This document shows positions 1 to 38,274 of a DNA stretch of 38,274 nt, one piece after another. Origin of the DNA: Trichocoleus sp. FACHB-46 (GTDB taxonomy: Bacteria > Cyanobacteriota > Cyanobacteriia > FACHB-46). The stretch lies in contig NZ_JACJOD010000084.1 of assembly GCF_014695385.1 (NCBI RefSeq), positions 1-38,274 on the forward strand, written 5' to 3'. The position numbers and the translations under genes were made by a program. Below the pieces are notes generated by a model. It was not told the DNA's origin. It saw only the letters and a program-made list of their open reading frames with translations, and did not search any database. The stretch's first letter is position 1. Every line of letters begins with the position of its first letter.

Positions 1-113
1 GATCTAGTGAATTCTATCGCTTTAAAGCAGTAGGTGGCCAAAAGAGGATTTATCAAGTCTCTTCGACTGGCATTAAACGTTCAGCAAACTACGGGTTAGG
101 AACACAGCCAGGA
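1..113. repeat. Left copy of the 113-bp terminal overlap (circular contig)
   Basis: These bases are identical to the last 113 bases of the window (38162-38274). The reading frame entering from the right end continues in the same phase here. The simplest reading is an assembly overlap of a circular molecule, leaving about 38161 unique bp. Confidence 0.93.
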
Positions 114-3100
114 GATTACACTGTTACACATTTAACTAATCTTCCCATCAATATTCAACAAAGTGTATGGGTTTTAGCCTATAAATGCGTAGGGTATGTT
201 AAAGGAGTTGAATACATTTTTATTAAATATCATACCTTAGGCAATCAATTATTACAAAAAGAATTACAAGATTTTGAAGAGTATTGTCACCCCGTAAAAA
301 CCGAGAGAATATTCCAAGAAATTTTTCTAATGCTTGGATATATCTATCATATTCAAGACATAGCTCTTGATCAATTAAGCCTTAGTAGTTTAGTACCTTT
401 CACCAAGCTGAAATATTTTGAAAGAGATATCTTAGACAAACTGAGATTGCAGGACTCGGAGACTAACTCCTTTAAGTATCTAGAGTTAGTTCAGAACCAT
501 CTATTGATTGAGCAACGATTAGCTCAGCGACGTATTCAACACCAAACTGTAGAACTACTCACGTGGATTGATAGCTTTTTTAGCTGGGCAGATCAAAACC
601 GAGTAAAGCTAGGTGCTGAAAAAGGGTTAGCTATCAGTACGAAGCGTTCTTACATTACATCTCTTATATACATTGCAAAATTTTTATATAAATCGCAAAG
701 TGATTCAAAGGTTTTCAAAGATATTCACTTAATCCAAAAGCTAAAGGAAAAACGCAATCAATTAAAAGTAAGTGAAAAAAAGCAAAAGCAACAAATTTCT
801 ACTCGCTGTTTAGAGTGGGAAGAAGCCGTTGTGATCGTCGAAATGCAGAGAGAGAAAGCAGATTTTAGACATGGCGTACCTCATTTCAAAAAACACGGGA
901 TTTACCCCGTTAAACGTTCATCCAGAAGTATTGCTAGCGAACTGCAGAAAATCATCATTCTATTTTTAATGATATTAATTCCCAGCGATCGGCAGCAGAC
1001 CTATCGACGCCTTCAGTTTCGTCGGTCTATCAGAATCAATGAGATTACAGACGGCGTCTTTCTTCTATGGGGAGACTTTCGAGGCGAGGTTTTTACCCCA
1101 AGAGACCAGATGGCAAATCCAAGCCAAGCTCAATGGTGGCTTGCGGTCTATGACTTCAAAACTGTTGAGCGCTTCGGTCCTTTTTGGTATCCTCTCCCTA
1201 ATCAACAATTCCGTGATGGTAAGACCTTTTATGAATACTTAGAAATGTGGTTCTTTGGCCTAGAAGATATAGCTGACAAGTGGCCCCAATACTACAAGGG
1301 AGACAATGCTCAATGGCAGGGCCATATTGATGAGCAAGGGCAGCGATTAGGTTGGCGAGCTGCTCTAGAACCGAATCACGATTTCGCCTTTTCAATGCGC
1401 AGGACGCAAACTCCTCATGATAAAGATAGCTTTTGTAGCTTGGTAAAGCAGATATTCATAGAATTCACTCCAAGACTAAAGAACGGGGAAATTGTCCCTG
1501 TCACTCCTCACAGTTTTCGGACTATGTTAGCTACTTATACGGCAGGCAGACTAACTGCAGCTGAGGAAGCTAGTATGGCTTACTGTGAGCATCACTCCAT
1601 TGAAAAGCGCCGAACCAGCTACACGCTCTTCAATAACATGCGCCAGATCACTGAAGCCATTAAGGTAATGGATCGCATTAACCAAAGCTTGTTCATAACA
1701 GATGAATTGGTACCTAAAAGGATTCAAGAAGCGAAGGGTGCATTACAGAACTTGTTGCAAGGGAGTAAACCTAGTTCGATCCTCGAAGCTATAGATATCT
1801 ATGGAAGTAGCTGTGATAAAAATAGATTATCAATGTTAAGAACTGCCGTAGAACGATATGGAGTTATTGGATTAGGTGGGCCTAAACCTCGCAAAGGAAA
1901 AAAAACTACAAACGAATCAAAAGATTTTCTAAAAACTATCCCTCTCCAACGACTTAACAATCTTTTAAGTGCTGTAGAGGAAGGTTGCAAGAAGTTGAAA
2001 GTAGATGTTAGGGGTATTAGTAAAAACCGTAGTTACGTCCGAAAGTTTTTAGAGTTTTGTGAAAAGCAAAAGTGGTTAGAGTGTCCAAAGCATACTGCTA
2101 CTTATATGCAAGAAGTCAAAAATTGCCGAGCTTTCAACAAAAAAGTTATTCCAACTGAGGAGAAAATTTCAGGTATTTCCCCAAAAACAGTAAATAATAA
2201 TCATGTGAGTTTAGGTATTTTTGAGTCAGACTTTATTGAAGTAAATGGAGCCAAGATCCTAGCTAATCAAGACTTATGTAACGAACTAGATTCATTTGAA
2301 AATTACGTTATCCATTTAGGTGGTGCTCAGAAAGTTATTTGGAGAGTCAAGCACATTCTTGGGTTTTTACATCGGATTCAAGGAACTCCTTTATCAGACC
2401 TCAGACTAACTAGCTTAGTTCCCTTTGTACAGCTCAATTTCAATGAGAGCAATACCATTTCTTCTCTTAAAATCTTATTTAATCAACAGGAAACCACTTT
2501 CTCGTCAGAAGAACTCGAGAGAGGAATCATTACTCTTGAAGGATTGGCTCAGCAACAGATCCAGAAAAAATCCGAAGACTTAATAAATCTACTTGACTCA
2601 TACTTTGACTGGCTTGATCAAACAACAGTTTCGGAGGAGGGATTAGCTAAAGGTACAAAATTGCTTAGATTAAATTCATTTATCAATGTAGCTAAGTTTC
2701 TCTATCATAATGAAACTTTGCGATCGGATTTTTCAGATATTTTTATTATTAATAAGTTAAAAGAGAAAAGAAGCGAATTTATTCATGACAAGAGGAAGCG
2801 TCAAGCACGTGTTGCAGCTCGATGCATAACTTGGGAAGAAACAATTCAGGTTATTGAGATGCAACGGAAGCAAGCTGATTTACGGCATAACGTTGAAATT
2901 GTTTCCAAAGAACCTGAGAAATTGTATCTTCGACCAAAAAAGCTAACGGCTATTGCTCGTAATCTCGAAAAAACTTTGATCTTGTTGATGCTCGCGCTAA
3001 TCCCCAGTGATCGGCAACAGACCTATCGACGCCTTCAGTTTCGTCGGTCTATCAGAATCAATGAGACTATAGACGGCATCTTTCTTTTATGGGGAGACTT

Positions 3101-3725
3101 TCGAGGTGAGCTTTTCACCCCAAGAGACCAAATGGCAAATCCAAGCCAAGCTCAATGGTGGCTTGCGGTCTATGACTTCAAAACTGCTGAGCGTTTCGGT
3201 CCCTTTTGGTATCCCCTCCCTAATCAACACTTCTGCGATGGTAAGACCTTTTATGAATACCTGGAAATGTGGTTCTTCGGTCTAGAGGATGAAGCTGGCA
3301 AGTGGCCCCAATACTACAGGGGAGACAATGCTCAATGGCAGGGCCATATTGATGAGCAAGGGCAGCGGCTAGGTTGGCGAGCTGCTCTAAAACCAAATCA
3401 TGATTTCGTATTTTGTGGTTTGTACTCTGGGAAAGCTTTGGAGCAATTAGATTTCACACAGCTTGTTGAAAATATTTTTATCAAATTTACTCCTCACCTC
3501 GACAGAGCAGAGGTCGTTCCTGTAACTCCTAACAGTTTCCGAACCATGTTAACTACTTACACGGCAGACAAACTCACGCCTGCTGAAGAGGAAAGTATGG
3601 CTTACTGTGAGCACCACTCTGTGGCAACACGACGTGAGCACTATGTAGTTTCTGACAATATGAGGCAGATTGCTGAGGCGATTAAAGTTATGAATAGAAT
3701 CAACAACAGTCTATTCCTTAGCTGA
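1..3725 (+). CDS. Tandem double tyrosine recombinase, main part (continues from 37738)
   Basis: Residues about 142-1382 of the junction-spanning protein. Two complete recombinase-like units of roughly 690 aa are fused head to tail. Unit 1 carries Arg472 (SDRQQTYRRL), the HSFR box (His645, Arg648), His672 (YCEHHS) and candidate nucleophile Tyr682. Unit 2 carries Arg1146, NSFR (Asn1319 in place of the box-C His, Arg1322), His1346 and Tyr1356. The family call rests on this R, H-x-x-R, H, Y pattern and its spacing. Most single recombinases are 300-450 aa, so each unit has a long extra N-terminal part. The two catalytic halves share a nearly identical 406-bp block (981-1386 and 3003-3408). It could be an integrase, a multimer resolvase or a transposon-type recombinase; the target is unknown. 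It has no HIP1 sites, unlike most of the plasmid. Confidence 0.82.
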   Translation, partial: SSEFYRFKAVGGQKRIYQVSSTGIKRSANYGLGTQPGDYTVTHLTNLPINIQQSVWVLAYKCVGYVKGVEYIFIKYHTLGNQLLQKELQDFEEYCHPVKTERIFQEIFLMLGYIYHIQDIALDQLSLSSLVPFTKLKYFERDILDKLRLQDSETNSFKYLELVQNHLLIEQRLAQRRIQHQTVELLTWIDSFFSWADQNRVKLGAEKGLAISTKRSYITSLIYIAKFLYKSQSDSKVFKDIHLIQKLKEKRNQLKVSEKKQKQQISTRCLEWEEAVVIVEMQREKADFRHGVPHFKKHGIYPVKRSSRSIASELQKIIILFLMILIPSDRQQTYRRLQFRRSIRINEITDGVFLLWGDFRGEVFTPRDQMANPSQAQWWLAVYDFKTVERFGPFWYPLPNQQFRDGKTFYEYLEMWFFGLEDIADKWPQYYKGDNAQWQGHIDEQGQRLGWRAALEPNHDFAFSMRRTQTPHDKDSFCSLVKQIFIEFTPRLKNGEIVPVTPHSFRTMLATYTAGRLTAAEEASMAYCEHHSIEKRRTSYTLFNNMRQITEAIKVMDRINQSLFITDELVPKRIQEAKGALQNLLQGSKPSSILEAIDIYGSSCDKNRLSMLRTAVERYGVIGLGGPKPRKGKKTTNESKDFLKTIPLQRLNNLLSAVEEGCKKLKVDVRGISKNRSYVRKFLEFCEKQKWLECPKHTATYMQEVKNCRAFNKKVIPTEEKISGISPKTVNNNHVSLGIFESDFIEVNGAKILANQDLCNELDSFENYVIHLGGAQKVIWRVKHILGFLHRIQGTPLSDLRLTSLVPFVQLNFNESNTISSLKILFNQQETTFSSEELERGIITLEGLAQQQIQKKSEDLINLLDSYFDWLDQTTVSEEGLAKGTKLLRLNSFINVAKFLYHNETLRSDFSDIFIINKLKEKRSEFIHDKRKRQARVAARCITWEETIQVIEMQRKQADLRHNVEIVSKEPEKLYLRPKKLTAIARNLEKTLILLMLALIPSDRQQTYRRLQFRRSIRINETIDGIFLLWGDFRGELFTPRDQMANPSQAQWWLAVYDFKTAERFGPFWYPLPNQHFCDGKTFYEYLEMWFFGLEDEAGKWPQYYRGDNAQWQGHIDEQGQRLGWRAALKPNHDFVFCGLYSGKALEQLDFTQLVENIFIKFTPHLDRAEVVPVTPNSFRTMLTTYTADKLTPAEEESMAYCEHHSVATRREHYVVSDNMRQIAEAIKVMNRINNSLFLS
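981..1386 (+). repeat. Intragenic repeat, copy 1 (about 92% identical to 3003-3408)
   Basis: Aligned without gaps to 3003-3408 at a fixed offset of 2022 bp, with about 31 differences counted by eye. It includes identical runs of about 48 and 55 bases. It encodes the Arg-I box and the following conserved segment of recombinase unit 1. Confidence 0.85.
3003..3408 (+). repeat. Intragenic repeat, copy 2 (about 92% identical to 981-1386)
   Basis: Second copy of the block, in recombinase unit 2. Sequence outside the block, both upstream and downstream, is much more diverged between the two units, which suggests gene conversion limited to this segment. Confidence 0.85.
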
Positions 3726-3750
3726 TGCTGCCGAAGCCAAGACAGTAACA

Positions 3751-5463
3751 TTAAGTAAAGTAATTCTCTCTAGTGCTACTGAGCGATCGCGTCCTCAACC
3801 GATACAGCAAGCCTATCAATTCATCATCCATAAGCTGGCTTCTGCGCTTACCCTGAAAGTTATCAGCTATGAATTGGTGGGCTTGCTCCACAGTCCAGCC
3901 TAGCCGAGCAATTTGGATTTGAATCCCGATAATCACATCACTAAGGTCATTACAAGCGATTGCAGGAGCTAAAGGCACAGGTTGTGGAAAACTCACTTTT
4001 CCCCTCCCTGGACCCTCCCCACCGGAGTTTATTTGTTTTTCTAAAACACCATCAGCCCCCCCACCCTTCATATAGGCAAAGGTGTGTAATTCCCCTCTAG
4101 GAGATTCTTCTAGCACTTTGGTTGGTTCTGCTGCTGGAGCTGACAATGTGGCTGTAACTGGCTCTGGTGGCTCTATTACATACAATTCGGGATGCCACAG
4201 CTCTTTGTACTTCTGCAAAGTGCTGTGGCTGCACCGTGCCAAAGAGGCGATCGCCTCGGCTCGAGCGGTGGGACGATCGGGTAGCTGTCCTTGTTGGCCC
4301 AGTTCAAGGACAGCTTGTTTGATTCGGGTTTGAGCTTCTTCGGCTCGCTTCTGGTTGAAGTTGACGATGTTGTTAGCAGCATTGGGGAGTCGAAGGGTGC
4401 GATCGCGCTTAGGAGCGGTGCCCAGGGGCCAGTAATAGTTTTCTACAGCGGTAGCCCATTCTTGAGCGCGACGGCTGATTTCGTGCTGGTGTTGGCACCA
4501 CTCTCGATAGCCAAGGCTGTTGATGGCGGTGCGTTCGATGTAATGGGCTAAGGCAGCACCGGAGAGAGATTGGAAGATGACACCGTAGCAGCCGATGGTT
4601 TTGAGCAGGTGGTTCGTTTGTCCGGGTCCTGTCCACCCTTGTTCCATTTCAGTTTCTAGTTCTTGCTGCCAGAGGGTAGTGTTGCTACGGCGGTTGTAGG
4701 AGCGGTATTGATGTTGCTTCTTGGCTGCGGCGATCGCTTGATGCAGTTGCTCTAGGTCTTGGGCTGTTACGGCTTGGTCCCACTGCTGGAAGAAGGAGGA
4801 CAAATCGCTGGCCAGAGGTTGCAGGGTGTCACCGAGGAGAACGGAACCACTGCTGGGTTGCAGGGGCAGGCGATGGGCGTTGTACTCGCTGTATTCTCCG
4901 GCTTTGCTGTAGCGCTTGACGTTGGGGAAGACTTCCAGTTGCCCTGCTTGCAAGGGTAGGTGGTGAGCTTCCAGGCAGTGCTTCAGGGCGACAGCGAGGC
5001 CGAAGGTGGGGACGGCTTCAGGTAGGGGGATGTAGAGATGGAGGCCACCGTTCCAGCTAGAGCGCAGCAAAACGGTTTGGTGAATGCCGATGCTGGCGAG
5101 GGCACCTCGGAGGGTGATGAGGGCTTGGCGATCACGGGTGGGATGATGCAGGCTGAGGGCGTCGAGGTCGATGAGGCCATAGGTGGTGGTGGGACCGAAG
5201 CGGACACCAACGAGCTGAGCAGCATCTTGCCAGTAGGTCCAGAGACTACGGGGTTTGAGGGGGTACTGCGTGAGGGTTTGCCAAGCAGGTTTTTGACTGG
5301 CATCGATGGGGGTGGGAGCGACGATCGCTTGCCAGGGGTAGGGGAAGAGCTGGCACAAGCGCTGGCCTAAAGGTTCGCGGGGCAGGGGTTCTGATAAACG
5401 CTGACGAGCGAGCTTTGGGGCAATCGCCTGACTTCCACAGGCAGGTGTTTGTTTGCGTGGCAT
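3751..5463 (-). CDS. rep: Plasmid replication initiator with AEP primase-like domain
   Basis: Probable replication protein of the plasmid, about 570 aa. From the ATG at 5463 it shows the three archaeo-eukaryotic primase motifs in order: LIDLD (Asp99, Asp101), GGLHLYI (His142) and QLEVFPN (Glu177). A later segment around residues 395-420 (RAEAIASLARCSHSTLQKYK) resembles a helix-turn-helix, and the C-terminal tail is low in complexity before a final helical region. The ATG at 5463 is preferred because AGAGAG lies about 8 bases upstream; the frame extends 23 codons further to a GTG at 5532 that has less support. AEP-type Rep proteins are typical of cyanobacterial plasmids. The gene ends 25 bp from the end of the convergent recombinase gene. 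No separate helicase domain is seen, so host helicase is probably recruited. Confidence 0.75.
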   Translation of the reverse strand: MPRKQTPACGSQAIAPKLARQRLSEPLPREPLGQRLCQLFPYPWQAIVAPTPIDASQKPAWQTLTQYPLKPRSLWTYWQDAAQLVGVRFGPTTTYGLIDLDALSLHHPTRDRQALITLRGALASIGIHQTVLLRSSWNGGLHLYIPLPEAVPTFGLAVALKHCLEAHHLPLQAGQLEVFPNVKRYSKAGEYSEYNAHRLPLQPSSGSVLLGDTLQPLASDLSSFFQQWDQAVTAQDLEQLHQAIAAAKKQHQYRSYNRRSNTTLWQQELETEMEQGWTGPGQTNHLLKTIGCYGVIFQSLSGAALAHYIERTAINSLGYREWCQHQHEISRRAQEWATAVENYYWPLGTAPKRDRTLRLPNAANNIVNFNQKRAEEAQTRIKQAVLELGQQGQLPDRPTARAEAIASLARCSHSTLQKYKELWHPELYVIEPPEPVTATLSAPAAEPTKVLEESPRGELHTFAYMKGGGADGVLEKQINSGGEGPGRGKVSFPQPVPLAPAIACNDLSDVIIGIQIQIARLGWTVEQAHQFIADNFQGKRRSQLMDDELIGLLYRLRTRSLSSTRENYFT

Positions 5464-6095
5464 GATGCAACTCTCTAGTCCGGTGGGGGCAAGGGGACAG
5501 AGAATGCAAAGTGAGTAAGTACGACTGGTCACACTGCTGGTGCAGGTGATAGTGACGAGGGGTATGGCTATGCATGGTCTCTCTGTCCCGAAGTAACGGT
5601 TGGACAGGGAGGGAGCGATCGCGCAGATTGAGAACAGCTAAGTTTTCTCTAAGATTGGCTTGGAAGCCGAGAATTTTTCGTTTTGTTTTGATGCGCTCCA
5701 TCCCTGATGTAGAGAGGAATAGAGAGCCATTTATCAGTAAAAACGGTCCAAGAGGCTTGTCACCTTTTGCGAAATGACCGTAATATAGACACATGGCAGA
5801 GTGGGTGACCTAACTAAGCGCCGGGAAAGCACAGAAGTTAAAGTCCCCTCTATTCCGAACTGATAATAAAAAACCTCCGAACCCCTTCTGTTACCGCAGT
5901 TGGGGTTTTTGGTTTTTAGTATTCATGAGACATCTTTACCTCCTTTTCCGTGACGACACGTTTCGTATCCCTACAGTCACTGGTTTCCTCCGTTTTTAAG
6001 TAACTTGAAGAGTAGTTTACCTGATCCACCCAGCGATCGCCTCTATTTTCAATCCAATGAAAGAAATGAACTGACAGCGATCGCCATCCAGCGCA
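5464..6095. other. Non-coding region upstream of rep (presumed control region, possible origin)
   Basis: About 630 bp between rep and hsdR with no convincing gene. It holds a bidirectional hairpin terminator (5868-5917) and, near hsdR, two copies of CAGCGATCGCC around 6031 and 6077. A minus-strand TATATT element near 5780 could be a rep promoter. No regular iteron array was found, so the origin assignment rests on position alone. An open minus-strand frame to 5794 overlaps rep and looks non-coding. Confidence 0.35.
5868..5917. terminator. Bidirectional hairpin terminator between hsdR and rep
   Basis: Inner stem AACCCC (5880-5885) with GGGGTT (5902-5907), extended outward by an A-rich AAAAAACC (5868-5875) facing GGTTTTT (5911-5917). 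The T tracts on both sides allow termination in either direction. It would stop hsd operon transcription before rep, or end an antisense transcript from the rep leader. Confidence 0.6.
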
Positions 6096-8540
6096 TCATG
6101 CTGCTCCTTCTTGGGCGTACAAGTAAGCTTGGAAACCAATGAAGACGGTTTTAATATCACTCACGCTGCCTAAATCAGCGATCGCATCCCTCAGGTCGTG
6201 ATATTTCAGGTCTAGCAGTTGCGGCAACTTGCCCTGATCGAGTTCACCTACGCCTTCCTTGATGTACTGATCTAGAACAAAGTCTAAAAATTCCTGCTGT
6301 TTGCCAAAATATCGGGAGAAGATCAGGGCTTTGTGGGCGATCACACGCTCGCGACGACTGATCGGGGCTGCTGCATAGGCAATGTAAGCCAGCACGTCAT
6401 ACAAGTCGCTTTTCTCAGCATCAATCAGGCGGCTAATTTCGGTGAGTTGTTCTGTGCCATAGCCTTTTTCTGCCAACCCTTCTAAGAGGGCTTTCCGAGT
6501 GTCTGGACGACTCCAGATTGTGCGTAGCTCGCTCTCGTCTCTAAACAGCTCTGGAATTTCACCAAACAGCCGTTCTACAAATTCGGCTGCGGTCATGGGC
6601 TTGCCATCAGGGCTCCAGAAACTAGTAGAGATTTGATGCTGAAAGGTACGCTCTTTACCGTCAGCTAGCTTGATTTTGATAACTTGAGGGCGACGGGGTG
6701 GTTCTGCGTCTTCATTGCCCTCGGCAAAAGGGCCTGCGCTTAGTGGTTTGTCTTTTCCACTGGCTGATTGCCGAGTTTGCCGTGAGGTAACTTGCACAGG
6801 CTCTTGAGGTTCGCCATCCCATTCAGGGTCGTTGAAGTGTTTGTAGGCTTCGACGAAGTCATAAATGGTGAAGTAGTCTTTGCTTTCAAACAGCCGAGTA
6901 CCGCGACCGATGATTTGCTTAAACTCAATCATGGAATTGATCGGTCGCATCAGGACGACATTGCGAACGTTCCGAGCATCAACCCCGGTCGAAAGCTTTT
7001 GGGACGTGGTGAGAATGGTAGGAATGCTTTTTTCGTTGTCTTGAAAGGTGCTGAGGTGCTGTTCGCCAAGTTTGCCGTCGTTAGCAGTGACACGGACGCA
7101 ATAATTTGGCTCAGTGCTGACTTTCATCTGGTTGATTAAATCGCGCACGGCAAGGGCGTGGTCTTGGGTGGCGCAGAAAACCAAGGTCTTTTGATTTTGG
7201 TCGATCGCTTCCATAAACAACTGCACTCGGTAGCGTTCGCGATCGGCAATCTCGATGATGCGGTTGAAGTCGGCTTCGGTGTAGACTTTGCCCTCGTCAA
7301 TCGCTCCTTCAATCAGTTCGTCCTCGGTGCTGTAGATGTATTCATCTAGGGTTGTATCGATCTGCGTGACTTTGAAGGGAGTAAGGAAGCCATCGTTGAT
7401 GCCGTCTTTGAGGGCATAGGTGTAGACCGGATCGCCAAAATAGGCGTAGGTATCGGCGTTGTTCGCACGTCGGGGGGTGGCGGTGAGACCTAGCTGTACC
7501 GCTGGCGAGAAATATTCCAGGATGTCGCGCCAAGTGCTTTCGTCGCTGGCTCCGCCCCGGTGGCATTCATCAATGATGATGAAGTCGAAGAAGTCGGGGG
7601 GGTAGTCGCCGAAGTTGGGAACGGGGTTGCCTGCCGCGTCTTGTCCAGCCATGAAGGTCTGGAAAATGGTGAAGAAGACGCTGCCGTTTTTGGGTACTCT
7701 GCCCCGTTTCTTGATGATTTCGGGGTCGATTCGCACCAGGGCATCATCGGGGAAGGCAGAGAAGGCGTTGTAGGCTTGATTGGCGAGAATATTGCGGTCT
7801 GCCAAAAACAAAATGCGAGGTCGACGGGTGGGTTGGCGGCTGAGATTCCAGCGGCTTTGAAACAGTTTCCAGCTAATTTGGAAGGCGACGAGGGTTTTGC
7901 CTGTCCCAGTTGCCATTGTCAGCAAAATGCGGTCGTGCCCCTCTGCAATGGCTTCTAAAACATGTTTGATGGCATTGTGCTGATAGTAACGGGTTTCCCA
8001 AGTGCCGCTACGGGTTTCAAAGGGAATATCGGCAAAGCGATCCCGCCATTCATTGGCTTCGCTAAAGGTGTCATTCCACAAATCGTCCGGGCTGGGATAT
8101 TGGCTGATGTAGCCTTCTGCCCCAGTACGCATATCAATCTGGTAGATGCTGTCGCCGTTGGTGGAGTAGGCGAACCGGATTTCTAGTTTCTCAGCATACT
8201 TTTTAGCCTGCCCAACGCCTTCGGTGCCCAGTGCACTGCGCTTTTTAGCCTCGATGACCGCCAATTTTTCACCACGATAGACTAGCACATAATCTGCGAT
8301 ATCTGGTTGAGCGCGTTTACCACCACCCACCAAACGACCAGGAGCGATAACCTCCCGGCGAATACGGCTACCTTCCACGACCCCCCAGCCTACATTTTTT
8401 AAGGCAGGATCAATCAGTTCGGCGCGGGTCTCAGCTTCATTCACGTAGGGTTGTTGATAGCGCTTAGCTTTGGATAGGTCAAGTGCGTGAATAATGTCTT
8501 CACCCGCATCAAATCTTCGGTCAAATTCTTCAGCTTTCAT
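6096..8540 (-). CDS. hsdR: Type I restriction enzyme, R (endonuclease/translocase) subunit
   Basis: Restriction and DNA-translocation subunit of the HsdRMS complex, 814 aa, resembling the EcoEI-type R proteins. The N-terminal PD-(D/E)xK nuclease site is visible as PDIADY (Asp80) and IEAKK (Glu97, Lys99). A superfamily 2 motor follows: Walker A MATGTGKT (209-216), DECH box (324-327), LGLTATPRR (about 353-361) and a second RecA-like domain with IIGRGTRLF. A C-terminal helical region completes the protein. It is the last gene of the hsd operon and its ATG lies inside the end of brnT (11-nt overlap), implying translational coupling. All key motifs are intact, so it looks functional. Confidence 0.93.
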   Translation of the reverse strand: MKAEEFDRRFDAGEDIIHALDLSKAKRYQQPYVNEAETRAELIDPALKNVGWGVVEGSRIRREVIAPGRLVGGGKRAQPDIADYVLVYRGEKLAVIEAKKRSALGTEGVGQAKKYAEKLEIRFAYSTNGDSIYQIDMRTGAEGYISQYPSPDDLWNDTFSEANEWRDRFADIPFETRSGTWETRYYQHNAIKHVLEAIAEGHDRILLTMATGTGKTLVAFQISWKLFQSRWNLSRQPTRRPRILFLADRNILANQAYNAFSAFPDDALVRIDPEIIKKRGRVPKNGSVFFTIFQTFMAGQDAAGNPVPNFGDYPPDFFDFIIIDECHRGGASDESTWRDILEYFSPAVQLGLTATPRRANNADTYAYFGDPVYTYALKDGINDGFLTPFKVTQIDTTLDEYIYSTEDELIEGAIDEGKVYTEADFNRIIEIADRERYRVQLFMEAIDQNQKTLVFCATQDHALAVRDLINQMKVSTEPNYCVRVTANDGKLGEQHLSTFQDNEKSIPTILTTSQKLSTGVDARNVRNVVLMRPINSMIEFKQIIGRGTRLFESKDYFTIYDFVEAYKHFNDPEWDGEPQEPVQVTSRQTRQSASGKDKPLSAGPFAEGNEDAEPPRRPQVIKIKLADGKERTFQHQISTSFWSPDGKPMTAAEFVERLFGEIPELFRDESELRTIWSRPDTRKALLEGLAEKGYGTEQLTEISRLIDAEKSDLYDVLAYIAYAAAPISRRERVIAHKALIFSRYFGKQQEFLDFVLDQYIKEGVGELDQGKLPQLLDLKYHDLRDAIADLGSVSDIKTVFIGFQAYLYAQEGAA

Positions 8541-8787
8541 ACAGGGAAACCTCTTCTATGCGCGATCGACGGACGGAGATAATCCGAATGTTCTGATCCC
8601 GGTAGGTGATGACCGCTGACCAATGCTTGTTTTCTATCTTACCTACGATCAAAAACCTTAGCTCGTCCTGGGTTCTAGCGGGAATTTCTATCAGGTTGGG
8701 GTCATTCCATAGCTTTTGTGCTTCCACAAAATCAATCCCGTGTTTGGTGAGGTTGGATTGACTCTTCTTTTCGTCATATTCAAACAC
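8530..8787 (-). CDS. brnT: BrnT-family ribonuclease toxin without a BrnA partner
   Basis: An 85-aa protein with the BrnT (DUF497) pattern: it opens FEYDEKKSQSNLTKHGIDF, has a central beta-sheet core and ends with IRIISVRRSRIEEVSLYES. Family members are RelE-like toxins that block translation by RNA cleavage and are neutralised by BrnA, which normally overlaps the 3' end of brnT. Here that position is taken by hsdR (overlap 8530-8540), and no BrnA-like gene exists in the window. The GTG at 8787 is chosen because it begins exactly at the conserved FEYD start; no clear ribosome binding site precedes it. It could be an orphan toxin, a toxin antagonised by a chromosomal BrnA, or a repurposed RM accessory. 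Confidence 0.85.
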   Translation of the reverse strand: MFEYDEKKSQSNLTKHGIDFVEAQKLWNDPNLIEIPARTQDELRFLIVGKIENKHWSAVITYRDQNIRIISVRRSRIEEVSLYES

Positions 8788-8814
8788 GGTTATGTTTGTT
8801 CATAATGGATCATC

Positions 8815-9844
8815 TTAGGAGGATCGCAAGCGACGGCGGGCAGTGGCGATCGCTTCATGCAGTTTGGTTTGCAGTACTTCTTTTGGCGGAAGCACGGTCA
8901 AGTATTCGGCGATGTGGATGCCACTTTTATCGAGTTCTAGAAGTTCGATCTGTTCTTGCTTTTTGCCTGCACATAAGATGATTCCCAGTGGCGGGAGTTC
9001 ATCGCTCTCTTGTTCATATTTGGCTAGCCAGCGCAGGTAAAGCTCCATCTGGCTTTTGTGTTCAGGACGGAAGGCACCCAGCTTGAGCTCGATGGCGACA
9101 AGGCGCTTGAGTTTACGGTTATAGAACAGCAGGTCGATGTAAAAGTCGTCGTTGTCGATTTGTAGCCGCTTTTGACGGGCAACAAAGGTAAAGCCGGCAC
9201 CTAGTTCTAGCAAGAATTGCTCGATTTCTCGAAGGATGGCATCTTCGAGGTCTTTTTCGAGATAGCGATCGCTCAAATCCAGAAAATCCAGGACGTAGGG
9301 ATCTTTGAGCAGGAGGTCGGGTGAGATTCGTCGCTCCTGGCGCAGTTGATCCAGGTCGTGGCGAATGGTGTCTTCGGGTTTGCGGGAAAGGGCGGTGCGC
9401 TCGAATAGCATGGAGTTAATCCGCTCTTGAAGCTGGCGGACGCTCCATTGTTCGAGTTGGGTGATCTCAATGTAGAAGTCGCGTTTCAGGGGATCTTCGA
9501 TGCCCAGAATTAGCTTGATGTGCGACCAGCTTAATTTTGCACACACTGTATGCAGAATCTCGCGATTGGGGAAAACGTCTGCCAGCAGAATGCAGTAGCG
9601 CAGTTGCCGTTCGCCCCAGCCTTTGCCGTAAGCCTGGGTAAGCCGTTGGGAGAGGGCAAGAATCACCTGTTTGCTTTGCTCGTTCCCCTTGCAGCACTTC
9701 GGTCTGGATGCGGTTGCCGACCTGCCAATACAACAGGGTAATCTCGGCATTGATGGCAGCAGCAGCGCGGTGTTTTGCGGCATCAATGAGCTGCCCAATT
9801 TCTTGAAACAGGAGATCACTTGGTTGAGACAGGTCATTGCTCAT
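8815..9844 (-). pseudogene. DUF1016 (YhcG-type) PD-(D/E)xK nuclease, frameshifted
   Basis: A DUF1016-family gene commonly found within type I RM loci. The N-terminal half (MSNDLSQPSDLL to TEVLQGERAK) starts at the ATG at 9844, overlapping the hsdS stop as ATGA. The rest (KQVILALSQRL onward, to stop 8815) is in another frame. The frames switch at about 9673-9676: between the GERA codons and KQV only four bases remain where relatives usually have three codons, consistent with a 5-bp loss. The C-terminal nuclease half is otherwise intact (FYIDLLFYNR, then VAIELKLGAFRPEHKSQMEL). Either this is a true pseudogene, a sequencing error, or two truncated peptides. DUF1016 proteins are described as nucleases; their role in RM systems is unclear. 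Confidence 0.8.
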
Positions 9845-11103
9845 GCAGCAACGACCTCTTTAGCGGCTTTTGTTGCCTGGTTAGCGGTGTCTGCGGTGAG
9901 TTCGCCTGTAAAAGCTCTTTGCAGGATGGATTGTTTGAGTTCGTTGAGGGCAGAAAGTTTTTGTCGATAGATGGCTTCGAGACGTTGAGTTTGGAAAAGC
10001 AAAGTATCGAGTTTCTGAACGACTTGTCTTTGTATTGAAAGTGAAGGCACAGCAATCCGCAAAATCTTTGTATCGGGAACTCTCATATGTTGAACAGTTG
10101 AGCCTGATGCAAATGCTTTGATTTGACTCTGCAATCCGTTAGATTGAAATGCATACAGCAAAAATCTGTTATCTAGCTTGCTTGAATCAGTTCGATAGGA
10201 GACAATACGTTGCCCTAAAAAAACATGATCATTCGTGAGAAGCATTCCAACTTCTCCCATTGGGGCTTCCCGAGTTAGTAGAACGTCTCCTCGTTTAGGG
10301 ATTTGCCGTCTTGTCCATTGACGATAAGTTTCTTCAGTGACATACCTCACAGAATCTAGATTGACATAACCACCACGAACATTAGTAGTGCGAATCATCT
10401 TAAAAGGCGATGGTTCATCAATTACTGGAGCCGTTTTGTTAACACAATCAATGATGGACTCGCAGACATCTTCTATTTTCTTCTCTTCCCATCCATCACC
10501 TTTCTGGGTGAAGATGGCATTTAGATAGCTTTCAAAGAGTTGGCGGGCGTTGGTGAGGTTCTTTTCGGTGTTGGCGATCGCGCGATCGATTCCCTCAAAT
10601 GCCTCATTCAAAATCGCTACAATCCGCTTTTGTTCAGAAAGAGGTGGAACTGGAATTTTTATCTCTGCGAGGTGCTTTACCGACATTGATGGAATTAATG
10701 AGCGTTCAGCTTGCTTCATTAATTCACCACGAACAAATTCGGTCGGGATTATGTAGAAAAGATAATCATCATCAAGAATGGAACGATCTTTATTGGTGAT
10801 TTTGCATAGAGCTACGTTAAATGCCCCGCTAGCACCTCTAAAGACTCTACCAATGTGTCGATAAGCCACCATTAAAATATCATCAGGTTCCACTTTATGT
10901 AGCTGAGGAGTATCGGGAACATACACCTCATAGTTGTCACTCTTGCCATCTCGAATTTGGTAAAACCTAACGTAGCCTTTTTTGGGTTGGTGAATAAATT
11001 TACTTTTAGGTGGATTATGACCACGATTGAGAAGGGCAATTTCACCAAACTTCTTCTCAACCCAGCCCTCTGGTAGCTGCCCATTAGTAATCTTCAACGG
11101 CAT
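9841..11103 (-). CDS. hsdS: Type I restriction-modification specificity subunit
   Basis: DNA-recognition subunit, 420 aa, with two target recognition domains. TRD1 spans about residues 8-155 and ends at the conserved IKIPVPPLSEQKRIVAIL, followed by the first long helix (NEAFEGIDRAIANTEKNL). TRD2 spans about 205-355 and ends at RIAVPSLSIQRQVVQKL, followed by the second helix, as in complete HsdS proteins. Each TRD reads half of a bipartite target, which cannot be deduced from sequence. It overlaps hsdM by 10 nt upstream and the DUF1016 gene by 4 nt (ATGA) downstream, so it belongs to one coupled operon. No truncation is seen. Confidence 0.93.
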   Translation of the reverse strand: MPLKITNGQLPEGWVEKKFGEIALLNRGHNPPKSKFIHQPKKGYVRFYQIRDGKSDNYEVYVPDTPQLHKVEPDDILMVAYRHIGRVFRGASGAFNVALCKITNKDRSILDDDYLFYIIPTEFVRGELMKQAERSLIPSMSVKHLAEIKIPVPPLSEQKRIVAILNEAFEGIDRAIANTEKNLTNARQLFESYLNAIFTQKGDGWEEKKIEDVCESIIDCVNKTAPVIDEPSPFKMIRTTNVRGGYVNLDSVRYVTEETYRQWTRRQIPKRGDVLLTREAPMGEVGMLLTNDHVFLGQRIVSYRTDSSKLDNRFLLYAFQSNGLQSQIKAFASGSTVQHMRVPDTKILRIAVPSLSIQRQVVQKLDTLLFQTQRLEAIYRQKLSALNELKQSILQRAFTGELTADTANQATKAAKEVVAA

Positions 11104-12551
11104 ACCATCTCCTCAATTCCAGCCAAAATTTCTGCGCTTTCCATATCCAATGCCGCGATCTCGTCCATAATTTCTTGCGGCTCTCGGAGTGGTGATTCCT
11201 CTGCTTTATTAGGGTTCTTCACCGACAGATCAAACGACTCCCGTACCACATCGGCAATATCCACCAGCCATGATTTTTTAGTTTTTGCAAACGTGGCTTG
11301 TAGTTCCACAAACTCGCATAGATCCTCATCATTCAGGGCGTTAGTTTTGCCCATGTTCCGCCCCGGATCAAGTTGGTAGTACCAAATTTTTTGAGTGGGT
11401 GTCCCTTTCTCAAAGAACAGCACCACCGTTTTAACTCCTGCTCCGATAAACGTCCCACTCGGACAATCCAAAATGGTGTGGAGATTGCAACTGCTGAGAA
11501 GTTCCTGACGCAGGGCACGGGATGCATTGTCCGAATTCGACAGGAACGTATTTTTGATCACCACTGCGGCTCTGCCACCGACCTTCAGCATTTTGATGAA
11601 GTGCTGCAAAAACAAAAAGGCAGTTTCCCCAGTTTTGATCGGGAAGTTTTGCTGAATTTCCTTGCGCTCTTTGCCGCCAAAGGGCGGATTAGCCAGGATC
11701 ACATCGAAGCGGTTTTTGTCCTGGATGTCGCTAAGGTTTTCCGTCAGCGTGTTGGTGTGAATGATATTGGGCGCATCAATGCCATGCAGAATCATGTTCA
11801 TGATGGCAATCACATAGGCAAGGCTCTTCTTCTCCTTACCTGTAAACGTGCTGGTCTGAAGCTGCTCAAGCTGTTTCGTGGTGAGTTTGCCTTGGCGCAG
11901 ATAGTCATAGCTCTCGCACAAGAACCCGGCAGACCCGCAGGCTCCGTCGTAGATGCGGTTCCCAATCTCTGGCTTCACCACCCGAATCATGGCGCGAATC
12001 AGCGGACGCGGCGTGTAATACTCACCCCCATTGCGTCCCGCATTGCCCATATTCCGAATCTTGGCTTCATACAGGTGAGATAGCTCATGCTTCTCCTGCT
12101 GCGATCGAAACCGCAACTCATCGATATACTCCAGCGCATCCCGCAGACTATAGCCGCTCTGAAATCGGTTCTTGATCTCGCTGAAAATTTCCCCAATCTT
12201 GTATTCGATTGTGTCTGGGCTGGTTGCTCGCAGCTTAAAGCCTTGGAGGTAGGGGAATAGCTTGCGGTTCACATAATCAATTAAGTCATCGCCGATCAGC
12301 GCATTGTCGTGATCCATACTGCCATCCGCCTTCTTTGGCGCAGCCCAGGACGACCACCGATGCTCTTCATCCAGAATAAAGGTGTAAGGCTTACCCAGTA
12401 GCTCGGCTTCTAACGCCTTCTCATGCTCCAGGTCATCCAAATACTTCAGAAATAGTAGCCAGGAAGTTTGCTCCGTATAGTCTAACTCTGTGGTGCAACC
12501 TGCCTCCTTCCACAGAACGTCATCAATATTTTTGAAAGTTTGCTCGAACAT
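11094..12551 (-). CDS. hsdM: Type I restriction-modification N6-adenine methyltransferase
   Basis: Modification subunit, 485 aa. An N-terminal helical HsdM domain (about 1-140) precedes the methyltransferase fold with SAM-binding motif I DGACGSAGF (202-210) and catalytic motif IV NPPFGG (288-293). With HsdS it methylates adenine in both half-sites, and with HsdR it forms the restriction complex. It is the first gene of the minus-strand hsd operon. The ATG at 12551 is preceded by AAAAGGA at a suitable distance. Motif I reads SAG where SGG is common, a tolerated variation. The upstream 200 bp hold the presumed operon promoter and one partition-type repeat. Confidence 0.94.
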   Translation of the reverse strand: MFEQTFKNIDDVLWKEAGCTTELDYTEQTSWLLFLKYLDDLEHEKALEAELLGKPYTFILDEEHRWSSWAAPKKADGSMDHDNALIGDDLIDYVNRKLFPYLQGFKLRATSPDTIEYKIGEIFSEIKNRFQSGYSLRDALEYIDELRFRSQQEKHELSHLYEAKIRNMGNAGRNGGEYYTPRPLIRAMIRVVKPEIGNRIYDGACGSAGFLCESYDYLRQGKLTTKQLEQLQTSTFTGKEKKSLAYVIAIMNMILHGIDAPNIIHTNTLTENLSDIQDKNRFDVILANPPFGGKERKEIQQNFPIKTGETAFLFLQHFIKMLKVGGRAAVVIKNTFLSNSDNASRALRQELLSSCNLHTILDCPSGTFIGAGVKTVVLFFEKGTPTQKIWYYQLDPGRNMGKTNALNDEDLCEFVELQATFAKTKKSWLVDIADVVRESFDLSVKNPNKAEESPLREPQEIMDEIAALDMESAEILAGIEEMVCR

Positions 12552-12695
12552 CGAATCCTTTTGACAACTCTTAGAGGCTCTGAATACTAGGTTTTATCTA
12601 GAAATGATCTTCAATTTTAGGCGATCGCCTATCAGCCAAAAAATCTACGTCATATATCGTTATTACAATATATATAGTATTAACTAAATAAACTA

Positions 12696-12710
12696 TATAA
12701 ACTGTTTATA
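12696..12710. repeat. Partition-type palindromic repeat, outer copy (parA side)
   Basis: TATAAACTGTTTATA, matching the consensus TATAwACnnTTTATA seen at three other places around the par genes. It lies between parA and hsdM, in an AT-rich stretch that also holds TATATATAGTATTAAC. Confidence 0.6.
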
Positions 12711-12763
12711 AGTACAGGGCTGCGATGGAGGCGATCGCCTCTACAACGTTGATTCCAGCAACG

Positions 12764-13426
12764 CTACTTGCTGCCTAAAATCTTGAAGACCTCGCTAGTT
12801 AGGTCTTCTACTTCTGCGATCGCCGCCGATGCTTTGCCACCAAAATCATGAACCGTCTGCCCAAACACCGCTGATTGTCGATAAACCTGGCGATGCCGAA
12901 TTTGAGTTGTAGCAAGCTCGATTCCAAACTCTGGTAAGACCTCTAAAGTTTCTTGGGTCATTGTTGTGTTTGGCTGGCATTGGTTGAGAACAAGTCGAGA
13001 CTTTAACCCTTCGTTGATGTCACCTACATTGAAAATCACCTGACGTATACCAACCGCTGCCCACATGTCCAATGGCGACGGGATGATTGGCACTAAAACT
13101 AAATCAGCAATGAGCAGGGCACTTTGAGGAACTGGCGAATCAGCTGCCGGAGGGCAGTCAATGATGATATAGCCGTAATCATCAATAAACTTCTTTACCT
13201 CCCGATGCACCTTCTCATTAGCAGCACTTAACCCAACTACAGAAGCAGGAAACGGATGATTATCTTCTGCCGAAGCTGCCCAGCGGGTCGCCGTACCCTG
13301 CGGATCTGCATCGACTACCAACACCCTATCACCTCGACGAGCGATCGCCCCAGCAAGCTGCATACTAACCGTCGTTTTCCCTGAACCACCCTTTTGGTTA
13401 GCGACAGCAATAATCTTAGCTACCAT
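12764..13426 (-). CDS. parA: ParA-family partition ATPase
   Basis: Plasmid segregation ATPase, 220 aa, of the short type without an N-terminal DNA-binding domain (ParF/Soj-like). It has the deviant Walker A KGGSGKTT (residues 12-19), the A' region VLVVDADPQGTATRW and Walker B as YIIIDCPPA. The ATG at 13426 is chosen over a TTG two codons upstream; AGGG lies about 10 bases before it. It diverges from the ribbon-helix-helix gene at 13619, and the shared intergenic region contains palindromic AT repeats that are good candidates for the centromere and autoregulatory operator. In such modules the ATPase forms dynamic structures on the nucleoid to move partner-bound plasmids. Confidence 0.93.
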   Translation of the reverse strand: MVAKIIAVANQKGGSGKTTVSMQLAGAIARRGDRVLVVDADPQGTATRWAASAEDNHPFPASVVGLSAANEKVHREVKKFIDDYGYIIIDCPPAADSPVPQSALLIADLVLVPIIPSPLDMWAAVGIRQVIFNVGDINEGLKSRLVLNQCQPNTTMTQETLEVLPEFGIELATTQIRHRQVYRQSAVFGQTVHDFGGKASAAIAEVEDLTSEVFKILGSK

Positions 13427-13436
13427 GACCAAACCC

Positions 13437-13451
13437 TATAAACGATTTATA
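13437..13451. repeat. Partition-type palindromic repeat, inner copy 1 (candidate parS/operator)
   Basis: TATAAACGATTTATA, 10 bp upstream of the parA ATG and overlapping its leader. A degenerate further copy (TTTTATACTATTTAC) follows near 13472. Its location suggests both centromere and operator function. Confidence 0.65.
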
Positions 13452-13536
13452 CAGTTTTTACGGTTAAAATCTTTTATACTATTTACTTGCTTTGAATTCT
13501 TGCATAGTTGCTCCTGAAAACAAAGCCTTTTAACTA

Positions 13537-13560
13537 TATAAACACTTTATACGATTTATA
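13537..13560. repeat. Partition-type palindromic repeat, inner copy 2 plus half copy
   Basis: TATAAACACTTTATA (13537-13551) followed directly by CGATTTATA (13552-13560), a half-repeat matching the right half of the 13437 copy. It lies between the divergent parA and RHH genes, about 60 bp before the RHH start. Confidence 0.65.
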
Positions 13561-13618
13561 CTGCTTCACTGCTGACTGAGAATTCTGAGAAACCAAAGCA
13601 TTACAACGGAGCTGATCA

Positions 13619-14008
13619 ATGGTTAGAAAAAGTATGAAGTCAGCACTCACTACTTCTCTTCAGGCAGAAGATCAAGCAGTGAAAAGTCGTTTTGAAAAAG
13701 CTGAAAGCTTACTAGGAGACAAACTTCCATCTAATAGCCAACCTATGGCCTCTACACCTGAAGTAAAAGAGCAGAGCCCGGAGAGGGTGATTCGAGACAG
13801 CTTCACTTTGCCTTCCGGAGACTATGAGCTAATCGCCGCCATTCGACAACGCTGCCTCAACTCGGCCTTTAACGCAACCAAAAGCGAAGTCATCCGAGCG
13901 GGACTTCACGCCTTATTAGAAATGCCGGAAGAGGAGCTGATAAGGATTATAAGCAATTTGGAGAAGGTCAAAACAGGCAGGCCAATCACAAAAAATATAA
14001 ATAGTTAA
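13619..14008 (+). CDS. Ribbon-helix-helix partition partner (ParB/ParG-like)
   Basis: A 129-aa basic protein. The C-terminal part has a ribbon-helix-helix look: a strand DSFTLPSGDY, then helices LIAAIRQRCLNSAF and TKSEVIRAGLHALLEM. The first about 55 residues are polar and probably disordered, as in ParG-type centromere-binding proteins whose flexible tails stimulate the ParA ATPase. The start at 13619 has GGAG seven bases upstream. Divergent pairing with parA and the flanking repeats support a role in segregation and autoregulation. A CopG-like antitoxin is the alternative, but no toxin is adjacent. Confidence 0.75.
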   Translation: MVRKSMKSALTTSLQAEDQAVKSRFEKAESLLGDKLPSNSQPMASTPEVKEQSPERVIRDSFTLPSGDYELIAAIRQRCLNSAFNATKSEVIRAGLHALLEMPEEELIRIISNLEKVKTGRPITKNINS

Positions 14009-14013
14009 AACTG

Positions 14014-14028
14014 TATATACTATTTATA
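14014..14028. repeat. Partition-type palindromic repeat, outer copy (RHH side)
   Basis: TATATACTATTTATA, just after the RHH gene stop. Together with the copy at 12696 it brackets the par module on both sides. Confidence 0.55.
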
Positions 14029-14300
14029 TTTTTAGAGTATTTGAATACTCATAATCTTAAATACCCTTTCATAGTGAAGACAAAGCCTCCTCTCAGAAAC
14101 ACTCTCTTGCAGGCTCGACTGTAACCAAACTCATCAATCGTACGAGGAACTGAGACGTTAATTTGGAGACGAGTTGATTTACAGTTATTAAACGCTACAA
14201 GCAATATTGTTGTTCAGGTGCAGCAGATGTAAAACAAATGACCGAGTATTTGCAAGCTTGAATTGAGGTAAAGGATTTGCAGTCCTTTCATGGAAATAAT

Positions 14301-14337
14301 AAAGCGCTCTCTAGCTATAGGTTGTAGAGAGTGCTTT
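14301..14337. terminator. 12-bp hairpin, probable terminator
   Basis: AAAGCGCTCTCT (14301-14312) pairs with AGAGAGTGCTTT (14326-14337) with a single G-T wobble and a 13-nt loop. No long T tract follows, so termination is likely but not certain. It sits between the RHH gene and the CBASS effector. Confidence 0.55.
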
Positions 14338-14462
14338 ACTTTGCTCGCCTAAACTTTGCCTAAATATAAGCAGAGATCCCTCTAAATTTCAAGAAGGACC
14401 CCTACTACCCCAAGGTAGGGATTTATAGCCTGAAGCTTTCTGGTAGCAGGAGCTGTAAAGAT

Positions 14463-14555
14463 TCTCAATAGCTGGAATATCAACAGTATCTCAATTAGTG
14501 GAGTGCATCAATCGCTCTGGTTGGATAGAGCAGTGTAACGGTCTCAATCACCGGA
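14463..14555. repeat. Three degenerate direct repeats, TCTCAAT-nnnn-GGA
   Basis: Copies at 14463-14476, 14489-14502 and 14542-14555. The spacing is 26 and 53 bp, close to one and two multiples of a common period, so the sites would face the same side of the helix. They may be protein-binding sites; no protein partner is evident. Confidence 0.45.
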
Positions 14556-14656
14556 CACCAATACCTCTGCAACTGATTAAAAGATTAAATCCTTAAAGAT
14601 ACTCCTAACTGCTACCAATAAACTTCTTGGCAGGTAATATTTGCAGAGCAACGAAT

Positions 14657-15793
14657 TTAGTTTATTCTAAGTACAATCTGAAATTCTCCCTTATCAGCAT
14701 AATATTCACAAGCATAGATTTCAGGATCTTTCGTGGGTAAGATAACTCTGCCACATTCTACTGCTATTGATACAGGGACTGCTGGCAAAATAAAGATTTT
14801 GCAGTTTTTACCGTGATTTGCTTGAATTTCGTTAAGTAGTTTTCGGTATTCATAACTAAAGATTTCCAACTGTCTTTTAGACTTTAGAAAGTGTGGTGAA
14901 GGGCTAGAAATAGTTATTTGATAGACGCTACAACTGTCCGAAATTAAAGCTTCATATTTATCGAGCTGAATAGAATCGCTAAGTGCCAGCTTGAGTAATA
15001 CAGTTTCACCTTTTTTGTCGAGATCGCAAGAGACAGAGTAAAGTTGTTCAACGCTTATCTCTTCTTGCCAAGACCAAGTTTTACTTGTATCTTCAATATT
15101 TCTATGAGATTGATATATATCTGCTGGAATGGTATCACCTATACACTGGCCTAAATACATTAATAAAGGCATAGGTGCTATTCCGAATATAGAAAGATGT
15201 TTGATTTTTACATCGTCGATACCCTCCTCTAGAAGTCTAAGAACCCTACGCCTAATTCTAGACTCTGCAAATATTTGCCACTGCTCAGGTGTACTGAGCC
15301 TATCAAAGTAGTTTTCTTCTATCTTTATTCCTTTTGGGTCTGCTGGAAACTTTGGAAACATTGCATTTCTAACTGCTTCAAAGTTAATAGGAACATTCCT
15401 ACAGCCAATATTTACGCAAAAGATAAATACAGTTGATTTATGTATATCCTCTGGATAACTTGTTTGTATTTCTATTCTATTCTCGTGTTCTTGCTTCCAA
15501 CCAAGTAACAGTCCAACTGGATATCTTTCTGGGTAACTGTCTATTTCTTTGTGGCATCGTTGGCATAGAAGCATTAGATTAGAAAAGTCTATTTGTAACT
15601 CTTCTGACTGGTCTGTGCCCCGTGGACCATCTTTGCTTGAACCAATAATATGTGCAAATTCTGCGAAATTACCATCGCTTAGAGTTAAGCCGTTATGCCA
15701 AAGTGGTGTGTTACACCCTTTGAATTCACAACGTCCTGCGGCTCTAACCCAAAGCTGTAACTTTATTGTTTCTGGGATACTTTTTCTGGCCAT
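14657..15793 (-). CDS. cap5: HNH-SAVED effector nuclease (Cap5-like) of CBASS
   Basis: Second gene of a two-gene CBASS defence operon, 378 aa. The N-terminal HNH domain shows zinc-type cysteines Cys22/Cys27 and Cys77/Cys80, the catalytic stretch EFAHIIGSSKDGPRG (His48), SNLMLLC (Asn72) and His81. The remainder (about 130-378) fits a SAVED domain, the CARF-related sensor of cyclic nucleotides, judged mainly by context, length and fold pattern (FIFCVNIGCR; IFILPAVPVSIAVECGR). Binding of the cyclic dinucleotide made by the neighbour would activate DNA cleavage and abort infection. It begins 23 bp after the CD-NTase stop, so the two are co-transcribed. No truncation is seen. It could be mistaken for a plain HNH endonuclease if the partner gene were ignored. 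Confidence 0.85.
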   Translation of the reverse strand: MARKSIPETIKLQLWVRAAGRCEFKGCNTPLWHNGLTLSDGNFAEFAHIIGSSKDGPRGTDQSEELQIDFSNLMLLCQRCHKEIDSYPERYPVGLLLGWKQEHENRIEIQTSYPEDIHKSTVFIFCVNIGCRNVPINFEAVRNAMFPKFPADPKGIKIEENYFDRLSTPEQWQIFAESRIRRRVLRLLEEGIDDVKIKHLSIFGIAPMPLLMYLGQCIGDTIPADIYQSHRNIEDTSKTWSWQEEISVEQLYSVSCDLDKKGETVLLKLALSDSIQLDKYEALISDSCSVYQITISSPSPHFLKSKRQLEIFSYEYRKLLNEIQANHGKNCKIFILPAVPVSIAVECGRVILPTKDPEIYACEYYADKGEFQIVLRIN

Positions 15794-15816
15794 TTTTTGA
15801 ACTAGTAAGAAAATCG

Positions 15817-16785
15817 TTAAATTGATGGAAAATCATCACCTAAAACTCCTTGCAACTTATAGCATGCCGTTGAAATATCATATTCATGTATCACATTGTT
15901 TAAGACAATCTGAAAATAAATTAACCTCAACTTCATCTCTCTCATTTGCCTTCTAGTCATTTTTTCAAAAAGATCATTATATGGTTGAACTGGAAGCATT
16001 ACACTTATTTGGTCATCATCAAAAGTGCTGATCATCCCACTTACAACATTTTGCAATGCTAGTAAATCGTTATATTGATAATTCTGATAGTTATAAACAT
16101 AACTTTTTTGCGGTATAAAAAAGTTATAACAACAGGCGGTTAAAGCTATTCCTGTTGGCCGTCCCGCTCCCGTTGATGTAAAAATATAATCCTTCCAACG
16201 CTTCAGATACCTTATAGTTCTGCGAAACTGATATCTATCCAAATCATTGCTAAACTTTGATCTTAAAAGCGTTTTGAGTTTAAACGGTTCTGATAATTCC
16301 CAAATCTTCTTATCCTCGTATGAACCTGGAAAACCCTTTGCAATATAATTTATTTCATTTCCTTGACGGTCTATATCAGTAGAATAAATAGCTAAATCAA
16401 CATGGAATCTTTTTTCACCGTTTTGTAAGTATTGAACTCTTACGCAAGGTCTTTTTATCTCAACTTTTCTTTGTCCTATTTGCAAAGCGCTACAAACCAG
16501 TTCTTTGATTTCAACTGGCTTGTAAAGAAACCTTGAGAAATTTAAAATAATACCTACGTCGATATCATAGTCTTCTCCTTTAAGTGGTTCTACTCCTGTC
16601 GCTAAATCATAACTTCCTTGGTTGAAAGGGCTAAAACTAGGTGTGGATATGGGGATAAGCTTTTTAAGCCCGTCTCTCAGGTTATTGACAATTAAATCTC
16701 GTTTTTCACGCAATGGTTTACTATCATCAAAATCAATTTTGATGATATTATGAAACCTTTCAAATTGAGATTGTAAGTTTGCCAT
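15817..16785 (-). CDS. cdnG: CD-NTase (cGAS/DncV-like nucleotidyltransferase) of CBASS
   Basis: First gene of the CBASS operon, 322 aa. It makes a cyclic oligonucleotide signal upon phage infection. The polymerase-beta-like active site is complete: Gly57-Ser58 (NQGSYD), the DYDIDVG acidic motif (Asp74, Asp76) and the third acidic residue Asp130 in FHVDLAIY. A helical C-terminal lobe follows. Pairing with an HNH-SAVED effector resembles the described CdnG-Cap5 systems, reported to signal with 3',2'-cGAMP; the product here is inference and the clade letter is tentative. No Cap2/Cap3 ubiquitin-like conjugation genes and no HORMA/TRIP13 genes flank it, so this is a minimal system. The gene is AT-rich and lacks HIP1 sites, suggesting recent acquisition. 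Confidence 0.87.
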   Translation of the reverse strand: MANLQSQFERFHNIIKIDFDDSKPLREKRDLIVNNLRDGLKKLIPISTPSFSPFNQGSYDLATGVEPLKGEDYDIDVGIILNFSRFLYKPVEIKELVCSALQIGQRKVEIKRPCVRVQYLQNGEKRFHVDLAIYSTDIDRQGNEINYIAKGFPGSYEDKKIWELSEPFKLKTLLRSKFSNDLDRYQFRRTIRYLKRWKDYIFTSTGAGRPTGIALTACCYNFFIPQKSYVYNYQNYQYNDLLALQNVVSGMISTFDDDQISVMLPVQPYNDLFEKMTRRQMREMKLRLIYFQIVLNNVIHEYDISTACYKLQGVLGDDFPSI

Positions 16786-16859
16786 AGTTTTAATCTTCTA
16801 TTTCCTTAAGTGTTAATTCAGTTTGACGACATCAATATTCGGGGCAAGTGAGGTAAAAA

Positions 16860-17480
16860 TCAGGTCACTCTGTTTTTGATAGAAATTCTGGCTAGGTAAT
16901 TTTTTACAGTGTTGTAAGCTAAGCCCGTTTCGCGGGCAATTCGTCCCTGCGAGTAGCCAGCAGCACTCATGTTAACTAGCTGGTCCTTCCACTGCTCAAA
17001 GCCATCTGGCCTGCCAAGTGTTTTCCCCTGCACTCGGACTCGTTGCAGCCCTGCCTTGGTTCGCTCTGAAATTTTCACTGCTTCTTGCTGAGCAAGGTAG
17101 GCCAAGACTCCAAGCACAATATGAGCTACCAATTCATTTTCTGTATCAAGTAGCGGCTCAGTGTAGCTCTTAAATTTCACTTTCAAATGGTCGAGTTGCT
17201 GAAGGTAGGCGATCGTCTTACGGATACCCTCACGACTGAAACGATCGAGCGACCAAAACACTAGGACATCAAACTTCCGCTTCCCCGCATCCTCAAACAT
17301 GCGGCTAAAATCGCCACGTTCACGCCTACCCTTTCGGCCCGACTCGCGATCAACATAGGTGAAGGCAATGCTCCAACCTTGGCGATCGCAAAATTCTTTT
17401 AGTTGCAGCAGTTGGTTGTCTGTCTCCTGTCCTTTATCAGTTGTGGAGACTCGCAAGTAGAGAGCAGCTCTAATCGTCAT
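16860..17480 (-). CDS. Serine recombinase (resolvase/invertase family)
   Basis: A 206-aa small serine recombinase. The nucleophile is Ser12 in YLRVSTTDKGQ. The catalytic domain continues with YVDRESGRKGRRERGDFSRM and VLVFWSLDRFSREG, followed by the long helix E. A C-terminal helix-turn-helix (SQGRIARETGLAYNTVKNYL, about 176-195) binds DNA. Length and domain order match plasmid and transposon resolvases. It is upstream of and in the same direction as the CBASS operon, about 75 bp away, and a cluster of repeats lies just before its start as in res sites. It probably resolves plasmid multimers, or it came with the CBASS genes as a mobile unit. Confidence 0.92.
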   Translation of the reverse strand: MTIRAALYLRVSTTDKGQETDNQLLQLKEFCDRQGWSIAFTYVDRESGRKGRRERGDFSRMFEDAGKRKFDVLVFWSLDRFSREGIRKTIAYLQQLDHLKVKFKSYTEPLLDTENELVAHIVLGVLAYLAQQEAVKISERTKAGLQRVRVQGKTLGRPDGFEQWKDQLVNMSAAGYSQGRIARETGLAYNTVKNYLARISIKNRVT

Positions 17481-17486
17481 GCTTCA

Positions 17487-17590
17487 ACCCTATCAAGAGA
17501 GGACCCTTTTTTGATAGGGTCTTTACTCACAACTCTCACCCTGATTTCAGGCTGTTTCAGCCTCGTCAATTTATACTCCTTTTTTGATAG
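17487..17590. repeat. Repeat cluster upstream of the serine recombinase (candidate res site)
   Basis: ACCCTATCA (17487-17495) and TGATAGGGT (17512-17520) form a 9-bp inverted repeat. CCTTTTTTGATAG occurs twice in direct orientation, at 17505-17517 and 17578-17590, 73 bp apart (about seven helical turns). The array lies immediately upstream of the resolvase start, the usual place for recombination and autoregulation subsites. Confidence 0.55.
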
Positions 17591-17817
17591 TCCTCGATTG
17601 CTTAGTACCTAATCAACGATCGCAAATGCGTCTCTCAGATTCTGATGCATTCGGCCTCTAGTGGATTAGTTGCAGAGAAGGCAATAGAGTAACGGAATAA
17701 CAATCCTTTCAGCCTTGGTGACAGTTTTGAGGCCTCAGGAAGCAGAGTAAGTTCTCGCAAAGCTTTGTAGCTTAATTCATTGCTCTTGGTTGGCTGGCCT
17801 GACTGTTTAACTCAAAG

Positions 17818-18142
17818 TCAGAGCTTCGCCTTTTGCCACTGCTGTTCTAACTTAGCTTGTGTAACCTTTATATCAACCAAGTAACGGATGCGCGTAATTA
17901 TGGCTTGGATATCATTCAGCGTCTTGGTGCGGGCTGCGAGCAATTCTTCAAAGCTGCTTTGGTCATTCATACTTGCGTAACCTGATAGGGCTCCATTAGC
18001 CAGTAGTGCCAGAATTCCCGAATCTGTAGACTGTACATCCAAAAACTCTTCATAAGGGGTTTCGTCGAATGAGAATGCCACCCAGAACCCGAGCGATTGT
18101 ACTTTTATCGTTGCTGCCCTGATCGGAGGTGATCCCAATCAT
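17818..18142 (-). CDS. Unknown protein, possibly frameshifted near its start
   Basis: I do not recognise this protein. The main frame reads about 105 codons to the stop at 17818 (VQSLGFWVAFSFDETPYEEF onward, ending in a helical, charged tail with KLEQQWQKAKL). It has only a TTG start near 18138. A better start, ATG at 18142 preceded by AAAAGG, opens a different frame (MIGITSDQGSNDKST) that stops near 18050. Joining the two frames around 18090-18110 would give a more natural protein, so a 1-base frameshift or sequencing error is likely. It lies 51 bp after the hybrid kinase stop on the same strand and may be co-transcribed with it. Confidence 0.45.
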
Positions 18143-18193
18143 CCTTTTGAGATGGAGCCGCTTTTCTAGCGCTTCAGCAACAATTTCATCTTC

Positions 18194-21100
18194 CTACAAA
18201 AGATCGGTGATCGCCTTCACCAACGTATCGGGTTCCACAGGCTTTGTAATGTGGGCTTGAAAGCCTACCTGAAGTGCTTTTTGTTGGTCAACCTCTGCGG
18301 CATAGGCAGTCAGGGCAATCGCGGGAATCATCCCACCGTACTGGGGGGGTCGCGATCGAATTTGCTGGAGTAGCATATAGCCGTTCATCTCCGCCATCCC
18401 AATGTCACTCACTAGTACATCAGGCATTGAGCGTTCTAAGGCAAGCAATGCTTCTAATCCAGAAGCAACAGCTTTCACTTTTGCTCCGTTTTGTTCCAAT
18501 AGAAACGCTTGAACCTCACGGGTATCTGGCTCATCATCTACCAGCAAAATGTGAATGCCTTCTAGTGGCAGTCCGGCATCAATTTGGGTCTGGACAGGTT
18601 CCGATTCGATCGCTGCTACCCCCATCGCTGGCAATTGCACAGTGAAGGTTGCGCCTTGCCCTTCCCCCTGGCTCGCGGCTCGCACGGTTCCCCCATGCAT
18701 TTCCACAATTTGCCGCGCGATCGCCAGGCCCAATCCCAAGCCGCCAAACTTGCGCGTGGTTGAACCATCCTCCTGCCGAAAATACTCAAACAGATAAGGC
18801 AAGAATTGCGGATTAATCCCTTTACCCGTGTCGATGACTCGAATTTGAGCCAGTTGATTCAGTTGCCTCAGTTCAACCGTGATTTGTCCGCCACTCGGGG
18901 TGAACTTGACCGCATTACTCAGCAAGTTCCAGAAGACCTGTTGTAACCGGGCAGCATCACCCGAAATCGGCACAACGGTATGGTCAAGATCAAGCTGTAG
19001 CCGAATGTGTTTCGCCTCTGCTGCCAAACGCACGGTTTCAATCGCTGCAGAAATGACGAACGTCAAACTCACGGGAGCCGCTGTTAGCGACAGCTTGCCT
19101 TGCATAATGCCGGAGATGTCAAGTAAGTCTTCAATTAGCTGTTTTTGAAGTTTGGCATTCCGTTCGATCGTTTTTAAGGCTTCGGCTTGGCGGACTGCAT
19201 TGAGTTTGCCGTTTTGCAGTAGCTGCGTCCACCCCAAAATCGGGCTCAGGGGCGACCTCAACTCGTGGGACAGCACGGCGAGAAATTCATCTTTAATGCG
19301 GTTCGCTCGTTCTGCTTCTTCTCGCGCAGCCTGTTCGCGCTCTAAAACTTGTCTACGTTCTGATTCAGTCTGTCGCTGTTCAATTAAGTCGGCAGCTTGA
19401 CGCACCAACAGATCCAGAAAACGGAGTTCTCGCTCAGTCGGTCGGTGGTGCTTGCGCCAGTGGGTTGAAACTACACCGATCGCTCTGCCTGAACGGGAGA
19501 TCAGTGGCGTGGACTGGGCAGAGCGATAGCCAGCGTTGACATGTATCCGTAAAGCACCACAGGGGTCGTCGCACTCTGGCATATCAAAATCAATGAAGGC
19601 GCGAGTCCCCCTGAGTAAAGCAAGGCCACAGGAGGTGTTTGAACTTGCATTCACTCGATCAAAATGGTCGGTTGTCGTTTGGTCAAAGCCCTTTGATGCG
19701 AGCAACACTAATTCTTGCGTCGCTTTGTCTAAGATTTGAACGGTGCCCGCATCAGCGCGTGTCAGCGTGATGGCAGTCGCCATAATTTCGTCGTAAAGCA
19801 CTTGAATGTTGTCTTCAGTGATCAGTTGTGTGCTCAAGTCGCGCAAGAGCCGCGTATTTTCCAGGTCAGTGGTGATGATGGCTTCTGCTTGCTTGCGATC
19901 GCTGATGTCAATCACGGAACCGATGAATCCCTTAAATTGACCATCGACTCCAAACCAAGGACTGGCCGCATCGATCGCCCAACGATACTCCCCGTCTTGG
20001 GCTCGCAGCCGATATTCCAACCGAAAGGCTTCATAACGCTCGTTCGCACTCAGGAAAATGGCTTTAGACTCTTCACAGTCTTCTGGATGAATTGCATTTA
20101 GCCACCCAAACCCCAAGCCTGTTTCTTCAGTTTGACCTGTAAACTCATACCAACTTCGGCTGAGATAGGTGCAAGCGCCCGTAGAGTCAGTCACCCGAAC
20201 CATAACAGGGGCGTTATCTGCCATGTTGCGGAATCGCTCCTCGCTCTCGCGGAGGGCGGTTTCGGCTTGAATCTGGGCAGTGACGTTATTGAAATAAACC
20301 GCAATCCCGTTGGCGGCGGGATAAGTGCGGACATAGTACCAGCAATCGTGGTCGGGGTAAAACGTCGTCACTGTCCCCGGTACGCGGTCGTGCATGGCTC
20401 CATGATAGATGGCTGCCAATTCGTTGCCGACGGCACCTGGATATTCTTCCCAAAAATTCTTCCCAATCAGGTCGCCCGGTGTCCGATCGAGCAACACTTC
20501 AGCCGCTCGATTTATATAAGTAAACCGCCAGTCTTGATCTAAAGCAAAGAATGCTTCCTCAATGCTTTCCAGAATGTTTCGAGTCTTCTCCTCGCTTTCG
20601 CGCAAGGCAGCTTCCGCTTGAACTTGCTCGGTGACGTTTCTGAAGTAGACAGTGATTCCGTCTGCGGCAGGATAGGCGTGGGCTTCATACCAACAGTTAT
20701 GGTCAGGATAGAACGAGGTAAGCGAAGAAGCAACCCGCTTGCTGGCAGCTTGGCGATAGGCTCGCTCGAATTCCGTACCGACGGTGCCCGGATATACTTC
20801 CCAGATCACCTTGCCGAGCAGATCGCCTGGAGTCAGATCAAGGATGCGTTCTGCCTGCGGATTCACATAGGTAAACCGCCAATCTTGGTCAAGCGCGAAG
20901 AATCCGTCGGTAATGCTCTCCAAGATATTTTTGCTCTGCGCTTCGCTTTGCTGCAAAGCGGTTTCAGCTTGTTTGCGTTCGTCTTCGACGCGCTTGCGAC
21001 CGCTAATATCATTAAAGAGAATTGCCACTTTTCTCTCGTCTGGGTGCCCAATGCGAAACGCATAAACGTCATACCAACGGTTTAAGGCGGCAGCACGATT

Positions 21101-22102
21101 CTCAAAGCGTTTGGGTTCACCCGTTAGAGCAATGTTGCCATAAATCTCAAACCAATGCCCTTCGTGATTCGGAGCTAATTCACGGATTCGCTTGCCTTGA
21201 GCGTCGATCAGTCCCGTTTGCTTCTCAAAGGCAGGATTGATTTCTAAGAAGCGGTAATCGAACGGCTGACTGTTTCCATCAAACAGCACCTCAATGACAC
21301 AAAAGCCTTGATCGATTGATTCAAACAAGGTGCGATATTTGGCTTCTGACTCGCGCAGGGCGGCTTCGGCCAAGGCACGTTCTGCGGCTGCCCAGGTCTG
21401 TTCTGCGGTTTCTTCAACCAGTTTGATCTCGGTCTCCGTCCACTGACGCGGCGTGGATTGTTGAGCGGCAAGCAGGGCAACGAATTGATTGTTTTTGATC
21501 AGCGGCACATCAATGTGTGCAGCAATATCAATCTCACGGTATCTCGTCTTTTGGACATCCGTATATTTGGGATCATTGGGAATATCGGTTACAACTTGGG
21601 TGTGCCCAACCTGATGGTCAGCAGTTAGGTTGCGCCGGTAGTCCTCTAGACGGTATCGTCCGCTCAACTGGGCTACACCACTGGTGTAGTTGCAATGAAC
21701 GATGACCTCCTCACCAGCCGGCTCCACCTCGACGTAAATGACACGACTTGCCCCTAAAGCTTCACCCAAAATACGAGCGGCGATCGCTTGTATCTCTGAA
21801 GCATCGGTGAGCGGGCGGAGGGCTTCTGCTAATTTGACTCGGAACGCATTGAGCTGCTTTGCCTGGGATAGGACAGTAGAGTTATCCTGTTGCTCTTGGG
21901 CGTCTGGCTGCGTCTGTTCGGGGGATTTGGTTTGATCCAGTTCAGTGAGTAGAATCTGCACTGCCGTTTTTAGGTCGTCTGACCAGGTTTCGACAGCACC
22001 CAATGGCGTTTGCGACCAATCGTGCGATCGCAGGAATGTTTCTATCTCACCACCGCCTCCCAAGAAATTTTTGGGCATCTCTTGGTGTTCCTCTCCCCTC
22101 AT
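18194..22102 (-). CDS. Multi-PAS/GAF hybrid histidine kinase with receiver
   Basis: A soluble-looking sensor kinase, 1302 aa from the ATG at 22102. Domain order: a conserved N-terminus (ETFLRSHDWSQTPLG), GAF (about 83-245), four PAS domains (about 255-760), a second GAF (about 765-925), HisKA with phospho-acceptor His946 (LSHELRSPLS), HATPase (NLLSNAVKFTPSGG, DTGKGI, GLGLGLAIA) and a C-terminal receiver with Asp1233 (DVLVSDIGM). PAS2 and PAS3 are recent duplicates (both contain FFALDQDWRFTY and FYPDH-CWY). No membrane segment is evident, so it probably senses cytosolic cues. The start overlaps the stop of the XRE regulator as ATGA, which decides this start against an upstream in-frame alternative at 22252 and implies coupled expression. 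The downstream phosphorelay target is unknown. Confidence 0.92.
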   Translation of the reverse strand: MRGEEHQEMPKNFLGGGGEIETFLRSHDWSQTPLGAVETWSDDLKTAVQILLTELDQTKSPEQTQPDAQEQQDNSTVLSQAKQLNAFRVKLAEALRPLTDASEIQAIAARILGEALGASRVIYVEVEPAGEEVIVHCNYTSGVAQLSGRYRLEDYRRNLTADHQVGHTQVVTDIPNDPKYTDVQKTRYREIDIAAHIDVPLIKNNQFVALLAAQQSTPRQWTETEIKLVEETAEQTWAAAERALAEAALRESEAKYRTLFESIDQGFCVIEVLFDGNSQPFDYRFLEINPAFEKQTGLIDAQGKRIRELAPNHEGHWFEIYGNIALTGEPKRFENRAAALNRWYDVYAFRIGHPDERKVAILFNDISGRKRVEDERKQAETALQQSEAQSKNILESITDGFFALDQDWRFTYVNPQAERILDLTPGDLLGKVIWEVYPGTVGTEFERAYRQAASKRVASSLTSFYPDHNCWYEAHAYPAADGITVYFRNVTEQVQAEAALRESEEKTRNILESIEEAFFALDQDWRFTYINRAAEVLLDRTPGDLIGKNFWEEYPGAVGNELAAIYHGAMHDRVPGTVTTFYPDHDCWYYVRTYPAANGIAVYFNNVTAQIQAETALRESEERFRNMADNAPVMVRVTDSTGACTYLSRSWYEFTGQTEETGLGFGWLNAIHPEDCEESKAIFLSANERYEAFRLEYRLRAQDGEYRWAIDAASPWFGVDGQFKGFIGSVIDISDRKQAEAIITTDLENTRLLRDLSTQLITEDNIQVLYDEIMATAITLTRADAGTVQILDKATQELVLLASKGFDQTTTDHFDRVNASSNTSCGLALLRGTRAFIDFDMPECDDPCGALRIHVNAGYRSAQSTPLISRSGRAIGVVSTHWRKHHRPTERELRFLDLLVRQAADLIEQRQTESERRQVLEREQAAREEAERANRIKDEFLAVLSHELRSPLSPILGWTQLLQNGKLNAVRQAEALKTIERNAKLQKQLIEDLLDISGIMQGKLSLTAAPVSLTFVISAAIETVRLAAEAKHIRLQLDLDHTVVPISGDAARLQQVFWNLLSNAVKFTPSGGQITVELRQLNQLAQIRVIDTGKGINPQFLPYLFEYFRQEDGSTTRKFGGLGLGLAIARQIVEMHGGTVRAASQGEGQGATFTVQLPAMGVAAIESEPVQTQIDAGLPLEGIHILLVDDEPDTREVQAFLLEQNGAKVKAVASGLEALLALERSMPDVLVSDIGMAEMNGYMLLQQIRSRPPQYGGMIPAIALTAYAAEVDQQKALQVGFQAHITKPVEPDTLVKAITDLL

Positions 22103-22398
22103 GCTTTTAGCTTCCTTGTGGGAAAGTATTTTCCTTGGATTGCCTGACTGCGTTCTCGTAGCGTCACATCGGGTGAGTTGGCCAACTGGTTCAGCAAGAC
22201 TTCGATTTGTCTCAGGGCTAAGGGAGAAGGGGTCGCATGTCCGTTTTCCCAACGATTGATGGTGGGAAAGCTGACTCCGAGGTGAGCGGCAAACTTCTCC
22301 TGGGTCAACTTCAAGGTTTGCCGGAGTTCCCGAATCAGTTGACCAATGGCAGGTTGCTCGACCCCTAAATATTCCTGATGAAAAGCCACAGCGCTCAA
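22099..22398 (-). CDS. XRE-family helix-turn-helix regulator coupled to the hybrid kinase
   Basis: A 99-aa DNA-binding protein. The HTH spans about residues 19-70: IGQLIRELRQTLKLTQEKF, then HLGVSFPTINRWENGHATPS, a typical Cro/C1 fold. The C-terminus is basic. No ATG is available; TTG at 22398 (AAAGGA 11 bases upstream) or GTG at 22389 are candidates. The stop overlaps the kinase start by four bases (ATGA), so the two proteins are probably made in fixed ratio. It may control the operon itself or receive the kinase signal by protein contact; it has no receiver domain. Confidence 0.85.
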   Translation of the reverse strand: MSAVAFHQEYLGVEQPAIGQLIRELRQTLKLTQEKFAAHLGVSFPTINRWENGHATPSPLALRQIEVLLNQLANSPDVTLRERSQAIQGKYFPTRKLKA

Positions 22399-22440
22399 AG
22401 TTTATAAAGTCCTTTGTTTATGAGCTTTGGGTAGTTCTGA

Positions 22441-22672
22441 TCAGAAATCATCCCTCTCACGATGGAAGCTCCTAACTATAGCCAGCTCTCCAGTGACAAA
22501 TAGAATAATTGTTAGAACCTGGAGGTCAGTGGGATGCAGCTTCGCTAGTTTGAGCTCATTGGCCTCACGCAAGGTATCAAGAGCCTTCCTCAAATCCTGC
22601 TGTTCCTCACACCACTGCTGTTCTGTTGGTGAAGCAAAGCCCGCCTCAATCGACTGGGCATAACCGTTGGAG
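22441..22672 (-). pseudogene. Remnant of a small unknown gene
   Basis: An open minus-strand frame of about 75 codons without a start codon, containing WCEEQQDLRKALDTLREANE. The same motif (YEEQQNLKAVLDALREVH) occurs in a second remnant at 27952-28143, and the two share about 56 similar bases. It overlaps the end of the receiver gene in another frame. I infer decayed copies of one gene family. Confidence 0.4.
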
Positions 22673-23065
22673 AATCAGCTTCAACTGTTGCCCATCCTCC
22701 AGATAAGACACATACTCATTGTCCCCTACCTGGATATCTTGACCTTCGAGGTCTGGCCCATAACGCTCTGCCAGGATGACAATCGGAGCCCGGCTATCGA
22801 GAACCGTGTGTTGGCGAATCTGCTGTCCAATGGCGATAGAATGCTCGATCGATTGGTTGTATTGATTGAGCAATATCAGGTCAAAGCGATCGTGTCCTCC
22901 CTCCACTCGTTGCAGAGCGTCGGCTTCATCGATTGCTAGGGTGACGTCGTAGCCCCACGTCTGGAGGTTCTGCTTCAGCAAGGGCCGCACCTCATCATCC
23001 GGTTCAAAGACAAAAATTCGCGGAGATGGGCGGCTCGTGGATTGATCGTTTTGGACAGAAATCAT
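22646..23065 (-). CDS. Degenerate (non-phosphorylatable) receiver-domain protein
   Basis: A 139-aa single receiver-like domain. It keeps the fold pattern (PRIFVFEPDDEVRPLLKQNL; FDLILLNQ) but the phospho-acceptor aspartate is Asn67, the switch Thr/Ser position reads Ala (VILAERYG), and the conserved Lys is replaced in YVSYLEDGQQ. It therefore resembles atypical receivers that work by protein binding and not by phosphorylation. The ATG at 23065 is chosen, 31 bp after the CRP/Fnr stop; a GTG at 23152 would overlap that gene and add 29 residues unlike a receiver. It is in the same direction as, and probably in an operon with, the CRP/Fnr regulator, and is a candidate adaptor for it. Confidence 0.75.
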   Translation of the reverse strand: MISVQNDQSTSRPSPRIFVFEPDDEVRPLLKQNLQTWGYDVTLAIDEADALQRVEGGHDRFDLILLNQYNQSIEHSIAIGQQIRQHTVLDSRAPIVILAERYGPDLEGQDIQVGDNEYVSYLEDGQQLKLILQRLCPVD

Positions 23066-23096
23066 TGGAATGGTATATGGTCCAGTGAGCTGACGG

Positions 23097-23876
23097 TTAT
23101 TTTCTGCCGAGCAAGCGATCGTATTCTGCCTTGGTTCTTTTGAAGCATTCACAAGCAGAAGCTTCTAGTCCACCCTGATTGAGGATTTGGACATCTCTTC
23201 GCCGATATTGAATCAGTTTTCGCTCTTGCAGCTTTTGCGCGGTCTGCGTCACCCCGGCGCGCCGTACGCCCAGCATCGTGGCAATAAACTCCTGCGTTAG
23301 CGGCAGATGGTCCGAGTCAATTCGCTCTTGGGCTTCCAGGAGCCAACGTGGTAGGCGTTGTTCTAGCGTGTGCAAAGCGTTGCAGGCCGCTGTTTGAGAG
23401 ACCTGAGCCAGAAACGCCTGGCTATAACGTAGAAGCAAGTCGTGCAGTTCACCATAGCGATTGAACTCCTGTTGCATGACCTGAGCGTCAATCTTCATGG
23501 CGCTGCCTGCCCCTTGGACGAGGTACTCGGTCTGAGTGTTTTCGCGATTGCCCATCAAGGTGTTAATGCCCAGCACTTCTCGATTCCCCACAATCCCGAC
23601 CTCTGAGGTCGCTCCATCTTGCATGGTGATGGTGACCGAGAAGAGGCAGTCAATCGGGAAATAGAGATGAGATAAGGGCTCACCAGGATGGTGAACGGTT
23701 TCAGCTAGCGCTAAGGTAACCCGCTTCAGATGAGGCCCCAGGCGATCGAGTACATCCGCCGAGAGCGCAGCCAGTATTTGATTTTTAGCAGTCATAAAAG
23801 CCTTAAACAGTTGGCGGGAGAGGCCCTTCGTAGAACACATCTCAGAAGTAAGGTCAAGGTTTTTAGTCACAGGCAT
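23097..23876 (-). CDS. CRP/Fnr-family transcriptional regulator
   Basis: A 259-aa regulator. The N-terminal cyclic-nucleotide-like beta barrel runs about residues 35-155 (HHPGEPLSHLYFPIDCLFSV; GATSEVGIVGNREVLG) and the winged helix is C-terminal (LPLTQEFIATMLGVRRAGVT, about 192-211). The strict cAMP-binding signature is not obvious, so the ligand is unknown; this subgroup is common in bacteria with large two-component repertoires. ATG at 23876 has AGAGGTGG upstream, a good ribosome binding site. It precedes the degenerate receiver on the same strand and faces away from the LuxR-type regulator at 24431. Confidence 0.9.
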   Translation of the reverse strand: MPVTKNLDLTSEMCSTKGLSRQLFKAFMTAKNQILAALSADVLDRLGPHLKRVTLALAETVHHPGEPLSHLYFPIDCLFSVTITMQDGATSEVGIVGNREVLGINTLMGNRENTQTEYLVQGAGSAMKIDAQVMQQEFNRYGELHDLLLRYSQAFLAQVSQTAACNALHTLEQRLPRWLLEAQERIDSDHLPLTQEFIATMLGVRRAGVTQTAQKLQERKLIQYRRRDVQILNQGGLEASACECFKRTKAEYDRLLGRK

Positions 23877-24430
23877 TGTCTGCCACCTCTTGAGCCTTTC
23901 CGATAATGCCAGCCATCACTGCAATGAATCTGTCAGTGTTTAATGGCTTAAGTCAGTCCCCAAAAAACCAGTTGCTAGTACCCAAATCCGAGCATTCTCT
24001 TCAGCGCGTATGGTCAGTGCGATCGCGAGAATTAGGGTACGGTTTGTGGTTTCAAAGGCCTTTACGATTCCTTGAAGGAAAAGAAGAAAGCATCTATTGC
24101 CTACTCAACTTAAGATTTATACTAGTTGATCCAGAAACAGAGTTCAGTACAGTTTCGTACCTTAGAAGAAACTCAGGCACACTCAAGGTTGATACTGGAT
24201 CAACTCTTCTAAGCTCCCTTGATCAAGGCGATCGCACCTTTGAGCTTCCAGTCAATTGGAAGTCAACTCCAAGCTCTCCCCCTGGACAGGTAAAGAAGCC
24301 TGACTTTACAAACTGCGGTGCATGAAGAATTCTGGAGTCGTAAACCCAGGCCGACAATTTTGCCAGTAGAGTGACTACTACAACGATTGTTGAGAACGCT
24401 GAAAAGTTACATTCTCCAGAGGCTACCCTC
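23877..24430. promoter_or_regulatory. Divergent control region between the CRP/Fnr and LuxR-type regulators
   Basis: About 550 bp between two outward-facing regulators. It contains nested inverted repeats: AGTTGATCC (24124-24132) with GGATCAACT (24197-24205), CTTAGAAGA (24161-24169) with TCTTCTAAG (24205-24213), and the palindrome CTTGATCAAG (24218-24227). An open plus-strand frame of about 139 codons (23906-24325) has no recognisable features and is probably not a gene. Confidence 0.45.
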
Positions 24431-25156
24431 ATGACCCTGATTCGAGTTGCTCTGATTGAAGATCATGACCTGACTCGGGCAGGGCTCCGAACGATGCTCA
24501 GTTTTCAAGCAGGAGTTGAGGTAGTCGGAGAAGCAGCCAACGGACTGGATGGCTTGACCTTACTCCTGGAGACTCCGATCGATGTCGCCCTAGTCGATAT
24601 TGAGATGCCTGGTCTCAATGGCATTGAGGTAACTCGTCGCTTCAAGCAATGGTGGAGTGAGAATCATCCTGAAGCTGCCCCCCCGAAAGTACTTATGTTG
24701 ACGATGCAGGAGGATGAAGCCGTAGTCTTAGCCGCTTTTGGAGCCGGGGCAGATTCCTACTGCATGAAAGATGTGAGTACAACTCATCTGCTCGAAGCCG
24801 TCAAAAGTACGTATAACGGCAACCACTGGATTGACCCCTCCATTGCCCGCATCATCTTAAAGCACAACAGTCAGAGGCAGGCGAATCAAGAGGCCACTGC
24901 TGCTGAGCCTAACTCCAGAGCGATCGCCGTGGACGAGGAGTATACCAGCGCTTTAGCAGCGGCTCCGCTGACGAGTCGAGAGCTCGATGTCATCCGATTG
25001 ATTGTCGAAGGATGTTCCAATGCTGAGATCGCCGCCCGATGTTACATCACGGTCGGCACGGTTAAAACTCATGTCCGCAACATTCTGAACAAGCTTTGTG
25101 CTGAGGACCGCACTCAGGCTGCTGTGAGAGCTTTACGTGGCGGCTTAGTTTCTTAA
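24431..25156 (+). CDS. NarL/FixJ-type response regulator (receiver + LuxR HTH)
   Basis: A 241-aa DNA-binding response regulator. The receiver has the acidic pocket IEDHD (10-14), phospho-acceptor Asp56 (VALVDIEMPG) and Lys in YCMKDVS. The C-terminal LuxR/GerE HTH (about 178-240) reads LTSRELDVIRLIVEGCSNAE, then VGTVKTHVRNILNKL. ATG at 24431 has GAGG about 8 bases upstream; a GTG at 24371 would add 20 poorly conserved residues. It is followed by a HIP1-containing terminator at 25287, so it seems monocistronic. It is the only canonical DNA-binding phosphorylation output in the cluster, a likely target for one of the plasmid kinases. Confidence 0.93.
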   Translation: MTLIRVALIEDHDLTRAGLRTMLSFQAGVEVVGEAANGLDGLTLLLETPIDVALVDIEMPGLNGIEVTRRFKQWWSENHPEAAPPKVLMLTMQEDEAVVLAAFGAGADSYCMKDVSTTHLLEAVKSTYNGNHWIDPSIARIILKHNSQRQANQEATAAEPNSRAIAVDEEYTSALAAAPLTSRELDVIRLIVEGCSNAEIAARCYITVGTVKTHVRNILNKLCAEDRTQAAVRALRGGLVS

Positions 25157-25286
25157 GCCACCTTGACCTATCAATCACATCCACCACTGATGCAAAGAGG
25201 CACTAGGAGATTTGTACTAATTTGATGCAGGTCTGTTAGGCGGAGTCTGATACAAGGTACAGTAAAACCAAGTTTCAAAAGGTAAG

Positions 25287-25326
25287 CGATCGCCCCGCTA
25301 GGTAAAAGTAGGAGCGATCGTTTTTT
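25287..25326 (+). terminator. HIP1-containing hairpin terminator
   Basis: CGATCGCCCC (25287-25296) pairs with GGAGCGATCG (25311-25320) with one mismatch, followed by TTTTTT (25321-25326). A HIP1 octamer forms part of the left arm. It ends the response regulator transcript. Confidence 0.75.
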
Positions 25327-25530
25327 ATAGAACCCGACCTGCATGAGTGCAATTAAGCAGGGTATGGGTAGGGTATGAGAGCTAATCGGCCAGTGGAAAG
25401 GACGATCGCTAGCCTTGGGAGCTGAATGGTTGTTTCGCTGCTCTTGGCTGAGCAGATAAGCTCAAACCCTAGGGCTCGCGTTCTGCTACTTCTGTTCCAA
25501 CCTGATTTGTTCGGAGCTAACCCCGATTAA

Positions 25531-25674
25531 GTAGAGGATCTCCATCAAACAATTGATGCGCTTCATGCTGAATTGGAGCTTATCCAGCGTTATTGCACGC
25601 TCTACCATCAATTCTGCAAATCTTTTAGGGTGAGTCATGCTGACATCAACAAACAGGGACGCTATGACCTCTAA
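25531..25674 (+). pseudogene. C-terminal remnant of an unknown gene
   Basis: A coding-like open stretch of 47 codons (LHQTIDALHAELELIQRYC onward, ending NKQGRYDL then stop) with a stop just before it and no start codon. It is probably the tail of a lost gene. The rest of the interval 25327-25857 shows nothing else convincing. Confidence 0.35.
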
Positions 25675-25857
25675 TCATGGCAGAACCTCCTAGCCTCTAA
25701 AACTGCCGCAGGTATAGTTGGAAGGGCGATCGCACTCCCATGAGTTGAATTCCCACTCAATCTATCCCAGCAGCTAAGTAGGGTATTGTTTGGGAACACT
25801 TCCAAAATAGGTTTCAGCAGTGTTTCCTATCTCCAGTCACAGGCAAAATCAAAAACG

Positions 25858-26955
25858 ATGCTGAACCAAGCTTCTGACCGGCTCCAGCAAAATGCTCCAA
25901 GAATCATGCAGATATGGGAAAAACGAGCGCGGGATGAAGTCAGTGCCTCCATCCATCAAGACTCTCTAGTCTTGCAAAATTCGTTACCCCTTTACTTAGG
26001 CCAATTGAGTGATGAACTCTCAACCACAATCCACAGAACCCCTGGCCGCATTGCATCTGACGAAGTAGAGAGCACTCGGATTCGCAAGCTGCATGGACAC
26101 GAACGGGCGGGGTACGCAGACTACTCCATGAGTCAGCTAATTTTTGAGTATCACATCCTCCGTCAAGTTATTTTTCAGGTTATAGAGGAAGAAGCGCCTT
26201 TAGAGGTATGGGAACGAGACATCATTATTGGCTCTATTGAACAAGCCGTTAATGACGCTGCGACTCAGTTTTCCCAGACGCTGCGAGATATTCAAGAGCT
26301 GTTTATGGTGACGCTAACCCACGACCTCAAAAATCCCATCAATGTCGTCAAGATGGGAACCCAACTAATGCTGCGTCGCCTTGAGCGGGGAGATGCCCAC
26401 ATTGATGTGGCAGCGAGAATGATCACTGCGACCGAGCGCCTTGATGCAATGATTCAAGACCTCTTAGATGCGAGTCGGGTGCGAGCCGGAGAACCTCTAA
26501 AGCTGGAATTGGAAGCCTGTGATTTGGACGGGCTCGTCCAGGAGATAGTAGAGGATTTGACTTTCACTTATGGGGAACGGTTTGTGCTCGTCTCTGATGG
26601 TGAAGTCAAGAGCCATTGCAGCCCTAAACAAATTCGACGGGTGATTGAAAACTTAGCGACTAATGCCGTAAAGTATGGGGCTGCTGATACCCCCATCACA
26701 CTGACGCTCCTGCAAAGTGAAACCCAGATTAGCTTGACCCTTCATAATAAAGGCAATCCCATTGCCCTAGACGAGCAATCCATCCTGTTTCAACAGTTTC
26801 GCCGCACCCTGGACGTCGGTGAGCAAAGCGGATGGGGGCTAGGACTATTTTTAGCCAAGAGTATTGTTGAGGCCCATCAGGGAACGCTTGAGGTTGAGAG
26901 TGCAGAGGGTAAAGGGACCAGTTTTATCATTCAGTTGCCTAAACTTCCCCGCTAG
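25858..26955 (+). CDS. Sensor histidine kinase with RsbR-like N-terminal domain
   Basis: A 365-aa soluble kinase. Residues about 8-140 match the RsbRD-type all-helical sensor (IMQIWEKRARDEV; YSMSQLIFEYHILRQVIF), a domain seen in stress-response regulators. HisKA follows with His155 (LTHDLKNPINVV), then HATPase with IENLATNAVKYG and SGWGLGLFLAKSIVEAH. There is no transmembrane segment or receiver. ATG at 25858 begins where homology-like sequence begins; an upstream TTG at 25786 adds 24 dubious residues. The single-domain receiver at 27201 lies downstream on the same strand and is a plausible partner, with 245 bp between. Confidence 0.88.
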   Translation: MLNQASDRLQQNAPRIMQIWEKRARDEVSASIHQDSLVLQNSLPLYLGQLSDELSTTIHRTPGRIASDEVESTRIRKLHGHERAGYADYSMSQLIFEYHILRQVIFQVIEEEAPLEVWERDIIIGSIEQAVNDAATQFSQTLRDIQELFMVTLTHDLKNPINVVKMGTQLMLRRLERGDAHIDVAARMITATERLDAMIQDLLDASRVRAGEPLKLELEACDLDGLVQEIVEDLTFTYGERFVLVSDGEVKSHCSPKQIRRVIENLATNAVKYGAADTPITLTLLQSETQISLTLHNKGNPIALDEQSILFQQFRRTLDVGEQSGWGLGLFLAKSIVEAHQGTLEVESAEGKGTSFIIQLPKLPR

Positions 26956-27200
26956 GAGGCTCAAGGGAGCGATCGCTTCCAAAGAAGGTGACATGACCGA
27001 CGCAGGGCATCGGCAAGCACTAAGGTTGGCGTATCTAGATGTAACAGGAAAATCTTAATTTTTTCCTATTGAGAAACAAGAAGCTCATAGGTCTCGCTCT
27101 AGAATTCTCATGTAACTGATGAGTTCCCTCGATTTGTCCGATAGGAGTCTAGGGAACTATAAGTAGCTCTTACGCTGAACAACGGGTGGACCAGGGCTCA

Positions 27201-27662
27201 ATGTCAAAACTCAGGAATCGCTGCTTGCTGGTTGTGGATGATGATGCGGATACTCGGCTTCTACTTGCAATGGCACTTGAATCCGAGGGAGCAGAAGTTC
27301 TGACAGCCGCTTCGGCAAAGGAAGCTCTTGACTTGTTAGCCTGGCGCAAGCCAGACGCACTCCTCTGTGACCTTGGGCTACCTGAAGTGAATGGTTGTCA
27401 ACTTCTCCAGGCAATCAGAACTAAAAAGGCCAGAGTTTGGCAACGAATTCCAGCCATTGCTGTCACGGCTTACGACAGCAAGCAAGTTCAGCCAGAAGCA
27501 CTGGCAGCTGGATTTCAACTGCTTTTCACCAAACCAATCGATTTGGATGGGCTGACTGCCGCGATCGCAGAGCTAACTCAATCTAAAGTCTGTGATTTGA
27601 TACATTCGAAAGCGGTCTCAGCGTTAGGGACAGAACACTCAGGGGCAGTGGAGAACGCTTAG
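27201..27662 (+). CDS. Single-domain response regulator (CheY-like)
   Basis: A 153-aa receiver. Acidic pocket VVDDDAD (11-17), phospho-acceptor Asp57 (ALLCDLGLPE), Thr in AVTAYD, Lys in LFTKPID. A short unstructured C-terminal tail follows, with no output domain. ATG at 27201 is preferred to a GTG at 27186. It probably shuttles phosphate or controls another protein directly, and could serve the RsbR-like kinase upstream. A perfect 13-bp hairpin lies about 160 bp downstream. Confidence 0.9.
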   Translation: MSKLRNRCLLVVDDDADTRLLLAMALESEGAEVLTAASAKEALDLLAWRKPDALLCDLGLPEVNGCQLLQAIRTKKARVWQRIPAIAVTAYDSKQVQPEALAAGFQLLFTKPIDLDGLTAAIAELTQSKVCDLIHSKAVSALGTEHSGAVENA

Positions 27663-27820
27663 AAGAGAGTGGAAGACGAATCTAAAGGAAATATTAAGTC
27701 TAGTGGCATCAAAAAAGTTTAACGGTAGCTTAACGTAGCGTATAGCGTTGAAACTTTACGCCCCTTAAAACGGGGTCAGCTCTTATAAAGGCCCTGACCA
27801 TAAACTTTACGGAATACTTT

Positions 27821-27856
27821 ACAAAGTGCCAACTCTAAAAAGGGTTGGCACTTTGT
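27821..27856. terminator. Perfect 13-bp inverted repeat, probable terminator
   Basis: ACAAAGTGCCAAC (27821-27833) and GTTGGCACTTTGT (27844-27856) with a 10-nt loop. No long T tract follows. It could terminate from either side or be a protein-binding palindrome. Just upstream are a CCCC/GGGG hairpin near 27760 and a GGTCAG/CTGACC pair. Confidence 0.6.
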
Positions 27857-27951
27857 AATTGAGAGGCAATTCTGGTTCGCACTGTAGCGCTGATCCAGAA
27901 GAATCGACGGGAAGCGATCTCGGCACACTAAAACAGCTTTGCCAGTTTGAC

Positions 27952-28143
27952 CTAATGGACCTCACGCAAGGCATCAAGAACCGCCTTCAAATTCTGCTGT
28001 TCCTCGTACCACTGAAACACTGCCGCGATTGTCTCAGGTTGAATGCTGGAGTAATTCTTGGCCATGTCTTCCTGACTCCATCCCGCTTCAATTAAAGTCA
28101 GGACAAACCACGCAGATGCGATCGCACCACTAGCTTTAGGCTT
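27952..28143 (-). pseudogene. Remnant of a small gene with a DUF433-like pattern
   Basis: A minus-strand open frame of 63 codons bounded by a stop directly upstream and with no initiation codon. It reads IASAWFVLTLIEAGWSQEDM, then AKNYSSIQPETIAAVFQWYE, then EEQQNLKAVLDALREVH. The segment resembles the helical core of DUF433 antitoxin-like proteins, but I am not certain. It shares a stretch with the remnant at 22441-22672. Confidence 0.45.
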
Positions 28144-28157
28144 TTAAGCAACGCAAG

Positions 28158-28298
28158 CAGGCTGTGGCAAAGCCTGACTCGACCCCTGACACCACAACTT
28201 CGAACGAGCATGTAGGGTAAACCACAGCCTGAGAACGAACTTTCACTCTCCTTAAACGGTGAAAGTAGCCCGCTTTAGGCGGTTGAACAGAAAGTTCG
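28158..28298. other. Dense inverted-repeat region with competing hairpins
   Basis: CAGGCTGTGG (28158-28167) pairs with CCACAGCCTG (28222-28231). CGAACTTTC (28236-28244) can pair with GAAAGTTCG (28290-28298), while the overlapping CTTTCAC (28240-28246) can pair with GTGAAAG (28259-28265). A CCGC/GCGG hairpin lies near 28270-28282. The alternatives are mutually exclusive, as in an attenuator or structured RNA. Confidence 0.4.
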
Positions 28299-28320
28299 CC
28301 CTTGTCACAGTTTGGGCGAT

Positions 28321-28764
28321 TCAGATAGGATGGACCCCTTGAGCTGCACTCCTGGTGAGTTCAGCGATCGTGGCCAGTAACTCATCAATATTGACGGGTT
28401 TGACCAAGAACTTTTGAAACCCGAATGATACTGCCCCTTGACTGTCACTAGGTGCGGCAAGTCGAGTACTATACCCAGTTACCGCGATCGCTGGAATTAC
28501 CTTGGATGAACCCGACTGAAGGTTTCTAACCAGGTCGAGCAGAGCATAACCGTTGCCATCGGGTAACTTGAGGTCTGTAATTAGAATATCTGGAAAAAAC
28601 TCTTTCATCGTCTTGAGAGCTGTTTCCACTGTAATTGCTGTAGCGACTGTTGCTCCCGACTGAGTTAAAAACAAATCAAACAGCTCTAACGTTTCAAGAT
28701 TATCGTCAACCACGAGAACTGAGATGCCACTCAAGAGGAGCCTCATGTCTGGCTCTTGACTCAT
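28321..28764 (-). CDS. Single-domain response regulator (CheY-like)
   Basis: A 147-aa receiver with VLVVDDN (17-23), phospho-acceptor Asp64 (DILITDLKLPDG), Thr in AVTGYS and Lys in FLVKPVN; no output domain. It follows the small unknown gene and the CheB-CheR kinase on the same strand (556 nt from stop to stop of the unknown gene and receiver), so it may be transcribed with them. It is a candidate phosphate acceptor for that kinase. Start ATG at 28764. Confidence 0.9.
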   Translation of the reverse strand: MSQEPDMRLLLSGISVLVVDDNLETLELFDLFLTQSGATVATAITVETALKTMKEFFPDILITDLKLPDGNGYALLDLVRNLQSGSSKVIPAIAVTGYSTRLAAPSDSQGAVSFGFQKFLVKPVNIDELLATIAELTRSAAQGVHPI

Positions 28765-28856
28765 AGTATTTTGTATGTCAGTTATACGAGTTACAAAGCT
28801 GAGGTGTATGCATGACCTTAGTTGAAGATGCTTGTGAAGTGGAGGATGGGTGACCC

Positions 28857-29117
28857 TTAAGTCACTGAGGGTTCCCAGTTACTCACGGGATCGATGTGAT
28901 TCAAAAATTGGATGTTTTTGTCCTTAGCGAGATCCAAGGCAAATCTCAGAGCACTTTCGTAATCTTTCTGAGTGGAGAGAAACCGCCCGCCACCCGAGTA
29001 ACCTGCCGACCCCACGTGTAAGGTAATCGCTTGCCCTTCGACATAAATCGAGTAAAGGTCTCCATTTGTTAGGTGGGGATTCATAATTTGGTGACCTGCT
29101 GAGAGGAAGAGCTTCAT
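28857..29117 (-). CDS. Small unknown protein
   Basis: An 86-aa protein, not recognised. It has a strand-rich middle (GDLYSIYVEGQAITLHVGSA) with a glycine-rich loop (YSGGGRFLS) and a helical end (YESALRFALDLAKDKNI). No signal peptide or membrane segment. ATG at 29117 has a weak GGAATGCGAG upstream. It sits between the CheB-CheR kinase and the receiver on the same strand, so it may be a small accessory of that pathway. Confidence 0.55.
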   Translation of the reverse strand: MKLFLSAGHQIMNPHLTNGDLYSIYVEGQAITLHVGSAGYSGGGRFLSTQKDYESALRFALDLAKDKNIQFLNHIDPVSNWEPSVT

Positions 29118-29230
29118 TATGCTCGCATTCCAAAGCAGCTTCGACTCTATTTAGACAGAGCAGTACTGCTTCTGGTCCAGGACTAAAAGGCGAGCCGCCG
29201 CCAACTCGATGAGCTTAACTGTGCCTCTAA

Positions 29231-32200
29231 TCACCTTGCCTCACTAGATGACATCGATTGATCTCCCACTCGTCCAGCCAAACTTGCCACCATCGAGATC
29301 AATTGGGTCGAGTCCACAGGTTTCGCTAAATGCATTTGAAACCCAGCATCGATCGCCTGTTGCCGCTCTCGGTCGCTGACATAGGCAGTAATGGCGGCTG
29401 CCGGAATCTGGCCTCCAGTGACTGTATCCAGCTCTCTCACCTGACGAATCAGGGAAAGCCCATCTTCCTCTGGCATGCCAATGTCTGATAGGAGTACATC
29501 ATATCCGCTAGGGTAGGCAACTAGAACCGAGATTGCCTCTCTGACCGAAGTCACTCCCACGACTTGTGCCCCCACGCCTTCCAACAGGTATTTCATTAAG
29601 TCAAGAATATCTACTTCGTCATCCACGACCAAAACGTGTAAGCCTGCCAGCAAAAGAACTTCCTGGTTTATAGCGGCTGAAGGCTCCGCGACTGTCGGTT
29701 CTGAGTAGCTCGACGAAGTCAATTCCAAGGGCATCAGACGTGCTTCAGGTGATGTTACTGGGTTCCCGAAAGGAATCGTCGTTTGCAGAGGGAACCTCAC
29801 AATCATCGTGGTTCCTTGTCCTTTGCCGGAGCTCTCGGCTTGCACTGTGCCGCCATGCAACTCTACAATATGGCGAACAATGGCCAGGCCCAAACCTAGC
29901 CCCTGACTACCTTTAGTTGTGCTGGCATCTCCTTGACGAAAGCGCTCAAAAACGTAGGGTAGCAATTCTGCCTCAATGCCCTGTCCCGTATCGCTGACTT
30001 GAATCTCGGCATGAGTCTGCACAGGTGCTAACTTAATTTCTACCTGTCCACCAGAGGGCGTAAACTTGATGGCGTTCGCTAGCAAATTCCACAGCACTTG
30101 CTGCAAGCGCCCGCGATCGCCCACAATAGTGGCAGCTTTTAGCTGCGACACGATTTGAATCGCTTTCCCCTCTGCGGTAAGTTGAACAGATTCGATCGCC
30201 CCACCCACGACAGAGGCCAGATCCAGTGACTGGGTGTTGAGGTGCAGTTTGCCGCTAGTAATCCGCGAAATATCCAGCATGTCCTCAATCAGTTGAGATT
30301 GGGCTCGCGCGCTTCGCTCTATCACTTCTAGGGCACGAGTGACGGTTGACTGGTCTAGCTGGCGATTGCGAAGAACTTGCGCCCAACCCAGCATGGTATT
30401 TAGGGGGTTGCGGAGTTCATGGGAAAGGTTAGATAAAAATTCATCTTTCGCTCGGTTCGCAGCCTCTGCTTCTTGACGGGCAGACTGTTCCTGGTTCAGG
30501 AGCTGAGATCGCTCGGCTTCAAACTGCTTACGCTCGGTAATATCTTCAACCGACAGCAAAATTTGTTGAGCTTCCCCGTCTTGAACAATCTTCCAACCAT
30601 TGAGCAACATGACTTTGGGCCCAATCCGCTCAAAATCATGCTTCACTTCAAAGTTCTGAAGACTCGTATCATTAATCAGAATATCTTCCAGGAGCGCTTG
30701 CAATCCGGGGATGTTCCAGTGACCGTTGCCCAAATCAAACAGCAGCACTTGGACAGTTTTGGGGGGCACCATCTGAAACGTTTTATAGAACGCTCGGTTG
30801 GCTTGGGTTACCCGAAAATCAGATTCCAGCACGAGCAGCGGCACTTGCACTGTTTCTACAATTGCTTCTGCATAATTCCGGGCTGCTTCTAGCGTGGAGG
30901 CACTGCGCTTCAGGGCATCAATATCGAGCAATACCAACACTACGCCGTCGATCTGATTTTCAGTCGTGCGATACGGACGAATCCGCAGCATGTACCAATG
31001 ATCTTCCTGGGTTTGCACTTCCAGTTCCTTGACGCTGAGCGTCTCCAGCACTTCTAAAATCAGCTGGTCTAAGTCTGGAACCTGGAGGTTGGTTCTAATA
31101 TCACTCAACGGTCGTCCCGTGTCGGTGGGAATAAAGTTGAATAATCGCTGTGCCATGGGCGTGAAGCGACGAACCCGTAAGTCGTGAGTCAACATCAAAA
31201 TCGGGATGTTGATGCTCGCCAACAAATTGGTCAGATCGTTGTTGACCTGGTGCATTTCTGCATTGCGGCTTCGGAGTTCTTCATTCGTGGTACTAAGTTC
31301 TTCATTCGTGGCTTGAATTTCTTCTTTGGCCGTTTCTAACTCTTCGTTGGTGCTTTGCAACTCCTCATTGCTCGACAAAATTTCTTCATTGGCAACTTTG
31401 AGGTCTTGATTGGTATGCTCCTGCTCTTGAATGATGGCCTGCAAATACTCTTGAGTGGCGGCTCGTTCCTGATTCGCCGCGTCTAGCTCTTGCCTGAGTC
31501 GTGCATTCTCCTGCTCTAGCGCTCCCTGGGGAATATCTGAATTGACGGAATTCGGTGGGCTAGCGGGTGGTGCGTCTTCAAAGAGGACTAAAAAGCGGCG
31601 TTCTTCCGTAATCGGCACCTTGAAGGGAATCACTTGAAGATTGACTACTCTGGAGCGATCGCCTTCTTCTAAGCGGAGTCCATTTCTGGTGATGGGCATC
31701 TCCTGTCGTTGCGCTTGGTAAACCGCAGCCCGGAGTTCGACCAGCAAACCGTCCCTCACTAAGTTAAAGAGGTTGAGGTTCACAACGCCAGAGACGAGTT
31801 TCAAGTAGCGATCCACCTCTCCTCGGAGTTGCAGCACCTGCATCTTATGATCGAGCACGGCTCCCACAGGAGCGTAATGATTGGCAATCAGATGATCGAC
31901 CTTTTGATCGAGGTCAAACTCCTCTGTCGGCGCGGGCAGAGGTGGGCGACCTGCTAAAACTTGGCTAGTGCGATCGCTGACCTTCGCAATCGGATGGCGA
32001 CTGGGGGCAAACGAAAGTGGGGAACGAGTTGCAGCTGGCTTCCTAGTATAAAGTTTGTGTTTTTTCTCGACCAAAGTAAACAGGTCTGAAGCTTGACCCG
32101 TGCTCTCTGAGTTACCGAGGAGTAGAAAGCCAGTCGGGTTAAGGCTGTAATGAAAAATGGGCATAATTTGCTTTTGCAGCGCATCTCCCAAATAGATCAG

Positions 32201-33505
32201 CACATTGCGGCAGCTCACCAGATCGAGATTACAGAATGGCGGATCGCTGCCCAAATTTTGATGGGCAAACACACAGAGTTCACGCACAGCCTTACTAATT
32301 TGAAATCTGTCTCCCTCCAAAGCATAGAAAAAGCGACAACGACGCGCGGCTGACACGTCCACCATCTGGTTTTCTGTATAGATGCCTGCTCTGGCTTTGT
32401 CGATCGCCACATCGCTGATATCAGTGGCAAAAATCTGGATCGGGGGTTGGATATTTTGATCTGCCAAAAACTCTAACAAGCAGATGGCGATCGAATAAAC
32501 TTCTTCACCTGTCGAACAGCCCGCGATCCAGATCCGAATCGACCTGTCGTTAGACTTGTTTTGTGTAATCGTTGGAAAAACTTGCTTTTTTAGGAGTTCG
32601 AAGGCTTCCGGATCGCGGAAAAAGCTGGTGACGTGGATTAATATTTCTTCGTACAGTGCCTTGATTTCAGCTGGATGCACTTGCAGGTACGTGACATAGT
32701 CCTCCAACCGTTCCAGCTTATACAACAGCATGCGTCGCTGAATCCGCCGATCAACCGTGTTTGTCTTGTAGCGGCTAAAATCAACACCTGTTTTGGATTG
32801 CAACAGGGCAAAAATTGTCGTTAGGGCATCAGTGGGTGGGGGTGATAACTCCGTCAAAATGGGTGGCATGAGGCGAGCCATGATCGGGTTGCGGCTCAAG
32901 TTTGCTAGTTCCTCAGCAATTTTGGCAGGCGGTAGCACAAAATCGACATTCCCCGTAGCCACGGCTGTGTTGGGCATACTGTCAAATTGGGCCGTGTCTT
33001 CACACTGAGCAAAGGTGATGCCACCCGCTGCCTTAATGGCTTTTAATCCCAGAGAACCGTCGCCATCGCCTCCCGACAACACAACAGCGATCGCCTTATG
33101 TCCGCGATCCGCTGCCAACGAGGCAAAAAAGGCATCTCCTGGCATATATTTACCCAACACTTTCTCACGGGGCGATAGTTGCAGCACCCCTTCAGAGAGA
33201 ACCATTTTGGTGTTGGGTGGAATCACATAAACCTGGTTTGGCTCGACGGTTGTGCCGTCCTGTACTTCGTGGACTGGCAGCTGTGTCGTTCTAGCCAGAA
33301 TCTCGGTCAGCAAACTCTCATGATCTGGAGCTAAATGCTGAATCAGCACAAATGCCATCCCCGTGTCGGTGGGTAGATGGCTCAGCAATTGGGTAAAGGC
33401 TGCTAAACCTCCTGCAGAGGCTGCAACTCCCACGATGGGAAAGGCTGCCTCGATCTCCTCTCCAGTCAGTTCAAACGTCGGTTGCTCAGAAGAGTCAGGA
33501 GACAT
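29231..33505 (-). CDS. CheB-CheR-PAS-histidine kinase-receiver fusion
   Basis: A 1424-aa fusion. CheB-like methylesterase (about 20-210) has the catalytic triad candidates Ser30 (AASAGG), His57 (IQHLAP) and Asp149 (SGGDGDGS). CheR-like methyltransferase (about 225-490) has the N-terminal RRIQRRMLLY region, HVTSFFRDPEAF and the SAM-binding IWIAGCSTGEEVYS. A long coiled coil with NEELQSTNEELETAKEE repeats (about 650-740) leads to PAS domains, HisKA with His1029 (LSHELRNPLN), HATPase (NLLANAIKFTPSGG; GLGLGLAIV) and a receiver with Asp1341 (DVLLSDIGMPE). Such fusions are known in many bacteria and are thought to act as complex sensors, not classic chemotaxis adaptation enzymes. The ATG at 33505 has no clear ribosome binding site. 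All active sites look intact. The chemoreceptor at 34243 lies upstream in the opposite direction. Confidence 0.93.
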   Translation of the reverse strand: MSPDSSEQPTFELTGEEIEAAFPIVGVAASAGGLAAFTQLLSHLPTDTGMAFVLIQHLAPDHESLLTEILARTTQLPVHEVQDGTTVEPNQVYVIPPNTKMVLSEGVLQLSPREKVLGKYMPGDAFFASLAADRGHKAIAVVLSGGDGDGSLGLKAIKAAGGITFAQCEDTAQFDSMPNTAVATGNVDFVLPPAKIAEELANLSRNPIMARLMPPILTELSPPPTDALTTIFALLQSKTGVDFSRYKTNTVDRRIQRRMLLYKLERLEDYVTYLQVHPAEIKALYEEILIHVTSFFRDPEAFELLKKQVFPTITQNKSNDRSIRIWIAGCSTGEEVYSIAICLLEFLADQNIQPPIQIFATDISDVAIDKARAGIYTENQMVDVSAARRCRFFYALEGDRFQISKAVRELCVFAHQNLGSDPPFCNLDLVSCRNVLIYLGDALQKQIMPIFHYSLNPTGFLLLGNSESTGQASDLFTLVEKKHKLYTRKPAATRSPLSFAPSRHPIAKVSDRTSQVLAGRPPLPAPTEEFDLDQKVDHLIANHYAPVGAVLDHKMQVLQLRGEVDRYLKLVSGVVNLNLFNLVRDGLLVELRAAVYQAQRQEMPITRNGLRLEEGDRSRVVNLQVIPFKVPITEERRFLVLFEDAPPASPPNSVNSDIPQGALEQENARLRQELDAANQERAATQEYLQAIIQEQEHTNQDLKVANEEILSSNEELQSTNEELETAKEEIQATNEELSTTNEELRSRNAEMHQVNNDLTNLLASINIPILMLTHDLRVRRFTPMAQRLFNFIPTDTGRPLSDIRTNLQVPDLDQLILEVLETLSVKELEVQTQEDHWYMLRIRPYRTTENQIDGVVLVLLDIDALKRSASTLEAARNYAEAIVETVQVPLLVLESDFRVTQANRAFYKTFQMVPPKTVQVLLFDLGNGHWNIPGLQALLEDILINDTSLQNFEVKHDFERIGPKVMLLNGWKIVQDGEAQQILLSVEDITERKQFEAERSQLLNQEQSARQEAEAANRAKDEFLSNLSHELRNPLNTMLGWAQVLRNRQLDQSTVTRALEVIERSARAQSQLIEDMLDISRITSGKLHLNTQSLDLASVVGGAIESVQLTAEGKAIQIVSQLKAATIVGDRGRLQQVLWNLLANAIKFTPSGGQVEIKLAPVQTHAEIQVSDTGQGIEAELLPYVFERFRQGDASTTKGSQGLGLGLAIVRHIVELHGGTVQAESSGKGQGTTMIVRFPLQTTIPFGNPVTSPEARLMPLELTSSSYSEPTVAEPSAAINQEVLLLAGLHVLVVDDEVDILDLMKYLLEGVGAQVVGVTSVREAISVLVAYPSGYDVLLSDIGMPEEDGLSLIRQVRELDTVTGGQIPAAAITAYVSDRERQQAIDAGFQMHLAKPVDSTQLISMVASLAGRVGDQSMSSSEAR

Positions 33506-34242
33506 AAGTTAAGTTGAGCACCTCAGTATCGCAGCTATCATTTTTACAATCAGCCGCTGTACTCATACTCTAAGACGCCTGACTAGATCCTGCCGAATTT
33601 ATTGTATTTTGCATGAAAGATGTAATATAGCCTTCCCCATCACACCCTCAATGGTGGAGAGGCGATCGCCCTTCCAAGTTTTTAGCCTCGCTGCTGCCTT
33701 CCCCTGCCTCACCTCGTTGTAACCTTAAGGATTAGCTTTAGCGGATAGCGACTATCGTTGATGGAACTGAGCATAAGTAGCGCGGCATAGAACCTAGGCT
33801 CCAAAGTCATTGAGATGAATCTGCTGGCTTTGGAGCCTGCCGATCATCATCCAGCGGAGCGTTTGTGGGTAGCGAACATCGCGCCACCGAATTTCACGTT
33901 GACGCAGAAATTGAGACAGGGCATAAAGACGGGAAGCCGAAAACATGGATTTGACTGATTTGTGTGGTGACCACGAGAGCGTAAGTCTCATCTCGTTCCC
34001 CTCCCAGCTTCTGTTTCAGCCTGCTTCCGTTTTGTCAGTCAAGCAGGTGTCTAAACACCTCATCAGAAGTATTCCTCTTCTGTCACTCCTGCTAGAGAAT
34101 CGGTAAAAGCTCTCAAGTTTGTTGGGCACTGCTTAGATAAATTGGTGGAAACACTGTTGCAACAGCACTGCTATTTATCGTTTCTCAAGAGTTGCAGAAG
34201 CGTGAATAATGCCTCTGCTCTTTTAGAAATCTCGCAAAAATT
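33506..34242. promoter_or_regulatory. Divergent intergenic region between the CheB-CheR kinase and chemoreceptor
   Basis: About 740 bp separating two outward-facing genes. It contains a HIP1-type palindrome near 33660 and a possible 65-codon minus-strand gene at 33794-33991. Otherwise I see no repeats or RNA gene. Confidence 0.4.
33794..33991 (-). CDS. Possible small basic protein, unknown
   Basis: 65 codons from an ATG at 33991, or 50 from the internal MFSASRLYALSQF. It is rich in Arg, Gln and Trp (FLRQREIRWRDVRYPQTLRW) with no recognised motif. Composition is compatible with coding but there is no clear ribosome binding site. It lies alone between two large divergent genes; it may be spurious. 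Confidence 0.3.
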   Translation of the reverse strand: MRLTLSWSPHKSVKSMFSASRLYALSQFLRQREIRWRDVRYPQTLRWMMIGRLQSQQIHLNDFGA

Positions 34243-35655
34243 ATGATTGATTTTAATCAACTTAAGCTGAGAGAGCGCATTTGGTTGGGCTATGCAGTCC
34301 CATTAGTGCTGACAATCGCCACAACTGGCGTCGTTGTGGTTAATGCTAGGCAAGTCATTGAGCACAATCGGAAGACCAGCCTAGGAGCCAAAATTGTTCA
34401 AGAAACTGACCGTCTGGAGACCGATCTGTACAAGCGTCAAACTCATTTGCGTGGCTATCTTCTGACCCGGAATAACGTTTTCTCACAAGCTTACGAAGCT
34501 AGCGTTCGAGAATATCAAGCCAGAATCAATACTTTAGAACCAATCATTTCTGCTTCCGGAGACGAGCAGGTTGAACGGTTGCAACAGTTAAAAGTTTTGG
34601 GTGAACAAATTTCAGAAATTAACCGCAATCTGATTGGTTTAGTTGAAGTAGGCAAAATCAATGAAGCTAATCAAGAGTTGGTTCAAGGCCGCATCTTACC
34701 CCTCATAGACGAAGCAGGCAGGGTACTCCAGGGATTGAATACTCAAGAGGACAAGCTGCAAGCTCAGCGAGTCAAAGCCGCAGAATCTGCCATGCGCTCC
34801 TTGATTGTCACCGCTGTCCTAGGGGCAATCGCTGCAACTGTGCTAGCCATTGCCACAGGTGGCCTGATTTCATCTCGCATTACTCGCACAATTAATGAAA
34901 TTGTGGCGACCGTAGCGAGCTCTTCTACCGAAATTGCCATTGCTGTAGAACAGCAGGAGAAGACCGTCTCTCAGCAAGCCGTTTCTGTGAACCAAACTAC
35001 AGTAGCCATGGATGAACTGAGTGTCGCTTCTCAGCAATCTGCTGAGCAAGCAGAATCCGCCGCCGCTGAAGCGCGCCAAGTGTTGAACTTAATCGCTGGT
35101 TTGGGTCAAGTAGAGCAGCAACATGGCAATAGTCTGCGAGAAAAAGTAGGGCAAATCGCCGAACGAATTTTATATTTGAGCGAGCAAACCAACCAAATTG
35201 GCACGATTTCTACCTTGGTGAGTGATCTGGCGAATCAGACCAACATGCTCGCGCTGAATGCTGCTGTCGAAGCGTCACGTGCCGGAAACCAAGGGAAAGG
35301 GTTTGCAGTCATTGCGACAGAAATCCGAAAACTGGCTGACCAAAGTCGCAAGTCAGCCGATCGCATTGGCACTCTCGTCAGTGATATTCAAAACGCTACC
35401 AACTCTACAGTCATGGTGACGGATGAAGGCACAAAAACTGTTGAGAGCATTGTGGCTGCGGCGAACAATATCTCCTTAAGTAACCAACAAATTTCTTTGA
35501 CCTCTAAGCAGCAGGCGATCGCGATTCAGCAAGTGGTGGATGCCATGATGGCCATCAACCAAGGAGCGAGCCAAACAGCAAGTGGCATCGGGCAAACGAA
35601 AGTAAGCACTCGACAGTTGAGTGAAGCAGCGCTCACCCTAAAATCAGTTGTTTAG
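34243..35655 (+). CDS. Methyl-accepting chemotaxis protein without HAMP
   Basis: A 470-aa membrane receptor. TM1 is about residues 15-35 ([18 protein letters not shown]), followed by a helical periplasmic domain of about 145 aa with a CHASE3-like look ([19 protein letters not shown]), TM2 about 187-210 ([20 protein letters not shown]) and a cytoplasmic coiled-coil signalling domain with the hairpin tip [20 protein letters not shown] and [18 protein letters not shown]. After TM2 the usual HAMP domain is missing or reduced to a few residues. Length is short for the family (usually 530-660). No CheA, CheW or CheY operon is present, so it would need chromosomal partners such as phototaxis-type clusters. 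Confidence 0.93.
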
Positions 35656-36001
35656 TTGTAGGTGCTGAGTTCATCAGGATGCATAGTTTGCGTTCTTTTG
35701 GCAAGATTAGTTCTTAGTAGGGCTTGGAGAACATAGAACTGTGTGCTTCCAGATTTGATTCCACCCTGGAACAGCATCTGGTAATGACCTCTATGGCTGC
35801 AGATTTACTTTAGAAGTAGCCTCTTAGCCTTTCAATCCTTTGCTCTTGGGATAGTGAGCTACACGGGATTCCAAGCTTGAGCTTGCTGGCGATCGCACTG
35901 CTAAATAAGTCCAGTTAGCAGTGCGGGGTTATATTTCCCAATCCAGAGTACTGGTGTCAAAGGTCATGACAAAGCTAATCAGCCTCTATCGGTAGCCATC
36001 C
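35656..36001. other. Intergenic region after the chemoreceptor gene
   Basis: About 345 bp with no gene seen. Its main feature is the 10-bp hairpin at 35895-35924. Confidence 0.4.
35895..35924. terminator. Perfect 10-bp hairpin downstream of the chemoreceptor
   Basis: GCACTGCTAA (35895-35904) with TTAGCAGTGC (35915-35924), loop of 10 nt. It is followed by GGGGTTATATTT rather than a clean T tract, so it is a weak terminator candidate. It could serve the receptor gene and the convergent small gene at 36002. Confidence 0.5.
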
Positions 36002-36187
36002 CTAAAGAGAGTCTCCAGCTTCAGAGCAAGCACAAGGACGGAACAGAGTTTGAATCGAACCACTCTTAAAGGCAAGTACTGTAAAGCCATTGACTCTCTT
36101 TAGGGAAATAACGTCATCAGCGGCCTCTATGACTCGGTAGAAATGGCCTGCCTCAGAGAGCAAACATTCGCCTGCTAATACGGTCAT
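36002..36187 (-). CDS. Small unknown protein
   Basis: A 61-aa protein, not recognised (MTVLAGECLLSEAGHFYRVI, middle DVISLKRVNGFTVLAFKSGS). The alternating hydrophobic pattern suggests a small beta barrel or strand-rich fold. Start ATG at 36187. It lies in a row of three short minus-strand genes (36002, 36323, 36975). Confidence 0.5.
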   Translation of the reverse strand: MTVLAGECLLSEAGHFYRVIEAADDVISLKRVNGFTVLAFKSGSIQTLFRPCACSEAGDSL

Positions 36188-36322
36188 CGCTTAACTGTTT
36201 ACTAAATCAATAAGTATATTTTTATACCTTTGCTAATTGTGGTGTAGGTTTGTGGCAACAAAGTTCTATTTTCTACATACAAGTTAAGGATTTCTTGAGC
36301 CAGCACTGCGATTGCTCAGTCA

Positions 36323-36520
36323 TTAAAGTTTGCGGTTTAATGTTGGCATGCTCCAACCCACGACGGTTAAACCTACATCCCTAGCTCTCGCCAAAACTTC
36401 TCTTGAGGTATCACCTTCCCGCAGTTCACACGAAATCAAGTCCGAGCCCTCACAGAATTGATAGCCTAAGGGCAAGTCTGAAGGCGGTTGAAAACAGGTG
36501 AGAATGATTTTTTGGGCCAT
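36323..36520 (-). CDS. Small unknown protein
   Basis: A 65-aa protein, not recognised (MAQKIILTCFQPPSDLPLGY, then CEGSDLISCELREGDTSREV, ending VVGWSMPTLNRKL). An alpha/beta pattern is plausible. ATG at 36520 has a weak GTAAGA upstream. Same strand as its neighbours at 36002 and 36975. Confidence 0.5.
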   Translation of the reverse strand: MAQKIILTCFQPPSDLPLGYQFCEGSDLISCELREGDTSREVLARARDVGLTVVGWSMPTLNRKL

Positions 36521-36639
36521 TCTTACAGGGCAACTGACTAGATAGGCACAGGTCCTAGAGTAAAAACCTTGCAGCGTGAAAAAAACCGCTAAAGCGCTTA
36601 ATCTTGATGCCTGTAAGCAATATCTCCCAAAGGCAGATT

Positions 36640-36970
36640 GCCTAAGTTATGGTTCTATCGAGCTGGCATGCAATACTGGCGACCATCAAGCCAACCGTCG
36701 TCAAACCATTGGTGGCTCAATCAGGGAAGTGTCAATCGTGTGGATTGTATTTTCAGTCAGAGGATCTGATGGCAGTTCACCATGTGGACGGCAACTCAAC
36801 CAACTATCAACAGAGCAATCTGGCGTTATTGCATCGACATTGCCATGACCAATTGCACCGAAATCTGCGTGGCAAGCACCGAGCGGTTGAGGAGCCATGT
36901 GAGGCGACGAGGCTCATGCACGGTCCTGAAGACCAGCGGGGTGGGTGACTGCTCCGCTGAGTTTAACTCC
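36640..36970 (+). mobile_element. Decayed group II intron, 3' end only (HNH fragment + domains V and VI)
   Basis: A plus-strand segment encodes the HNH tail of a group II intron reverse transcriptase (GKCQSCGLYFQSEDLMAVHH, then NLALLHRHCHDQLHR). It is followed by a domain V-like hairpin at about 36892-36926 (GAGCCATGTGAG with CTCATGCACGGTCC, two mismatched pairs) and a domain VI-like stretch ending GCTGAGTTTAAC near 36967. The reverse transcriptase, maturase and domains I-IV are missing; upstream of the HNH the coding trace shifts frames. The element is an inactive remnant. Its 3' end abuts the stop of the small gene at 36975. Confidence 0.75.
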
Positions 36971-36974
36971 ATTG

Positions 36975-37172
36975 CTATACAAGGGCGAAGAGGCCGTGGC
37001 GAATCCCATACAAGACTCGAGCAATTAAGACTTTGTCCGATTCTTGAGCCGCTCTGGCCGTAGACAGAGTAATCAGCCAGCGATACTCTGTTGCAGTCAA
37101 GCTACCACACAAGAAAATACTGCCAATCAATTCTTCTAAATTAGACGCTTGAGAAGGCACTAAAGACTGCAT
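36975..37172 (-). CDS. Small unknown cyanobacterial-type protein
   Basis: A 65-aa helical protein (SNLEELIGSIFLCGSLTATE, then RWLITLSTARAAQESDKVLI, ending ARVLYGIRHGLFALV). It reads like small conserved cyanobacterial proteins of unknown function. ATG at 37172 without a clear ribosome binding site. Its stop lies within a few bases of the intron remnant's 3' end, so the intron inserted just downstream of this gene. Confidence 0.6.
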   Translation of the reverse strand: MQSLVPSQASNLEELIGSIFLCGSLTATEYRWLITLSTARAAQESDKVLIARVLYGIRHGLFALV

Positions 37173-37737
37173 AGCGGCTAGGCAAACGTTGAATTGCCAA
37201 CATTAGATGACGATTCCAGAATGCCTTGTAGCGGTTACATTTGGCACCGAGCGATCACGGATATTTTCCCACTAGCAATTTAGTTCGCTCCATAGATTCC
37301 GCTGCTAGCAGTCCAGAGACCCCACTTCAGTTTAGGTAAAAGGACAACCCCTGCAATGAAGATGGGCTTCATCTCTCGACCTGTAATGATGCTGGAATTC
37401 CTGACCAAAAGAGCATATACGGCTATCACGAACTAGGAGACCAGTGCCCCAACTATAAGGTGGGTTCGATCAGTTCTAGAACATTTAAGAATGCTCACAC
37501 TCCTTTGCCAGAGATACTTTCAGACTGAGTAGAGCAGGGCATACTTTGTTGTTCTGAAGAATAGAACATTCCATAGAACCTAGCGAAGTAGGTAAAGCCA
37601 GTACAGTGGCTGACCTAAGAGCCTTTTGTTATATTGGTTTGTCTAGAGATTATCTAGAGATTTTCAGCTCTTATCCAGGGGTAGTGATTTTTAGTGTCAT
37701 TTTATAGTACACTTGAACTACCTATATTCTTTCAGCT
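37173..37737. promoter_or_regulatory. Upstream region of the double recombinase gene
   Basis: About 565 bp without a gene. It contains repeated AGAAC-type elements at 37473-37580, a tandem TCTAGAGAT repeat near 37638-37660, and AT-rich promoter-like sequence (TATAGT near 37702) before the ATG at 37738. Confidence 0.45.
37473..37580. repeat. AGAAC-type repeats upstream of the recombinase (candidate binding or att sites)
   Basis: The palindrome GTTCTAGAAC (37473-37482) continues into TAGAACATT. A second site, TGTTCT (37550-37555), a 7-nt spacer, then AGAACA (37563-37568), also continues as TAGAACATT. A further TAGAACC follows near 37574. Inverted arms around a 7-nt spacer resemble a tyrosine-recombinase core site; regulator operators are the alternative. 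Confidence 0.4.
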
Positions 37738-38274
37738 ATGTTTTACCCAGAATCCATTTTCGATGCGATGGAGCATTACTCAGCTCACTGTGATTCGCAC
37801 CGTTTTTCCATGCTGAAAACAGCGATTCAAAAGTATGCAATTCCTGAATGGCAAAAGATATCTGGTAATTCTTCATCTTCGCCAAAACAAGTGCCCATAA
37901 CAGCTATAACTCAACTTGTAAATCTAGTCACTTTAGGCTGTCGACAAACAGGTTGTAGCTCTAGAACGGAGAGTAAATATCGAAGCTATACCAAGAAATT
38001 TATAGAGTTTTGCCAGGAGGAAGGCTGGCTTTCAACTTCCTCATCTTCTCAGGCTCAACATGATTTGCAATGCCAAGACTCATCTACTACACAAGAGTTC
38101 TTAGAAGTCTACAAGAGTTTAGGCAAGCAGCATCTTAATGCTGGTGAGACTCGTAACTATGGATCTAGTGAATTCTATCGCTTTAAAGCAGTAGGTGGCC
38201 AAAAGAGGATTTATCAAGTCTCTTCGACTGGCATTAAACGTTCAGCAAACTACGGGTTAGGAACACAGCCAGGA
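37738..38274 (+). CDS. Tandem double tyrosine recombinase, N-terminal part (continues at base 1)
   Basis: This is the 5' part of a gene that crosses the circular junction. ATG at 37738 opens a frame that runs to the right end and resumes at base 3 with no stop, giving 1382 aa in total. This part encodes about residues 1-179, the start of the first recombinase unit. Its opening (SIFDAMEHYSAHC, then RFSMLKTAIQKY) reappears in diverged form near residue 595 of the second unit's region (SILEAIDIYGSSC, RLSMLRTAVERY, encoded near 1777-1860), showing that the whole unit is duplicated and not only the catalytic domain. No strong Shine-Dalgarno sequence is seen. An AT-rich stretch with a TATAGT element lies about 35 bp upstream. 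Annotation of the linear contig would truncate this gene to an internal ATG at 330. Confidence 0.85.
   Translation, partial: MFYPESIFDAMEHYSAHCDSHRFSMLKTAIQKYAIPEWQKISGNSSSSPKQVPITAITQLVNLVTLGCRQTGCSSRTESKYRSYTKKFIEFCQEEGWLSTSSSSQAQHDLQCQDSSTTQEFLEVYKSLGKQHLNAGETRNYGSSEFYRFKAVGGQKRIYQVSSTGIKRSANYGLGTQPG
38162..38274. repeat. Right copy of the 113-bp terminal overlap (circular contig)
   Basis: Exact copy of bases 1-113. It lies inside the coding sequence of the double recombinase, and joining the two ends at this repeat gives one uninterrupted frame. A phage-like terminal repeat is unlikely because no virion or packaging gene is visible. Confidence 0.93.

Follow-up and report, generated by a model that had tools for sequence, protein, structure and literature searches.

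Tyrosine recombinases act as tetramers of identical or similar subunits, two of the four cutting at a time, and many of them integrate or excise an element at a chromosomal site. XerC and XerD are paralogous, non-identical subunits which act together at one site; they are encoded by separate genes and are ~300 aa each. RecF8 is described as an engineered heterodimer in which two evolved Cre-type monomers are fused via a linker, the fusion enforcing heterodimer assembly at an asymmetric site (PMC8776779). RIT elements are described as carrying recombinases in a trio, and RitA as having two sequential core-binding domains (PMC8138268).

The window, i.e. the whole stretch of DNA that was analysed, is the entire contig C84 (38,274 nt). 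Taken together, the sequence and the predicted structure of one of its gene products demonstrate the design of a single-chain, double-unit tyrosine recombinase.

The recombinase gene and its two units

The first and last 113 bases of the contig are identical (1-113 = 38162-38274, exactly), and on this account the contig is read as closed into a circle of 38161 bp, by its look a small plasmid. Ten other contigs of the genome were tested for terminal overlap, which amounted to 113 bp in C89, 45 bp in C66 and none in the other eight. The recombinase gene spans the contig ends (37738-38161, then 1-3725), with one codon straddling the join and an in-frame stop at 37714, upstream of the ATG at 37738. 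It has 1382 codons, giving units of 708 and 674 aa. Within the window the frame (3..3725) is open at its 5' end and holds 1240 codons; protein residue numbers are window-frame numbers plus 142. The initial annotation gave a length of 1382 aa, which is correct once the frame is joined across the contig ends, while its coordinates (1-3725) cover the rest of the gene and leave out the first 142 codons (37738-38161).

37738..38161, + strand: 5' part of the gene, 142 codons, with ATG 37738 and the N-terminal extension of unit 1 (from the overlap and the unbroken frame)
1..3725, + strand: 3' part of the gene, 1240 codons and the stop codon, frame from base 3 (ORF list)
1..1700, + strand: remainder of unit 1 (residues 143-708), core-binding and catalytic domains (sequence, predicted structure, fold matches)
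990-992, 1158-1160 and 1509-1511, + strand: unit 1 catalytic codons R472, K528 and H645
1518-1520, 1593-1595 and 1620-1622, + strand: unit 1 catalytic codons R648, H673 and Y682
1701..1769, + strand: linker of ~23 residues, from the last helix of unit 1 to the N-terminal domain of unit 2 (alignment, sequence)
1701..3722, + strand: unit 2 (residues 709-1382), N-terminal helical, core-binding and catalytic domains (sequence, predicted structure)
3012-3014, 3180-3182 and 3531-3533, + strand: unit 2 catalytic codons R1146, K1202 and N1319
3540-3542, 3615-3617 and 3642-3644, + strand: unit 2 catalytic codons R1322, H1347 and Y1356

The presence of two complete tyrosine-recombinase units in one chain was borne out, since the catalytic residues are kept and both predicted halves match tyrosine recombinases best. 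The residue numbers assigned earlier (Arg472-Tyr682 and Arg1146-Tyr1356) were also correct, and the N-terminal extensions are indeed duplicated (36% identity over 103 aa, E 8e-19). With these extensions aligned separately, unit 1 and unit 2 share 56% identity over 492 aa. When 33 more rows of the family are aligned with them, both units show R, K, R, H and Y in order; at the first position of H-x-x-R unit 1 has H and unit 2 has N, and the family rows vary there among H, K, N, Q, A and T. In this alignment of 35 hand-picked rows (34 distinct, both window units among them) R-I, K, R-II and H are found in 35/35 and Y in 33/35, the exceptions being L029 and the genome's own C82. Both units are probably catalytically competent. 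In-frame TTG codons were seen by eye in the linker at 1752 and 1755, following AAGGG at 1734-1738, and could serve for internal initiation.

Structure prediction was run on each half and gave a recombinase fold, with tyrosine recombinases as the best solved-structure matches. Based on VIA-align 2, which re-ranks Foldseek's own list and is not a free structure search, the best matches of the halves were Xer, XerH, Cre, Tn1549 Int, Flp and lambda Int. Unit 1 was closest to archaeal Xer 4a8e (Z 13.2, 171 residues, 2.9 A), with further matches to XerH (Z 12.6, 260 residues, 5.9 A) and Cre (Z 10.2-11.2). The best match of unit 2 was again archaeal Xer (Z 12.5, but with an rmsd of 15 over 259 residues), followed by XerH (Z 11.4, 165 residues, 3.4 A) and Cre (Z 9.7-11.7). 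Since the rmsd against Cre was mostly ~10, the model suggests that the two domains of unit 2 are set differently from the arrangement in Cre. In plain Foldseek unit 2 had no PDB match at E <= 0.001 (best 6emy, E 0.055). Model confidence was low at 532-538 in the unit 1 model, directly before the tyrosine, and in residues 1-20 and the loop at the tyrosine of unit 2.

The profile search proposed by the initial annotation linked the protein to the tyrosine recombinases by way of its family: the protein itself does not match PF00589, but the C67 paralogue of the same genome (L022), alone among five family proteins scanned, exceeds the Pfam cut-off for Phage_integrase (28.3 versus 27.1 bits). No recombinase match to the protein itself was obtained from Pfam, NCBIfam or PADLOC; in NCBIfam it matched 0 families and no Xer model, and its relatives L022 and L029 matched Xer models only far below the cut-offs. 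The N-terminal region, queried as the window frame, which leaves out the first 142 residues, had no match in Pfam, and so none to an arm-binding domain as in the lambda and Tn916 integrases. That the N-terminal domain is a second core-binding domain was considered and found no profile support (hhalign probability 5.8%), a missing match being no proof of a different fold. PHROGs gave weak matches, to families without an assigned function, and a PDB sequence search gave chance-level matches only.

Family distribution and divergence of the halves

The family is a divergent one of recombinases on cyanobacterial plasmids, most of its members having a single unit. All 20 plasmid records with a family member hold one locus per plasmid, in 0/20 a fused double, and 18 of 19 were typed as non-mobilizable. 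Geminocystis sp. NIES-3709 has a family member on each of five plasmids, two of these members being nearly identical. The records thus covered point to a poorly described family present once per plasmid. The open-licence literature gave no match for tyrosine recombinases of cyanobacterial plasmids, Geminocystis included, and that on plasmid multimer resolution had nothing on this recombinase family among the matches listed. The gene had been put forward as the best candidate for an undescribed system; it is not wholly one, being a doubled member of a family of single units to which public records in part already give the name "integrase" or "tyrosine-type recombinase". Larger contigs also carry members: a 1.57-Mb contig (G014:C2) has two copies ~23 kb apart, and G128:C1 has a shorter one past base 3.4 million.

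The search for fused and single-unit homologues, recommended earlier, thus found single-unit relatives on cyanobacterial plasmids; it also found doubling in the form of adjacent gene pairs. The nearest relatives in the tree are 654-aa proteins of Stenomitos rutilans and Leptolyngbya sp. FACHB-321. In Elainella saxicola two contigs carry adjacent separate genes, of 566 and 595 aa and of 566 and 590 aa; in each of these E1 pairs (LUGL01000142, LUGL01000108) the genes share a strand, and going by their listed starts the gaps are 4 and 19 bases. The Elainella A and B copies are sisters in the tree (100/100), as are the window units (100/99), and the doubling in Elainella is therefore independent of that in the window gene. 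A third adjacent pair occurs in G607, where the upstream copy looks broken.

The genome searches turned up no second fused gene, leaving this genome as the sole one in which the fused form was seen; scoring in the large draws was capped at two to six first-look candidates per genome, and further doubles may have escaped. Genomes with matches, in overlapping draws with varying E limits, numbered 9/145, 9/386, 16/290, 31/388, 17/191 and 1/3, counts which include the window's own genome wherever it was drawn. Long frames in G303 and G312 (1230 and 1296 aa) were rejected as fused recombinases, since by eye they read as CheA-like kinases. Phage records gave no match. The contig scan returned no locus with the window-frame protein as query and 13 loci with alignment A3.

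Within the gene, one 136-codon block is set apart by its high identity:

976..1386, + strand: putative conversion block in the catalytic domain of unit 1, 92% DNA identity to unit 2 (dS)
2998..3408, + strand: matching putative conversion block in unit 2 (dS)

Inside the block dS is 0.29 and dN/dS 0.14; outside it the halves are 37% identical with synonymous sites saturated, and gene conversion between two selected copies is on that account the likely origin of the block. The changes comprise 20 synonymous on 83.5 sites versus 13 non-synonymous on 324.5 (Fisher p 1.5e-7). With one copy drifting freely ~47 non-synonymous changes would be expected, and the probability of 13 or fewer is 5e-9 by a rough Poisson estimate. 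An assembly artefact, which the initial annotation had named as a way in which the duplication could fail, was rejected because halves that far apart differ too much for a mis-assembled repeat. The terminal branches of units 1 and 2 are similar in length (0.68 and 0.73). The core-binding domains of the two units are 34% identical; extra divergence of this DNA-binding part was considered and dropped, the value being just 1.1 SD below the family trend over 561 pairs.

Plasmid surroundings and the search for a recombination site

3751..5532, - strand: convergent neighbour, primase-polymerase-like protein (Pfam Prim-Pol below cut-off)
35656..37737: upstream region with repeats and pieces common to other contigs (repeat and contig comparison)
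4194..4229: candidate site with 14-base arms (one mismatch) and an 8-base spacer, within the neighbour gene (dyad scan)
35894..35925: candidate site with 13-base arms (one mismatch) and a 6-base spacer (dyad scan)
27819-27858, 13991-14033, 4194-4229, 16099-16127, 35894-35925 and 16722-16747: dyads of score >= 10 (dyad scan against random sequence)

The product of the neighbour gene is, by its sequence, probably replication-related. Homologues occur on 66 plasmid records, and are also near the recombinase on pANACY.05 and on Trichormus variabilis plasmid D; of the 13 plasmid loci examined, however, only 2 had a homologue. The plasmid also encodes a serine recombinase (16860-17480), which from its sequence could itself perform multimer resolution.

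The recombinase had been credited with a repeat-bearing upstream region of its own. Between 35656 and 37900, direct repeats number three (12-18 bases, two copies each), and there are also three inverted pairs; the arms of the longest pair measure 28 bases and are 79% complementary (35999-36106). Pieces of the upstream region match other contigs, including the 821-kb contig C6, at 71-97% identity; the repeats are thus mostly common property rather than a feature specific to this gene.

The search for a recombination site, such as a dif-like one, yielded none tied to the gene; in the 300 bp on either side of it no dyad scored above shuffled sequences. Across the plasmid, six dyads score at least 10 against a random mean of 0.2, none of them tied to the recombinase. 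Those at 27819-27858 and 13991-14033, after or at gene ends, may be terminators, and so may the one at 35894..35925, which lies ~1.8 kb upstream of the recombinase gene and ~240 bases past a chemoreceptor gene. Several single-unit relatives have loxP-like dyads upstream, e.g. the C67 paralogue, whose start codon is immediately preceded by one of 12-8-12 bases. In hand-picked loci, some of them near-duplicates and with L051 (only 81 bases upstream) dropped, a dyad at p 0.05 was reached within 300 bp upstream in 9/31 single-unit loci versus 0/3 doubled loci. As 22/31 single-unit loci are without an upstream dyad and 8/31 downstream regions score equally well, such dyads are a hint and no more of a mark of single-unit loci.

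Proposed mode of action and comparison with known systems

The best explanation, to which we give an even chance, is that the protein is a natural single-chain heterodimer whose target is one asymmetric site and whose purpose is probably plasmid maintenance. The recurrence of doubling in the family and the engineered RecF8, which operates in this manner, speak for it; the failure to find a site and the unremarkable divergence of the core-binding domains speak against it. Units 1 and 2 would be the non-identical subunits of a single heterodimer, unit 1 binding one arm of the asymmetric site and unit 2 the other, and the usual tetramer would consist of two chains synapsing two sites. The linker would make pairing of unit 1 with unit 2 obligatory and keep homodimers off unwanted symmetric sites, while strand exchange would follow the ordinary tyrosine-recombinase reaction. 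That the heterodimer is obligatory and acts on one asymmetric site is a proposition we hold to be evenly balanced. Slightly less assured is the fuller account, in which joining the non-identical subunits restricts the enzyme to mixed pairs and an asymmetric site, doubling arose more than once, as gene pairs and a single time as a fusion, and gene conversion keeps the active sites alike. Its most likely job would be to resolve multimers or cointegrates of its own plasmid at a dedicated plasmid site; a part in plasmid upkeep is suggested because the plasmid records hold one member each, nearly all are non-mobilizable and a probably replication-related gene adjoins here. Multimer resolution, rather than integration or inversion, might equally prove right or wrong. 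An integrase role, in which the gene would serve to move the plasmid or some other element into and out of the chromosome, is improbable: relatives do occur on the large contigs G014 and G128:C1 and some are annotated integrase, but the plasmid records show one per plasmid and most of those examined are given as circular.

The linker can also be read otherwise. The units of one chain might sit on two different DNA sites, the linker promoting site pairing, and the ~23-residue linker together with the low-confidence start of unit 2 leaves such a geometry possible. This bridging, however, leaves the retention of two different units unexplained, and Elainella retains two non-identical genes that are unlinked, which argues for a need for two kinds of subunit and not for a tether between sites. 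We therefore consider it unlikely; the earlier proposal that the covalent dimer pre-assembles half a synapse is possible, but a pair on one asymmetric site is judged likelier. There is a similarly small chance that the gene holds two enzymes, separated by internal initiation near 1752-1755 or by cleavage, and that fusion amounts to co-expression. The TTG codons after AAGGG would suit this, as would the same arrangement in Elainella as separate adjacent genes; against it, the frame is open across the junction although the halves are saturated at synonymous sites, so that the fusion has probably long been kept. Very improbable is an accident, i.e. a neutral tandem duplication with one half out of use. 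Restriction of the fused form to this genome would agree with it, but the dN/dS in the block, the saturated distance elsewhere with both halves intact, the catalytic residues retained in both and the similar branch lengths all speak against it.

If the heterodimer on one asymmetric site is true, two different active units in a natural chain fix the make-up of the dimer, and each can be inactivated separately; the order of cleavage and the need for identical subunits would therefore become directly testable. The protein would be a natural counterpart of the engineered linked-monomer design used in genome editing, evolution having tuned its linker and interface, and could be a source of parts for that field.

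The initial annotation knew of no characterised enzyme of this design. None that is natural appeared among the matches listed from the open-licence literature; RecF8, the nearest analogue, is an engineered precedent, likewise with two non-identical tyrosine-recombinase units and a linker in one chain (PMC8776779). RecF8 is man-made from Cre-type enzymes, whereas the natural protein adds N-terminal domains. RIT elements (PMC8138268) resemble it in having tyrosine recombinases as a set and an extra N-terminal domain, but they form a trio in place of two units in one chain, and the extra N-terminal domain found here showed no profile similarity to the core-binding domain (hhalign 5.8%).

Xer proteins are the closest solved folds to the predicted halves; XerC and XerD, however, come from separate genes, and the fused protein matches no NCBIfam Xer model. 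Single-unit relatives (WP_015338129.1 on pANACY.05 and the 654-aa proteins) have the same domain order and catalytic residues, but in one unit and not two. Like the window gene, the E1 pairs of Elainella saxicola consist of two complete units of this family that stand in tandem and are not identical; they differ from it in being separate genes which were duplicated independently.

Units and fold of the double recombinase

Contig C84, all of which is covered by the window, is one of 92 contigs in a genome of 6.56 Mb. Its first 113 bases are identical to its last 113, and from this terminal overlap the contig is taken to be circular, with 38,161 bp. Ten other contigs were tested for such an overlap; eight had none, while C89 (26,933 bases) had one of the same length (113 bp) and is probably circular too. 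The recombinase reading frame (3-3725) runs open into the contig edge. Followed round the putative circle, the gene starts with ATG at 37738, after an in-frame stop at 37714, and comprises 1382 codons, in agreement with the gene numbers of the initial annotation.

The protein consists of tandem units of 708 and 674 aa. Their main bodies share 56% identity over 492 aa; for the N-terminal extensions the figure is 36% over 103 aa. The family profile aligns with the full length of either unit (positions 6-603 and 6-602), and alignment revealed R, K, R, H and Y in both units in the tyrosine-recombinase order. In unit 2 an asparagine replaces the first histidine of H-x-x-R, a position which is variable across the family. 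The claim of two complete units in tandem, made in the initial annotation, is supported.

No recombinase match for the protein was found in Pfam, NCBIfam or PADLOC; PHROGs gave only weak matches to families of unknown function, and sequence searches of the PDB only matches at chance level. The link to the superfamily is based on a paralogue in the same genome (contig C67, locus L022), the one of five family proteins scanned that was above the Pfam Phage_integrase cut-off, and on structure comparison. AlphaFold models had a mean pLDDT of 76 for unit 2 and 73.5 for unit 1, the latter modelled from residue 143 onwards. Foldseek alone gave weak matches for unit 2, the best being 6emy (Tn1549 integrase, E 0.055). 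When VIA-align 2 was run over Foldseek's list of solved structures, tyrosine recombinases filled the top 30 ranks for unit 2 and 39 of the top 40 for unit 1, where the remaining rank was taken by 9rd5 (phage Phi3T SroF), not classifiable here. Z values for units 2 and 1, respectively, were 12.5 and 13.2 with archaeal Xer, 11.4 and 12.6 with XerH, and 9.7-11.7 and 10.2-11.2 with Cre. For the unit 2 model the rmsd was large (10-15) in two-domain matches and about 3.1-3.5 for the catalytic domain alone. In the structure prediction of each half, proposed as a check in the initial annotation, tyrosine recombinases are the best matches of both among the solved structures compared.

Features of the plasmid around the recombinase gene (position, orientation, feature, and basis where given)
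3751-5532, convergent and downstream, primase-polymerase-like protein, Pfam below cut-off
6096-12551, -, type I restriction-modification R, S and M, the R and S genes flanking a YhcG-like PDDEXK nuclease, Pfam
14657-16785, -, SAVED-HNH protein next to a DncV-like nucleotidyltransferase
16860-17480, -, serine recombinase with resolvase domain
18194-35655, signalling block: hybrid histidine kinase (PAS, GAF), CheB-CheR-PAS kinase of 1424 aa, response regulators and CHASE3 chemoreceptor

Homologues of the primase-polymerase-like protein occur on 66 plasmid records, with the annotation 'replication-related' in two of the 40 listed, and lie near the recombinase in two of 13 plasmid loci read (pANACY.05 and Trichormus variabilis plasmid D). 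Synechocystis plasmid pSYSG also bears one, which is not claimed as its Rep; Rep proteins of Synechocystis plasmids have been described, that of pSYSG being given as unknown in a passage of PMC10899382. The plasmid in the window also encodes ParA. The SAVED-HNH and DncV-like pair looks like a CBASS anti-phage pair, the serine recombinase is a possible second plasmid resolvase, and the signalling block seems to us an unusual load for a plasmid of only 38 kb. Upstream of the gene, about 470 bases (36851-37319) are 96% identical to a stretch of contig C66 and partly to the 821-kb contig C6, and are presumably a remnant of a mobile or repeated element.

Distribution and age of the doubling

Cyanobacteria are where the recombinase family was found, and its members often lie on plasmids, which range from 15 to 159 kb. 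A member is present in twenty plasmid records, at one place each, the twentieth being NZ_AP025736. One Geminocystis strain carries a member on each of five plasmids, two of them nearly identical in DNA. The search for fused and single-unit homologues on cyanobacterial plasmids, suggested earlier, succeeded for the single-unit form; the fused form was seen only in the window's genome and in neither of the other two genomes of its genus. Scoring was limited to a few candidates in each genome, so further fused genes may exist. The closest relatives are single-unit proteins of 654 aa from Stenomitos rutilans HA7619-LM2 and Leptolyngbya sp. FACHB-321. In a tree built without the converted block described below, the two units are sisters (100/99) within a clade containing these proteins (99/99).

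Other arrangements were observed. Three loci (L035 3702-6317, L057 1480-4125, L149 1371-4073) encode the N-terminal domain three times, followed by a single catalytic unit. On Geminocystis plasmid pGM3709_07 (L036, 6842-7180), a 113-codon frame matching the catalytic-domain end only lies about 650 bases downstream of a full recombinase gene and is possibly a remnant of a second unit.

Paired family genes on the same strand are present on two contigs of Elainella saxicola E1 (566 + 595 and 566 + 590 aa), with gaps of 4 and 19 bases by the listed starts. Genes A and B are each conserved separately on both contigs and are sisters in the tree (100/100), which indicates a duplication independent of that in the window. 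In a third adjacency, in genome G607 (L148, 1-2786), a full downstream gene is preceded by about 30 bases and the end of an upstream copy, catalytic residues included. A separate G607 contig, C487, has the front part of such a copy at its edge and is 99.9% identical in DNA to G621 over 2388 bases (loci L169/L170, G607 and G621); in G621 a transposase-like frame, recognized by eye, follows at the same break point. We infer that the G607 upstream copy was interrupted by an insertion element.

Synonymous sites are saturated between the two units outside one block of 136 codons (976-1386 / 2998-3408), which has 92% DNA identity, dS 0.29 and dN 0.041. We read its sharp edges as a sign of gene conversion between units 1 and 2. 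Omega in the block is 0.14 (P 5e-9 if one copy had drifted freely, by a rough Poisson estimate), which means that both copies have been under constraint since the conversion. The end branches of the units are alike (0.68 and 0.73). Taken together, saturation outside the block, omega inside it and the similar branches show that the doubling is old with both halves kept, and rule out an assembly error, the alternative raised in the initial annotation.

Candidate sites and possible role

No dyads above shuffles were found near the recombinase gene. Six dyads with 6-8 base spacers were identified on the plasmid (27819-27858, 13991-14033, 4194-4229, 16099-16127, 35894-35925 and 16722-16747), compared with 0.2 expected by chance in random sequence with matching dinucleotide composition. 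Those at 4194-4229 (14-8-14) and 35894-35925 (13-6-13) are candidate sites; none of the six is tied to the enzyme, and some may be terminators. At L022, a perfect loxP-like dyad (12-base arms, 8-base spacer) lies about 27 bases upstream of the start codon of the 590-aa paralogue, and a 10-6-10 dyad was observed at the same distance from the start of a member in another genome (G128, L059). Both are candidates for a recombination site or operator.

In tyrosine recombinases a pair binds one site and a tetramer synapses two sites. Since the units are covalently linked, non-identical and catalytically complete, they are most simply read as a heterodimer of fixed make-up, in which units 1 and 2 would together bind one asymmetric site with unlike arms. 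Two results lend this reading no support: divergence between the DNA-binding parts does not clearly exceed the family trend, and the dyad search of the gene flanks and whole plasmid identified no recombination site of the enzyme. As to biological role, plasmid upkeep is favoured over integration, at about an even chance. The upkeep reading is weakened by the family members on large contigs and by the serine recombinase that the plasmid also encodes.

Comparison with described recombinases

No natural tandem, double, fused or dual tyrosine recombinase was found among the matches listed in the open-licence literature, and a report elsewhere is possible. The available portions of a tyrosine recombinase classification (PMC8138268) and of a review of archaeal enzymes (PMC8371274) contain no mention of a double-unit protein. 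The former, in those portions, distinguishes simple and arm-binding groups, a cyanobacterial 'Cyan' subgroup and RIT trios. An engineered precedent for the fused form is RecF8, in which a linker joins two Cre-type monomers (PMC8776779). Mixed tetramers have been reached through another design (PMC4605323).
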